Below the pieces are notes generated by a model. The model saw only the letters and a program-made list of their open reading frames with translations, did not search any database and was not told the origin of the DNA. DNA of 56,643 bases. Source: Candidatus Magnetaquicoccus inordinatus (GTDB lineage Bacteria; Pseudomonadota; Magnetococcia; Magnetococcales; Magnetaquicoccaceae). The stretch spans positions 1-56,643 of the forward strand of contig NZ_RXIU01000003.1 of NCBI RefSeq assembly GCF_004217665.1, written 5' to 3'. The translations under genes and the position numbers were made by a program. This document shows positions 1-56,643 of this stretch, one piece after another. The stretch's first letter is position 1, and the number at the start of each line of letters is the position of its first letter.

Positions 1-236
1 CATGGCCCCTTCATAAAACAACTGGCCCCCTATGGGGGCCTTCATCAAACCACCCGCTATGCGGGTGGTAGGTGATTTGCCATTAATCAAGATGACTGTA
101 TATGGTTGATATAGAGTGGTAGTGAATGATCGGGAGAGTGGGGGTTGTCAATAGTCGTGTAGACAAGCTTTGTAGCATGGCTTTCGCTTTGTGAATAACC
201 CTAGCTCTCCTGGATTCAATGAAAAATATTCCTATT
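1..236. other. Gene-free left edge with two TAT-loop hairpins
   Basis: No convincing gene is seen here. Two perfect short hairpins lie at 24-40 (7-bp stem GGCCCCC, loop TAT) and 50-68 (8-bp stem CCACCCGC, loop TAT). Tandem GC-rich hairpins with tiny loops resemble REP sequences or the subterminal hairpins of IS200/IS605-type elements, but no TnpA gene is visible, so this is only a resemblance. From 71 to 236 I see nothing supportable. Confidence 0.5.
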
Positions 237-244
237 TCACTTAC

Positions 245-345
245 TGCTTAGAAACATCTCTGCCCAGGCGCTTGTCCGGCAGTAATGATGGGTAAGATCT
301 TTTTCTTCGATAAGGCTTCGTCGTAAACCATGTTGGTTAAAACAA
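245..345 (-). pseudogene. Decayed partial copy of the alpha/beta-hydrolase 3' end
   Basis: Positions about 251-329 are a diverged copy, roughly 80% identical by eye, of the 3' end of the adjacent hydrolase gene at about 372-448. In translation the intact gene reads SLIEQKDFTHYCCWASAWPE and this copy reads SLIEEKDLTHHYCRTSAWAE, in the same order and strand. Only the last 30 or so codons are represented and no upstream domain exists. It is therefore either the remnant of a second tandem hydrolase gene or a partial tandem duplication. No function is proposed. Confidence 0.6.
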
Positions 346-354
346 AACCTTCTC

Positions 355-1197
355 CTACCACCCCATACGCTGCAACATCTCCGGCCAGGCGCTTGCCCAG
401 CAGCAATAGTGGGTAAAATCTTTTTGTTCGATAAGGCTTTGTCGTAGACTATCGGTTTGTTGTGCCAGAATCTGCTGACTGAGCTCTTTGGGGACCACTT
501 TATCCTTGCCACCCACCCAGTGGCTTTGCCGAATCTGTGCTATCTCCGGCAGGCTCTCTGCTGGGTTGCGCGACTGTGCCAAGGGGGTGTGTTGATGCCA
601 GGCTGTCCAGGCTGCGGTATCCAATGGTGCCGCTACCGTCACCAAACGCTCCGGCTGGAGGGCGCGGGCCAACAGGATGGCCAAGCTGCCACCACCAGAA
701 TAACCGACCAAACGCAGGCGCGTCGCCCCAGTCTGCCGCTGCAACTGCTCAATCCCCTCCTGGAGCGCTTGCACTACCTCTGGAGCATAACGGGCGGTGC
801 TCCAATAGTGGGGGCTGCAGTTTTTTCGCTCCGCCTCTTGCACAAATTGACAGGGACGCGCCAGATAGGCAACACTGGGGGAATGATCGGCGATGGCCAA
901 CTGCAAAGCCAGCGCCTGCTTGGGCGTGGGATCGTCAGACAAGCGGTTTTCTGTGATCCAGGCTGCACCATCGCCTTCAATATAAACCACCAATAACGGC
1001 TCGCCACTCTGCAATCGTACATAACTTTGTAATGTAAAATGGCGCGTCTGCAGCTTCTGCTCCCGCATCTGCCCACTCTCAGCCAGTTGCCGCGCATGCT
1101 CCAACCGCGAAGAGCAACCATTCGCCAGCAGCAACAGCAAAAGTGCTAAAACTCTTCCATGACTGAACCAGAAAAGGGTGGCATTCTTGCCTGACAT
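355..1197 (-). CDS. Alpha/beta-hydrolase-fold lipoprotein
   Basis: A 280-residue predicted lipoprotein. The chosen ATG at 1197 gives a classical type II signal peptide: a basic start, a Leu-rich core and a lipobox LANGC with Cys28. A longer reading from 1287 would bury this signal and run through the inserted repeat element. The mature part has an alpha/beta-hydrolase nucleophile elbow GYSGGG (Ser167) and a C-terminal HYCCW motif whose His263 would be the catalytic histidine. Such proteins act as envelope esterases or peptidases; the substrate cannot be read from sequence. It lies downstream of a methyltransferase on the same strand, and the two are separated by a MITE-like element ending 18 bp before the start codon. 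That element may have displaced the original promoter or 5' UTR. The fold call is firm, the substrate is unknown. Confidence 0.8.
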   Translation of the reverse strand: MSGKNATLFWFSHGRVLALLLLLLANGCSSRLEHARQLAESGQMREQKLQTRHFTLQSYVRLQSGEPLLVVYIEGDGAAWITENRLSDDPTPKQALALQLAIADHSPSVAYLARPCQFVQEAERKNCSPHYWSTARYAPEVVQALQEGIEQLQRQTGATRLRLVGYSGGGSLAILLARALQPERLVTVAAPLDTAAWTAWHQHTPLAQSRNPAESLPEIAQIRQSHWVGGKDKVVPKELSQQILAQQTDSLRQSLIEQKDFTHYCCWASAWPEMLQRMGW

Positions 1198-1215
1198 GGT
1201 TGCCTGTTTTGCAGA

Positions 1216-1358
1216 GAGTTTGTGAATAAATCGTCGCCAGCAACTCCACGGGCAAGAGGCAGGCGATTGAGCGACGAGACATATCAAGCAGATAGGCGAG
1301 GAGCGAAAGAGCCTGCAACGCCGCCCGTGGGCTGCGCAGCAGATTTATTCACAAACTC
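1216..1358. mobile_element. MITE-like element with 17-bp perfect inverted ends
   Basis: The ends are perfect 17-bp inverted repeats: GAGTTTGTGAATAAATC at 1216-1232 and its reverse complement at 1342-1358. Similarity between the arms continues weakly inward, with a shared CCACGGGC block. Both ends are flanked by AGA (1213-1215 and 1359-1361), a possible 3-bp target duplication. No coding capacity is present. The element fills the gap between the methyltransferase stop and the hydrolase start. It looks like a non-autonomous IS derivative; the parental IS family is not identified. Confidence 0.5.
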
Positions 1359-1365
1359 AGAGAGC

Positions 1366-1995
1366 TTATGAAAAGGGTAGCATGCGTGCACTCAACCAAT
1401 AGTGACACCCCTGCAAACGTTCGCCATAGGCCAGCTCTTGCCACCCTTGCTCACGCAAAATCTGGCGCAAGCTCTCAGGAAGAAGACGCTCCTCCTCTGG
1501 TGGGCCCGCTTTGCGACCGGCTTCCCGCTCCGGGCAGGGGGCTTGCGCTCCCCAATCCACAACCAATAACCGACCATCCGGGCGCAAAATGCGCTTGACC
1601 TCCTGCAAAGCGGCCAACGCTGGCACCTCATGCAGGGTGAAGGCAATAAAGGCAACATCACAACTGGCGGGCTCCAATTTGCTGTCCAACAGATCCGCCT
1701 GCTGCAGTTGCAAATTGGCCTGTGCGGGAAAACGCTGCTTCAGGATCGTCAACATCGCCTCCTGCAGCTCGACCGCAAAAATTTTGCCCTCTGCACCAAC
1801 CGCTTGCAACAGCGCTTCGGTAAAAAAACCGACCCCACATCCCAGATCGGCTACCTGCATCCCGGGACCAATACCCATCTGGCGCAGCAAGGCCAGAGGA
1901 TCATCCAGCAAACGACGCTGCGGATCCAACAAATTGGCCGCTTTGGCCGGATCAAAACGATGTTTGGGGTGATGATCGTGCGCCGCCGAGGCCAT
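1366..1995 (-). CDS. Class I SAM-dependent methyltransferase
   Basis: A 209-residue cytoplasmic methyltransferase. The SAM-binding motif I is clear (VADLGCGVGFF), followed by an acidic residue at the end of strand 2 (FAVEL), a QQADLLD segment and the post-motif CDVAFIAFTLHEV, typical of the UbiE/Methyltransf_11 group. KRILRPDGRLLVVDW is the usual late motif of that family. I chose the ATG at 1995 because it starts just before the conserved HRFDPAKAANLLDPQRR segment; an upstream start at 2046 adds 17 unconvincing residues. An AHDHH stretch near the N-terminus could bind metal, and similar small methyltransferases often begin DPXXAXXLDXPXR. The acceptor substrate is unknown. It is probably cotranscribed with the small gene upstream (gap 65 bp). 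Confidence 0.85.
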   Translation of the reverse strand: MASAAHDHHPKHRFDPAKAANLLDPQRRLLDDPLALLRQMGIGPGMQVADLGCGVGFFTEALLQAVGAEGKIFAVELQEAMLTILKQRFPAQANLQLQQADLLDSKLEPASCDVAFIAFTLHEVPALAALQEVKRILRPDGRLLVVDWGAQAPCPEREAGRKAGPPEEERLLPESLRQILREQGWQELAYGERLQGCHYWLSARMLPFS

Positions 1996-2060
1996 AGTGT
2001 AGATTCCTGAAGAGGGCTGACAAATGGAATATTGCGCAAAGAGCAAAATGCTAACAGATC

Positions 2061-2363
2061 TCAGTGGACCGCTTCAAGCGCTATCCCCCTGCTGCTTTTC
2101 AACTCCGCAAAAGGGATGCGCGGCAGGTTGCGTAACATGGCAACATAACGTGCCCGGTCAAAAGTGTCATGATGCACCTGGATCATGAAAGATTCGTTGG
2201 CCATGACGGTGGCAATCAACTGCCGAGCATCCTGGTCGCTGTATCCCTGCGCACACAGACGGCGATAGGTCTCCTGCACTTCAGGTGGTTGACTGGTGCG
2301 CAACTGCATGTCTACAGAGTCCATGACAGATTGGTTAGATCGGAAAAAGATTTGATCTCCCAT
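2061..2363 (-). CDS. Small unknown protein (100 aa)
   Basis: A 100-residue soluble, mostly helical protein without signal peptide or membrane segment. I do not recognise it with certainty. The central stretch (PPEVQETYRRLCAQGYSDQDARQLIATVM) resembles short DUF1841-like helical proteins, which carry a Y.RL...GYS..EA pattern. A purine-rich GAGGG about 8 bases before the ATG at 2363 supports this start. It heads the minus-strand group and is divergent from the AMIN-TolC gene across a 480-bp gap. Function unknown. Confidence 0.6.
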   Translation of the reverse strand: MGDQIFFRSNQSVMDSVDMQLRTSQPPEVQETYRRLCAQGYSDQDARQLIATVMANESFMIQVHHDTFDRARYVAMLRNLPRIPFAELKSSRGIALEAVH

Positions 2364-2844
2364 AATGTTACCCTCTTTCTCTACCGCATTGGTCAGGCAA
2401 TTTTACCGGTGCTTTCCAGAGGTATCTTGCCCAGGCCGCCTCTGGAAACGGCTGGGAGAATGCTCCGAGAACAGTGCCGTGTCAAGGCCCTCTTATCACC
2501 GTTAACAGCCCCAAAAACGCAACTCACCGAAGTTCAAAAGCAAACATTCCGCAAAAATATTTTTTGACCTCCTGGAGAGCTTTTGTTACCTTAGCAGGCG
2601 TTGCTGATGGCTAAAAACAGAAGAATTTTGATGTTTTTTCTTGTCTCTGGCTTTGTAAAATACATTAATTTTCATGGAAAACATCTATTGAGTCCTCTCT
2701 CTTGCTGCTGGCGCCTGGCTTGGGGACATTTTTGTCAAATGTGATATTTGGCACAGTATTTGATTGAATTTCTTTCGATCGGTAGTTGCGGCAACTAAAG
2801 GCCGTTTTTGTTCTACACCGCTTTGCGGAGACAGGCTTTTCTTT
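2364..2844. other. 480-bp divergent intergenic region
   Basis: It separates the minus-strand group from the AMIN-TolC gene and must hold promoters for both. The half next to TolC is AT-rich. Possible sigma-70-like pairs on the plus strand are TTGACC at 2564 with TTACCT at 2586 (16-bp spacer) and TTGTCA at 2732 with AGTATT at 2755 (17-bp spacer). The second is listed separately. No convincing small gene or RNA is seen; the plus-strand frame at 2764 begins with TTG and only extends the real TolC frame upstream. Confidence 0.5.
2732..2760 (+). promoter_or_regulatory. Candidate sigma-70-like promoter for AMIN-TolC
   Basis: TTGTCA at 2732-2737 and AGTATT at 2755-2760, with a 17-bp spacer, lie about 85 bp before the chosen TolC start in AT-rich sequence. 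The -10 box is weak, so this is tentative. Confidence 0.3.
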
Positions 2845-5730
2845 ATGAAAACCAGCATCAAACGTCACACGCTGAAGATTGCCACACCTTTGCTTGCAAT
2901 TGCCTGCTTTTGTACGTTGGGTGCGGCAGAGAGTTGGAGTGAGGAGGGTGCGGTCTCCAGCTTGCTGATGCGCGATGAAGGGGAGCTGTTGCGCCTGCAG
3001 ATCGAATCGCGCGTCGGAGTTTTGGCTGGGGCAACCCTTACCGCACGTGGCAGTGAAGTGACGGTCGAGCTGGTGGATGTTGACGCTAAAGAGCTGGCTT
3101 CTCTGGTGGACAGCTTGCAACAGCGTCCCGCTTTGCTGCGGGGAGTGCATGTGCTTCCCGGTCGTGACAACAAGGTGCGTCTGGTTTTGCAACTGGCAGC
3201 CCCTGTTGCCATTTTTGATGAAACAGTGGTGGCAGCCAGCCAAAATCGTTCCCGCTGGGAGCTGCTTTTGGGACCGGCGGACAGCCGTGCTCCCGATATG
3301 GCGCTTGCCCCACCTGCTTTGAGCGCCATGGAGTTGGTCAGTCGTGGGGGGCGCTCCGATTTGATTTTGAGCGGTAGCAGTGGCTTGGTCGCCGAGGTCT
3401 ATTTTGAGGAAAATCCCCCGCGTTTGTTGATCGATCTGCCGGGGGTGCCACGGGAACAGTTGCTGGCGGTGGCCAACAGTTTTGCGCCGGAAAATAATCT
3501 GGTGGTGCGCAATGTGCGCGTGGCGGCGAGTGGTGCCGCTGTGCAGAGCTCCCAGGAAGCGCCAAGCCTGTTGACTGTTGAGCAGCCCACCACCTTGCGC
3601 ATGCTCTCCCGGAAACGCTATCCGGCATCGGGAGCGATGCGCGAACAGTTTATTTTGCTGGTGGCAGCCGCCAACCCCAAACGTTTTCCTGATCCCAAGG
3701 CCGCTTTTGATGCCCCCTTGGCCAAAGGGGAGCAGTTGCAGTTGCCAGCCGGTTTGCCGACAGTGGCAGGCGCTGGCCGCTCTTCGGCCTCAGGCAAGGG
3801 TTATCAACTGCTTTTTGAGTTGCAGGAGTCGGTGGATCTGATTGGCAGTGCCGGTGTGATGGAGGGAGACCGGGGGCGGGTGTTGGTCGGTTTGGCTCCT
3901 GACGCTCCGCCGCAAGCGGCGATGATGGACAAGGGTAATCTGACCGATCTGCATGTCGATGAGTTGGCTGGACGTTTGGAAATTGCCATTCAGGGGGTTG
4001 CCGAGAGCCGGATCAATGCCTATACGGTGGATGAACCGCCACAGTTGATCGTGGATTTTTTGGGTTGGTCTCCCAAGCAATTGGCCGCCGCTGTGGCCGC
4101 CTTTACGCCGAGCCATCCGGCAGTGCGCAGCATGCGCGTGGAGACTACCCGTTTGGGTTCGGGACGTTTGGTGGCTGAGTTGGCCAGTCCTACCACTTTA
4201 ATCAGTAAGAGTCTGACAGCGCAAAAGAGCGGCGAGGAGCTGCAGCGCACCTTGATTTTGGCTTTGCGCACTCCGTTGTCTGGCGATACCACCATGGCGG
4301 GAGGAGAGCGGGAGACAGTACGTGATGTCCTGGATGGCCGTTTTCGCAGAACTGTGCGCGAGGAGGGGGATCAAGCGCGTCCCAGCCTGGTGATTCGTCC
4401 GGTGCAGTTGGAGGGGCGTTGGGCCAAGGAAAAACCACCCGTGCCCAGCAGAGGCAAAAGTTTTGGATTGTTGCCGATGATGCAGCAGGCATTGGAAAGA
4501 GATCCCAAATATCTCTCTGCCAAATCCGATTATGAGGCCAATATCGAGGCTGTCCCGCAGGCGCGTGCCGGCTATCTGCCGAGCGCCAGTTTTGATGCCC
4601 AATATAACAAAACGCAGCAAAATGTTTTGAAGGCGGCCAATGCCTCATTTCCGACCGGTGCCTCCACTTATGCCAGCAACAGCCAAACCTTGACCATCAC
4701 CCAACCGATCTTAAAGTTGCAAGCCTATGTGAAGATGGATCAGGCGGCGTTGGCGGCAGAGCAGGCGCGCATCAATCTGGTGGCGGCAGAGCAGGATCTG
4801 TTGTTGCGGGTAGCCACCAACTATCTCAATCTGTTGGCTGCCAAGGATGGGCGAGAGCTGGCGCAGGCGGAGCGTGAGGCGACCGAAAAGCAGTATGAAC
4901 AGGCCAAACAGCGCCTGGAACGTGGTCTGGGAACCATCACCCAACTGCATGATACCGAAGCCCGATTTGCGGTCACCGAAGCCCATGAAATTGAGGCGGG
5001 CAACAGATATGATGATGCCTTGCAGGCGCTGAAAGAGATTGTCGGAGTGCGGGTGGAGGATGTGAAGGGTTTTCGTGGTGATTTTGATGCTCCTTCGCCG
5101 CAGCCGGATCGTGTCGATTCCTGGGTGCAGGCGGCTTTGGAGCAGAATCTGGCTTTGCAATCGCGCAATCTGGCTTGGGAAATTGCCGACTTGGAGGTGT
5201 CGCGACAACAGGCCGGTTATCTGCCCACCCTCAATCTGGTTGGCACCATGGCGCGTCAGGATTCGGGAGGCTCCCTCTATGGGGATGGGCAGACCAACGA
5301 AAACAAGGAGCTGGGTCTGCGCTTTAACATGCCGCTCTTTGAGGGAGGGATGACCCGCTCTTTGGTGCGCGAAGCCTCGGCCCGCAAGGATAAGGCCGAG
5401 CAGGAGCGGGAACAGGAGCTGCGTCATACCGAACGGGCGACCCGTTCGGCCTTTTTGGTGGTGCAGGCCAGTTCGCGTTCGCTGGCGGCGCTGCGCAAGA
5501 CTGTCAAAGCCCAGGACAGCGCTTTGCAAGCCCGTTTGGAAGGGTTCAAGCTGGGCACCACCAGTATCGTCAATGTGGTGGATGCCTACCGTCTGTTTTT
5601 CTCGGCCAAGCGCGATTATCTGCAAGCGCGCTATGATTATCTGGTCAACCGCTTGCGCTTGAAGCAGGCTGTCGGCAGCTTAAGCCGCAACGATCTGGAA
5701 GATTTGGGTGCTTTGTTGCGCAACGATTAA
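2845..5730 (+). CDS. AMIN-TolC fusion outer-membrane efflux protein
   Basis: A 961-residue protein combining AMIN-like domains with a TolC-type outer-membrane channel. The ATG at 2845 starts a good Sec signal peptide (basic start, hydrophobic core, cleavage near GAA/ES); an upstream TTG at 2764 would bury it. Residues about 46-130, 168-230 and 368-410 are AMIN-like beta units (for example RLLIDLPGVP and QLIVDFLGW), a domain known to bind peptidoglycan or localise envelope proteins. From about residue 540 to the end is the TolC domain with two coiled-coil/barrel repeats: MMQQALERDPKY..., RAGYLPS and LNLLAAKDGRELAQAE in the first, EIADLEVSRQQAGYLPTL in the second. TolC itself is about 470 residues, so the protein is twice the usual length. 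As the only outer-membrane channel of the TolC type here, it is the likely exit for the giant protein downstream. A peptidoglycan anchor for the channel is an inference. Confidence 0.88.
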   Translation: MKTSIKRHTLKIATPLLAIACFCTLGAAESWSEEGAVSSLLMRDEGELLRLQIESRVGVLAGATLTARGSEVTVELVDVDAKELASLVDSLQQRPALLRGVHVLPGRDNKVRLVLQLAAPVAIFDETVVAASQNRSRWELLLGPADSRAPDMALAPPALSAMELVSRGGRSDLILSGSSGLVAEVYFEENPPRLLIDLPGVPREQLLAVANSFAPENNLVVRNVRVAASGAAVQSSQEAPSLLTVEQPTTLRMLSRKRYPASGAMREQFILLVAAANPKRFPDPKAAFDAPLAKGEQLQLPAGLPTVAGAGRSSASGKGYQLLFELQESVDLIGSAGVMEGDRGRVLVGLAPDAPPQAAMMDKGNLTDLHVDELAGRLEIAIQGVAESRINAYTVDEPPQLIVDFLGWSPKQLAAAVAAFTPSHPAVRSMRVETTRLGSGRLVAELASPTTLISKSLTAQKSGEELQRTLILALRTPLSGDTTMAGGERETVRDVLDGRFRRTVREEGDQARPSLVIRPVQLEGRWAKEKPPVPSRGKSFGLLPMMQQALERDPKYLSAKSDYEANIEAVPQARAGYLPSASFDAQYNKTQQNVLKAANASFPTGASTYASNSQTLTITQPILKLQAYVKMDQAALAAEQARINLVAAEQDLLLRVATNYLNLLAAKDGRELAQAEREATEKQYEQAKQRLERGLGTITQLHDTEARFAVTEAHEIEAGNRYDDALQALKEIVGVRVEDVKGFRGDFDAPSPQPDRVDSWVQAALEQNLALQSRNLAWEIADLEVSRQQAGYLPTLNLVGTMARQDSGGSLYGDGQTNENKELGLRFNMPLFEGGMTRSLVREASARKDKAEQEREQELRHTERATRSAFLVVQASSRSLAALRKTVKAQDSALQARLEGFKLGTTSIVNVVDAYRLFFSAKRDYLQARYDYLVNRLRLKQAVGSLSRNDLEDLGALLRND

Positions 5731-5892
5731 CTCTTTTGGCTCTATTTTTGTACTTCAGGCAGAAAAAATAGAACTAAATTTATAAATTTCTACACAATTG
5801 TTGGTTGTAAAACATACCCCTTCTTGTTCCGCGCAACACGGCGAATCCATGGAAAAAACAGCAGGGCAAGCGCATTTGCCAATTTCTTCACT

Positions 5893-6080
5893 GTTGCCAC
5901 AAGCGAAACTGTGCATGTCGGGCGTCCGCCCTCCCGAAGAGTGCCCCTGCGGGGCACAAATCGGTGCGGCGTGCGCGAATGCTTAAGCATTCGCTTCTGG
6001 TGAAACGCCGCACATTTTCAGCAGGGCTTTGCCCTGCACCCACCAGGAGGAGATAATCTCCTCCTGGACCTCCATAATAA
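5893..6080 (+). repeat. Structured dispersed repeat, copy E1
   Basis: First copy of a multi-hairpin repeat family that recurs at 30330-30512 in the same orientation and at 47369-47521 inverted. Hairpins in order: GGGCG/CGCCC at 5920-5931; GTGCCCC/GGGGCAC at 5941-5957; an outer stem GTGCGGCGT (5964-5972) with ACGCCGCAC (6005-6013) enclosing GCGAATGC/GCATTCGC at 5975-5994; GCAGGGC/GCCCTGC at 6021-6037; and an 11-bp stem starting CCAGGAGGAGA at 6043-6067. It lies in the 567-bp gap between AMIN-TolC and the giant gene. The frames open across it are by-products of the palindromes. Confidence 0.85.
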
Positions 6081-6128
6081 TTTTCTGATTTTCAAATGCG
6101 CTTGCCCTGAAAAAAACAGCGAAATTTC

Positions 6129-6158
6129 TTGACAAAATGCAACTATTTGCGCTAATCT
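6129..6158 (+). promoter_or_regulatory. Strong sigma-70-like promoter of the giant gene
   Basis: A consensus -35 box TTGACA (6129-6134) and a TAATCT -10 box (6153-6158), separated by 18 bp, lie in AT-rich DNA just downstream of repeat E1. Transcription would begin about 130 bases before the ATG at 6298, leaving a substantial 5' leader. This is the best promoter match in the window and would drive the giant protein and the adaptor behind it. Confidence 0.6.
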
Positions 6159-6297
6159 GTACACGGGTGCGCGTATATTTAGCCGCTTGCCGACTGCATC
6201 GGTTGGGAAGATTGGTTTTTGTTTTTTCTTGGCGTGCCACCACACCGCAACACAATACCATAATCTAGGTTACTTTAATAGCTGTAAAGAGGCTACC

Positions 6298-9200
6298 ATG
6301 AGCGAAAAGCGTCTTGCCAAGAGTAAAACCCATGCTGCACAACGGTTGCAGGCATGGCTACACTCCAACCAGGCTCGTCGTCGGGTCACTACGGTGCGGC
6401 CGCGCACCCTGTTTGCCGAGACTCTGGAGCCGCGCTTTTTGCTGAGCGGTGAGGCGTTGATGCTGCCTCCCCCCCCTGTTGTCCAGGATCCTCAGGCTCC
6501 GTTGCAAATGCTCAAGCAGGCGCTGCAGCCGCAAAACAGCGTTGCAGCCCATTTGGTCGGACAGGAGGCGGTGGTCGCCAGGCTGCCGCAGGATGGTACA
6601 GCCAAAAAGATCAATGAGATTTTTTTTGTCGATGCCCAGGTCAAGGATCCGGCGACGTTGATTGCCGAAGCGCTCAAGCCGCGTGCAGGACAAAGTGAAA
6701 CCGCCCGTGCCGAGGTGGTGGTGCTCGATGGCACCCAGGATGGTGTCGGACAAATCAGCACCTGGTTGCAGGGCTATCAGGGGTTGCAGGCGATTCATCT
6801 GCTCAGCCATGGCGATGATGCTGCATTGCGTCTGGGCAGCACCACTCTCAACGCACAAAACCTGGAGAGCTATAACGAGCAACTGCTCTCCTGGCGCAGC
6901 GCTTTGGCGCCAGGGGCCGATCTGCTGCTCTATGGCTGCGATGTGGGCAAAGGGGCGAGTGGGGATGCGTTTATCCAAAAATTGGCCCAATTGACCGGCA
7001 GCGATGTGGCCGCTTCGGTGGATGCCACCGGTGCGACCGCTTTGGGGGGCAACTGGCTGCTGGAAAAACAGACCGGCGCCATCGAAACCAGCAACCCTTT
7101 TGCCGCTTTTACCGGCTATCGGCAGTTGATGGTCACCACCACCCCCAGCATCAGTGGCAGCAGCACGCTCAACTTTTTATCCACTCTCACTGCCAAGGCA
7201 ACATTTCAGGCGGCAAACAATCTTGGTGCGCAGATGGATGCCAACAGCGCCATGGCCTCCAACATGCCGATGGTGGATCTGCCTTTTTCCGGTCTGTTGC
7301 GCACCAGCGATGGTCGGACCATGGGCGATGTGTTGGCTTTTCGCACCTTGAAGGGTACTTCGGTGTTGGATGATTTTCTGGCGGCCGGAGGAACAAACAG
7401 CAGTCAGTTGATGGCGCGCATGGGCGATTATCTGAATGGTCTTGGTGACTATAGCACGCTGGAATCGGTTGCCAACCATGCCGGTTCGGCGATCACTCTC
7501 AGCGATGATGGCGCCTCAAAAATCAGCCTCAATCTGACACTCTCCAGACAGTTTGTGCAAACATTCGGTTTTGGCAAGCAACTGGAGGCTTTGGGGCTGG
7601 ATTTTCTGGCCGGATCAGGGGTTCCTCTGTTGGCTGATATTCATTATACCGCCACTTTTGATCTGGCAGCCGGTGCCATTGCTGTCAGCAAGCTCGATGC
7701 CCAGATCCATGTGGTCGATCCCCAGTTTTCTGCCAAGATGGCTTTGGGGGTGATGGATGTCGCTGTCAACGGCGGCATTTTAAATTTTGATACCGGCAAG
7801 GTCGAATTTGATCCGATCACCACTAAATTGCTGGAAGAGGTCAAAAAGCCCAGTCAGCCTGATTTTACCGATAGCGATATTTTGATCAAGGTCAAGAGCA
7901 GCAGTACACCGGCTGTGCTTGCCAACGCCAGTTTTGATCTCTCTGGCACGGTTGGTGATACCCCTCTGGCCACCATCGCCGGGGGTGTCCCCCGTGTCAA
8001 TGTCGCCTTTGGTGGCTTGAGCATCACCAGTGTCGAGACCAACTCGGTCCATCCCACCATCAGCGGGGTGGCTACCCTGCTCTCTGACCAGAGTTTGCAA
8101 GTGGTCGTTGGCGGGGCGAGTGGCGCCAAATATCTGGTGACTCCGGCTCAGGATGGTACATGGGAGCTGGATTTTGCCACCGCTGTACCCAGCAGTGGCA
8201 CCTTGGCACTTGTCTCTGGACAGGATGTGGAGGTGACTGCGCAGATTGTCAAAACAGTCGGAGGGACGGTCGCCACCTCGGCTACTGCTGCCATCAAGGT
8301 CAATCCAACGGTCAATACGGTTATCGCCAACACTATCACCCCAACCCTTTCGGGGGTGGCTTTTCTTGCGGCAAACCAACAGCTCTCGGTGACAGTTGGC
8401 GGGGCAACCTATCGGGTTATTCCAGATGCGCATGGTGCCTGGAGTCTCAATCTGGCCAGTCTGGGTACAGCCACGCTGACCAATGGCACCCTGGCCTTGA
8501 GCCATAACCCCTCGACCCCCTATACGGTGACGGTTGCCATCAGTGGCGGACCTACGCTGAGCGGACAACTGACTGTCGATACCTCGTTGAGCAATGCCAA
8601 CTGCTCGGTGACAGCCCCTGCCGAGGTGATCATCAACGGCGACACCGTTACCGGTAGTGTCTCTTGGCCGGCGTTGCAGGCGGCACCGCTGACGATGACC
8701 TCCAGCAATTTTTCCAACCTGCAGGCATTTTCCAGCCTGACCTCGACGCAGATTGTCAACATGCTCAAGGATTTGGGCACCTATTTGGCCTTGCTGCGCG
8801 ATTCGGGAAGTTTTGATGCGGTATTGCCCTACACCGAGCTGAAATTGGGAGAGGCGCTGGATTTTAGTGCGGCCATCAACAAGATTATCGACAGCCAGTT
8901 GGCTACCACCGTCAGTTCGGGCATGGTGGCCAGCAAGGCGATCTCTCCGGTATTGACCCAGGATCTGGCCTTTGATCTGGAGGTGCAACGGGCCGGGGAT
9001 GATCGGGTCACTCTGATCAGCATCGCCGTCAATAAGAGTGAGACGAGCAATTTTATCCATATCAATGAGCTGGCTGGCTTGATCGGTACCAAGATTGCCG
9101 CGGCGGTGGATGGCTGGTTGGCCTGGAAGGGGGATCCGGTCGAGGTTGCCGAGAGCCTGAAAGGGGGATTGCAGATTGCTGTTTCCGGCAATTCGGCAAC

Positions 9201-12200
9201 GGCGCGCAGCAGCGAATCACAAACCCTGAATGTGCATGCCAGTTCCGGGAGCTATAAGTTGAGCTATAACGGCAGCAGCACTGCCGCCATTTCGGTGCTG
9301 GCCTCGCCGATCGAGGTGCAGCATGCCCTGGAAAATGTGCTGGGGGTGGGTAATGTGCAGGTGAGCGGGCGGGCCAAGCACTATCTGATTGATTTTATTG
9401 GCAGCAAAGCGGGCAGCGATCAGCCTTTGTTGGCAGTGAGTGATCTTAATGTCACTACCGGCAGCCTGCTCGATGTGACCGCATCGGAGTTTCGTCAGGG
9501 GCCGGATGGCCGGACCTGGGGCAAGATCAATCTGCTGCAGGCCGATCCCGATGATTTTACCAGCTTGCGTCTGGCCCCCTCTTCTGGGGTTTCTGTGCAA
9601 ATGCTCACCGGTGGTTCGGAGAGTTCCGAGGCGATGCAACGGCTTTTTGTGGTGCATGGTGGCAACAGCAGCTTTACCCTGCAGGGACCAGGGGATCCTC
9701 CCATCTTTGTCACCGATCCTCTCTGCATCTATGGACTGGATCCAAGCGCTGCCCAGTCGGCAATTGCCAACGCTCTGAGTGCCAAACTGGGGAGCACGGT
9801 TGTGGGGCTGGCGGTCGCGGAGGTGACCAGTGATTATGCCGCAGACAACGGCACCCGTATCTTTGACATCAGTTTTGGCAAAAAAGCCGATCAATATTAT
9901 GCCCAGGGGTTGTTGACCGCCAATCAGACTACTGCAGGGGTGACTCTCTCCGAGAGCACCGCTGGTGGCCAGAATGAGGATGGTGAGGATGTCAATGAGG
10001 TGCAGTTGTTGTTGGTGGAGGGGAGTCGCGCCGGCAGTTATGTCTTGAAAGGCACGGCGGTCAATGGCACCTCTTTTACCACCGTACCGATTGCCTATAA
10101 TGCCTCTGCTGCCACCATTCAACAGGCTCTGCGTGATGGCATGGGTTTGAGCTCCCTTACGGTCGGCGGTCCTGCGCCTGTTTTGGGCAAACAGGCCTAT
10201 TCGATCACTTTTGATGCCAAAAATTATGGCCTGCTGACTGCTGCCAATCTCTGGACCACCCAGATTCCGGCGCAGGTTGTGGTCAGCACCGAACAGATTG
10301 CCGCTCCTGCTGTGGGCAACAGCCCCGCCTTGAACGAGATACAACGTCTGATTGTCAGCAATGCCACGGGGGGCAACTTTTCCATGGGCATCTCTCTGGA
10401 CAATCTGTTGTATGAGACCCAGAGCATTGACCATGGAGCCAGCGCCAGCACCCTGCAAGCCTCTTTGCTGACGATGTTCAGACTATGGGACAGTTCGGTA
10501 CAGAGTAGCGATATTGCGGTCAGCAAAAATGGCAACATCTATGATATTGAGTTCAAGGGGCGCTGGTCTGGCAAGGATCTGCCGCAACTGCGGGTCAAGA
10601 GCACCCATTTAACCACCGCCAGCGGCACCGGCTATGCCTCTTTGGAACATCTCGGTTTTCTGCCCGGCGGCCAGGATACCCAGGTCAACAATGTAACCAC
10701 CTTTGTCACCCTGACCGAGATGGTGCAACGTTTCCAGCAAGAGATCAACAGCTCGTTGAATGGTGCCACCTTCCTGGTCAATCCCACCTTTGATCTGGCA
10801 AAAAAATCCTTTTTGTTTAATGTGCGCCTGACCCCGACCCAAACCATGGCAGTGCCGCTGGCGGTCAGCGGCACCATTGGCGAGCTCTCGGCCCTGCACA
10901 GCGAAACCTCGCTGGATGTGACAGCCCAGACCTTGTTTCAGGCGGCAATCGGCTTTGATTTCAGCCATTTGAATACCTTTGCCTTGCGTGCTGGTGGAAC
11001 CTATAGCGGCAAGATTAGCGCTTCGGCAAAGGATGTGAATGCCACTGGCTGGCCGGCGATCTCTATTTTTGGTGATGCCCGTTTTAACATGGCCTTTAAT
11101 GGTGAGGGTTATGACCTGACCTTGACCCAGGGGGCGGTAGCCAACAACCAGAGTCGCGCCGATCTGGTGAGCGATTTACAATCTTTGTTTAACAACCAGC
11201 AGGTCTCTGCCGGGGGGGTGTTGGCGCGGCGTGGTTTTGCCCATTTGGGGCAAGTGGTTAAAGTGGGCCTCAGTGATGAGGGGCAACTGACCTTTACCAT
11301 CAATGCCCCGATCGATCAGGTGCAGTTGACAATTTTGTCCCCGATTGGTCTCAGCGTCAACACGATGAGCTCCGTTTTGGGCTTTCGCACCATGCCTTGC
11401 TATCCTTCGCCCAAAGCGGTGGAGCTGCCCAGCAACGGACGCCTGATTGCTGGCAGTGCCCATTTTTCTCTGAAGGTGGATCAGTCGGAAGCGATTGATC
11501 TGGTGTTGAATCAAGCGACCACCGACAACAACAGCAGTATCGATGATTTAATCAACGATCTCAATGCCCTTTTTGCCGCCACCTCTCTCTCTGGGCATGC
11601 CTATCTGGGCAGTGCGGGCAAAGGTTTCAGCAATCTGGGTCAGGTGATCCAGGCCAGTTTGCGCAATGGGCAGATTGAGCTGGTGACCCAAAGTGCCAAG
11701 ATTGCCTCTTTGCAGATGCAGATTAGCGGCTCTGACCCGGCGACCAAAGAGTTGGGTTTTACTCCGGGACAGTTTGCCACCACCACCGGAGCCTATGTCT
11801 TTTTGCAGGATTTTTCCCTGGATGGCGGTGCCACCTATCAAAAAATTATCCTTGGCGGCAACTTCAGCGCGGTGATTCATGGCCAGTCGGGTTCGACTCC
11901 GGCCACCTTGGGCAGCCCGGGAAGCGCCACTTTGGGAATGTTGGATCTGACCTTTGATACCTTGTCTACCAACTATAACGGCAGTCTGCAGTTTAATCTG
12001 CGCAATGGTTTGAATGGCGCCGCTCATGATATAATCAGTCTGAACGATCTGTTTGACTCGGCGGCGGCACAGACCAGCTTGTTGGGTTTGGGCGGCAAAG
12101 TCACCACCAATGATACACTCTCTTCGCCCAATGCACCCTTTCAAAGCAACGGGCAATTGCTGCGGGATGTGGGTTTGTCGGTGACGGTGGGCACGACTGC

Positions 12201-15200
12201 ATTGGATGTAACGGTGCGCAAAGCGGCCACCACCAGCAACAGCACGGTTGCCGATTTGGCTGCTGATGTCAATGCGGCGATTCATACTGCCTTGACCAAC
12301 AAGTTTACCACCGATCCTTATGCCGACTTTGTCTTTGTCGAGGCCGACAGCATCTCTGTTGCCGGAAAAACAGTTCTCAAATTTAATGCCGCCACCACCA
12401 CTCTCACTTTGGCCACTACTCCCAGCCAGATCTATAACGCCAGCAACGGTGTTTTGGCCGTGGATCTGCCCTTGACGGTGGTTATTCCCAACAGCGGCGG
12501 CTATGCGGTCGATTTGCAGGTGACGGCGAGCAATACCACCGAAAACAGCTCCTTGGCCGATCTGGTAAACACTATTGACAACTCGATCAAACTGGCACTG
12601 GCTTCCGCACGCAACAATACCGACATTGTGGCGGTACAAGAGGCCATTGACGCCGTGATTTATCCTGTTGATCAACTGACCGGTCTGGTCTCCGCTGTCA
12701 ATGGGGTGTTGACTTTGCAATCGGCGGTTACTGCTGCCCCCATTACCTTAAAAAATCTGGTGGTTGATGGGCGCCTGCTCAAGGATGATTATATTGAAAA
12801 CTTAAGCCTGCGCAATCAGGCCGGGACGGCCAACAGCAAGCCCATCGCCGAGCTGACCTTTTCCGGAATCACTGTGGCAACCCCTGCTGGTGTCAGCGCT
12901 GCGGGTCTGAATCCCAACACCGTGATCACCATCGAGGTCAGCAATGGTGATCAGGCTTTGGCTGGCAAGGAGATATTGGCAAACTCATCTGTTGTGCCAG
13001 CCGATGGTCTGGGCAGCTTGACTCCCTTCAAGGAGGTGAGCTGGAGCAACATGCGCGATGATCTGGCGCAATTGAGTAGCCTGTTTGGCAATTTGGGCGA
13101 TGTCGGCGCCTTTGGTGAATTGGGACGCGCCCTGCCGCTTTTGGGTGACAGCATCTCCGAACAGTTTGATTTTGCCAGCCGTTTTACCGCTGTCAACAGC
13201 GCCTTGGCGGCTGAAAACGGTATTGGCTTGACCGCTCTGGCCTCCACCCTGGAAAAAGCCTTTGGATTGTCGAGCGGGGCGGTGACTTTGCAATTTGATG
13301 CCAGCAGCAAGCTGCTCAAGATCGATTTGCCCTATCAGGTGGTTTTTGACAAGAGCGTTGCCATCGAGTTGGTCATGAATGATGCCAACCTGTTGTCTCT
13401 GCTCTCGGCGGGCGACAAAGAAAAATTGACCACCCTGTTGGGGGCGATGTCCCGTTTGAAAGATGTGGATGGCAGTGCGCTGATGGATCTGCATGCCGAT
13501 CTGACCTTTCACCTTGCCTTGGGTCTGGATATGGATCCAGCCAGTAGCAATCTGGGGCGGCTCTTTTTGTTTGATCATCAGGAGAGTGGCAATGCCGGTA
13601 TGGCGGATGATCTTGGCACCTATGCGCTGATCAATGCCTTTCGTGCTACGGTCGGCGGCATCGCTTTTACCTCGGTGCAGGGGATCTACAGCCTGGGTGT
13701 GACCGGCGGTTCGGCCAACCTGCTGATCAACAGTGGCAGTGGTCTGACCCTGCACTCCGATGACAAGGATGGCGCCAACGATGGCAGACTCTATCTGAAC
13801 CGCTATGCAGCCCTGGGCAGCGAAGCGGCTACTGCGCTGCGTCATGCTGATTTTACGGTGATTTTTGATGGCAGCGCCGATGTGGTTTTGCCGATGACCT
13901 TGACGGTCTCCGACGAACTGGGACAATTGGCCATGGAGCAGATTGATGGCTTCATCAATCCTTTGCCGTTGGGCAAAATGGAGCTGCATTTTATCAATCT
14001 GGGTGACAGCTTTGCCAAAATAGGCGGCAAAAGCGGTTTTACCCTGCAATCGAGCGCCGAGAGCAGCAACAGCCATACTGTGATCTCCAGCCAGGTGCAG
14101 CAGGCTGCCCTGCCGGAACGTCCGGCTACCGGTAACGGTTCGGCGGTCTCGACCCCGGAAGGGGCTCCCATCGATTCGGTCGATGAATCGGGACTCACGG
14201 CAGTCAATCCCAACCCCTATTTTGGCTCCACCGAGGGCAGTGGCGCCTCCACCACCCCGTCCACGCAAACTGTCGATATTACCAAACTGTTTGCCACCGG
14301 GCCGTCGGTCAATCCCGCCTCCACCGGCTTTGATGTCAGCCTGATTATTCCCGATTTTGCCTATTGGCAGACCCAGTTGACCCAGGTGCTCAATGCCGCC
14401 ATCGGCGAAAAGTGTGATCCAGAACAGCAGGTCAATGGACCGTTGATCTTTTTGTTGCGTGATCCAACCATTATCGTGGATACGGTGGATGCCATCTTGG
14501 GGGGGATTCAAAAGGGGTTGGATGCCTTCAGCTCGGTGCTGGATCTGCCGATTATCGGTGACAAGCTGCGTGAGGCGACCCAGTTTGTGGTCGATCTGCG
14601 CAAAAATGTGGTGGGTGCGATCAAAACGGCGCTGGATGATGCAGTGGATGTCTATGGTGGTTTGGATAATGCGCTGCGCATGATGATGTTCAAGATGCTG
14701 GAACCGGCTGATGTCAACCATGATCTTATCGTCACAGCCACGGAACAGGCCAATGGCAATCCCTTCCTCAACTTTTTGCAGGATTATAACGGCGACAAGT
14801 TGATCACCCCGGATGATATTGTGGTGGAATATCTGGCGGGGACTGGGCAGCCCACCATGGATCCCCGTCTGGCCCAATATATGGGGGTGACCCAATCGGG
14901 CATTACCTACGAGAAAAAATGGAAACATGCGGATGGGACACCCTGGTTGAACGATGATGGTACCCGCAAAACCACCATCGAAACCATTCCCATCCCGGCG
15001 GTGCTGCCCGGACAACGGACGGCCTGGGTCACCTCCGGCATCAACACCGTGAAAATCGATTCGCAAGGCAACCAGATCAAACATGATGATGATTCGCTCT
15101 GTTATGTGGGCAAGGCCGGTTATGTGACGCTGGACAGCAGCCTGCAAAAGATTGTCGATGATATTTCCGGCACCATCGACAGCGTGTTGGCTACCGCCTC

Positions 15201-18200
15201 AGATATTTTGGACAATCTGGTCACCAACCATGGCAACGGTTTTGTCGCCTCAGCCACAGCTTTTGCCGAATTTGTCATCGCCAAGGTCAAGGCCGGATAT
15301 GACTATCAACATCTGTTGACGGATGTGTTTGGCACGGGGGTTATTGCCGCTGCTTTGAGCGATGTGATCCGCACCTTTACCCCGAGCGCGGCGGCGATTG
15401 ATGCCGATGCCGCGACTGTCAAATATAATCTGGATCATAACTTGTCGGGATCGGCCGCCTTGATTCCGATGGCGGTTCTCAATGAGATGAAAGCAGCCGT
15501 GCGTATACAAGCGGAAAAGGTGGCACTGCAGATGGCTTTGGGCAGCAGTACCGCCATTCAATTTCGCATGCACCTGGGACAGACCTATAACCCGGAGCTG
15601 GATCTGAGTTTTGATATTGGTGTGCCTGGGCTCAGTCTGGAGCTGGATGGTGGCATTGGCCTGAAGCTGGATTGGGATCTCTTTTTGGGCTTTGGTATTG
15701 ATATCAAGGATGGATTTTATCTGATTACCAACATGCCAGAGACCGCCGGTATCGGCCAGAAAACGGTTTATAACAGTCAAGGGGTGGCTATTGGGGTGGA
15801 GGCCAATGGCAAGGATGCCCATATCGATAATCTCTGGTTGGTCGGCAAGCCCTTCTTTACCCCGGCGGTCAAGGAGCTGCAGGCACAACTGGATGTCTAT
15901 CTGGCCCCTGGAGCGGGCAACCAACCGGCCCAGTTGAGTGGTAAACTGCTCTTTTTGAATGGCACCTTGACCGACAACTGGGATGGCTGGATCCGCGACA
16001 ATGATACCGGGATCTGGGGGAGCGGAACAGACTCCCTGCACCGCCTGGCCGGTACCCAAAACGCCAATTATGGGCGCACCACTACCCTGTTTGATGGGGA
16101 GAGTGGTTTTGAGGGGTCACGGACTCGTTTACGGGTTAATTTCAGTATTGATATCAAGGATGTCGGTCTGTTTGGCATCTCGGCGCTCTCCATGCTGACC
16201 AATGGTCGCCTGACCTTTGCCGATCTGCGCAATGCCAAACTGAGCGATCTGTACAAGGTGGAGTGGGAGGCCAAAGCCCAGATCAATCTGCATGTGCAAT
16301 TGGGTCTTTCGCTGGATATGAGCGGGCATGCCAAGGATAGCTATCTGCCGACCATCATGGGCGATTTTCATTTGACTTGGCAGGACAGCAACAAGAATAA
16401 ATATGTCAAACAGATCAACCAGTTTTTAGGCAGCGGCTATGACAAGCTCTTCCATGTCGGGGAGCCCAATATCTGGATGTCGGATATCTATCTGGATGTG
16501 GGAACCTTCTTTAGCCAGTTTTTGAAGCCGATCGTCAAGGTGATCCAATATGTCACCGACCCGATCATGCCGGTGATTGATGCCTTGACCGCACCCATTC
16601 CCGGTATCTCCCAGTTGATGGGGCGGGACTATTCGGTGGTGGATCTGGCTTCGGATATGTCGGCGCTGTTTGGCGGTATCTCCAAGCTGGATTTTATCAT
16701 CGCCATGGTCAACGTCCTGGAGGTGATAGGGCATCTGCCCACCGATACCGATGGCATGCTGATTCCGATCAAAGAGGCCTTTATTATCAGTGGCAAGCGC
16801 GACCGCAAGCTCGATCTCTCCGCCTTCCCCTCGATCATTCCAGACAAGTCTGTAACCCTGCCCTATTTGACTATCGCGGATGTGCATGTCAAACAGGATG
16901 ATTTTGAATTTAACCTGGATATGGGCGTCGGTTGGAGACAGAATACCACTCTGTTCAATCTGTTGCGTGGCAATATTCCCAATCTCTCCTTTGACTTTGC
17001 CATGTCCGCCGACATGCGCATTCCGGCTCCCTATATCGATGTGACACCGTTTGACTTTACCATTGATGGGATCTTCAACCGCGATGGCAGCATTGCCCAT
17101 TTCAAACTGGCCATCAAGGCCGGTTGGCCACGTCTCTTGTTGTCCGACATCTTGAACGGCAATATGGCGCCCAGGTTTGATGTCACCCTGATTATGCCAG
17201 ACATCGATTTTACCCCCAATTTGCTGCCGCTGTTGCGGGTCACCATGCCCAAATTGACCGCCACCTTTAACGGGGTGGAACATACCCTGATTGGGGGCAG
17301 TGAGATCAATGTCGATTGGCCAAGCTGGGTGCAGGGTTTTGTCGATAAAACCAGAATCAAACGGATGACCGGACCGACCGCCAATATCAATCTGGGCAGC
17401 CTGCACGATTTTCTGATGCCGCTGCCTTATGTGGAAATTGGTTCCACCTTGCTTGCCGTTCCCGGCTTTACCAATCCGTTTACCATGAAGGCTTATGCAG
17501 GGTGGAAGAGCAAATGGTTTTCTGACTTTTTGCTTGGTGGCATGTTGCCTGGCCTCTATCTGGAGGTGGATTTGCCCTCCGGCTTCAATGTCGATACCAG
17601 GATCTTGCCGGTTATTGATGTGCTGTTGCCCTCTCTGCCCTCGGTATCAGCCAATTTTATCATCAGCGGGCAATCCCATCCCTTTACCATTGGCAGTGTT
17701 GCTGCGGGTTCCAAATGGCGTGTCGATTGGTCGAGCGCTCTCAGCGCCTTTGTGGATACCAGCAATGTGAAAACCATCGATCTGACTGCCGCGACCTTTC
17801 ATATTGCAACCACTGTCAATTTTGGTTCCATCGATCTGCGTTTTCTGCCGAGCATTCAGGTCAAGTGGCCGGATGTGCACTGGATTGCGGTCGGCAAGGA
17901 GTATATCTGGAAACAGACATCCACCTCCAACTTGGGCTGGTCCAGCATCATCTCCGATGCCGGATTGCTGTCGTTCCTGGTGGATCCCAACAAATCGTTG
18001 GTACTTTCCATGCCCGATGTCTATCTGCCCAGCATCAATCTGTGGGATCTTCTGCCCGATATTGATTGGGATTTCAGTCTGCCTGGTTTGCCCAGCCTGC
18101 CCAGCCTCAACATTGATCTGCCCGACATCAATCTGCCCGGCAAGCAGACGGTCTCGCCCAAGGATGGCTATAACGAATTTATGAAAAAGATGAAAAAGCC

Positions 18201-21200
18201 GGGCAGTGCGCTGAAATTTCCCATTCTGGATGATCCGGTATTTACGGTCATCGGCATGCTGAAAGGGCAACCGGTTGATTTGATGACCTTTACCCCACCG
18301 GATCTGGATATCAAAGTAGGCTTCCGCATCTCCTTCCCGGTCTATCCGCCGGTCTATGTCGGTTTGGGCGGCGAGATCCGAATCCAGGCGGCCTTGAAAC
18401 TGGGCTTTGATACCTATGGTATTATAAAATATTCTAACAGCAACAATCTGTTGGATATTTTTGATGGTTTCTATGTCGGGGATCATATTGTCCAAGGGGT
18501 GGACAAGCCAGAAATTACCCTGACGGCCAAACTCTATGCCTTTGCTGAGCTGAACGCTTTCATCATCCGTGCCGGTGTCGAAGGGGGGATCAAACTGGTC
18601 GGTACCCTCGATATTTATGATGAGGATATGGATAACAAATATCGGGTATCCGAATTGTTGGCCGCCATCAGCGAAGATCCGCTGGATGTGGTGGAGATGC
18701 ATCTGCGTGCTTCCGCCTATGTCTCAGCCTATGTCGATCTTTTTGCCATCTTTGACTATGTGCGGGTTTGGGAACAGACCTTCTTTGATGTGACCTTGTT
18801 TGAATGGGAGCATGATCCTGCCGCCAAAAAGCCGGTGCTGGGCTCCATGGATGGCGACAATCTGGTTTTGCATGTGGGTTCGACCATTACCAGTATCGAT
18901 GGCCAGAGTTCTGTTGAGAAGGGGGCCAAAGATCGTCTGCGCCGCAGCACCAACGATGCCAACGAAGCCTATACCCTCACCGGCAATGGGGGCACCGTCA
19001 ATATCAGCGCCATTCTGCCCAACGGCCAGACCTATACCAAAACCTTTACCGGAGTCAATCGGGTCAAAGCCTATACCGGTGATGGTGATGATTTGATTGA
19101 TGCCTCGGCCTTGGACCGCAAGGTGCTGTTTATTGCCGGAGCGGGTAACGATACCCTGAAAGGGGGTTCCGCAGATGATGTTTTGATCGGTTCGGCCAGT
19201 GGTACAGCCACCTTGATCGGTGGTTTGGGCAAGGATCTGTTTATTGTTCGTGGCGGTACTACCCATCTGGATGGCGGCAGCGGCGATGACAGCTTCCGCT
19301 TTTTGAGCGGCTGGGGTGTGGCCGACATCACCGATGCTTTGGGCGACAATATTATCGATTTTACTGCGCAAACGGCTGCCGTTACCGTCGATGACAGCGA
19401 GGGCAAAGCCTTCCAGGCCGCCAACATTGTCACCTGGCATAATGGCGGCGGGGGCAGCGGGGGTGGCGATACCATCGATCTGATCAAGGGTGGCAAGGGC
19501 GGAGATATTCTTGATTTTTCCGGCGATGAGGCACCCCTGTTAATCAGCGTTACCGCTACCAATGCCGGTTGGGTCAAGGGGAGTGGTGCCGGAAAAATCC
19601 AAACCAGCTTTGCCAGTGCTACGCATAGCGATATGCAGGCTGTCGGGGATAATGCTGGCTATGGCTTCAAGTTTGAGGGTTTTGAAAATATCTTTGGCGG
19701 CCAGGGCAGCGATGTCTTCCGCATCAAGGATGGTGCCTCACTGACCGGCTCTCTGCATGGCGATACCGAAGGGGCTTTGCACCATGCCAGTAGCGGCAAC
19801 GAAATTGCCAATTCACGCAATATTCTGGACTTTTCTGAATATACTGCTTCTGTGACCGTCAATGAGGAGTCTACCAGCGCCTTTGGATCGGCCAGTGCAA
19901 CGGGGATTATCGTGCGTGGCTTCCATGATCTTTTTGGTGGCGCCTCCAGTGACCGTTTGAGTGGCGATGGTCGCAATAATCTGTTGGTGGGTAATAATGG
20001 GACAGATCTGTTGGAGGGCAAGGCCGGTCATGATCTTTTGGTGGCCGATACCTTTGTGACCTATGCCAATCTGACCGGGGCGCAGGCGCGTCCGGGGGAT
20101 GCCAATCTGGAAAAGGTTACCGACTATCTGAGCCTGCAAAAGGCTGGCGCCGGACAGTGGGGAGCGGCCAAACGCAACTGGCTGTGGAAAGGCCAAACTC
20201 TGGAAAGTATTGCCAACACAACCGCCGGTAGCCAGACCCTGAAGGGGGGCAGTGGCAACGATATTATTCTGGGCTCGAAGGGGGGCGACATCATCAATAT
20301 CGGCGGCAGTGGCGAGGGCAACGATACCATTATGGCCGATTTGGGTAAGGTGTCGGTCGATTTCAACTATAGCGTGGCCTTGTTGGCTACCAGCTTTGGT
20401 AGCGTTAACGGTATCTCCGTAGGGGGTAATGATACCATCTATCTGGGAGGTGGCAGCAATCTGGTAATCGCTGGCAATGGCAAGGATTCTGTTTTTGCCG
20501 CCGATGTGGCGAGCAGTTTCAACATCATTCTTGGTGATAACGGCACGGTCAAGTTTAAAACCGCTGAGGTCTCTACCAACTCTGGGGCCAAATTGACCTT
20601 TGCCAATGTCGATGGCATCAAACGCATGCTCGACAGTGTGGATGCTCCTGTGGCCGAAAATGGTGGCACCGGCAATGATGATACCATCAGCATGAGCAGT
20701 GGTTCGGCTATCGTCCTCGCCGGGGCCGGCAAGGATACGGTACGCTTTAGCGCCGCTGCCTCTACCGCCGCCAATATTCGCTTTATCTCCGGTGACCATG
20801 CCAGCATTCGTACTGATAGCCATGGCGGGGTAAGCGAATTTTATACTCTCGATAGTGTGGCCAGCAGCGGGGGCGATGATGTGATTGTGGTTGGCAGCGC
20901 CAACGATCTGGCAAACCGTCATCTGGGAAGCAACTTTATCCTCGGCGGCATGGGCAAGGATACCATCGTCGTCTCCGGTAGTGTCGATGCTTCCGGGAAT
21001 GTCAGCAGCGGTTTGGCGCGCAGCGAAGATGTGATCCTCGGCGACAATGGCAAGATCAAACGCACCGCCTCCCTGCTTGCCGGTCATGTGGCCAATCTGA
21101 TGGCGCAGGTGGTCAGTAGCGAGACTGCCAACGAGCAGGGCGGCAATGATAAAATTATTGTCGCCAACGGTGGCAAGGTGATCATCGCCGGTGTGGGGGA

Positions 21201-24200
21201 CGATACCATCACCAGCAAGGATGGTGACCATCTGTTGATTGCCGATAATGGCCAGATCGATTATGACAGCAACAATGATGGTATCTTGCGCAAGATGCAA
21301 AATAGTGCCATCAGCCAGGGTGGCAACGACAGTGTGACCATGGGCGACGGCTTCAAGGTGGTGATGGGGGGCTTTGGCACCGATACCATTACCCTTTTGG
21401 CCAGCAATCTGGGTGATGCCATTGGTCCGATCACGGTTACCGGGATTGCGGCGGTGAGCGGCAGTGTCGATCAAAAGCGCGGGCGCAGCGGTCGTTATGT
21501 GAGCGGTGATAATGCGGTGATTCTCTTTGATGATCAGGGAGGATTGACCGACATTACCACCATCGATGAGACTCTGAGCACTGGTGATGATGATAGCATC
21601 AGCGTCGGCTTGAGCCCGGCCACCAGCAATACGGTGGATATTGGGACCAATGTGCTGATAGGCGGCATGGGTGATGACAGCATCAGCGTCTTGGGTGTGG
21701 GCTCGACCGGAAGCAGTTTTGATACCATTCTCGGTGATAACGGCATCATCGAGCGCAATGATTATAATGGTCTGCGTCCCACCGAGATAGCTCAGGGTAC
21801 CGCTTATGCGCTGCGTGCCGTGCACTCCACCTACAAAGAGGTGGGTGGTGGCAAGGATAGCATTTTGACCAGCATGGGCAATAAGGTGCTGGTTGGCGGT
21901 TATGACAGCGATACCATTACCGTCACCCTGGCCACGGCGGTCTCCAGCAATTTCCGTCTGTTGAGCGGTGACAATGTGGATATAAGCTTTGACCGTTTTG
22001 GCGGCATGATCAAACTGGATACCCAGGATACGCAGGCGGTCACCGGTGGGGCCGATACCATTCTCATCGGCAGCAGCTTAACCTCTGGCCAATTTGGTAC
22101 CAATATGGTGGCTGCCGGTATGGCCTCTGACCTGGTGTTGCTGGGTGGAGCCTCCTGGGATGTGGTGCTGCAAAAGTTGCTGGCTGGTGATGCCTACAGC
22201 GAAGATATTTTGCTTGGTGACAATGGCATCATCGAACGGGAAAGCGCCACGGCTGCCGGTGAGCCCAACTATATGTTGCAGGTCAAAAGCGAACTGGGTG
22301 ATCAGGGGGCCAGCGATATTATCGCCTCTGGCAGCGGCGGCAAGCTGCTCATCGGCGGCTTTGGCAGCGACCGTTTGACTGCCCATGATGGCGACCATAT
22401 CGTGGCCGGTGACAATGCCGAGGTCAACTATGATATCAGCGCCAAAAATGGCATTCTGCGCGAGGTCAAAGCCATAGAGACCACCATGGGCGGTTCGGAC
22501 ACCATCAACCTGCAGGAGGGGTACAAGGTGGTGATGGGCGGCATCGGTGGTGATTCGGCTACCTATGACACCATCGATATTGCGGCCACAGGCATCGCTT
22601 ATGCGCTGGGCAGCAGTATTACGGCGCAACAGGAGTATCTGCTGCAGGATCAGGGCATCATCGCCGCCAATCGCAATGAAGCGCGCAGCTTGACTGGTAT
22701 CCGTACTGTTTTTGCCACGCAGGTGACAGATACCGAGGCCAAAGGGCGGATCGGTCGCTTTGTGGTGGGCGATAATGCCACCTTCAGTTTTGATACCAAA
22801 GGTGGCTTGACCGATATTGTCACCATGGATGTCATCGCCGCTACTGGTGGTCGTGATCAGATCATCCTGGGAGCACAAAGTCTGGCGGCCGGTACCGATC
22901 TCGGTTATCAGGTGGTGATGGGCGGCATGAGCACCGACAGCATTACCATTCGTGCGCAGAGTCGCAGTGAAGATTATCTCTTGGGCGATAATGGCGAATT
23001 TCATCGTACTGCCAGCGGTTATGGTTTGACCTCGCTGCTGAGTACCGCCATGGGCCAAGGCAGTGCCGATAGCATTGTCAGCGGCGCCGGAATCAAGATG
23101 GTGATCGGTGGTGACAGCGCCGATACTGTCGATCTGGCCACCACCTATCTGGCCGATCATGCCGATCGGGTGCTGATGTTGGGTGATTCTGGTGAGATTC
23201 GCATGGATCAGGCCGGAGGGGAGATGCTGGAGTCGGTCACCAGTTTTCTCAGCTCCCCGGGTGGCATCGATAAACTGACCGTGGGTGATGGCGATGTCGC
23301 CTTTATCGGCGGACAGGATGCCGATAGCCTGACCGTCAACTCGGTGTGGAACGAAAGTCGCTCGGAGTCTCCCTATTTCCGCATCGCAGTTGGTGATAAC
23401 GCCGCGCTGCTCTTTTCTGCCACCAGTAACTGGGAGAGCATTGGTCGGCCATTGTCTGATTTGACGCAACTGCAGGCCACCGATGTCAGTACCACCACCG
23501 GCAGTGATGATAGCATCCAGATCGGTTATGCGGGTGAGAGTGCGCATGATATTGGTACAGCCATCCTGGTTGGTGGTGTGGGTGCCGACAGTTTGAAGGT
23601 CTCTGGCAAACAGGCCAACGTGCTGCTGGCTGGTGACAATGTGGTGCTGCGTCGTTCGGCCGGGTTGACGTTGGGACCAAAGGCCATTGTCAGCCAAAAT
23701 CTGGAGTTGGGTGGGGGTGATCTGTTGGAGACACCCACCGGTTGGCATATCCTGGTCGGCGGCATGGCTGGCGATACCATTCGTGCCGGTAAGGGCGAAG
23801 GGGTGGTTGTGGGTGACTCTGGATCGATCTTGTATGCGGTCGATGAGAATGGCAACTCCACTGCCTTGCTGGCCGGGGTAACCAGTCTCGGTTTGGGGCA
23901 GGGGGGTGCTGATAGCATCAATCTGGGGGCAGGAACTGCGACCAGCGATGGCAACCATGTGGTGGTCGGAGGTTATGGGGCCGATGTGATCAATCTGGTT
24001 GCTTTGGCCGGTTATGAGCGTCTGCTCTTTGGCGATGCCGCTGATGTGCATTATGACAGCTTTGGTCATCTGATCAGCACCACGACCATGGATGTGACCG
24101 CGGCGACTGGTGGCAGTGATCGGATTACGGTGGGTATCGGGGGCAATGTCAACAATTGGCCGGCTGCCGGTGTGGATCTCAACGTGGTTGCCGGTGGTAT

Positions 24201-27200
24201 CGGTGATGATCGTATTGCCGTCAACAGCGGTGGTTATACCGTCGGCGTGATCAGCGGTGACAACCTGGACTATCGGCGTGGCCGCGATAGCGCCGACGCT
24301 TATCAACACCGTTTTGTCGATGTCTTGATGCCGCTGTTGGGCGGCAACGATAGCATCCTGGTCGGGGGTGGCGAGCAAATTCTCTTTGGGGGCTTTGGCA
24401 ACGACAGCCTGGAAAGCCGGACCGGTACAGCCAGTGGCGAACGCTCCATTCTTTTTGGCGATAGCGGTACCGTTGCTTTTGATAGCGGCCTGAGTGGCAG
24501 AATCAGCCGTGCTTTTACCACCGCCGAAGAGGCTGGGGGTGATGATACCCTGACGGTGGCTGGTGGTGTGGCCTATCTGTTTGCGGGCAAGGGCAATGAC
24601 TCTCTTGCTGCCAGCTCTTTTGCCTCTGAACGGGTTGCCTTTGGCGATAATGGGCAGATTGACTGGAACAGCAATGGCACTCTTGCCCGTCTGCAGACCA
24701 CCGGCTCCGATGCTTTGGATGCCACCATGACGGTGGACAGCTTCTCCTTGCCGCTGGGCTCTTTGCGCAATGAGGCCGATTATGCCTCCAACACCAGCAA
24801 AAACTATATCTTTGGTGGACCCGGTCTCGATACGGTGGCTGCGGCTGCCGATCCTCTGCAGGGGGATGATATGCTTGTTCCTGGCACCGGTTCGGTCTCG
24901 GCGCCAGGGCAGAGTGGCGAGGTAATCAGCATTGTTTTGTTGGGCTCTTTTACCGGGGATGAAAGCGATAAACAGTGGGAGTTTCTCATCGCTCCCGATG
25001 ATTATACGCCGCAGCGCGTCGAGTCGGATCCCTATGCACCGGTCGATCCCGGCAGTGGCAGTGTGACCGGTTCTGTGGTTGGTGAGGCGGCCTTGACCGA
25101 GGATAGTTTGACCACTGCCAGCGGGCAGTTGGCCTATCCTTCCATCAACGGTGGCAATGCCCAGTTTACTGTACAGAGCGAGGCTGTGGGCAATTATGGC
25201 AGCTTTTCGGTCAATGCTGCCGGGCGTTGGAGTTATTCTTTGGCCACCGATTTGTCGGATCCGTTGACTGCTGGCCAGGTGGTTCAGGATATCTTTATTG
25301 CCCGTACCACTGAAGGGAGCGCCACCACGGTCACTTTGACCATTACCGGGGCCAACGATGCGCCGGTATGGTCCACCATTGCCGCCACAAGCTATAGCGA
25401 CAGCAGCAGCAGCGACAGCTTTACTCTTGAGAGTGGAAACTGGGTGGCCAGTGACAGCGACAAGGGGGCTCTTTTGAGCTATGGCATCGAGGGGGGAGCT
25501 CTCAGCAATGGGTTGGTGAGCAAGGTGGGCAGTTATGGCACCTTGAGCATCGATGTCAGCACAGGGGCCTATAGCTATACCCCGGTTGCCAGCGCCATCA
25601 ACGCCTTGACTGCTGACAGTTCGGAGAGTTTTCAGATCACGGTAAGCGATGGTCTGGCCAGCAGTGCGGCCACCTATACCATCCATTTGACCGGTGTGAA
25701 TGATACACCGCAGTTGGCCACTGTAGAGGAGGCGACACTCAGCGATAGTGCGCTTGCCGACACTTTTCTTGCCATCGAGCGCAGCTTGAGCGGCAGTGAT
25801 CGTGATAGTGGCCAAACGCTCAGTTATGGCATTCAGGGTGGCAGTGTCAGTGCCGGAGTGGCTACGCTGCTTGGCAGTTATGGGCAGTTGAGTGTGGATA
25901 CAGTCAGCGGGGCTTTGCGTTATCAAGCGGATGCGGCCGCGATCAATGGTTTGGCTGCCGGGGCGGAGGTCAGCGACAGCTTTACCGTCACCTTCAGTGA
26001 TGGTACAGCGACGGTGACGCAAAGCTTTGTGGTGCGGGTCAGTGGTGCCAATGATCTGCCGGAACTGAGCGAGGTTGTGGGCAGTATGCTGAGCGATACG
26101 GCGACAGAGGACAGTTTTGCTGAAATCAGCCGCACCCTTACTGCCAGTGATCGGGATAGTGGCGCGGCGCTTGTTTTTGGTATTGCCGAGGTCACTGCCA
26201 GCGCTGGGGTGAGCAGCAAGCAGGGCAGTTATGGGGTGTTGTCGGTGACGGCGGAGGGGAGTTTAAGCTATCTGCCTGCGGCCAGTGCCATCAATGCTTT
26301 GGCAGAAGGGGAGTTGGTCAGTGACAGCTTTATCCTTTCGCTCAGTGATGGCACAGAGAGTGTGACCAGGCTTTTTGAGGTAGAGTTGCGTGGTGCCAAC
26401 GACAGCCCGCTGTGGCAGGGTGAAGTGGGTGATGCCGAATATCAAGACAGTGTGGCAAGTGACAGTTGGAGTGTGGTAGAGCGTACTCTGCTGGCCAGTG
26501 ATGTGGATCACGGCCAGAGTATCAGCTATGGGGTGCAGGGAGGTGTGGTCAGTGCAGGTGTGGCCACGCTGGCTGGTCAATATGGGCAGTTGCGTGTGGA
26601 TGTGAGCAGTGGTGCGGTAAGCTATCTACCTGACAGTGCAGCGATTAACGCTTTATTGGCCGGGGCGAGCGGCAGTGACAGCTTTACCCTGCAGGCCAGT
26701 GATGGGTTAAGCAGCATCAGCCGCAACTTTACGCTGCGGGTGAGTGGCAGCAATGATCAGGCAGAGATTGTCCTGGGCAGTGCTGGCCGTGACAGCGCGC
26801 AACTGACGGAGGATGTGGCGAGCAGCGCCGACAACAGATTGCAGGCCAGTGGCAGTTTGCAGGTCGGTGATGCTGATAGTGGGCAAGCAGAGTTTGCTAC
26901 CCAGGCGGTGGCGCAAGGGAGTGTCTGGGGGCAGTTAAGCATAAGTGCTTCCGGGCAATGGAGTTATCGTGTGGATAACAGCCTGAGTGCGTTGCAGAGT
27001 TTGGGGCAGGGAGAGCAGCATGTGGATCGTTTTCAGGTGAGCAGTGCGGATGGCAGCGCGACCCATTTGATTACGGTGACCATTCAGGGCGCAGACGAGC
27101 CGGTGGTGATTTCTGAGCCGACTGAGGAGGAGAAGCAGCAAGAGGAGCAGCAACAGCAGAGTGCTGCCCAGGCGGCAGCCCAGGCGGTGAGCAGCAGTAG

Positions 27201-28071
27201 CAGCTCTACAACCAGCACCAGCAGCAATGGCAACGCTCCGGCCAATAGTGGCAACAATAGTGGTGGTAACAATGGTCTGCAGGGGCAGGTATTGGTGACC
27301 AGCAGTACGCCATCTTCTTCGGGCAATGCGGGCAACAGCGGCGGGGTTCCGGGATCGGCCACCTCTGGCAGTAGTGACAGTGGGATCAGTTCCCTGCAGA
27401 CTGGCAACAAGGGCAACAAGAATGATCAGTCGGTCAACCAGCAGCCCAGCACGGTACCGTTGACGCAAGGGGCTTCCACCTTCTACAACACGGCGGCAGG
27501 CACGACACCCTCCACGCCCACGACAGCACAGGGTTCTGGTATCACGCAAAGCCAGAACTCCTCCTCTTATTCGCAGACGATGAGTCAATCCAGCAGCACG
27601 ACTGGCAGTGAAGGAGGCAGTTCGGCCAGCACTGGTAGCAGTGGCAACACACCGGCACAAAACAGTCAGCCCGCTGGCAGCACTCCTGGCAGCTCAGGTG
27701 GCAGCAATAGTGGCGGGGAGGGGCAATCTACAGCGCCTGCCTCTTCGGCGCCTGGTCAGGGTGGCGGCGAGGCTGCACCGGCTGGCAATTCGGGTGGCGA
27801 TTCGGGTGGTGAGCAGCCAGCAGCGCCTGGCAATTCGGCGGCACCCGGCAATCAAACCAATAATGAGGCGGCACCCGGCAATCAAACCAGTATGGAGCCG
27901 CAGGGTGAAGGGAGCCAAGAGCATGCGGCACAGTTGGATCCGTTGCTGGGTACAGCGGGCATGTTGGCTTCACTTGGGGTTGTGCGGCCACGTATTGTCT
28001 GGCAGCAGGAGCCTGCAGCCAGCAAAGGCAAAGGCTATCGGCGTCTGCAATCGGTAGCTCCACGTGGATAA
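6298..28071 (+). CDS. Giant LEPR-XLL/DUF4347 RTX-VCBS surface protein (7257 aa)
   Basis: A 7257-residue secreted or surface protein, well over 700 kDa. The ATG at 6298 follows AAGAGG by about 6 bases. A basic N-terminus with no Sec signal peptide leads to the LEPR-XLL motif (ETLEPRFLLSG, near residues 40-50). DUF4347 follows (about 105-275) with a conserved His171 in LLSHG and Cys214 in YGCDVG, a possible caspase/C80-like protease dyad. Then come two Ig-like units (about 580-750), three GXYXLXXNG/VQXAL units (about 980-1430), four repeats carrying an XXDNXSXXDLXXDLN signature (nt 11140-12600), a dockerin-like pair of EF-hand loops (about 2803-2843), a long Leu/Asp-rich beta region, RTX-type GGXGXD turns from about 4277, nineteen GDNG repeats, six VCBS/cadherin-like repeats (about 6254-6935), a Ser/Gly/Asn/Gln-rich tail and a basic C-terminus. 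The basic end is unlike a classical type I secretion signal. Likely roles are adhesion or cell-cell contact (family inference). Confidence 0.9.
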   Translation: MSEKRLAKSKTHAAQRLQAWLHSNQARRRVTTVRPRTLFAETLEPRFLLSGEALMLPPPPVVQDPQAPLQMLKQALQPQNSVAAHLVGQEAVVARLPQDGTAKKINEIFFVDAQVKDPATLIAEALKPRAGQSETARAEVVVLDGTQDGVGQISTWLQGYQGLQAIHLLSHGDDAALRLGSTTLNAQNLESYNEQLLSWRSALAPGADLLLYGCDVGKGASGDAFIQKLAQLTGSDVAASVDATGATALGGNWLLEKQTGAIETSNPFAAFTGYRQLMVTTTPSISGSSTLNFLSTLTAKATFQAANNLGAQMDANSAMASNMPMVDLPFSGLLRTSDGRTMGDVLAFRTLKGTSVLDDFLAAGGTNSSQLMARMGDYLNGLGDYSTLESVANHAGSAITLSDDGASKISLNLTLSRQFVQTFGFGKQLEALGLDFLAGSGVPLLADIHYTATFDLAAGAIAVSKLDAQIHVVDPQFSAKMALGVMDVAVNGGILNFDTGKVEFDPITTKLLEEVKKPSQPDFTDSDILIKVKSSSTPAVLANASFDLSGTVGDTPLATIAGGVPRVNVAFGGLSITSVETNSVHPTISGVATLLSDQSLQVVVGGASGAKYLVTPAQDGTWELDFATAVPSSGTLALVSGQDVEVTAQIVKTVGGTVATSATAAIKVNPTVNTVIANTITPTLSGVAFLAANQQLSVTVGGATYRVIPDAHGAWSLNLASLGTATLTNGTLALSHNPSTPYTVTVAISGGPTLSGQLTVDTSLSNANCSVTAPAEVIINGDTVTGSVSWPALQAAPLTMTSSNFSNLQAFSSLTSTQIVNMLKDLGTYLALLRDSGSFDAVLPYTELKLGEALDFSAAINKIIDSQLATTVSSGMVASKAISPVLTQDLAFDLEVQRAGDDRVTLISIAVNKSETSNFIHINELAGLIGTKIAAAVDGWLAWKGDPVEVAESLKGGLQIAVSGNSATARSSESQTLNVHASSGSYKLSYNGSSTAAISVLASPIEVQHALENVLGVGNVQVSGRAKHYLIDFIGSKAGSDQPLLAVSDLNVTTGSLLDVTASEFRQGPDGRTWGKINLLQADPDDFTSLRLAPSSGVSVQMLTGGSESSEAMQRLFVVHGGNSSFTLQGPGDPPIFVTDPLCIYGLDPSAAQSAIANALSAKLGSTVVGLAVAEVTSDYAADNGTRIFDISFGKKADQYYAQGLLTANQTTAGVTLSESTAGGQNEDGEDVNEVQLLLVEGSRAGSYVLKGTAVNGTSFTTVPIAYNASAATIQQALRDGMGLSSLTVGGPAPVLGKQAYSITFDAKNYGLLTAANLWTTQIPAQVVVSTEQIAAPAVGNSPALNEIQRLIVSNATGGNFSMGISLDNLLYETQSIDHGASASTLQASLLTMFRLWDSSVQSSDIAVSKNGNIYDIEFKGRWSGKDLPQLRVKSTHLTTASGTGYASLEHLGFLPGGQDTQVNNVTTFVTLTEMVQRFQQEINSSLNGATFLVNPTFDLAKKSFLFNVRLTPTQTMAVPLAVSGTIGELSALHSETSLDVTAQTLFQAAIGFDFSHLNTFALRAGGTYSGKISASAKDVNATGWPAISIFGDARFNMAFNGEGYDLTLTQGAVANNQSRADLVSDLQSLFNNQQVSAGGVLARRGFAHLGQVVKVGLSDEGQLTFTINAPIDQVQLTILSPIGLSVNTMSSVLGFRTMPCYPSPKAVELPSNGRLIAGSAHFSLKVDQSEAIDLVLNQATTDNNSSIDDLINDLNALFAATSLSGHAYLGSAGKGFSNLGQVIQASLRNGQIELVTQSAKIASLQMQISGSDPATKELGFTPGQFATTTGAYVFLQDFSLDGGATYQKIILGGNFSAVIHGQSGSTPATLGSPGSATLGMLDLTFDTLSTNYNGSLQFNLRNGLNGAAHDIISLNDLFDSAAAQTSLLGLGGKVTTNDTLSSPNAPFQSNGQLLRDVGLSVTVGTTALDVTVRKAATTSNSTVADLAADVNAAIHTALTNKFTTDPYADFVFVEADSISVAGKTVLKFNAATTTLTLATTPSQIYNASNGVLAVDLPLTVVIPNSGGYAVDLQVTASNTTENSSLADLVNTIDNSIKLALASARNNTDIVAVQEAIDAVIYPVDQLTGLVSAVNGVLTLQSAVTAAPITLKNLVVDGRLLKDDYIENLSLRNQAGTANSKPIAELTFSGITVATPAGVSAAGLNPNTVITIEVSNGDQALAGKEILANSSVVPADGLGSLTPFKEVSWSNMRDDLAQLSSLFGNLGDVGAFGELGRALPLLGDSISEQFDFASRFTAVNSALAAENGIGLTALASTLEKAFGLSSGAVTLQFDASSKLLKIDLPYQVVFDKSVAIELVMNDANLLSLLSAGDKEKLTTLLGAMSRLKDVDGSALMDLHADLTFHLALGLDMDPASSNLGRLFLFDHQESGNAGMADDLGTYALINAFRATVGGIAFTSVQGIYSLGVTGGSANLLINSGSGLTLHSDDKDGANDGRLYLNRYAALGSEAATALRHADFTVIFDGSADVVLPMTLTVSDELGQLAMEQIDGFINPLPLGKMELHFINLGDSFAKIGGKSGFTLQSSAESSNSHTVISSQVQQAALPERPATGNGSAVSTPEGAPIDSVDESGLTAVNPNPYFGSTEGSGASTTPSTQTVDITKLFATGPSVNPASTGFDVSLIIPDFAYWQTQLTQVLNAAIGEKCDPEQQVNGPLIFLLRDPTIIVDTVDAILGGIQKGLDAFSSVLDLPIIGDKLREATQFVVDLRKNVVGAIKTALDDAVDVYGGLDNALRMMMFKMLEPADVNHDLIVTATEQANGNPFLNFLQDYNGDKLITPDDIVVEYLAGTGQPTMDPRLAQYMGVTQSGITYEKKWKHADGTPWLNDDGTRKTTIETIPIPAVLPGQRTAWVTSGINTVKIDSQGNQIKHDDDSLCYVGKAGYVTLDSSLQKIVDDISGTIDSVLATASDILDNLVTNHGNGFVASATAFAEFVIAKVKAGYDYQHLLTDVFGTGVIAAALSDVIRTFTPSAAAIDADAATVKYNLDHNLSGSAALIPMAVLNEMKAAVRIQAEKVALQMALGSSTAIQFRMHLGQTYNPELDLSFDIGVPGLSLELDGGIGLKLDWDLFLGFGIDIKDGFYLITNMPETAGIGQKTVYNSQGVAIGVEANGKDAHIDNLWLVGKPFFTPAVKELQAQLDVYLAPGAGNQPAQLSGKLLFLNGTLTDNWDGWIRDNDTGIWGSGTDSLHRLAGTQNANYGRTTTLFDGESGFEGSRTRLRVNFSIDIKDVGLFGISALSMLTNGRLTFADLRNAKLSDLYKVEWEAKAQINLHVQLGLSLDMSGHAKDSYLPTIMGDFHLTWQDSNKNKYVKQINQFLGSGYDKLFHVGEPNIWMSDIYLDVGTFFSQFLKPIVKVIQYVTDPIMPVIDALTAPIPGISQLMGRDYSVVDLASDMSALFGGISKLDFIIAMVNVLEVIGHLPTDTDGMLIPIKEAFIISGKRDRKLDLSAFPSIIPDKSVTLPYLTIADVHVKQDDFEFNLDMGVGWRQNTTLFNLLRGNIPNLSFDFAMSADMRIPAPYIDVTPFDFTIDGIFNRDGSIAHFKLAIKAGWPRLLLSDILNGNMAPRFDVTLIMPDIDFTPNLLPLLRVTMPKLTATFNGVEHTLIGGSEINVDWPSWVQGFVDKTRIKRMTGPTANINLGSLHDFLMPLPYVEIGSTLLAVPGFTNPFTMKAYAGWKSKWFSDFLLGGMLPGLYLEVDLPSGFNVDTRILPVIDVLLPSLPSVSANFIISGQSHPFTIGSVAAGSKWRVDWSSALSAFVDTSNVKTIDLTAATFHIATTVNFGSIDLRFLPSIQVKWPDVHWIAVGKEYIWKQTSTSNLGWSSIISDAGLLSFLVDPNKSLVLSMPDVYLPSINLWDLLPDIDWDFSLPGLPSLPSLNIDLPDINLPGKQTVSPKDGYNEFMKKMKKPGSALKFPILDDPVFTVIGMLKGQPVDLMTFTPPDLDIKVGFRISFPVYPPVYVGLGGEIRIQAALKLGFDTYGIIKYSNSNNLLDIFDGFYVGDHIVQGVDKPEITLTAKLYAFAELNAFIIRAGVEGGIKLVGTLDIYDEDMDNKYRVSELLAAISEDPLDVVEMHLRASAYVSAYVDLFAIFDYVRVWEQTFFDVTLFEWEHDPAAKKPVLGSMDGDNLVLHVGSTITSIDGQSSVEKGAKDRLRRSTNDANEAYTLTGNGGTVNISAILPNGQTYTKTFTGVNRVKAYTGDGDDLIDASALDRKVLFIAGAGNDTLKGGSADDVLIGSASGTATLIGGLGKDLFIVRGGTTHLDGGSGDDSFRFLSGWGVADITDALGDNIIDFTAQTAAVTVDDSEGKAFQAANIVTWHNGGGGSGGGDTIDLIKGGKGGDILDFSGDEAPLLISVTATNAGWVKGSGAGKIQTSFASATHSDMQAVGDNAGYGFKFEGFENIFGGQGSDVFRIKDGASLTGSLHGDTEGALHHASSGNEIANSRNILDFSEYTASVTVNEESTSAFGSASATGIIVRGFHDLFGGASSDRLSGDGRNNLLVGNNGTDLLEGKAGHDLLVADTFVTYANLTGAQARPGDANLEKVTDYLSLQKAGAGQWGAAKRNWLWKGQTLESIANTTAGSQTLKGGSGNDIILGSKGGDIINIGGSGEGNDTIMADLGKVSVDFNYSVALLATSFGSVNGISVGGNDTIYLGGGSNLVIAGNGKDSVFAADVASSFNIILGDNGTVKFKTAEVSTNSGAKLTFANVDGIKRMLDSVDAPVAENGGTGNDDTISMSSGSAIVLAGAGKDTVRFSAAASTAANIRFISGDHASIRTDSHGGVSEFYTLDSVASSGGDDVIVVGSANDLANRHLGSNFILGGMGKDTIVVSGSVDASGNVSSGLARSEDVILGDNGKIKRTASLLAGHVANLMAQVVSSETANEQGGNDKIIVANGGKVIIAGVGDDTITSKDGDHLLIADNGQIDYDSNNDGILRKMQNSAISQGGNDSVTMGDGFKVVMGGFGTDTITLLASNLGDAIGPITVTGIAAVSGSVDQKRGRSGRYVSGDNAVILFDDQGGLTDITTIDETLSTGDDDSISVGLSPATSNTVDIGTNVLIGGMGDDSISVLGVGSTGSSFDTILGDNGIIERNDYNGLRPTEIAQGTAYALRAVHSTYKEVGGGKDSILTSMGNKVLVGGYDSDTITVTLATAVSSNFRLLSGDNVDISFDRFGGMIKLDTQDTQAVTGGADTILIGSSLTSGQFGTNMVAAGMASDLVLLGGASWDVVLQKLLAGDAYSEDILLGDNGIIERESATAAGEPNYMLQVKSELGDQGASDIIASGSGGKLLIGGFGSDRLTAHDGDHIVAGDNAEVNYDISAKNGILREVKAIETTMGGSDTINLQEGYKVVMGGIGGDSATYDTIDIAATGIAYALGSSITAQQEYLLQDQGIIAANRNEARSLTGIRTVFATQVTDTEAKGRIGRFVVGDNATFSFDTKGGLTDIVTMDVIAATGGRDQIILGAQSLAAGTDLGYQVVMGGMSTDSITIRAQSRSEDYLLGDNGEFHRTASGYGLTSLLSTAMGQGSADSIVSGAGIKMVIGGDSADTVDLATTYLADHADRVLMLGDSGEIRMDQAGGEMLESVTSFLSSPGGIDKLTVGDGDVAFIGGQDADSLTVNSVWNESRSESPYFRIAVGDNAALLFSATSNWESIGRPLSDLTQLQATDVSTTTGSDDSIQIGYAGESAHDIGTAILVGGVGADSLKVSGKQANVLLAGDNVVLRRSAGLTLGPKAIVSQNLELGGGDLLETPTGWHILVGGMAGDTIRAGKGEGVVVGDSGSILYAVDENGNSTALLAGVTSLGLGQGGADSINLGAGTATSDGNHVVVGGYGADVINLVALAGYERLLFGDAADVHYDSFGHLISTTTMDVTAATGGSDRITVGIGGNVNNWPAAGVDLNVVAGGIGDDRIAVNSGGYTVGVISGDNLDYRRGRDSADAYQHRFVDVLMPLLGGNDSILVGGGEQILFGGFGNDSLESRTGTASGERSILFGDSGTVAFDSGLSGRISRAFTTAEEAGGDDTLTVAGGVAYLFAGKGNDSLAASSFASERVAFGDNGQIDWNSNGTLARLQTTGSDALDATMTVDSFSLPLGSLRNEADYASNTSKNYIFGGPGLDTVAAAADPLQGDDMLVPGTGSVSAPGQSGEVISIVLLGSFTGDESDKQWEFLIAPDDYTPQRVESDPYAPVDPGSGSVTGSVVGEAALTEDSLTTASGQLAYPSINGGNAQFTVQSEAVGNYGSFSVNAAGRWSYSLATDLSDPLTAGQVVQDIFIARTTEGSATTVTLTITGANDAPVWSTIAATSYSDSSSSDSFTLESGNWVASDSDKGALLSYGIEGGALSNGLVSKVGSYGTLSIDVSTGAYSYTPVASAINALTADSSESFQITVSDGLASSAATYTIHLTGVNDTPQLATVEEATLSDSALADTFLAIERSLSGSDRDSGQTLSYGIQGGSVSAGVATLLGSYGQLSVDTVSGALRYQADAAAINGLAAGAEVSDSFTVTFSDGTATVTQSFVVRVSGANDLPELSEVVGSMLSDTATEDSFAEISRTLTASDRDSGAALVFGIAEVTASAGVSSKQGSYGVLSVTAEGSLSYLPAASAINALAEGELVSDSFILSLSDGTESVTRLFEVELRGANDSPLWQGEVGDAEYQDSVASDSWSVVERTLLASDVDHGQSISYGVQGGVVSAGVATLAGQYGQLRVDVSSGAVSYLPDSAAINALLAGASGSDSFTLQASDGLSSISRNFTLRVSGSNDQAEIVLGSAGRDSAQLTEDVASSADNRLQASGSLQVGDADSGQAEFATQAVAQGSVWGQLSISASGQWSYRVDNSLSALQSLGQGEQHVDRFQVSSADGSATHLITVTIQGADEPVVISEPTEEEKQQEEQQQQSAAQAAAQAVSSSSSSTTSTSSNGNAPANSGNNSGGNNGLQGQVLVTSSTPSSSGNAGNSGGVPGSATSGSSDSGISSLQTGNKGNKNDQSVNQQPSTVPLTQGASTFYNTAAGTTPSTPTTAQGSGITQSQNSSSYSQTMSQSSSTTGSEGGSSASTGSSGNTPAQNSQPAGSTPGSSGGSNSGGEGQSTAPASSAPGQGGGEAAPAGNSGGDSGGEQPAAPGNSAAPGNQTNNEAAPGNQTSMEPQGEGSQEHAAQLDPLLGTAGMLASLGVVRPRIVWQQEPAASKGKGYRRLQSVAPRG
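11140..12600 (+). repeat. Four repeats with an N.S..DL..D.N signature
   Basis: Inside the giant gene the protein motif ANNQSRADLVSDL, TDNNSSIDDLINDL, TSNSTVADLAADVN and TENSSLADLVNTID recurs near nt 11143, 11519, 12229 and 12535. Each is preceded by a beta-rich segment. The unit is typical of long extracellular stalks in LEPR-XLL proteins. The spacing is irregular (376, 710 and 306 bp), so this is a diverged repeat and not a recent tandem array. Confidence 0.6.
19120..24700 (+). repeat. RTX turns followed by nineteen GDNG-type beta repeats
   Basis: The region begins with RTX-like nonapeptide turns (GAGNDTLKGG, GGLGKDLF, GGSGDDSF). From about 20530 it runs through nineteen units built on GG.D.I..G....V.GG.G.D.I, each ending in a GDNG/GDNA/GDSG turn. 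Unit endings alternate between types such as LGDNG.I.R, ADN....YD and GDN....FD..GGLTDI. The triad ending near 21500 recurs as the triad ending near 22780, a higher-order repeat. Such Asp/Gly-rich turns bind calcium in RTX beta-rolls, and the same is likely here. Confidence 0.75.
25060..27100 (+). repeat. Six VCBS/cadherin-like repeats of about 113 residues
   Basis: The units are separated by conserved G.ND linkers (GANDAPVW, GVNDTPQL, GANDLPEL, GANDSPLW, GSNDQAEI). The first and last carry the classic VCBS core (LTEDSLTTASG, YGSFSV, GRWSYSL, TVTLTITGAND). The four middle units share the pattern SDS..DSF..I.R.L.ASD.D.G..L.YGI.GG. Near-identical units suggest fairly recent expansion. Downstream, 27120-27930 encodes a Ser/Gly/Asn/Gln-rich disordered tail. 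Confidence 0.8.
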
Positions 28072-28083
28072 GCGTTTGTTCGG

Positions 28084-29934
28084 ATGAGTGGGGCGTTGCA
28101 TTCTCTTTCGGTTTCCTCCGACTTTTGGAGTCGTCTTGGGCAAGGGCAGAGTACGGAGCAGGCGGCGGTGTGGTTGAGCTGCCTGATCTCTCTGTTTGGT
28201 GCACGAGTGGAGGAGGCGGTGGTATTGATGGCTGAGGGGAGCCAAGGTCTGTTTCGGCCTCGGGCTTTTTGGCCTGTGGGTTCGGCGCAGGTGAGTGCTG
28301 ATTTGGCGCATGTCTGTGAGCAGGCGTTACAGATGCGACGACCGTTGAGTGTACAGCGCCAGCGTGGTTTGCTGGCGCAACCCATCGAGCGGGATGGGTT
28401 GTTGGTAGCTTTGGTAGCTGTTGCTTTTCAGGATGCGGTTCCTGCCCATGCGGGTCGTTATTTGCGATGGGGTGAGGGTTGGTTGTTGGGCGAGTGGCAG
28501 CAGCAGGAGGGGCAAGAGTCTGCTGAGTTGCAGGAGCGTCTTTTGTTGGTAGTGGATCTGTTGCGGGTGGCTTTGGAGGCGGATCCTCCGGCTGAGGCGG
28601 TGCATGCGGTGGTGACGGAAGCGGCCTCGCGTTTGGGGTGTGATCGGGTAGCGGTTGGATTTGCCAAAAAGGGTGTGATTCGTTTGGCGGCGTTATCCAA
28701 TGCTGCCGAGGTGGCGCAGCGGATTGATCTGGTTGCTGCTTTGGAAGCGGCGATGCACGAGGCGTGGGATCAGGCAGCGACGGTACGGGTAGGGCTTTAT
28801 ACCATCGATGGTGAAGCTGCGGATGAGCAGACTCCTTCGTGGTTGGATATTCGTGAGCATCAGCGTTTGGTACGGGATTTTGGGGCTGAGTTTGTGTTAT
28901 CGCAGCCATTTGCTTTGGGTGAAAAGGAGAGGCGGCAGGAGGGGGTATTTGTTTTTGAGTGGCCGGATGCGCTGCATGCGCCGGGGCGGGTTGGGCAAGC
29001 TGAGGCGTTGGCGCCTATTCTTGGTCGGGTTTTGTTGGAGAGAGAGCGGGCCGGGCGCAGCAATTGGCGGCGTTTGGGTGATTTTTTGCGTGAGGAAAGG
29101 CGTCGTCTGTTTGCGCCCGGTGAGGCGGTACGCAAGTTGTTGGCGCTTGCTGTTGTGGCTGTTGTGGTGGCTGGGTTTACTTCGTATGGTGAGCATCGGT
29201 TGTCGGCCAAGGCGCTTGTGGAGGGAAGTGTACGGCGGGTGATTGTTGCGCCTTTTGATGGTTATGTTGCTGCTTCTCAGGTTCGGGCTGGTTATCTGGT
29301 CAAGGAGGGGGAGGAGTTGGCGCGTTTGGATGATCGGGAGTTACGTTTAGAGTCTTTGCGGTGGGCCAGTCAGCAGCAGCAGTATCAAAAGCAGATGGAT
29401 GATGCGCAAGCGCAGCATAATTTGGCGCAGATTCAGATTGCCAAGGCTCAGGCGAGGCAGGCGGAGGCGCAGCGGGAGCTTTCGGAGGCGATGTTGAAGC
29501 GGGCGAGGGTATTGGCTCCTTTTAGTGGCTTATTGTTGAGTGGAGATTTGTCGCAGCATTTAGGTGGTGCGGTCAAGAAGGGGCAGACGCTTTTTGAGTT
29601 GGCTCCTTTGGATGCCTATCGGGTAGTATTACAGGTTGAAGAGGGGGACATTTCCTATCTTACTGAGCAGCAGCGTGGATCATTGATGGTTGCGGCGTTG
29701 CCTGGGGTATCTTTTCCTTTCCATATCACTTTAATCACCCCTGTGGCCACCATTACTGATGGCAGCAATCATTTTCGTGTTGAGGGGACTTTAGAGGTTC
29801 GGGATGAGCGTTTACGTCCTGGCATGGAGGGGATTGGCAAGTTGGATGTCGGTCAGCAGCGTTGGGTATGGATTTGGAGTTATCGTTTATTGGCGTGGAT
29901 ACGTTTGCATATATGGTCTTGGTTAGGGATTTGA
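28084..29934 (+). CDS. GAF-HlyD inner-membrane adaptor protein
   Basis: A 616-residue membrane fusion protein, starting 12 bp after the giant gene. Residues 1-150 are unassigned. About 150-310 resembles a GAF-type sensor domain (AEAVHAVVTEAASRLGCDRVAVGF) in the cytoplasm. A single transmembrane helix lies near 352-370 (LLALAVVAVVVAGFTSYG). After it comes a HlyD/RND-type adaptor: a barrel-sandwich half-motif (VIVAPFDGYVAASQVRAGYLVKEGEELARLDD), a helical hairpin rich in Gln, Ala and Glu, and the second half-motif (RVLAPFSGLLLSGDLSQHLGG). The C-terminus ends in an aromatic segment (WVWIWSYRLLAWIRLHIW) that could re-enter the membrane. It would link the inner membrane to the AMIN-TolC channel for export of the giant protein. 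The cytoplasmic GAF part suggests that a ligand gates assembly or export (inference). Confidence 0.85.
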   Translation: MSGALHSLSVSSDFWSRLGQGQSTEQAAVWLSCLISLFGARVEEAVVLMAEGSQGLFRPRAFWPVGSAQVSADLAHVCEQALQMRRPLSVQRQRGLLAQPIERDGLLVALVAVAFQDAVPAHAGRYLRWGEGWLLGEWQQQEGQESAELQERLLLVVDLLRVALEADPPAEAVHAVVTEAASRLGCDRVAVGFAKKGVIRLAALSNAAEVAQRIDLVAALEAAMHEAWDQAATVRVGLYTIDGEAADEQTPSWLDIREHQRLVRDFGAEFVLSQPFALGEKERRQEGVFVFEWPDALHAPGRVGQAEALAPILGRVLLERERAGRSNWRRLGDFLREERRRLFAPGEAVRKLLALAVVAVVVAGFTSYGEHRLSAKALVEGSVRRVIVAPFDGYVAASQVRAGYLVKEGEELARLDDRELRLESLRWASQQQQYQKQMDDAQAQHNLAQIQIAKAQARQAEAQRELSEAMLKRARVLAPFSGLLLSGDLSQHLGGAVKKGQTLFELAPLDAYRVVLQVEEGDISYLTEQQRGSLMVAALPGVSFPFHITLITPVATITDGSNHFRVEGTLEVRDERLRPGMEGIGKLDVGQQRWVWIWSYRLLAWIRLHIWSWLGI

Positions 29935-29950
29935 GGTGGAGTTATTGCGG

Positions 29951-29998
29951 GTCCAGGGGGATCATCCCCCTGGCGGAGTCCAGAGGCGGAGCCTCTGG
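29951..29998 (-). repeat. Short structured repeat related to the E family (E4)
   Basis: Two hairpins start 17 bp after the adaptor stop codon: CCAGGGGG/CCCCCTGG at 29953-29973 and CCAGAGGC/GCCTCTGG at 29980-29998 with loop GGA. The GGTCC lead-in and first hairpin match the end of copy E3 in the same orientation, with compensatory stem changes. It lacks the other four hairpins. It could act as a transcription terminator, although no uridine run follows directly. Confidence 0.6.
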
Positions 29999-30004
29999 GA
30001 ATTT

Positions 30005-30085
30005 GCTTTTAATCTTTTGCTTTTATCTTTTGCTTTTATCTTTTGCTTTTATCTTTTGCTTTTATCTTTTGCTTTTAATCTTTTT
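30005..30085 (+). repeat. 13-bp tandem repeat, about six copies
   Basis: Six consecutive copies of a GCTTTTATCTTTT-type 13-mer follow repeat E4. The first and last carry an extra A (TTAATC). The strand is extremely pyrimidine-rich. The period is not a multiple of three, so it is not a coding repeat. It is a candidate for slipped-strand length variation or transcript 3'-end formation behind the E4 hairpins. Confidence 0.85.
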
Positions 30086-30104
30086 GGCGCGCCTTTCACA
30101 ACAA

Positions 30105-30192
30105 GCCGACGCGCTTTTTGCGTCGGCGCAGCGCGCCTCATGGATGCTGGCTGTGCGGATTGGCGCGTTTTTTTGCGCCAATGGGCACAGCC
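30105..30192. repeat. Nested hairpins in the 616-bp gap before the M50 operon
   Basis: A perfect 8-bp stem GCCGACGC/GCGTCGGC occupies 30105-30127 with a T-rich loop. A second perfect stem ATTGGCGC/GCGCCAAT at 30159-30182 has a T-rich loop and is enclosed by GGCTGTGC (30149-30156) and GCACAGCC (30185-30192). No gene is seen between 29935 and 30550. From 30193 to 30329 I see nothing definite. Confidence 0.6.
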
Positions 30193-30329
30193 TCTTCATC
30201 GGTGTTAAGAGTTGGCAAACCAGCACAGATGAGTAATTATTGGCCTCCCGCATCGCATTCAGTCGGGGGATCCGGCGGATAATGCCCTTTGGCACCACCA
30301 TCCGCACTGTTGCTCTACCTGCTCGCAAG

Positions 30330-30512
30330 GTTGCCACACGCGCAACTGTGTATGTCGGGCGTCCGCCCTCCCAAAGAGTGCCCCTTCGGGGCACAGATTG
30401 GTGCGGCGTGCGCGAATGCTACGCATTCGCTTTTGTGAAACGCCGCACAGAAGCAGGACTCCGTCCTGCACCTGCCAGGAGGGGATAATCCCCTCCTGGA
30501 CCTCCGTAATAG
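30330..30512 (+). repeat. Structured dispersed repeat, copy E2
   Basis: Same orientation and hairpin order as E1. Stems GTGCCCC/GGGGCAC (30378-30394, loop TTC), GCGAATGC/GCATTCGC (30412-30430, loop TAC), GCAGGAC/GTCCTGC (30453-30469) and the CCAGGAGGGGA stem (30475-30499). Relative to E1 the last two stems differ by paired changes that keep base pairing (G-C to A-T, and A-T to G-C). It ends 38 bp before the M50 start, so it forms part of the operon's upstream region or leader. Confidence 0.85.
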
Positions 30513-30550
30513 TTTTTTTATTTTATTTTATTTTATCCTGGATCAACACC

Positions 30551-32698
30551 ATGAGCTCGGCCCTCTTTTCCCACTCCTGGTATCGCGTCGCCTCACTCCA
30601 ACCACGCCTGCGTACCCAGGCACGTGTAGTACGCCACCTCTACCGCGGAGAACGCTGGTGGATCCTCCAGGATCGCGCCAGCGGCCACTTCCTGCGCCTC
30701 AACACAGTCGCTTACGGCGTGCTGGCCCTCTGCGACGGTAGACGTACCCTGGAAGAGATATGGCAGTTTCTCAGCAACCGCGACGGCGATAACGCACCTA
30801 CCCAAGACGAAATCCTGCAACTGCTCAACCAATTGCACCAGGCAAACCTCCTGCACAGCAATCGCCCCGCCGATTTGCAAGATCTGGGCGAACGCCGGGA
30901 AAATGTGCGCTGGCGGAAAATTAAACAATATATCAATAACCCACTCTCCTTCAAAATTGCCCTGTTTGACCCAGATCGCCTGCTGACTCTCCTCAGTCGC
31001 TTGCTGCCACGCCCCTGGTTGGGAGCTCTGCTACTGCTCTGGCTGATTCTGGTGGGATCGGGCATGCTGCAGGCAGCTCTACACTGGCAGGAACTGACTA
31101 ACGACCTGACCGCCCAAGTCTTTACCCCAGAAAATATGCTGCTGCTCTGGATGGCCTTCCCCATACTGAAAGCTGTCCATGAACTCGGTCACGGCCTGGC
31201 CGTTAAAATCCTGGGTGGCTCCTGCCACGAAACCGGCTTGATGTTTCTGGTTATGGTGCCCGTACCCTACGTCGATGTTTCCGACTCCACCGCACTCTCC
31301 AGCAAATATCAACGGATGCTGGTGGGCGCCGCAGGGATGATGGCAGAACTGTCAGTCGCCGCCGTGGCCGTCTGGCTGTGGAGCTGGAGTATGCCCGGTC
31401 CCGGTCGCGCCTTCCTCCATCAGGTGATCGTCTTGGCCGGTATGACTACCCTGCTCTTTAATATGAATCCACTGATTCGCTTCGACGGTTATTATATCTT
31501 TGCCGATTGGCTGGAAATACCTAACCTGGCACAAAAAGCCAATCGCTACTTAGGCTACCTGCTGCATCGCTACGCCTTTGGCAATACACTCACCTTTCCA
31601 CCACCAATGAGCAAAGGCGAAACCCCCTGGCTGCTCGGCTTTGCACTGGCCGCCTTTGTCTACCGCATCCTGCTCAGCATCGGTATCATCCTGCTGATTG
31701 CCGAAAGCTATTTTTTTATCGGTGTGCTCATGGCCCTGTGGGCGACCTGGTCCATGGTTCTGCTGCCAATCGCTAAACAACTCCATAATCTGCTCACCAA
31801 TAACGAACTGGAAGGCAAAGGAGTGCGCGTGACACTGGCACTCAGCCTGCTCGCCGGTAGCCTCCTGGGACCACTGCTCACTTGGCCAGTCGCCGATTGG
31901 ACCATGAGCGAAGGGGTGGTCTGGATGCCAGAAGAGTCCCGCTTGCGCGCTGCCGTCTCCTGCATGGGCGAACAGGTGCTGGTGCCTTCAGGAAGCCCGG
32001 TGGAAAAAGCAACCCCCCTGCTGCGTTGCAGCGACCCGGAACTGGCTGCACAAGTGGCACAACTGCAAGCCAAACAAGCCGAGATCGAAGCACGCCTGAG
32101 CCAGGCACAAAACGCAGATCGCGTGCAAAGACAGATTATTCAGACCGAGCTGGAACAGGCCAAAAGCCAACTCGAAGATGCCCAACAACGCCAAGAAAGC
32201 CTGATTGTACATAGCCCCCATGCCGGTACCTTTATTGTCCCAGAACCAGGAGATTATCCCGGTCGCTTTCTGCGGCGCGGTGACGTAGTGGCCTATCTGC
32301 TCGATCCAGCCCGCTTTACCCTGCTGACAGTGGTGCCACAAGGAGAGGTGGATCTGGTGCGACGACAAACCCGTGCCGTGGAGCTGCGCTCGGTCGATCG
32401 CGTCTGGGAGCTGATTCCCGCTACCATCGTCCGCGAAGTGCCTGCCGCAACCAATGAACTGCCCAGTATGGCCCTCTCCTTGGCCGGAGGTGGCACAATC
32501 GGCCTCGATCCTTCCGCACGCCAAGAGGCCAAAGCCATCACCTCCCTGTTTCACTTTGAATTGGCCTTTGCCGAACAAAAGGTGCCTACAGCCTTGGGCA
32601 ATCGGGTCTATGTCCGCTTTGTCCATCATGATCTGCCACTGGCCTGGCAATGGTATCGCGGCATCCGGCAAATGTTCCTGAAAAGGTTTGCTGTATGA
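30551..32698 (+). CDS. PqqD-like/M50 peptidase/HlyD fusion membrane protein
   Basis: A 715-residue polytopic inner-membrane protein. The ATG at 30551 is chosen because longer frames run through repeat E2. Residues about 10-105 resemble a PqqD-like winged-helix peptide-binding domain (RGERWWILQDRASGHFLRLN...LLNQLHQANLL). Residues about 150-450 are an M50 site-2-protease-like membrane domain with an intact zinc motif HELGH (His210, Glu211, His214) and the third ligand Asp312 in NPLIRFDGYY, followed by DWLEIPNL. Residues about 480-715 are an adaptor domain: lipoyl-like halves around a Gln/Glu-rich coiled coil (about 505-555) and VHSPHAGTFIVPEPGD. Similar fusions are usually annotated as YydH-type zinc metalloproteases. 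It overlaps the SecA-like gene by 4 bp. It may bind, process or gate an exported polypeptide while contacting the periplasmic conduit; that role is inferred. Confidence 0.85.
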   Translation: MSSALFSHSWYRVASLQPRLRTQARVVRHLYRGERWWILQDRASGHFLRLNTVAYGVLALCDGRRTLEEIWQFLSNRDGDNAPTQDEILQLLNQLHQANLLHSNRPADLQDLGERRENVRWRKIKQYINNPLSFKIALFDPDRLLTLLSRLLPRPWLGALLLLWLILVGSGMLQAALHWQELTNDLTAQVFTPENMLLLWMAFPILKAVHELGHGLAVKILGGSCHETGLMFLVMVPVPYVDVSDSTALSSKYQRMLVGAAGMMAELSVAAVAVWLWSWSMPGPGRAFLHQVIVLAGMTTLLFNMNPLIRFDGYYIFADWLEIPNLAQKANRYLGYLLHRYAFGNTLTFPPPMSKGETPWLLGFALAAFVYRILLSIGIILLIAESYFFIGVLMALWATWSMVLLPIAKQLHNLLTNNELEGKGVRVTLALSLLAGSLLGPLLTWPVADWTMSEGVVWMPEESRLRAAVSCMGEQVLVPSGSPVEKATPLLRCSDPELAAQVAQLQAKQAEIEARLSQAQNADRVQRQIIQTELEQAKSQLEDAQQRQESLIVHSPHAGTFIVPEPGDYPGRFLRRGDVVAYLLDPARFTLLTVVPQGEVDLVRRQTRAVELRSVDRVWELIPATIVREVPAATNELPSMALSLAGGGTIGLDPSARQEAKAITSLFHFELAFAEQKVPTALGNRVYVRFVHHDLPLAWQWYRGIRQMFLKRFAV

Positions 32699-34689
32699 AA
32701 CTCGCCCCAGCACAACTGCTCCTGGGTGATCTCTATCCCCAACGACGCCTCTGGCAAGAGCTGCCCTGGCTGGATCGCCTGGCCACTACCCTGCACCTGC
32801 GCTGGAGCCGACGCAAACATGCCTCAACCACCCAGCAAGATCAGTTTTTGGCAGAGGTGGCGGCAGCCGAACAACGCCTGCAAGCGCTGACCAAAGAAGA
32901 AGGTCAAAAATTTTTGGCAGAACTGCGCAGAAAGCTGCGCCAACACGGCTTTGTCGATGCAACCGTCGCCATGGCCTTCGCCTTTCTGCGCCAACAGGCC
33001 GGTGAACTGCTGGCTATGCGCCATTTTCCTACCCAAATGCGCGGCGGCTATTTGCTGCTGCACGGCTATGTGGTGGAGATGGATACCGGAGAAGGCAAAA
33101 CTCTTACCGCAACCCTGACCGCCGCCACCGCCGCTTTGGCCGGTCTGGCAGTGCATGTGGTGACAGTCAATGACTATCTGGCAGAACGCGACAGCCAACG
33201 CATGGCCCCCCTCTATAAAGCCTGCGGCCTCTCCACCGGAGTGATCCTGGAGAGCATGTCGCCGGAAGAAAAACAACAACAATATGCTGCCGATATTGTC
33301 TACTGCACCAACAAGACTCTGGTGTTTGACTATTTGCGCGACCGCTTGCAGATGGGTGACCACCTGCAACCCCTGTCCATGGCCATCAAACAGTTGACCC
33401 AACCCTCTGGAAGAGCACTGTTGCTGCGCGGCCTGCAATTTGCCATCGTCGATGAGGCGGACAGTATTTTTATTGATGAAGCACGTACACCACTGATTCT
33501 GGCCTCGGAACGCAGCAACCCACTGCTGGAAAGCTTCTATCGCCAGGCTATCAGCGTGGCACGACAGCTTCAGGCAGAAAGCGATTTTATCCTGGCAGGT
33601 CGCGACCCACAGTTGACACAGCATGGCCAAAGCCGTCTGCTGGAGATCAGCTCCACATGGGGTGGACTATGGAATGGTGCGCTGCGCGCGGAAGAGGTGG
33701 TCCGTTTGGCCCTCTCCGCACTGTATGGCTTCACCCGCGATGTCCACTATATCGTGCGCAACATGGACGGAGTGGCCAAAGTGATGATCGTCGATGAACA
33801 TACCGGACGGGTGATGCCCGATCGCTCCTGGGAGCGCGGCTTGCAACAGTTGATCGAGATAAAAGAAGATGTGCCACTTACCCCGGAAAAAGAGGTGCTC
33901 GCCCGCATCAGTTATCAACTCTTTTTTCGCCGCTATCTCTACCTCTCCGGCATGACCGGTACCTGCCGCGAAGTCAAAGAGGAGCTGGCCGATGTCTATG
34001 GCCTGGGTGTGATTCGCCTGCAACCCTACCGACCCTCCCGCCGTACTCTCCTGCCGACCCGCCTCTTCGCCACCGCCGAAGCACGCTGGCAGGCGGTGGT
34101 CGAGGCAGTGCGCCAGCGCGCCGCCCACGGACAAGCACTCTTGGTGGGCACCCGCTCCATTGCCGCCTCGGAACATCTGTCGGCACTTCTGCAAGCCGCA
34201 GATCTGCCCCATCGACTGCTCAACGCCAAACAGGATAAACTGGAAGCCGATCTGATTGCCGAAGCAGGCCGACCCGGTCAGGTGACCATCGCGACCAATA
34301 TGGCCGGACGCGGTACCGATATTCGCCCAGAAGAGAAGGTGCTGCAGGCGGGAGGATTGCATGTGATACTCACCGAAGGTCACGATAATGCACGTGTTGA
34401 TCGACAGTTGATCGGACGCTCAGCCCGCCAGGGCGACCCGGGAACCGCCGAATCGCTGTTGTCGCTGGAGGATGAATTGCTGCGGGAAAGAATGCCCACT
34501 GTCGGCGCAAAATTTGCTATACTACTGAAAGCGTATCCACAGAGTCGCCTGTTGCAAAGAGTGGCCGCCACTCTCTACCGTTTGGCACAATGGCATACCG
34601 AACGCGGACAACGGCGCATTCGCCGCCGCTTGCTGCAAGCCGATTTTCAAATGCGCCAGGCCCTTTCCTTTTCGGGAAAAATGGAATGA
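32695..34689 (+). CDS. Truncated SecA-like translocase ATPase
   Basis: A 664-residue SecA paralogue against about 900 for housekeeping SecA. It begins inside the M50 stop codon (ATGA overlap). The motor is intact: Walker A MDTGEGKTL (Lys135), VNDYLAERD, Walker B DEADSIFIDEARTPLI (Asp253-Asp256), SGMTGT, TIATNMAGRGTDI and the arginine-finger motif RQLIGRSARQGDPG (from Arg570). The insertion between RTPLI and the linker DEHTGRVMPDRSWERGLQQ is a shortened preprotein cross-linking domain. After motif VI only the first scaffold helix remains (to 664). The helical wing, two-helix finger and zinc-binding C-terminal tail are absent. In SecA the finger contacts the polypeptide entering SecYEG, so this protein probably does not work as a standard translocase. 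It is the only ATPase encoded among the export genes. Confidence 0.92.
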   Translation: MKLAPAQLLLGDLYPQRRLWQELPWLDRLATTLHLRWSRRKHASTTQQDQFLAEVAAAEQRLQALTKEEGQKFLAELRRKLRQHGFVDATVAMAFAFLRQQAGELLAMRHFPTQMRGGYLLLHGYVVEMDTGEGKTLTATLTAATAALAGLAVHVVTVNDYLAERDSQRMAPLYKACGLSTGVILESMSPEEKQQQYAADIVYCTNKTLVFDYLRDRLQMGDHLQPLSMAIKQLTQPSGRALLLRGLQFAIVDEADSIFIDEARTPLILASERSNPLLESFYRQAISVARQLQAESDFILAGRDPQLTQHGQSRLLEISSTWGGLWNGALRAEEVVRLALSALYGFTRDVHYIVRNMDGVAKVMIVDEHTGRVMPDRSWERGLQQLIEIKEDVPLTPEKEVLARISYQLFFRRYLYLSGMTGTCREVKEELADVYGLGVIRLQPYRPSRRTLLPTRLFATAEARWQAVVEAVRQRAAHGQALLVGTRSIAASEHLSALLQAADLPHRLLNAKQDKLEADLIAEAGRPGQVTIATNMAGRGTDIRPEEKVLQAGGLHVILTEGHDNARVDRQLIGRSARQGDPGTAESLLSLEDELLRERMPTVGAKFAILLKAYPQSRLLQRVAATLYRLAQWHTERGQRRIRRRLLQADFQMRQALSFSGKME

Positions 34690-35471
34690 AATTTTGGCTA
34701 CCTCTTTGTTTTTTCGGGATATACTGCATACTGCCCGCCGGGGCTGCCGAACGCAATCTGCCGCCACCCGCCCCGACACTGGCCGCCGTTAATAGTGTGC
34801 CTGCAGGCGAGGTCAGTTGCCTGATTGAGCCCTCGGTGGAGGTTAACGTAGGCAGCCCGGCAGATGGCAGCCTGGATGTGGTCCATGTGGATCGGGGGGA
34901 TATCGTCAATCGCGGCCAGCTTTTGGCCAAGTTGGATACGGCAGTTCAGGTTGCCGCTGCCAATGTTTTGGAGGCAAAAGCTGCCTATGGCTCGCGCAAA
35001 TATCGGCGCAATGAGGATCTGCAAAAGCAACAACTCATCTCCAGTCAGGAGCTGGATGAGATTGCCACCGAACAGCGCCTGGCAGAGCTGGAGCTCAAAG
35101 AGCGGCGGGAACAGATTTTATTGCGCAGCATTATCAGCCCGATCCGTGGGGTGATTGTCGATCGTTATCGCAACCGAGGCGATTTGGTCAAGCAGGAAAA
35201 GATCTTTCGTATCGCCCAACTGGATCCGCTGCATGTGGAGACGGTGGTGCCTGCCAGTTATTTTGGGCGGATCCACCTGGAACAGAGCTATGAGGTGACG
35301 CCTCAACTGGTGGGAGGCAAAATGAAAGCACGTGTTTCCACCATAGATCGGGTGATTGATGCGGCAAGCGGTACCTTTCGCGTGCGCCTGCTGTTGGCCA
35401 ATCCCCAATATGAACTGCCTCCGGGGCAGCGTTGCAGTGTCAACTTTAATCCGAACGGAACCAATCCATGA
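34686..35471 (+). CDS. RND/HlyD-type periplasmic adaptor
   Basis: A 261-residue periplasmic adaptor, starting by ATGA overlap with the SecA-like stop. The chosen ATG gives a signal peptide (MKFWLPLCFFGIYCILPAGA). The mature protein has the first barrel-sandwich half (VNVGSPADGSLDVVHVDRGDIVNRGQ...LAKLD), a short helical hairpin (about 85-140), the second half (SIISPIRGVIVDRYRNRGDLV) and a beta-barrel domain (LDPLHVETVVPASYFGRI...). It is shorter than typical adaptors (350-450) and has no inner-membrane anchor. It is the third adaptor-domain protein in the locus and overlaps tpsB downstream by 4 bp, linking the export genes and the two-partner secretion pair in one transcript. Confidence 0.85.
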   Translation: MKFWLPLCFFGIYCILPAGAAERNLPPPAPTLAAVNSVPAGEVSCLIEPSVEVNVGSPADGSLDVVHVDRGDIVNRGQLLAKLDTAVQVAAANVLEAKAAYGSRKYRRNEDLQKQQLISSQELDEIATEQRLAELELKERREQILLRSIISPIRGVIVDRYRNRGDLVKQEKIFRIAQLDPLHVETVVPASYFGRIHLEQSYEVTPQLVGGKMKARVSTIDRVIDAASGTFRVRLLLANPQYELPPGQRCSVNFNPNGTNP

Positions 35472-37507
35472 ATAAGATCGTCGCTCCCAGCGCTCGCTGC
35501 CACCGTCGTCAGGGGATGATTCTGACCGCTCTCTGTACCTCGACGCTGGTTGCCGTTGTCCAGGCAGCCGTTCCTCCTGAGGAGAGAGGTTCTGAGCCAC
35601 AGACGGTATTGGATCATCGTTCCGCACCCCCACGCAAAACCGTGATTCGTGCCGCCATGCCCAAGGCAGAGAGCTCTCTGACCAGTGTTAAACTGTCGAT
35701 CAAAGAGTTTCGCTTTGATGGAGTCTCCGAGGTGTCGGCAGATGCCATCGATGAGGTGTTGGCACCCTGGAAAGGGCGGGAGCTGCGCTTTCCAGAGTTT
35801 GAATTGGCGGTGCATGCGGTGGCCAACTATCTGCGCCAGCATGGTCATCCACAGGCCGAGGTCAAACTCTCACGCGCTTTGATCGGTGGCGGTACGGTGA
35901 TGGTGGCGATTCAAGGCTTGTCCAGCGAACCCACCGCTTTGGCCATGCGTCCCTCTGGCGAAGAGAGCATACCACGCATCGAGGTCAAAGAGTTCAAGGT
36001 GAGCGGCGCTACCTTGGCCAGCAAGGAGGAGTTTGACGCCCTGCTTGCCTCCAGCAGCGGCAAAGCCTTGTCCATGAAGGAGATTGAACAGGCTGCCGAG
36101 AGCGTGGCCAACCATCTGCGCAGCAAAGGGTACCCCCTGGTGCAAGCCTTTTTGCCTCCGCAACGTATCGATGAGGGGGTGGTGGAGATTGCCGTACAAG
36201 AGGGTGTGGTCGATGGTTCGGCAGGCAACAATGGCATGATCGTCGCCGGTGGCGGCGAACGGGTGAAACAGGAGGTGCTCGAAGAGATCTTGGCCAAGGG
36301 GGTCAAGGCCGGAGAGCCTCTGCGCATCGCCGATCTGGAACGGGCGGTGCTGTTGGCCAACGATACCCCCGGTATTCAATCGGTCAAAACCACCCTGGTG
36401 CCCGGCTCCGCACCCGGTTCGACCCAGGTAGAGGCCAAGGTTGAAGAGAGCGCGTTGGTCAGTGGCACCGTGTGGGCAGATAACTATGGCAGCCGCTATA
36501 CCGGTGCCAATCGCGTCAATGCCCAACTGAATCTCAACAGCCCCAGCGGCCATGGTGAACAGATCTCTGTCAATGCCGCCCACTCTACCGGCATGGAGAG
36601 CGGCAAGGTGGCCGTACAAGTGCCTGTCGGCGCCGATGGCCTGAAGGTGGGTGCCTCCTATTCGCAGATGAAACTGGATATTGGCGAAGAGGTGGCCCCG
36701 CTCAATCTCTCCAGCAATACCACAGTCGCCTCCGCCTATGCCAGCTATCCCCTGGAGCGCAGCAGTTCCCGCAACACCTGGATCTCGGCCAACCTGGATG
36801 CCAAACATGTCTCCAACGATCTTTCGGGAGTCCGCAATAACGATCGCAAGATCAATCTGCTGACACTGGGAGCCAGCGGCAATCTGGTCGATCCCCTGGA
36901 GGGTCAGGTGAGCTGGGGGGCCAATGTGGCCGGGGGTGCCCTCGATCTCTCCGGCAAAGCCTCCTATCAAGCGCTCGATGCCAGCTCCTCCCGTACCGAA
37001 GGAGATTTTGCCAAGGTAAACTGGAATCTGCAGCGCACCGCCAAGTTGACCGATGCCGTCTCCTGGCAGGTGGCCGCCTCCGGGATGGTCGCCTCAAAAA
37101 ATCTGGACAGCTCGGAAAAATTTCAGTTGGGTGGTCCAACCGGGGTGCGTGCCTATCCGGTGGGCGAAGGTTTGGGAGATTCGGGATGGTTGGGCAGCGC
37201 CGAAGTGCGCTACTCCTTGGGCCAAACCCCGGTGGGTGAGCCACAGATCTTTACCTTTTATGACCATGGCCAGATCACCCAATATCATACCCTGTGGAAC
37301 CATGCTTTAAGCGCCGGTCAACCCAACAGCTATTCTCTCTCTGGCTGGGGGGTGGGGGCCAGTCTGCTGCACAACGACAAGGAGAGTCTGCGTCTGATGT
37401 GGGCACAAAAAAGTGGCAACAATCCCAATCCCAGCAGTACCGGGAGCGACAGTGATGGCAGCAACAAGAGCGGACGGCTTTGGATCGTCGGCAATATTTT
37501 GTTCTAA
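35468..37507 (+). CDS. TpsB: ShlB/FhaC/HecB-family outer-membrane translocator with extra POTRA
   Basis: A 679-residue two-partner secretion translocator with an N-terminal signal peptide (to about residue 36). Three POTRA-like domains are visible: about 71-150 (KEFRFDGVSEVSADAID...VMVAIQGL), 173-255 (VKEFKVSGATL...FLPPQRIDEGVVEIAVQEGVV) and 265-327 (ERAVLLANDTPGIQSVKTTLVPGSAPGST). The second and third match the usual two POTRAs of FhaC; the first is additional. The 16-strand-type barrel follows, with the loop-6 motif GPTGVRAYPVGEG near residue 558. It recognises the TPS domain of the exoprotein encoded directly downstream and threads it across the outer membrane. Its 4-bp overlap with the adaptor gene is unusual for a two-partner pair. 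Confidence 0.92.
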   Translation: MNKIVAPSARCHRRQGMILTALCTSTLVAVVQAAVPPEERGSEPQTVLDHRSAPPRKTVIRAAMPKAESSLTSVKLSIKEFRFDGVSEVSADAIDEVLAPWKGRELRFPEFELAVHAVANYLRQHGHPQAEVKLSRALIGGGTVMVAIQGLSSEPTALAMRPSGEESIPRIEVKEFKVSGATLASKEEFDALLASSSGKALSMKEIEQAAESVANHLRSKGYPLVQAFLPPQRIDEGVVEIAVQEGVVDGSAGNNGMIVAGGGERVKQEVLEEILAKGVKAGEPLRIADLERAVLLANDTPGIQSVKTTLVPGSAPGSTQVEAKVEESALVSGTVWADNYGSRYTGANRVNAQLNLNSPSGHGEQISVNAAHSTGMESGKVAVQVPVGADGLKVGASYSQMKLDIGEEVAPLNLSSNTTVASAYASYPLERSSSRNTWISANLDAKHVSNDLSGVRNNDRKINLLTLGASGNLVDPLEGQVSWGANVAGGALDLSGKASYQALDASSSRTEGDFAKVNWNLQRTAKLTDAVSWQVAASGMVASKNLDSSEKFQLGGPTGVRAYPVGEGLGDSGWLGSAEVRYSLGQTPVGEPQIFTFYDHGQITQYHTLWNHALSAGQPNSYSLSGWGVGASLLHNDKESLRLMWAQKSGNNPNPSSTGSDSDGSNKSGRLWIVGNILF

Positions 37508-37524
37508 TAATGGGAGCTTCGACC

Positions 37525-40500
37525 ATGCACAGCACTCCTCATAGTCCCCGTGGCAAAATGTTGGTATTGGCCGCTCTGGTTGCCGGATGGACTCCGCTGC
37601 TACAGGCCGGAGCACCGGCGGCCACCGCCTTGCCCACGGGAGGCCAGGTCATCGCCGGACAAGGGGCGATAAATCAAGCCGGGGCGGCAATGACCGTTAC
37701 CCAAAACTCCCCCTCGATGATTGCCAACTGGCAGAGCTTTAATATCGGCCAGAGCGCCAGCGTCACCTTTGTCCAGCCTTCGGCCCATTCGGTGGTGCTG
37801 AACCAGGTGCTGTCGGCCAATCCGTCGCAGATTTATGGCAAGATGTCGGCCAATGGCCAGGTTTTTCTGGTCAACCCCAATGGGGTCTATTTTGGAGCTT
37901 CGGCGCGGGTGGATGTGGGAGGATTGGTCGCCTCGTCGTTGAATCTCTCCAATGCCGATTTTTTGGCGGGCAACTACAGCTTTAGCGGTGGAGTGGGCGC
38001 GGTCAGCAACCTGGGTGAGTTGGCAGCGCGCGAAGGGGGCTTTGTCTCTCTGGTCGGTGGCTCTGTGGATAACGCCGGGGTGATTCGTGCCGAGGGCGGA
38101 CAGGTGGCCATGGCTGCCGGTAAAGAGGCGCGTTTGAACCTGACCCCCAATGGCTTGATCGGGGTCAAGGTCGATACGGCGGGCGAGGGGGCCAAAGTCA
38201 ACAATAGTGGCTTGGTGATTGCCGATGGCGGCAAGGTCTGGATGACTGCCAAGAGCGCTGCGCCCGCTTTGGCGGCGGCGGTCAACCAAAGTGGTGTGGT
38301 ACGTGCCAACACCTTGGCCAACAAAAATGGCGAGGTGTGGATTGAGGGCAGCGGTGGTGCGGTGCAGCTTGCCGGGACCACCGAAGCACGTGGCGAACAG
38401 GCCGGAGAGAAGGGTGGCCGGGTGGTGGCAACCGGTGAGACGGTAAGCGTGGCCAGTGCTGCCAAAGTGGATGTATCGGGTCAGGCCGGAGGCGGTACGG
38501 TACACCTGGGTGGTGGCTGGCAGGGCAAGGATACAAGCATTGCCGAAGCCAAACAGGTAAGCGTTGCCAAAGGGGCCAAGGTGGCTGCCGATGCCACGGT
38601 CGATGGCGATGGCGGTACCGTGGTTGCCTGGTCGGGCGAGGTGACGCGCATGAATGGCAGCGTGTCGGCCAAAGGGGCGGGCAAGGGCAAAGGAGGGCAG
38701 GTGGAGACCTCCAGTCGCGGCGCTCTGGGGGTGAGCGGTTCGGTGGATGTCTCGGCACCGAGCGGCAAAGGGGGCAACTGGTTGCTCGATCCCAACAATA
38801 TCACCATTACCGGGGTTACCACCGATACCGATGTCGATCCCAGCAACGCCGCCAGTCCGTTGAGCTATACAGCAGGCAGTACCCTCTCGGTCTATAACTC
38901 TTCCATCGATGAGGTGTTGACCCGTGGCGCCTCGGTGACTTTGATAGCCAGTGGCGACATCACCATCAATGCCAATATCAGCAAAACCGGCGGTGTCGCC
39001 TCTACCCTCACCTTTGATGCCCTGGGCGACATCACCTTGGCCTCCGGGATCAACATTGCCTCGACCAGCGGTGCTGGCGCCCTGCATGTCAACTTTGGGG
39101 TAACCGGGGCCAACAGTGCCAGCGGTACCGCCTATATCTCTGGTGGCGTGGCCAGCAACGGCGGTGATGTGGTCTTTCACAAAGCGGCACAATTGATCAG
39201 CGCCACCCCGGTCTCCACCAAACTGTTGAGCTCCGGCTCGACCGGTACCTCTGGGGCCATCACCTTCCATAAAACTGTCGATCTCAACAACCAAGCCAGC
39301 TCCACAGTCACCCTCGATAGCCAATCGGCCAAATCAGGATCCACCTATACCGGTACCGGTGGTGCCATCACCTTCAACGACCAGATCTATTCCCATGATG
39401 TGACCCTGCCGCAACAGTTGATCTTGACCACCAGCGGCGCCGTCTCCAGTGGAACCAACCAGGCGGGGAGTGTCACCTTCAATAATTCAGTCGGTACAGC
39501 CAGCAACCCCTTGGGTTCGCTCTCCATCACCGGCCCCACCTTCACCTTTTTGAACACCGGTGCAATTAACCTCAAGGCGGCATCGGGCAATGTGCTGACC
39601 TTTGGCACCATCAGCAGCAACTATATTCCCAAGCTGGTTTTGGGCAGCGAAAATACCACCATCAGCGTCACCGGCATCTCCGGGGGTACCAGCGTCGATA
39701 GCGCCGACTATATCCAATCCACCTTTGATATTGTCACCAGCAGTGGCTTGACCGCCCCCACCTTGACCATCTCTTCGGAGCGTTCGATTCAGGTGGTCGG
39801 CTCTTCCAGTCAGTCGCGCAAGATTACCGGCGATTATTATTATTATAACACCGCCAGCAACAGTGTGGCTGGCAACAAGTCGCTGACGGTCAACTTGCGT
39901 CCTGCCCAGTTTGTGGGATCAGGGGGCAGCGCCATCCATTCCGGCTCGATCTATCTGGATAATGCCCTGATAAAATCCTATGGCTCCAATGTCAGCCTGG
40001 GTGATTCGAGCCATATCGCCTATGGTGTGGCTTCGGAACAGAATACCGATGGGGTGCGTCTCTACCAGAGTAACATCTATACCAATGGCGGCAATCTGGA
40101 GATTTGGGGTCGGGCCCCGGAGATGGATAATCAAGGTGCCGTCTCGCAGGTGGGTGGTTTGGGGGTCTATATTTATGGTTTGGGAACCTACTCCACCAGC
40201 AACAGCAGCAGCAACAGTACCGGTACCTTGACCATCAATGGTGCGGTGAACACCGCCTCCACCAGTTCGGCCAAGGATGCGGTGGTGATCGGCAAAAATG
40301 GTGGCGCCACAGTGACTTTGCAGAGCGATAATGGCGCGATTGCCATCACCGGTGATGCCAGTGGCCTCGGCACCAGCGCCACCGCCGGAGCCAGCTATGA
40401 TGGCATCAGTGTGGAGTCATCGGCGATGATTCGCAGTGTGGCCGGTAACATCACCCTGACCGGTAGCGGCGGCGGTGGCAGCAGCAGTCAGGTTGGAGAG

Positions 40501-43500
40501 AACTATGGTATCAAGCTCAAGGATAGCGATACGCAAATTGTCTCGCAAACCGGCAACATTCTGCTGACCGGTTTGACCGGCGGCAAAACCAGCAGCTATG
40601 GTATCTATAGCAGTGGCGATGATATGGCCTTGGGTCAAGAGCGGGATACCACTACCGCCAAGGCGGTGGTGAGCAGCCGTCCCTTTACCGGCAATATCGA
40701 TCTGGTGGCCGATACCATGAAGTTTACCAACAGCTCGACCAGTCGCTTGCGCATGACCGGAGCCCGTTCGGGATCCACCTTGACTACCGGCCAGCTCAAT
40801 ATTCGTCCCTATCATGATATTACCATTCAAATCGGCGGCACCGAGCCCTCGCCGCCCTCGCCGGACTCCTCGCACTTGACCGCTCCCAGCAATCCTCTCT
40901 ATCTGGCCAGCTCGCTCTTTTCGGGCAATAATGCGGTCTTTATCGAGGGTTTTGGCGATATTACCATCGGTCGTTACGGGGTGGCAGGCAGCGAGTCCAA
41001 CAAGAGTCTGACTGTGGCCGGAGCCACCACCGTCTATGATCCGCTCAATCTGCGCATGTTTGGGACCACCGGCAGCAACGGCTCCATTGCCATCAATGCC
41101 CCCCTGACGGTACAAAGCAGCAGCGGCAGTGCCCGTGCTCTGGCGCTGCATGTCAAAGGGGGTGTGAGCGGTACCGGTACGCTGACTACCCATGATCTGC
41201 GTTTGATCGGTGCGGGCGATGTGGCGCTGACCGGCAGCAACTTTGTCGATGTTCTGGCTGCGGGAGGTCCAGGGACGGCTGATGGTACCAGTTATGATGG
41301 CAACATCACCTTGAGCAATGCCCAGGCTTTGAGCATCGATCAGGTGACCAGCAACACCCTGGGCAGTACCGCCACCGCCACCGGTATAGTCACCGCCAAT
41401 GATAAAAATGTGATCCTCTCCACGACCTCCGGGGATATCAGCGTCAAACAAAATATCAACGCCGGAGCCGGTACGGTGAGTCTGGTGGCCTCGAGCGGAG
41501 CGGTCAACGAAACCGGCAGTGCCACCCCGATCATTACCGCCGACAAGCTGCGTCTCTATGCCCGCAACAGCTCCAACCTTACCAATACCAACGTCATCAA
41601 CACCTTGGCCGGGGAGATCTCCGGCAGTGGCAACAATCTTAACTTTAAAAATGATGACAGTCTGGTGATTGGCGCGGTGACGGTGGGCAGCAGTACGGTC
41701 AACGGCTTGACCATGAATGCCGGCAATGTGGCCCTGCAGTTGGTAACAGGAGATTTGACGCAAAGCCAGCCGGTGGTGACCGGGAGCACGAGTACCGGCA
41801 GCTTTTATATCCGCACGCCGGGCAATGTAATCTTGGAGAACACCGGCAATGATTTTGGTCGCTTTGCCGCCACCTTGACCGGGGGCAGTGGCACTCTCAG
41901 CGTGGTGGATAAAAACACTCTGTTGCTGGGTACCGCTGGCGATTATGATCGAACCACCAGCACTCCGGGATCTTTTATCTATGGCACCGGCATTGCCGCA
42001 ACCGGCTATACCAGCAAGCTGTGGGCAGGCGCCAACGGCACGGGTGGCATCAATGAGGTGGATAGTGCGGTGATCAGCAGCAACAATCTGCTGCTCAAGG
42101 CCAATGACAACTCCACTCTGGTTAACGATAATGTGTTGACGGGAGTGCTGTCGGCCATTTTGACTGGCAGCAACAAGGGGCTCTATTTTACCGAAAATGA
42201 TGCCATCGTCATTGGTTCGGTAGCCAACAGCAGCGGCCAAACTCCCGATCCCAGCAATGGTATTGCCGGGGGCAGCAGCACGGTGGTGCTGACCGCCAAA
42301 AGCGGCTCGATTACCCAGCAGGCCAATACCTTGGGGGATATTATTACCAGCAAGCTGTTGCTGGTGGCCAGCAATGGCTCTATCACCCTGCAGAATGCCA
42401 GCAACAATGTGGGCACCCTGGCTGCCGATCTGGCGACTGCGGGCAGCAGTTTCAGCTATCGTGATGCCGATGCGCTGACTGTGGGCAGCATCACTCCCAT
42501 CAGCAGCATCAACAGCAGCACCCTGGCAACCACCTCCGGCAGTGCCGTCAACGGTATCACCACCAGCAATGGCAGCATCGATCTCTATACTCTGGCGGGC
42601 TCCTTGACTGTGGAAAAGAGCATTAGCGCCGGGGGTGCCAACAGCATCGATCTGCGGGCCAGCGGTGCCAGCAGTGATCTGGCCATCAACGACAGTGCCA
42701 CGGTGAAGAGTGTGGGGGGTGGCACTATTCAACTGGCAGCAGGTCGCGACATCTCCACCAATACCGCCACCGGTACCGGCTCGGAGATTGAGAGTGCAGG
42801 AAGTGTGTTGCTGCAGGCCGGGGGCAGCATCGGCAGCAACAGCAATCGCATCGAACTGACCGATACCGCTACCTTGGCGGTCAGTTCGGTAAGCCACATG
42901 TGGTTGCGCAAGCTTGCCAACAACGATGATCTGACGGTAGGCACGGTCACAGCGCTGGCGCAAGGCAATACGGTGACCGACAGCGGCGGCAGCAGCAGTG
43001 CCACCCAGGCTGTGGCGGTAGGAGATCTGAACGGTTTGACCAGCAGCAGCAACGGCAACATCACTCTGACCACGCAGGGGGGTGATCTGACTGTCGCCAA
43101 AAATATCACCGCCCATGGTAGCGGCACAGTCGATATTCGCACTGCCAACAGCGGCAACCTGGGGGACGTGATCTTAAGCAGCGCCCAGATCAGCAGCAGC
43201 AGCGGTAACATTCAGGTTGTGGCGGGCAACACCCTGACCACCAACAGCGGCAATGATGGTGTCACCAGCGATTTTGCCAGCAGCGGTCATCTGTTGCTGG
43301 AGGCTGGGTTGAGTCTGGGCACCAATGGCAATCGTCTGCAGATGGGCAGTGTCAGCAAGGTTGCCGCTCGCACCTTGAGCAATGGCACTACCAGTGGCGC
43401 CAACAGCATTTGGCTGCGCAAGCTGGGGACAACCAGTGATCTGGAGATTGGCACAGTCAGCCAGTTTAACAGCACGGCGGTGGATAATGCCATCAATGGC

Positions 43501-46500
43501 ACCGCCAGCAACGCCAGCAGCCTGTCGGGATTGTCCACCACTGCCAATAATGGTTCGATCACCTTGACTACCCAGGGGGGCGATCTTGCCATTACTCAAA
43601 ATGTGACCGCGCATGGCAGCGGTGATCTGGATCTGCGTAGCGCCAACAGCGGCAATCTGGGAGATATGGTGGTGAGCAATGGCGCGCTTCTCTCCAGCAG
43701 CAGCGGGACTATTCAGTTGTTGGCAGGCAACAGTATCAGCACCACAAGTGCCAACAACAGTGCAGTGCCCACTGTTCAGACCACCGGCAGCGTTTTGTTG
43801 GAGGCGGGGTTGCTGTTGGGGGATGACAGCAATCGTTTGCAGTTGGCCCAGGCCAGCATTGTGGCGGCGCGTACTTTGAACAACAGCGGCAGCAGTGGCA
43901 TCTGGCTGCGCAAGCTGGGCACCGCCAGTGATCTGGAGGTGGGCACGGTCAACCGGGTCAACGCCACCGCTTTGGATAATGCCATCAATGGTCCAGCCAG
44001 CAATGCGGCCAGCTTGTCGGGCTTGACCACCACCGCCAACAATGGCGCGATCACCTTGACCACCCAGGGTGGGGATCTGACCATCACCCAGAATGTGAGC
44101 GCCGATGGCAGCGGTTATGTGGATATTCGCACCGCCAATACCGGCAATTTGGGTGATATTATTCTCAGTGGTGCCAGCGTGAGCAGCGGCTCTGGCACCA
44201 TCCAGATGATTGCTGGCAACAGTTTGACCACCACTCGTGCCAGCGATGGCGCCAGCCATGATTTGAGCACAACTGGCGATATGGTGTTGGAGGCGGGGCT
44301 CTCTATGGGCAGCGACAGCGAGCGGATACAATTGGGCAATGCGGCCCGGTTGGCAGCGCGTACCCTGAGCAATGGCACAACCAGTGGCGCCAACAGTATC
44401 TGGTTGCGCAAGATGGGCACGAGCAGTGATCTGGAGATTGGCACGGTCAGCCGGGTCAACAGCAACGCTTTGGACAACTCCCTGCATGGCGGTCTGAATG
44501 ATGCCTCCTTGTCAGGTTTGACCACCTCGGCCAACAACGGCAACATCACCTTGAGCACCCAGGGCGGGGATCTGAACATCACCCAGAACATCACTGCCCA
44601 TGGCAGTGGTTATGTGGATATACGCACCGCCAATAGCGGCCATTTGGGTGACATTGCCCTGACCGGGGCTGCCATCAGCAGCAGCTCCGGGACGATTCAG
44701 ATTATTGCTGGTAATACACTGACCACCAACAGCGCCAACAATGGCACATTCAACGATCTGAGCAGCAGCGGCGCTATTATGCTGGAGGCAGGGTTGCGTC
44801 TTGGTGCCGAAGAGAATCGTTTGCAGATAGGCAATGCCGCCAAGCTGGCCGCCCGGACCTTGAGCAATCCGGGGAGCAGTGGCATCTGGCTGCGCAAGCT
44901 GGGTACGGCCAGTGATCTGGAGATTGGCACGGTGAGCCGGGTCAATGCCACGGTGGTCGATAATGCCATAAATGGCAGTGGCAGCAATGCAGCCAGTTTG
45001 TCGGGTTTGAGCACCACGGCCAACAATGGCACCATTACCTTGACTACCCAGGGCGGGGATTTGACCATTACCCAGAATATCACTGCCGATGGCAGCGGTT
45101 TTGTTGATATACGCACGGCGAGCACTGGTCATTTGGGCGATCTCTTTTTCAACAACGATGCAGGGGTGAGCAGCGGCAGCGGGATGATCCAACTGGTCAG
45201 TGGTGGCAACATTACCACCAGCAGCAACACCGGTACCAGCAATGAGCTGGTGACCACGGGTAATGTGTTGTTGCGAGCCGATGGCTATATAGGCAGCGAC
45301 AGCAAACGCATTGAGAGCAGTGGTATCAACATCTTGGCGGCGCAATCGACCGGGGTGCAGTGGTTGCGGCAGGCCAGTGGTAATTTGACTGTGGGCACGG
45401 TCACTGCGCAAAACAGCAGCTCCACATTGGATCACAGCATTGCCAACACAGCGGGTTTGCAGAGCAGCAATGCGGTGATCGGTTTGACGGTGAGTGCCGG
45501 GGATCTGGCGGTCAATGATGCGTTGAACGCCGGGACAGCCGATCTGTCGTTGAAGGTGTCGGGCAGTCAGGGGTTGGCAGCCAATATAACGGGTGGAGTG
45601 GTGACATTGTTGGCAGGTTCCGGGGCCAGCAACAACATCGAGCAGGGCAATGGCCAGATCTCGGCGAGCAAGGTACGTTTTGATGCGGGCGGTCTGGTGA
45701 GTTTAAGCGGCACACCGAGCAATCTCATGGGCACGGTGGCGGGACGTGCGGGCAAGACTCTGACGTTGGCTGATGGCAGTAATCTGTTGATTGGTTCGGT
45801 GAGCAGCACCCAGGGCAGTGATGCTGTGGGCAGCAGCAGTGGTTTGACCTCGGACACCGGGGATATTGTCTTGAGCAACAGTGGCTCGTTGACTCAAGCG
45901 GCGGGGGCGTTGTTGACGGTGAGCACGGCGAGCAAGGGGTTGCGTATTCAGTCCAATGGACCGGTCACCTTGACTGAAAACAACAGTGTCGGCCATCTGG
46001 CGGCCACGGTGGGCTTGGCCAATCAGGGTTTCACCTTTACCCATGCGGGCAATCTGGTGGTGGATCAGGTCTCTGGAATGACCGGGATCAGCAGCAACCA
46101 GGGGGCGATTATTCTCAAGTTGAACAGTGGCGCTTTGACGGCGGCCAACAATGCCGGGATCAGCGGCTCTTCCTTGCGTTTGGAGGTACCCAATGGGGTG
46201 ACACTGAGCAACAGCAATCAGGTGCAAACCTTGGCGGCGTTGCTGAGCAACAGTGGTGCCGGGATTCAATTTACCAATACCGGCAATTTGCTGATCGGCA
46301 CGGCCAGTGGTTTGACCGGCATTACCACCAGTTCGGGGAGTATTTTGTTGCGTTCCACAGCGGGCAATTTGAGCACGGATAGTGGGGCGTTGTTGTTAGG
46401 TGATGCGGTAAAGCTGGTGGCGAGCGGTTCGGTGGATATGCGCAACAACAATCAGAGCAACTCGTTGGCGGGAAGTGCAGGGGGAGATTTTTCCTATTAT

Positions 46501-47352
46501 AACAGAGGCAGTTTGCAGATCACCTCGGTGAGTGGCAGCAGTGGCATCACTGCCGGGGGTGCGATTTGGGTACGCAGTGGAGGAGATTTGACCACTTTGC
46601 AGCCGGTGGTAGGCAATGGCACGGGCAATCAGGCGGTGGTATTGTCAGCGAGCAATGGTTTTTACAATCAGGCAGGAGCCACGGCGGTACAGGCGCCCAA
46701 TGGACGTTGGTTGATCTATGATGACAATCCGACGTTGCAGGATCGGTTGGGTGGTTTGAATTATACCTTCCGTCGGGTTTATACCTGGTATAGCGACTAT
46801 CCTCCGGCGCAGGTGAGTGAGGGGGGCAATGGTTATATCACCACCGCCTATATTCACAATCCCGAGCAGTATGCCCGGCAGGCGGGAGGTACCACCAGCT
46901 CGACGGCTACGGGCAACACCAGCAGTAGCGCCTATTCGGTCGCTGGTTCGGGGATAGTCCGTTCGGTATCGTTTGTGCAGCCAGCTCCCTCTTTGAGTGC
47001 GCCGTTGGCGCGTCCGGCTTTTGCTGCGCCCGGGGCGAGCAGTGCGGCGAGTGGAGGTTTACCATTGTTGTTGCCGGTACAGAGTGGGGCACGATTTGTG
47101 GCCAATTTGGCGAGTGTGGTACCTGAGGGTGAGATAGCGGCGATTACCTTAAGCAACGGGGAGGCGGTGCCGTCGTGGCTGCATGTGGACACCAAGAGCA
47201 TGCGCATGGCAGGTACGCTGCCGGAGGGTGCAGAGGCGGTGAGTATACGGATTCAGGTCAAGGTAGCGGGCAGTACGGAGGTAAGGAGTGTAGATGTGCA
47301 GTTGACTCCTGCTGCAGCGCCCACAACGGGCACCGCCGAGAAAGATATTTAA
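37525..47352 (+). CDS. TpsA: filamentous-haemagglutinin-type exoprotein (3275 aa)
   Basis: A 3275-residue substrate of the adjacent TpsB. I chose the ATG at 37525 because GGGAG lies 8 bases upstream; an ATG at 37510 is also possible. A Sec signal peptide (LVLAALVAGWTPLLQAGA) precedes the TPS domain (about 35-150: ALPTGGQVIAGQGAI, MIANWQSFNIG, VFLVNPNGVYFG), whose NPNG motif is diagnostic. The rest is a Ser/Thr/Gly/Asn-rich beta-helix with degenerate repeats, including a block of five to six units of about 163 residues (about 1790-2620). Near the end, RWLIYDDNPTLQDRLGGL then YTFRRVYTWYSDYP matches a motif frequent in TpsA ends. A Ser/Pro/Ala-rich stretch and a PSWLHVD cadherin-like domain finish the protein. 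Surface adhesion is the family role. Confidence 0.9.
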   Translation: MHSTPHSPRGKMLVLAALVAGWTPLLQAGAPAATALPTGGQVIAGQGAINQAGAAMTVTQNSPSMIANWQSFNIGQSASVTFVQPSAHSVVLNQVLSANPSQIYGKMSANGQVFLVNPNGVYFGASARVDVGGLVASSLNLSNADFLAGNYSFSGGVGAVSNLGELAAREGGFVSLVGGSVDNAGVIRAEGGQVAMAAGKEARLNLTPNGLIGVKVDTAGEGAKVNNSGLVIADGGKVWMTAKSAAPALAAAVNQSGVVRANTLANKNGEVWIEGSGGAVQLAGTTEARGEQAGEKGGRVVATGETVSVASAAKVDVSGQAGGGTVHLGGGWQGKDTSIAEAKQVSVAKGAKVAADATVDGDGGTVVAWSGEVTRMNGSVSAKGAGKGKGGQVETSSRGALGVSGSVDVSAPSGKGGNWLLDPNNITITGVTTDTDVDPSNAASPLSYTAGSTLSVYNSSIDEVLTRGASVTLIASGDITINANISKTGGVASTLTFDALGDITLASGINIASTSGAGALHVNFGVTGANSASGTAYISGGVASNGGDVVFHKAAQLISATPVSTKLLSSGSTGTSGAITFHKTVDLNNQASSTVTLDSQSAKSGSTYTGTGGAITFNDQIYSHDVTLPQQLILTTSGAVSSGTNQAGSVTFNNSVGTASNPLGSLSITGPTFTFLNTGAINLKAASGNVLTFGTISSNYIPKLVLGSENTTISVTGISGGTSVDSADYIQSTFDIVTSSGLTAPTLTISSERSIQVVGSSSQSRKITGDYYYYNTASNSVAGNKSLTVNLRPAQFVGSGGSAIHSGSIYLDNALIKSYGSNVSLGDSSHIAYGVASEQNTDGVRLYQSNIYTNGGNLEIWGRAPEMDNQGAVSQVGGLGVYIYGLGTYSTSNSSSNSTGTLTINGAVNTASTSSAKDAVVIGKNGGATVTLQSDNGAIAITGDASGLGTSATAGASYDGISVESSAMIRSVAGNITLTGSGGGGSSSQVGENYGIKLKDSDTQIVSQTGNILLTGLTGGKTSSYGIYSSGDDMALGQERDTTTAKAVVSSRPFTGNIDLVADTMKFTNSSTSRLRMTGARSGSTLTTGQLNIRPYHDITIQIGGTEPSPPSPDSSHLTAPSNPLYLASSLFSGNNAVFIEGFGDITIGRYGVAGSESNKSLTVAGATTVYDPLNLRMFGTTGSNGSIAINAPLTVQSSSGSARALALHVKGGVSGTGTLTTHDLRLIGAGDVALTGSNFVDVLAAGGPGTADGTSYDGNITLSNAQALSIDQVTSNTLGSTATATGIVTANDKNVILSTTSGDISVKQNINAGAGTVSLVASSGAVNETGSATPIITADKLRLYARNSSNLTNTNVINTLAGEISGSGNNLNFKNDDSLVIGAVTVGSSTVNGLTMNAGNVALQLVTGDLTQSQPVVTGSTSTGSFYIRTPGNVILENTGNDFGRFAATLTGGSGTLSVVDKNTLLLGTAGDYDRTTSTPGSFIYGTGIAATGYTSKLWAGANGTGGINEVDSAVISSNNLLLKANDNSTLVNDNVLTGVLSAILTGSNKGLYFTENDAIVIGSVANSSGQTPDPSNGIAGGSSTVVLTAKSGSITQQANTLGDIITSKLLLVASNGSITLQNASNNVGTLAADLATAGSSFSYRDADALTVGSITPISSINSSTLATTSGSAVNGITTSNGSIDLYTLAGSLTVEKSISAGGANSIDLRASGASSDLAINDSATVKSVGGGTIQLAAGRDISTNTATGTGSEIESAGSVLLQAGGSIGSNSNRIELTDTATLAVSSVSHMWLRKLANNDDLTVGTVTALAQGNTVTDSGGSSSATQAVAVGDLNGLTSSSNGNITLTTQGGDLTVAKNITAHGSGTVDIRTANSGNLGDVILSSAQISSSSGNIQVVAGNTLTTNSGNDGVTSDFASSGHLLLEAGLSLGTNGNRLQMGSVSKVAARTLSNGTTSGANSIWLRKLGTTSDLEIGTVSQFNSTAVDNAINGTASNASSLSGLSTTANNGSITLTTQGGDLAITQNVTAHGSGDLDLRSANSGNLGDMVVSNGALLSSSSGTIQLLAGNSISTTSANNSAVPTVQTTGSVLLEAGLLLGDDSNRLQLAQASIVAARTLNNSGSSGIWLRKLGTASDLEVGTVNRVNATALDNAINGPASNAASLSGLTTTANNGAITLTTQGGDLTITQNVSADGSGYVDIRTANTGNLGDIILSGASVSSGSGTIQMIAGNSLTTTRASDGASHDLSTTGDMVLEAGLSMGSDSERIQLGNAARLAARTLSNGTTSGANSIWLRKMGTSSDLEIGTVSRVNSNALDNSLHGGLNDASLSGLTTSANNGNITLSTQGGDLNITQNITAHGSGYVDIRTANSGHLGDIALTGAAISSSSGTIQIIAGNTLTTNSANNGTFNDLSSSGAIMLEAGLRLGAEENRLQIGNAAKLAARTLSNPGSSGIWLRKLGTASDLEIGTVSRVNATVVDNAINGSGSNAASLSGLSTTANNGTITLTTQGGDLTITQNITADGSGFVDIRTASTGHLGDLFFNNDAGVSSGSGMIQLVSGGNITTSSNTGTSNELVTTGNVLLRADGYIGSDSKRIESSGINILAAQSTGVQWLRQASGNLTVGTVTAQNSSSTLDHSIANTAGLQSSNAVIGLTVSAGDLAVNDALNAGTADLSLKVSGSQGLAANITGGVVTLLAGSGASNNIEQGNGQISASKVRFDAGGLVSLSGTPSNLMGTVAGRAGKTLTLADGSNLLIGSVSSTQGSDAVGSSSGLTSDTGDIVLSNSGSLTQAAGALLTVSTASKGLRIQSNGPVTLTENNSVGHLAATVGLANQGFTFTHAGNLVVDQVSGMTGISSNQGAIILKLNSGALTAANNAGISGSSLRLEVPNGVTLSNSNQVQTLAALLSNSGAGIQFTNTGNLLIGTASGLTGITTSSGSILLRSTAGNLSTDSGALLLGDAVKLVASGSVDMRNNNQSNSLAGSAGGDFSYYNRGSLQITSVSGSSGITAGGAIWVRSGGDLTTLQPVVGNGTGNQAVVLSASNGFYNQAGATAVQAPNGRWLIYDDNPTLQDRLGGLNYTFRRVYTWYSDYPPAQVSEGGNGYITTAYIHNPEQYARQAGGTTSSTATGNTSSSAYSVAGSGIVRSVSFVQPAPSLSAPLARPAFAAPGASSAASGGLPLLLPVQSGARFVANLASVVPEGEIAAITLSNGEAVPSWLHVDTKSMRMAGTLPEGAEAVSIRIQVKVAGSTEVRSVDVQLTPAAAPTTGTAEKDI
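42890..45390 (+). repeat. About 490-bp tandem repeats inside tpsA
   Basis: The motif WLRKLG.(T/A)SDLE.GTV recurs near nt 42902, 43410, 43903, 44401, 44888 and, degenerate, 45360, a period of 472-508 bp. Each unit also contains GLTT.ANNG.ITLTTQGGDL.ITQN and GSGTIQ..AGN. The units are in-frame multiples encoding about 163 residues. Units three to five are close to each other, suggesting recent duplication or homogenisation, and copy number may vary between strains. Confidence 0.85.
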
Positions 47353-47368
47353 TCTGTTAAACAAACAG

Positions 47369-47521
47369 GGAGGTCCAGGAGGGGATTATCCCCTCCTGGC
47401 AGGTGCAGGACGGCGTCCTGCATGTAGCGACGTTTCAGCAGAAGCGAATGCGAAGCATTCGCGCACGCCGCGACAATTTGTGCCCCGCAGGGGCACTCTT
47501 TGGGAGGGCGGAGCCCGACCT
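47369..47521 (-). repeat. Structured dispersed repeat, copy E3 (inverted)
   Basis: Inverted copy of E1/E2, beginning 17 bp after the tpsA stop. Stems at 47375-47399 (CCAGGAGGGGA type), 47405-47421 (GCAGGAC/GTCCTGC, loop GGC), 47444-47462 (GCGAATGC/GCATTCGC, loop GAA), 47480-47496 (GTGCCCC/GGGGCAC, loop GCA) and 47506-47516 (GGGC/GCCC, loop GGA). The loops differ from E1 and E2 while the stems hold. It lies between convergent tpsA and the lipoprotein gene, where a bidirectional terminator would be expected. Confidence 0.85.
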
Positions 47522-47586
47522 GCCCCTTTCGGCAGTGGAGCCACTTGGAGAAGAGCAGGATCACTGCTTTCACTCAAATTTGCGAG

Positions 47587-48114
47587 TTAATAGTTGTTTC
47601 TGGCATAATCGCAGGCAGAGGTAACGATACGAGACAACATGGCATTATCGTTACTGCCGAAGCTCCAGGCTCCGCTCATGGCGCTGGCTTTGGCATAAAA
47701 GGTAGGAGCTGCGAGCTCTTCTCCGCTGGATTCAACGGTATAACGAGTACGCAACAGCACTGCCGAGCTACCGGCCAAAGCCCCCAGAAAGACCCGTTCG
47801 GCTGCGGTTACTTTTTTCAGGTCAATAATGCTGGGTGACACCAGGAGACGTTCATCCGCTTTGGCATCGTTTTGCTCGACATTTTTGCCAAAGATGCTAT
47901 TCAAGCATTGGTTTAATTTTGTTTGCATCAATTCGACAGCTTTTGCATCGCCTTTGTCGCCTTCCGAATGTGAGACGACGAGAGGAGAGATGCGCACACT
48001 TTTGAAGCTGCCCAATGGTTTTTTGCTGGGGAGGATGGCTTCATTGGTCGGATGGATATGGGTTGCACAACCAGACAGGATCAAGGATGTCATGATAAGT
48101 ATAGGAAATTTCAT
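47587..48114 (-). CDS. DUF4410-like lipoprotein
   Basis: A 175-residue predicted lipoprotein. The ATG at 48114 yields a short signal with lipobox LILSGC (Cys16). AAGGAG lies about 12 bases upstream of this start; a longer start at 48153 would precede the signal and is unlikely. The mature protein has the DUF4410-like pattern of an N-terminal strand (SFKSVRISPLVV), a central LLVSPSIIDLKKVTAAERVFLGALAG segment and a Gly/Ala-rich strand with polar ends. Members of this family sit in the cell envelope and are mostly uncharacterised. It is convergent with tpsA, and repeat E3 separates the two. No link to secretion can be shown. Confidence 0.7.
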   Translation of the reverse strand: MKFPILIMTSLILSGCATHIHPTNEAILPSKKPLGSFKSVRISPLVVSHSEGDKGDAKAVELMQTKLNQCLNSIFGKNVEQNDAKADERLLVSPSIIDLKKVTAAERVFLGALAGSSAVLLRTRYTVESSGEELAAPTFYAKASAMSGAWSFGSNDNAMLSRIVTSACDYARNNY

Positions 48115-48558
48115 AAATAAGTGAACTCCTTTCGGTTGAGGGTGTGCAGGCAACTTACTGGCAAGCGGTCAACAGGGACCATACAGAAGGATGGAAGAAA
48201 AAAATCAATTTTGCAAAGCTTGGCATATTTTTGTGAGTATGTTTTTTTTATGCTGGATTATGAAGCGGTCAGCAAGCAGTCAAGTCATGTATCAGCAGCA
48301 GCCTTTCTCAACCCATATTTTTATCAAGTTATTGCTGATTGATCCCCAATATTTTGTTTGGCCGACGCGGTGAGCAAAAAAACGGCACAACAGATGGTAG
48401 AGCTTGATGCGGCGAAAAGTGTTGATTGTTGCCCAATAGAGTTGCCATAGGGATAAAAGTGGTGCAAGAATAGGGGCTGTGAGGATAACTGTGCGCCTGA
48501 GGGCGCCAGACTCTGTGCATACGGCTCTGGCTGTGCTGTTGTTGCAGGGGGTATCCGC
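48115..48558. other. 444-bp divergent gap
   Basis: AT-rich in its first half, rising in GC towards the downstream operon. It must hold the promoters of the lipoprotein (minus) and of the three-gene operon (plus), but no pair of boxes stands out. The plus-strand frame that begins at 48121 has no coding character. No RNA structure is evident. Confidence 0.4.
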
Positions 48559-49407
48559 TTGTCTAGAAGATTTTTTGCCCGTGGAGAGAGTCTGTTGCAC
48601 AGCAGCAAGCCCAGCCCAGTTCCTGCCGATTTGATGCCGTTGATGCGGGTGGCGGAGTTCGACCAAGTGACTGATATGCTCAAAGATGCGGTCAGCCAGG
48701 GATTGGCACCCTCTTGGCAGGAGACGCGCGACGGCTCTTTTGCCAGAAAAGTCCAGAAGGGTTGTCTTTGGTCCCGGTGTACCTATTTTTATGCTGGTCA
48801 GGCCGATTCCCATTATGGCAATCTGTTGTTTGTCTATTGGCCAGCAATGGAGAAGGGAAAAGAGGGAGAGGCGTCGCCTTATGACAGCGGGGGAGTCTAT
48901 CGCGGCAAGTGTGATCCCTTTCGCGGGATGAGTGATACCGATTGGCCCTCTCCGAATGCGGTCGCTTTTCTCAAAAGCACTGCCTATGCTTTGTCCGACT
49001 GGCGGGAGTATTTTGCCTACTATCTGGATGAATATTTTGTACAGGATTGGCAGCGCTATTGTCTTGGCCAACCGCCCTCTGCCAATCCCACTCCTTTGTC
49101 TTGTTGGGAGAGTTTGCCGGCGCGATTCTCCAGCAACTTTTCTCCAAAAGTTGATTGGCCCTCCTGGAGTTGGGAGGTGCGTGTGCGTGGAAAGATTCCG
49201 CTTGCCGAAGGGTTGTTCTTTTGGTCAGCCGTGCGCACTACCATGGATACCCTGGGGGATATGTTGTTGGATGATCCCTATGGAGCAGGAGCGCTATTGG
49301 AGGGTCTGTTTAGTTCAGAGCATACGGTTGCAGATACAGCCGCGGAGATGGTTGATGCGGGCAGAAAACGGAGCATAGAGTGGGTGACACAGCAGCTCAA
49401 TCCTTGA
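48559..49407 (+). CDS. Unrecognised 282-aa protein, first gene of KGGVGR operon
   Basis: A 282-residue soluble protein I do not recognise. It is rich in Trp, Tyr and Asp, with no signal peptide or membrane helix. The TTG at 48559 is preceded by GGGGG at 8 bases; the first ATG (48634) has no ribosome-binding site, and the frame is open from 48457. Conserved-looking stretches include WSRCTYFYAGQADSHYGNLLFVYWPAM, SPYDSGGVYRGKCDPFRGMSD and VDWPSWSWEVRVRGKIPL; the YDSGGVYRG and RVRG pieces suggest a compact enzyme-like core with a loop rich in Gly and charged residues. Its end overlaps the next gene by 28 bp, implying translational coupling and shared function. The context (KGGVGR ATPase, mobile DNA nearby) suggests an effector or its regulator; this is inference only. 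Confidence 0.65.
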   Translation: MSRRFFARGESLLHSSKPSPVPADLMPLMRVAEFDQVTDMLKDAVSQGLAPSWQETRDGSFARKVQKGCLWSRCTYFYAGQADSHYGNLLFVYWPAMEKGKEGEASPYDSGGVYRGKCDPFRGMSDTDWPSPNAVAFLKSTAYALSDWREYFAYYLDEYFVQDWQRYCLGQPPSANPTPLSCWESLPARFSSNFSPKVDWPSWSWEVRVRGKIPLAEGLFFWSAVRTTMDTLGDMLLDDPYGAGALLEGLFSSEHTVADTAAEMVDAGRKRSIEWVTQQLNP

Positions 49408-50354
49408 CGCAGAATGCTGAGACAGCAGGGCAATCCTTGCACCAGGAACGGTTGCTGGTGGTAGCCATTAACGGTCATATACCTGGTCAGTGTGGTCTGG
49501 TGGAGTTGGTGGTGCAAAAGCAGAGTGAGCCAGGATATTTCTACTTGCTTGATCCTCGTAAGGGTCTGCAGAATTGTATTGACCGGGAGAGGTTGCAGCA
49601 GTTGGCAGATGAAAAGAGGGTGCGCCTGTTGGCTGAGCCCAGAGAGGTTGCTCCGACGGCTTGCGCCCTGTTTGCCAGGCACGATTTTTTGCAGGCCTAT
49701 GAATCGGGATGCAAAGCCCCCTTTCCCTGGGGTGGGGAGAGTCCCATTGCGTTGTCGCCAGAGGGGGATTCTCTGCTGATTGCCGATGAGCAAACTCTGC
49801 GGGCACTGCGTCGTGGTGCCGCAGAGCGCTTGTTGAAAGTTGTGCAAGAGCGTATTGCCTACGAATTGAAGAGCGACTGGCATCAGGAGTTTTTTCCGAA
49901 TATGGAAAAATGGTGTCGTTGTGGGGCATTGTGTGTCGGTTCATCCAGGGGAGATCCTCTCTATTTATCTTTTCATCAACATCTGGCTACACTCCTGTTT
50001 CTCAAAGGGGATAATGATCGTCAGTTGCTGGCTTTCAAACAATTGGTGCAACCTCACTTTCCTGCTCTTTCTTATGATGAATTTGCCGCTACTGCACGCA
50101 CATGGGCCAAAAATTGGCAAGAACAGAGTGATTTGTTTTTCCGTGAGACGAGCAGGAGAAAAACGGAGTCCATTATTCAATCGCTTTCTGCTCTGACAGA
50201 CCGTTCTGTTGTAGATGTTTACCCTCAGGGAGCACGCTCAGGCCAAGCAGCCGAAAATAATCGAATACACCACCAAAATGCTTCTGCCTCTATAGTGTTG
50301 GCGGGTCGTGGACCAGCAGAAGCCGATCCACCTTCCCTTAATTCCATTAACTAG
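49380..50354 (+). CDS. Unrecognised 324-aa protein, second gene of KGGVGR operon
   Basis: A 324-residue protein of unknown family, beginning with GTG inside the end of the previous gene (28-bp overlap). No signal peptide or membrane helix is seen. Residues about 24-75 form a beta-rich domain (LLVVAINGHIPGQCGLVELVV, GYFYLLDPRKGLQ); about 130-285 are helical (RRGAAERLLKVVQERIAYELKSDWHQEFFP ... ATARTWAKNWQ). A CRCGALC cluster (near residue 180) could bind metal or be incidental. The C-terminal 60 residues look disordered. It ends 14 bp before the KGGVGR ATPase. It is likely an essential partner of both neighbours, but no reaction can be assigned. Confidence 0.6.
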   Translation: MGDTAAQSLTQNAETAGQSLHQERLLVVAINGHIPGQCGLVELVVQKQSEPGYFYLLDPRKGLQNCIDRERLQQLADEKRVRLLAEPREVAPTACALFARHDFLQAYESGCKAPFPWGGESPIALSPEGDSLLIADEQTLRALRRGAAERLLKVVQERIAYELKSDWHQEFFPNMEKWCRCGALCVGSSRGDPLYLSFHQHLATLLFLKGDNDRQLLAFKQLVQPHFPALSYDEFAATARTWAKNWQEQSDLFFRETSRRKTESIIQSLSALTDRSVVDVYPQGARSGQAAENNRIHHQNASASIVLAGRGPAEADPPSLNSIN

Positions 50355-50368
50355 TCGCTCAGGAAACC

Positions 50369-53300
50369 ATGGAGATTATCGCCTTTTATTCCTTCAAGGG
50401 GGGCGTAGGTCGCACGGCATTGCTGACCAATCTGGCCGCCTATTGGGCTTCGCTGGGGCGGGTGGTTGGGTTGGTGGATATGGATCTGGCGGCACCAGGG
50501 TTGAGTTATTCACCGCTCTTGGATCCAAAAAGCCTGCTCAATCCAGAGTTTAGCCATGTTGGTTTCAGTGATCTGTTGGCGGCCTATTATAATGGTCGCG
50601 ATGACAAGGATGGGCTGGGCTATTTTGAACCGGATATTCTCTTTCATGAACTCAACCCGCCGCCGGAGCCCAATCCGCCCTACCAGAAAAGATTTTGGGG
50701 AAATCATGGCCGGGTATTGGTGATTCCGGCAGGTCAGGTGCATTTTCGTTATCCGCCGGTTTATGAGTTGCAGCCATTGCCCTTTCCGCCCAAAGGCGGG
50801 CGCCCAAATGAGAGCATGGATGCCATGACCTTGCGCGCTTTTGCCAAGCTGTTTCGCGAGGATATGCAGAAGTTTCGACTGCCAAAAGCTGCCGATAAAC
50901 CGGAACAGGCTGCCCGTGGTCTGGATTATCTGTTGATCGATTGTCGCACCGGATTTCCTGAACTTTTGGATCTGGTATTGGGCTATCTGGCCGATCGCAT
51001 GATCCTGGTCTCCGGTTTGAATGAACAAAATCTGGTTGGTCTGGAGCTTACTCTGCGGCAGTTGCGGGCAGAACGGGTGGAGGAGGGCAACTATGCCCGT
51101 GATCTCATGGTGGTCTTTTCACCCGTACCGGTCCATCTGTATGATGATCCCGCCGCTATCGCCGTCCTGAAACAGGGCAAAAGGGTGGTGGAAAGCCATT
51201 GCAGAGAAAAGCCGGGCTATCAACGCGAAGAGCCTCCCAAAATTTTTACCTTGCCCTATACCCCCCGTCTGGCGCTCTCTGACCTTCCCTTGACCTTTGA
51301 AACCCTGGAGCATCCCTACAGCCGGGTGATTGTGGAGATTGCCGAATCTTTGGCCCCCCCCTCTTTGGAAAGACAGATTGCCAAGGTGAGCGAGCAGTTG
51401 CAGCGCACCGGGGTAACCATCGCAGAAAAAAGCACAGCCCCCGCCGAGGAGTTGCGTTCGGGGCAAAGATCGGAGCTGCCGGAGAGACCAGCCTTTTCTG
51501 CTGGTCCGCCCGCTGTTTTTGCTGCTGCTCCCGCTGCCGATCTGCTGCGGCTTCCTTCCTGGCATTGGCCGTTTACCATTTCTGCCCCCAATCAGGAGCA
51601 ACGGATTCGTCAAGAGCGGGATCGTCTGTTGCCCGCACGCAGCGGTTTGACCGATATGGTACGAGACGCCTTTCTCGATGCCCTTTCGGGAACCCTCTCC
51701 CTGGACAAAAAGGGCAAGCTGCAGCTTCTTTCTGCCTATCCCGATCTGCCCAGAGAGCGCATTTCAGAGCAGCTCGAACTGTTTATGGCCGAACGGCAGG
51801 ATTGGCCTGCCCTGCCTGCCGGGGAGCAGGAGGCGTTGTTTGAAAAACAGTATCAATGCCGCAAAGAGTGGGCCGATCTGCTCCTGCAACCGCCGGGCGA
51901 GGGGCTGAGACAATTTTTGTTGCAACCGCTGCAGAATGGGCAGGCGCTTTTTTCGAGCTGGCAGGAGCATGCGCCCTATTGGTTTTTATTGGCCAGGGAT
52001 CTCAGAAAAGAGCTGAACCGTAAAAACGAAGCCTGGCAGGCCATCGCACAAGGCTTGCGTGTGCCTCCAGACAGGTCAGCGATGATCGAACTATTGGACT
52101 TGTTGGATAGCCAAGATCAGGAATGGAATAGAGCGCTTTTGCAGCGAGCCAGCGAGTGGGTTGTTGCGGATCAGTGGTTGCAGTTTGAGGTGTTAACAAG
52201 AGAGGTAAAACCTAGTCGTGAGCGCATTGAAGAGGTTTTGGAACCTCTGTTACAAGGAAAACCGCCAAAGGATCCATGGCTCAGTTTACAATTTGCACAT
52301 TGGATTATGAATAATTATGATTTGATGGCCATACGGGTGGAACCTTTTTTGCGTTATTCTGTGGAAAAATTATCTTCAAATGATAATGTTTTATTTTTGT
52401 GGGGTGAGTTGCTTTTCGTTTACCTGGGTCGATTTGCAGAGGCTGAAACTGTTTACGGGGAGTCAATTGAACGTAATACATCCTGGAGCTCGCCTTGGAG
52501 TCGTTTGGGAGATCTGTTGCAGGCCACAGGAAGATGTGAGGAAGCAAAAGTGGCCGCCCTAAAGGCAATTGATTTGAGTGAGAAAGATGCTTATGTTCAG
52601 TCAACTCTAGGAAGTATTTATGCACGCTGCTTCAGGAATTATGAAGAGGCAGAGGCGGCCTATCGCCAAGCTGTCGGTCTAGAGAATAATAATAATTGGT
52701 ACAAGCTTCTTTTGGGTTATTTTCTTACTTTTTACCGTCAGCGTTGTCAGGAAGCTCTAGAGATATTACAGCTTCACTCGCCAGAGGATGATTCCCATGG
52801 TACCGGCCATGTTTTGCTCTATCGCGGTTTGGTGCTATTGATTTTGGGGCAGACAGAAGCAGGAAACGCCTGTTTGACAAAAGCAGGAGATAGATTTTAT
52901 CATGAAGGATCAATATATAGTGTTTTCCATTATACCAGAATCACATTAATATTATCTCCTGAGGCAATATCTCTTCTCCCCATACACCATGCCATTCTGA
53001 ACACCTGGCGGAAAAACGCACCGCAATTTTATTATCTGCAAATGACCGAAGCGTTGCTGGAATTGGCAGAAAGCGGCCGTTGGCCTGCAGACAGGATACA
53101 AAAATATTTGCTTTTGTTTGAAGAGTTTACATCTGCCATCCAGATTCTCTATGAAATAGGCGGGCAACGCCCGGATCTGCGGCAGACCACTCGTGCGGGT
53201 GTGGCTGCTCTGTTGGCCGATTATCCGCAACTGCGTCAACGTCTCAAAGGTGCCGCCCCTCCTGAAGATCTGATAGAACGTTTTCGCCCCTTTGCCGAGG

Positions 53301-53371
53301 GCAGGAGCGATGGTTTGGGAGATCCGCGTGATCGTGCTCTGTTTTGTAAGGAGTCAGCAGCGGAGGAATAG
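50369..53371 (+). CDS. KGGVGR-variant ParA-like ATPase with TPR-like C-terminus
   Basis: A 1000-residue protein. Residues 1-330 are a ParA/MinD-like P-loop ATPase in which the deviant Walker A reads KGGVGRTA (Lys10 to Thr16), the hallmark of the KGGVGR variant. The switch DMDLAAPG (38-45) and Walker B-like LLIDCRTG (about 190) are also present. About 340-640 is an alpha-helical linker; about 650-900 resembles TPR repeats (AETVYGESIERN, EEAKVAALKAIDLSEKDAYV, EEAEAAYRQAVGLE), with further helices to the end. KGGVGR ATPases have been described in comparative genomics as parts of NTP-dependent bacterial conflict systems, where they are thought to sense or assemble effectors. AGGA precedes the start. 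The stretch encoding the TPR part (about 52200-53150) is clearly richer in A+T than the N-terminal half, suggesting domain replacement. Confidence 0.85.
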   Translation: MEIIAFYSFKGGVGRTALLTNLAAYWASLGRVVGLVDMDLAAPGLSYSPLLDPKSLLNPEFSHVGFSDLLAAYYNGRDDKDGLGYFEPDILFHELNPPPEPNPPYQKRFWGNHGRVLVIPAGQVHFRYPPVYELQPLPFPPKGGRPNESMDAMTLRAFAKLFREDMQKFRLPKAADKPEQAARGLDYLLIDCRTGFPELLDLVLGYLADRMILVSGLNEQNLVGLELTLRQLRAERVEEGNYARDLMVVFSPVPVHLYDDPAAIAVLKQGKRVVESHCREKPGYQREEPPKIFTLPYTPRLALSDLPLTFETLEHPYSRVIVEIAESLAPPSLERQIAKVSEQLQRTGVTIAEKSTAPAEELRSGQRSELPERPAFSAGPPAVFAAAPAADLLRLPSWHWPFTISAPNQEQRIRQERDRLLPARSGLTDMVRDAFLDALSGTLSLDKKGKLQLLSAYPDLPRERISEQLELFMAERQDWPALPAGEQEALFEKQYQCRKEWADLLLQPPGEGLRQFLLQPLQNGQALFSSWQEHAPYWFLLARDLRKELNRKNEAWQAIAQGLRVPPDRSAMIELLDLLDSQDQEWNRALLQRASEWVVADQWLQFEVLTREVKPSRERIEEVLEPLLQGKPPKDPWLSLQFAHWIMNNYDLMAIRVEPFLRYSVEKLSSNDNVLFLWGELLFVYLGRFAEAETVYGESIERNTSWSSPWSRLGDLLQATGRCEEAKVAALKAIDLSEKDAYVQSTLGSIYARCFRNYEEAEAAYRQAVGLENNNNWYKLLLGYFLTFYRQRCQEALEILQLHSPEDDSHGTGHVLLYRGLVLLILGQTEAGNACLTKAGDRFYHEGSIYSVFHYTRITLILSPEAISLLPIHHAILNTWRKNAPQFYYLQMTEALLELAESGRWPADRIQKYLLLFEEFTSAIQILYEIGGQRPDLRQTTRAGVAALLADYPQLRQRLKGAAPPEDLIERFRPFAEGRSDGLGDPRDRALFCKESAAEE

Positions 53372-53374
53372 CCA

Positions 53375-53433
53375 TTCTGCAGGCGCCCAGGCAGAGGCTT
53401 GCGGTGGGCTATTGCAGAAAAAATGCGCCTGCA
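53375..53433 (+). terminator. Alternative hairpins after the KGGVGR gene
   Basis: A perfect 9-bp stem TGCAGGCGC (53378-53386)/GCGCCTGCA (53425-53433) competes with TTCTGCA (53375-53381)/TGCAGAA (53413-53419). The sequence after it is AT-rich but lacks a uridine run, so termination is plausible and not certain. Confidence 0.35.
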
Positions 53434-53530
53434 TTTACAATATATGTTAAAACATACAGTAAAACACTATCTTATCCAAAACAACTGCTGAAGTGCTTCA
53501 TGTTCCAATAACTCCATGGAATCGTTAATA

Positions 53531-53573
53531 TCATGATCATCTATTACTCCAACCTATAGAAAGGTGATCATGA
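53531..53573 (+). promoter_or_regulatory. Inverted repeat over the start of the small mobile-element gene
   Basis: TCATGATCA (53531-53539) pairs perfectly with TGATCATGA (53565-53573), which includes the start codon of the small gene at 53570 and the end of its AAAGGTGAT ribosome-binding site. As RNA, a hairpin would hide the start; as DNA, it could be a repressor operator. Confidence 0.45.
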
Positions 53574-53860
53574 ATTACAAAAACAAATATAACACACCCC
53601 TCATCCATCGGCCTCTGAACCTGCTGCCACCTGCTCCGGGAGGGGGAGGCAACAGGGATTGTTGGCGGCTGGCCAATGGTCTGGTCGAGGGTTGCGCCAT
53701 GTGGCGGCAAGCTGCATTTTTGGTGCAGGGGGCGGTTGCGGGGTGCGGTTGTTGTGCTTTTGCCGACAGCCCCTGCCGACAAAAATTGCCAGGAGAGTGG
53801 GCCCTGCCCAGAGAGCATAGGATGGGAAGAGGTCGCAGCGCTGCAGGAGGCAAGCCATGA
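53570..53860 (+). CDS. Small unknown protein coupled to DUF927 gene
   Basis: A 96-residue frame that I do not recognise. In its favour are an AAGG ribosome-binding site 5 bases before the ATG and an ATGA overlap with the DUF927 gene, the arrangement expected of a translated leader gene in a mobile element. The N-terminal 20 residues are Asn/Lys/Tyr-rich, the rest is Gly, Arg and Cys-rich (six Cys, with a CGCC cluster), and no domain is evident. It could be a regulatory or decayed protein. A frame read in the opposite strand (53575-54069) is open too, so coding is not proven. Confidence 0.4.
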   Translation: MNYKNKYNTPLIHRPLNLLPPAPGGGGNRDCWRLANGLVEGCAMWRQAAFLVQGAVAGCGCCAFADSPCRQKLPGEWALPREHRMGRGRSAAGGKP

Positions 53861-55629
53861 ACAGCCACGCTACTGTCGGGGGTGACCCTACCCCTTTGGG
53901 GAGGCCGCAAGAGCGGCAAGCGCCTCTGCAACGACCCTGCTATCGTGTCTATGAGGAGGAGCAGGCTGGCAGAGCGGCAGGGCTCTATTATCATGGTTTC
54001 AAAGAGAGCGAGTCCAGACAAACGCCGGTCGATCTTTTTGTGTGTGGGCCGTTGTATGTGGAGGCGCAACTGAGTGAACTGTCAGGTCTCTCATTTTGTC
54101 GCTTGTTGCGCTTTCGCGACACCACCGGGGTCTGGAAGAGTTATGTCATGCCGATGACCCTCTTGAGTGATCGTGGCGAACAGTTGCGGGCGCAATTGCT
54201 GGATCGTGGCCTGCTGATTGATCTGCACAATCGGGCGCATCTGCAGAGCTATCTGCAAAGCCAGATTCCAAGCAAAAGTCTGAGTCTGGCCAAGCAGGTG
54301 GGCTGGCATCAGCAGAGTTTTGTGTTGCCTGATGAGATCTTTGGCGACCCGGATATCTATTTTCAGGGCAGCCATGGCGCCGCGCAACTCTATGCCTGTT
54401 CCGGCTCGCTGTCGGGTTGGCAAAAGGAGATAGCAACCTATTGTCAGGGCAATCCACTGCTGCTGTTTGCGGTTTCGGCGGCCTTTGCGGGAGTTTTATT
54501 GCGGGCGGTGGGTCGGGATGGTTTTGGTTTTCATTTTGTCGGCGACTCTTCGACCGGCAAAACCACAGCGTTGCGGGTAGCGGCTTCGGTGTGGGGAGGT
54601 CAGGAGTTTCAGCGCAGTTGGCGCGCCACTGGCAATGGTTTGGAGGCGGCGGCAGCACAATTCAATGATGGGCTGATGGTTCTGGATGAGATTGCCGAGG
54701 TCAATCCGCGGGAAGCGGGGAGTATCATCTATGCGCTTTCCAATGGGCGCGGCAAGCAGCGTGCCGATCGACACGGGGAGGCCAAGGAGTTGAGTCGCTG
54801 GCGGGTATTGCTCTTGTCTTCTGGCGAGCGGATGCTGGCTACCTATCTGTCCGATGTGCGCATGGAGCAGCGTGCCGGTCAGGAGGTACGTTTGTTGGAT
54901 GTGCATTGCCATCGGCGCTATGGCATGTTTGATGAGCTGCATGGAATGGCTTCTGGCCGGGAGTTGGCCGATCATCTGCGCGGTGCGGTCAAACGGCATC
55001 ATGGCGAGGCAGGACGGGCCTTTTTACGGGCGTTGCTGGGCTGCAAAGCCGATTGGCCCGCGTTGTATCGTTATGTTTATGAGCGGGGCTGGTCGGAGTT
55101 TGTTTTGCAAGACGGCCTGGAGCAGAGGGCGGCGCAATCGTTTGCCTTGGTGGCGATGGCTGGCGAGTTGGCGACACAGGATTTTGAGCTCTGCGGATGG
55201 GAGCCGGGTGCTGCGTTGCAGGCGGCGGTGACGGTGTACAAAATCTGGCTCAGCAATCGCGGTCGCGGCAACAGTGAGAGCAAGTCGATAATCAGCAAAG
55301 TGTTGGAATTTTTGGATCTGCATGGTGACAGCCGTTTTTCAGCGCTGCAGGGTTCCGATGAGGCGGTACGCAACCGGGCAGGTTGGTATAAGAGTGTCGC
55401 CACTGCCGATGGTGGCAGCGAGCGGCATTTTTTATTTACCTCTGCGGGTTTGCGCGAGGCGCTTGCCGGTTTTGATTTTCGCCGGGCGCTGGCTGTTTTG
55501 GAGCAGAGTCAACTGCTGGTGTGTGCCGATCGTGAGAACAGGCGGGAACGAGCGGATATCTATCGAGTGGGTGGACGTTTGGTGCGTCTCTATACGGTGG
55601 TGCCGAAAGATCTGCACTGTGAGCTGTGA
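53857..55629 (+). CDS. DUF927-family helicase-like ATPase of a mobile element
   Basis: A 590-residue protein of the DUF927 family, found in phages, satellites and integrative elements and probably acting as a replicative helicase. AGGAGG 7 bases upstream supports the ATG at 53857. Residues about 60-190 precede the ATPase (LAKQVGWHQQSFVLPDEIFG is the typical family entry). Walker A is GDSSTGKT (229-236) and Walker B is LMVLDEIAEV (from about 273), followed by the typical ALSNGRGKQRADRHG and WRVLLLSSGE sensor. The C-terminal 150 residues form a DNA-binding-like tail (KVLEFLDLHGDSRFSAL...). No primase or integrase is seen in the window, so the element is partial, decayed or extends beyond the right edge. 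Confidence 0.85.
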   Translation: MNSHATVGGDPTPLGRPQERQAPLQRPCYRVYEEEQAGRAAGLYYHGFKESESRQTPVDLFVCGPLYVEAQLSELSGLSFCRLLRFRDTTGVWKSYVMPMTLLSDRGEQLRAQLLDRGLLIDLHNRAHLQSYLQSQIPSKSLSLAKQVGWHQQSFVLPDEIFGDPDIYFQGSHGAAQLYACSGSLSGWQKEIATYCQGNPLLLFAVSAAFAGVLLRAVGRDGFGFHFVGDSSTGKTTALRVAASVWGGQEFQRSWRATGNGLEAAAAQFNDGLMVLDEIAEVNPREAGSIIYALSNGRGKQRADRHGEAKELSRWRVLLLSSGERMLATYLSDVRMEQRAGQEVRLLDVHCHRRYGMFDELHGMASGRELADHLRGAVKRHHGEAGRAFLRALLGCKADWPALYRYVYERGWSEFVLQDGLEQRAAQSFALVAMAGELATQDFELCGWEPGAALQAAVTVYKIWLSNRGRGNSESKSIISKVLEFLDLHGDSRFSALQGSDEAVRNRAGWYKSVATADGGSERHFLFTSAGLREALAGFDFRRALAVLEQSQLLVCADRENRRERADIYRVGGRLVRLYTVVPKDLHCEL

Positions 55630-55642
55630 GAGATTTGAGGGT

Positions 55643-55730
55643 GTTACGTGTTACGTGAGCAGTCACGGTTTGCGTAACAAAAAAGTCTAACAAAAACCTA
55701 TATGTTACACATGTTATGTGTGTTACGTAT
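55643..55730. repeat. Clustered GTTAC motifs (possible iterons)
   Basis: Within 88 bp downstream of the DUF927 stop, GTTACGT occurs twice with a 7-bp period (55643 and 55650), GTAAC occurs inverted (55672-55678), and three 9-bp direct repeats beginning GTTA(C/T) follow at 55704, 55713 and 55722. Arrays like this beside a helicase gene resemble replication-origin iterons of satellite elements; a transcription regulator site is the alternative. Confidence 0.5.
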
Positions 55731-55734
55731 ATAT

Positions 55735-56643
55735 AGGGCCTCCTCAAAAAGAATAACGCATTGAAACTATACATTAAAATTCGATTATGATAGAATTGTG
55801 TGCATGAATTTCGGCCAAAACAGCCAAAAAGGCGTGCACCTGATGATTCGAGAACGCGACAAAAAGCAGCTTACCTTGCCCGGATTTGAGAGTCCGTTTG
55901 AACGAGGTCTTGATCCGAATAACCGGTGGGTCAAACTGGCAGGGTTGGTTCCCTGGGGTGAGTTTGCGAAGGCATACTACAGCGGCATGAGTGCCGACCA
56001 GGGCACACCAGCCAAACCGGCCCGTTTAATGGTCGGTGCAGTGATCATCAAGCACCGCCAGCGATGGACTGACGAAGAGACTGTTCTGCAGATTCAGGAG
56101 AACCCGTATCTTCAATTCTTTTGCGGTTTTTCCGGCTTCACCCTGGAGCAACCGTTTGCACCTTCTTTGTTTGTCGAGATTCGCAAACGCATGGGCGCGA
56201 CGGTATATGAACAGTTTGAGCAGTCTGTTGCAACGAAGCTATCAGAAATCTTGAAAAAGAAGGACAAAAAGGCGAAACAGCCAGATCGCTCAGACAGAGA
56301 TTCTTCGGAGTCAGGAGATGGATCGACCGAGAGAAAAGCTGCCATTGAGACTGCTGAAACCATTGAACAGACTGGCAAGATCAATGAAATGACGGATGAG
56401 ACAGAAACTTCGGATGCCAAAGATCAGCTTGATAAAGCAAAAGAAACAGTTGGAGAGGAGCCAGAAGCCAAGCCATCCGGCAAGTTGGTCATTGATGCCA
56501 CCGTAGCCGAGCAGGCCATTCGCTATCCGACCGATCTTGGACTGCTCAATGAGGCTCGGGAAGTCAGTGAACGACTGATTGACCGGTTGTTTCCGTTGTC
56601 AGGTTTAGCAAAAAAACCGCGTACATACCGGCTGAAGGCACGT
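55735..56643 (+). mobile_element. Left part of an IS5-type insertion sequence (cut by window end)
   Basis: The transposase gene at 55804 runs to the window end. The element probably starts near 55735-55745 (GGGCCTCCTC), just after the GTTAC array and a TATATATA run; the exact inverted repeat cannot be fixed because the right end is missing. A candidate promoter lies at 55761 (TTGAAA) and 55786 (TATGAT), with a long 19-bp spacer. Confidence 0.5.
55804..56643 (+). CDS. IS5-family (DUF772/DDE) transposase, 3' truncated by window
   Basis: Open for 280 codons to the window edge. The N-terminal DUF772-type domain is clear: LDPNNRWVKLAGLVPWGEFAKAY, GTPAKPARLMVGAVIIKHR and ENPYLQFFCGFSGF, all typical of this transposase group. 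Then comes a long charged linker (about residues 145-215, rich in Lys, Glu, Ser and Asp). The catalytic DDE core begins with LVIDATVAEQAIRYPTDLGLLNEARE, which holds the first catalytic Asp. A second ATG at 55843 (MIRERDK) is an alternative start. The gene lies directly downstream of the mobile-element helicase, so the IS probably interrupts that element. Whether the 3' end is intact is unknown. Confidence 0.85.
   Translation, partial: MNFGQNSQKGVHLMIRERDKKQLTLPGFESPFERGLDPNNRWVKLAGLVPWGEFAKAYYSGMSADQGTPAKPARLMVGAVIIKHRQRWTDEETVLQIQENPYLQFFCGFSGFTLEQPFAPSLFVEIRKRMGATVYEQFEQSVATKLSEILKKKDKKAKQPDRSDRDSSESGDGSTERKAAIETAETIEQTGKINEMTDETETSDAKDQLDKAKETVGEEPEAKPSGKLVIDATVAEQAIRYPTDLGLLNEAREVSERLIDRLFPLSGLAKKPRTYRLKAR

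What the first reader, a model, noticed from the sequence alone, without database searches (positions are those of the whole stretch)
55643..55730. GTTAC iteron-like array behind the DUF927 helicase
Six GTTAC/GTAAC-type motifs with 7- and 9-bp periods are packed in 88 bp, ending at a TATATATA run. A helicase gene next to direct repeats and an AT-rich stretch is the arrangement of a satellite or plasmid origin.
Basis: partly seen in the sequence, partly recalled or inferred. Interest (0 to 1): 0.5.

Follow-up and report, generated by a model that had tools for sequence, protein, structure and literature searches.

The report
Half a satellite replication origin, interrupted
The cluster of short repeats beside a helicase gene looks like one half of the start site from which a phage-satellite-like DNA element copies itself, cut off on its far side by a jumping gene; the kind is known, but sister copies without such a helicase gene beside them in the same genome are unexpected.

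Summary
Six GTTAC/GTAAC-type sites lie at 55642, 55649, 55673, 55703, 55712 and 55721, starting 12 bp after the stop codon of an open DUF927 gene. TATATATA ends at 55735; an insertion sequence begins at 55736. Homologous DUF927 genes often carry arrays in the same place, each with its own 7-9 bp motif. In 45 of 107 loci the sites fit one layout (two sites, about 23 bp, one inverted site, about 32 bp, three sites) against 2 of 2140 random placements; 60 of 107 show no such module in a wider scan. The window fits it. The protein's best structural matches are the SCCmec Cch helicase and SaPIbov1 Rep; SaPI Rep is reported to bind iterons directly downstream of its gene. I read this as the rep-proximal half of a PICI/SaPI-type iteron origin whose AT-rich centre took an IS. 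No integrase or primase was found among the 13 window proteins scanned, so it is probably a remnant. The genome holds two sister elements (two half-arrays around an AT tract) without an adjacent DUF927 gene in the sequence held; between them 9 of 11 sites changed the same base. Known kind, new member; binding and replication are untested.

The parts
53857..55629 (+). DUF927 gene, 590 aa, proposed replication initiator helicase (rep); Walker A GDSSTGKT read by eye
   Evidence: ORF; Pfam DUF927 E 1.7e-87; PDB profile hits 8tch 2e-36 and 5dgk 1.2e-26; model pLDDT 92, best Foldseek hits 5dgk and 8tch
55642..55655 (-). iteron doublet: TGTTACG at 55642 and 55649, 7 bp apart
55673..55679 (+). single inverted iteron CGTAACA, 24 bp after the second site
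55703..55727 (-). iteron triplet: TGTTACA 55703, TGTTATG 55712, TGTTACG 55721, 9 bp apart
   Evidence: 0 of 20000 shuffles give the six-site chain
55674..55735 (.). AT-rich stretch (74% A+T; window 45%) ending in TATATATA 55728-55735, proposed edge of the melting region
   Evidence: longer AT tracts at the same place in sister elements C4 and C168
55736..56643 (+). left part of an insertion sequence with a DUF772 transposase gene, cut by the contig end

Best explanation
The array is the rep-proximal half of an iteron-type replication origin of a PICI/SaPI-like mobile element, and the DUF927 gene in front of it encodes the initiator that reads it. Shown here by sequence: six sites of one motif in a 2-1-3 layout, in the place and layout found beside many DUF927 genes; a protein related to Cch and SaPIbov1 Rep; an AT tract after the triplet; an IS at the edge of that tract. 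Inferred: the protein's C-terminal domain binds each CGTAACA-type site; the sites place a helicase ring beside the AT tract; the ring melts the tract, loads and unwinds the element. A second, mirror-image half-array would lie beyond the AT tract, as in C4 and C168 of the same genome; in the window the IS separates or replaces it. The origin is therefore probably inactive, and gene plus half-origin probably a remnant.
For: Array 12 bp after the stop. Same layout in 45 of 107 DUF927 loci against 2 of 2140 random placements; modules at the two ends of rep and none in its body, permuted motifs 3 of 533. Diverged motifs keep the skeleton G-N-N-A-C in 47 of 59 significant arrays against 6.8% of 542 control stretches. 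Structure and sequence: Cch and SaPIbov1 Rep. Reported mechanism: SaPI Rep reads downstream iterons with its C-terminal domain (PMC7581432); Gram-negative PICI origins have two iteron sets around an AT-rich region 3' of rep (PMC6092414). Sister elements with one-way change at 9 of 11 sites.
Against: 60 of 107 loci show no six-site module. Covariation between motif and C-terminal domain is weak: rho 0.18, Mantel p 0.017, partial p 0.066 after allowing for the DUF927 domain, whose own rho is 0.16. The window's generic repeat score is not above controls. Only one half-array is present and no integrase or primase was found in the proteins scanned. Plasmid pTAO100 has DUF927 without an array. Template ranges were set after seeing the data.
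Confidence: 0.85

Rival explanations
1. The sites bind the DUF927 protein or another regulator, but as an operator or incompatibility array that controls rep or a lost downstream gene, not as an origin.
For: One C168 half-array lies upstream of a reverse-strand 119-aa gene, and the orphan elements have no adjacent DUF927 gene.
Against: Most window-like modules lie after the rep stop codon, not before a promoter; halves flank AT tracts in C4 and C168; known relatives use this place as origin.
Confidence: 0.1
2. Chance cluster or low-complexity sequence.
For: Over 600 bp the window's generic repeat score is not above controls.
Against: 1 of 5000 shuffles for the count; 0 of 20000 for the layout; recurring layout in 45 of 107 loci.
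Confidence: 0.01
3. The repeats belong to the insertion sequence next to them (subterminal transposase sites).
For: They abut the IS end.
Against: The five other copies of the IS end match from 55736 or a few bases before it, not across the array; C168 and C4 have the array without the IS.
Confidence: 0.01

Closest known systems
Replication module of phage-inducible chromosomal islands (SaPI and Gram-negative PICI): rep followed by ori
   Same: Initiator helicase related to SaPIbov1 Rep; iterons immediately 3' of the gene next to an AT-rich stretch, as described in PMC6092414 (passages).
   Different: Only one iteron set is present, with an IS beyond it; no integrase or primase among the 13 window proteins scanned; layout 2-1-3 (gaps 7, 24, 30, 9, 9), while the PT1028 record has 3-1-2 (gaps 9, 11, 24, 43, 9).
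SCCmec helicases Cch and Cch2
   Same: Cch contains DUF927 (PMC7581432) and is the best structural match; Cch2 binds direct repeats downstream of its own gene (same paper).
   Different: The downstream binding was shown for Cch2, of another helicase family, with AAGTG iterons.
Satellite phage P4 origin and crr with alpha protein
   Same: Six short type-1 repeats in a 3-1-2 arrangement at the origin, and more repeats downstream of alpha; motif GGTGAACA resembles the others in its ACA end.
   Different: Different spacing (10, 11, 22, 43, 10) and origin 2.1 kb beyond the start of alpha; alpha is a primase-helicase of 777 aa, the window protein has no primase domain hit.

Membership tests
PICI/SaPI-type rep-ori module | initiator helicase related to SaPI Rep | tested here: met
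   8tch E 2e-36 by profile; Foldseek E 2.7e-21, TM 0.58/0.68, 15% identity
PICI/SaPI-type rep-ori module | short repeated sites immediately 3' of rep | tested here: met
   first site 12 bp after the stop; 0 of 20000 shuffles give the chain
PICI/SaPI-type rep-ori module | two iteron sets flanking an AT-rich region | tested here: not met
   one set, the edge of an AT tract, then an IS and the contig end; the far side cannot be seen. C4 and C168 of the same genome have both sets
PICI/SaPI-type rep-ori module | rep-dependent autonomous replication | not testable with these tools
   needs a bench test
complete PICI | integrase, AlpA/xis and primase genes beside rep | tested here: not met
   none among 13 window proteins scanned with Pfam or PHROGs; other window ORFs and the sequence beyond the contig end were not scanned
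P4 replication system | alpha-type primase-helicase and P4 spacing of origin repeats (10, 11, 22, 43, 10) | tested here: not met
   window gaps 7, 24, 30, 9, 9 in the order 2-1-3; no primase domain hit

The most novel reading that the evidence does not exclude
The genome holds rep-less satellite origins (C4 and C168) that were kept under selection after they parted: nine of eleven sites changed the same base, all in one direction, so a protein of changed specificity read them. They could be non-autonomous replicons copied in trans, C168 by the window's Rep (same CGTAACA motif), or decoys that tie up an incoming satellite's initiator. More widely, DUF927 replicons would share one mirror-symmetric six-site module, whose 5' half lies inside the rep reading frame in 19 of 107 loci.
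Probability: 0.15. Interest if true: 0.6.

Novelty: new member of a known kind. Interest (0 to 1): 0.42.

Why it matters
It turns a repeat cluster beside a domain of unknown function into a testable initiator-origin pair, and gives a simple layout (2-1-3 sites with a 9-bp triplet) by which DUF927 origins may be found in raw sequence. Diverged motifs on one layout offer a natural series for asking how an initiator changes its DNA specificity. The sister arrays without a helicase gene raise the question whether satellites leave origins behind that still matter.

Tried and rejected
A genome-contig scan with the window protein alone found no relative; the scan with alignment A1 found 536 and kept the best 80, so the set leans to the closest relatives. 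Covariation of motif with the C-terminal domain was too weak to count as proof. The peptide ending before the C168 right array was compared with plasmids: best E 2, nothing learned. Another initiator that could own the orphan arrays: of the two families sought in the genome (DUF927; D5_N), one D5_N protein was found on C138, with no GTTAC array beside it. An empty site for the C4 element: two same-genus genomes keep the end of the GGDEF gene, but the rest of the query there does not align, so no insertion boundary was obtained. The far side of the IS: all five contigs with the IS end stop inside it. The array in relatives: of 48 genomes, outside the window's own only short matches with E 0.09 or more for the window array, and E 0.0017 and 0.02 over 19-26 bases for the C4 element. 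The triplet pattern occurs 3 times in the genome, but so does its reversed control, so the count alone is no evidence; the surrounding arrays are.

My six-site template missed both C168 halves and C4's left half; those were read by eye from the site lists. Of eight annotated records, two match the template, seven have a repeated motif, and pTAO100 has none. Loci L049-L060 (duplicates, fragments and one further relative, G045) were not analysed, and L156 was dropped for lack of downstream sequence. The G011 gene (L047) lies in two pieces, and one search printed the wrong strand for it.

Full report
What is there. The DUF927 gene runs from 53857 to 55629 on the + strand (Pfam E 1.7e-87). Twelve bases after its stop the first of six sites begins. 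On the strand that reads CGTAACA the sites are 55642(-), 55649(-), 55673(+), 55703(-), 55712(-), 55721(-), with start-to-start gaps of 7, 24, 30, 9 and 9 bp. Four are exact CGTAACA; the others are TGTAACA and CATAACA. The count of GTTAC/GTAAC words was reached in 1 of 5000 shuffles. The stretch 55674-55735 is 74% A+T against 45% for the window. TATATATA fills 55728-55735 and an insertion sequence starts at 55736: its end recurs on five other contigs, and its gene carries the transposase domain DUF772. The window's contig ends inside the IS.

Homologous genes. The window's genome has one DUF927 gene; 10 of 48 genomes of its class have a match. I collected 108 loci: the window, seven class relatives, 20 viral contigs and the best 80 of 536 genome-contig relatives. 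One had no downstream sequence, which leaves 107. Over the 600 bp after the stop, repeated 8-mers exceed the 95% level of 1657 control stretches in 43 of 107 loci and the 99% level in 23; upstream of the open frame the figure at 95% is 7 of 98. The window does not exceed this level; the IS fills most of its 600 bp. The commonest 7-mer differs from locus to locus (TGGGCAA, GGGGACA, GGTGACA, CGTTACA, CGTAACA and so on), but in 47 of 59 arrays above the 95% level it has the skeleton G-N-N-A-C on one strand, against 6.8% of 542 control stretches. In the 48 loci below that level the figure is 21. The window is among these (5.9 against 6.5). Some of the highest control stretches carry the same words, so they probably include second arrays of these elements.

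Layout. The site lists showed a recurring order: two sites, 22-24 bp, one inverted site, 31-33 bp, three sites 9 bp apart; or its mirror image. Written as a template with ranges it is met in 45 of 107 loci, the window included, against 2 of 2140 random placements of the same sites. The ranges were chosen after seeing the data, so this speaks against chance but is not an independent test. In a wider scan 44 of 107 loci have a module after the stop, 19 have the mirror module 1.7-1.9 kb before the stop, none has one in between, and permuted motifs gave 3 of 533. Of the 107, 16 have the mirror half before and the 2-1-3 half after, 13 have only a 2-1-3 half after the stop (the window is one), 12 have both halves after the stop, 3 have only a 3-1-2 half there, 3 only an upstream half, and 60 none. 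The 19 upstream halves all lie inside the open reading frame of rep, 18 of them after an in-frame ATG: there, half the array is written in the start of the rep coding sequence. The window's gene has no such half: only three one-mismatch sites, far apart, lie in 53300-55629. Of 20000 shuffles of the window array none gives the chain.

The protein. A profile of seven homologues finds 8tch (2e-36, named as the SaPIbov1 initiator) and the Cch helicase 5dgk (1.2e-26) among solved structures. The predicted structure is confident (mean pLDDT 92, pTM 0.84), and its best Foldseek matches are again 5dgk and 8tch, at 15-17% identity, followed by MCM helicases. Passages of PMC7581432 state that SaPI Rep recognises, with its C-terminal domain, an iteron origin directly downstream of its gene, and that Cch contains DUF927. 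Passages of PMC6092414 state that PICI origins lie immediately 3' of the initiator gene, with two iteron sets flanking an AT-rich region in the E. coli PICIs mapped, and that a cloned rep-ori segment supported plasmid maintenance.

Comparison records. P4's annotated type-1 repeats at its origin have the order 3-1-2 with gaps 10, 11, 22, 43, 10. Staphylococcus phage PT1028 has 3-1-2 with gaps 9, 11, 24, 43, 9, then an AT-rich tract. Of eight records examined after the rep or alpha gene, phiAH14b and a Legionella fallonii plasmid match the template; a Photobacterium plasmid has triplets on both sides of an AT-rich stretch; pMNOD05, a Klebsiella aerogenes plasmid, PT1028 and P4 have repeats that do not match it; pTAO100 has DUF927 without an array and carries a RepM gene. 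The window's order and spacing are thus those of the DUF927 loci in my set rather than of P4 or PT1028.

Sister elements. A blast of the array found one further copy in the genome, on C168. The pattern of three TAAC words 9 bp apart led to another on C4 (the reversed control pattern also has three matches, so the count means nothing by itself). C4 shows a half-array, an AT tract and a mirror half-array between a GGDEF gene and a Transposase_31/DUF4351 gene. C168 shows the same with a dispersed repeat of about 247 bp between the halves. No DUF927 gene lies beside either in the sequence held, but C168's contig ends 215 bp past its array. Aligned, nine of eleven sites have A in C168 and T in C4 at the same motif position; the other two have T in both, and these two are weak sites whose place or orientation I took from the layout. 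Identity is 129 of 168 outside the sites and 59 of 77 inside. Such a one-way change at nearly all sites is what a shift in the specificity of a binding protein would leave. C168 and the window share one variant.

Reading. The window holds an initiator gene with the near half of its origin and the edge of the AT tract; an IS has entered there. Binding, melting and loading are inferred from relatives, not shown. No integrase or primase was found among the 13 window proteins scanned, and the second half is not in view, so a remnant is likelier than a live element. The covariation test, which could have tied motif to protein directly, was too weak (rho 0.18, Mantel p 0.017, partial p 0.066). My searches listed no paper whose title or abstract start describes a six-site layout of DUF927 origins; I read only passages of five papers, so this is not a claim that it is unpublished. 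One of them (PMC8263062) shows that a phage nuclease can target the iterons of a satellite origin and that satellites escape by changing them, a possible reason for diverse motifs.

Noticed in passing
G000 C4 (L201 9004-9262) and C168 (L008 16373-16880): Two origin-like elements (half-array, AT tract, mirror half-array) with no DUF927 gene beside them in the sequence held; 9 of 11 sites differ by the same base between them.
   Followed up: partly
window 5862-6109 (-); L008 about 16502-16747; many other contigs: A dispersed repeat of about 247 bp, 42 places listed in the genome with 40 of 230 first-look candidates scored; one copy sits between the two C168 half-arrays.
   Followed up: no
L066, L081, L083, L086, L089, L094, L100, L103, L137, L148 and nine others: Half of the iteron array lies inside the start of the rep coding sequence, in mirror image to the half after the stop codon (19 of 107 loci).
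   Followed up: partly
L214 (G000 C138) about 2496-2590: A D5_N helicase gene whose last 130 bases hold three GACA words 8 bp apart and, further on, three TGTC words 8 bp apart: perhaps a second kind of satellite origin with its own motif.
   Followed up: no
window 6187-28071 and 32650-37507: A 7294-aa open frame, and a SecA-like protein of 679 aa encoded between HlyD- and ShlB-type secretion genes.
   Followed up: no
window 48559-53371: Three genes in a row, the last a 1000-aa protein with an N-terminal ParA/MinD-type ATPase (sequence KGGVGRT) and TPR repeats; the other two had no Pfam or PHROGs hit.
   Followed up: no
window 30002-30084: Tandem array of 6.2 copies of a 13-bp unit, TTTGCTTTTATCT.
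   Followed up: no
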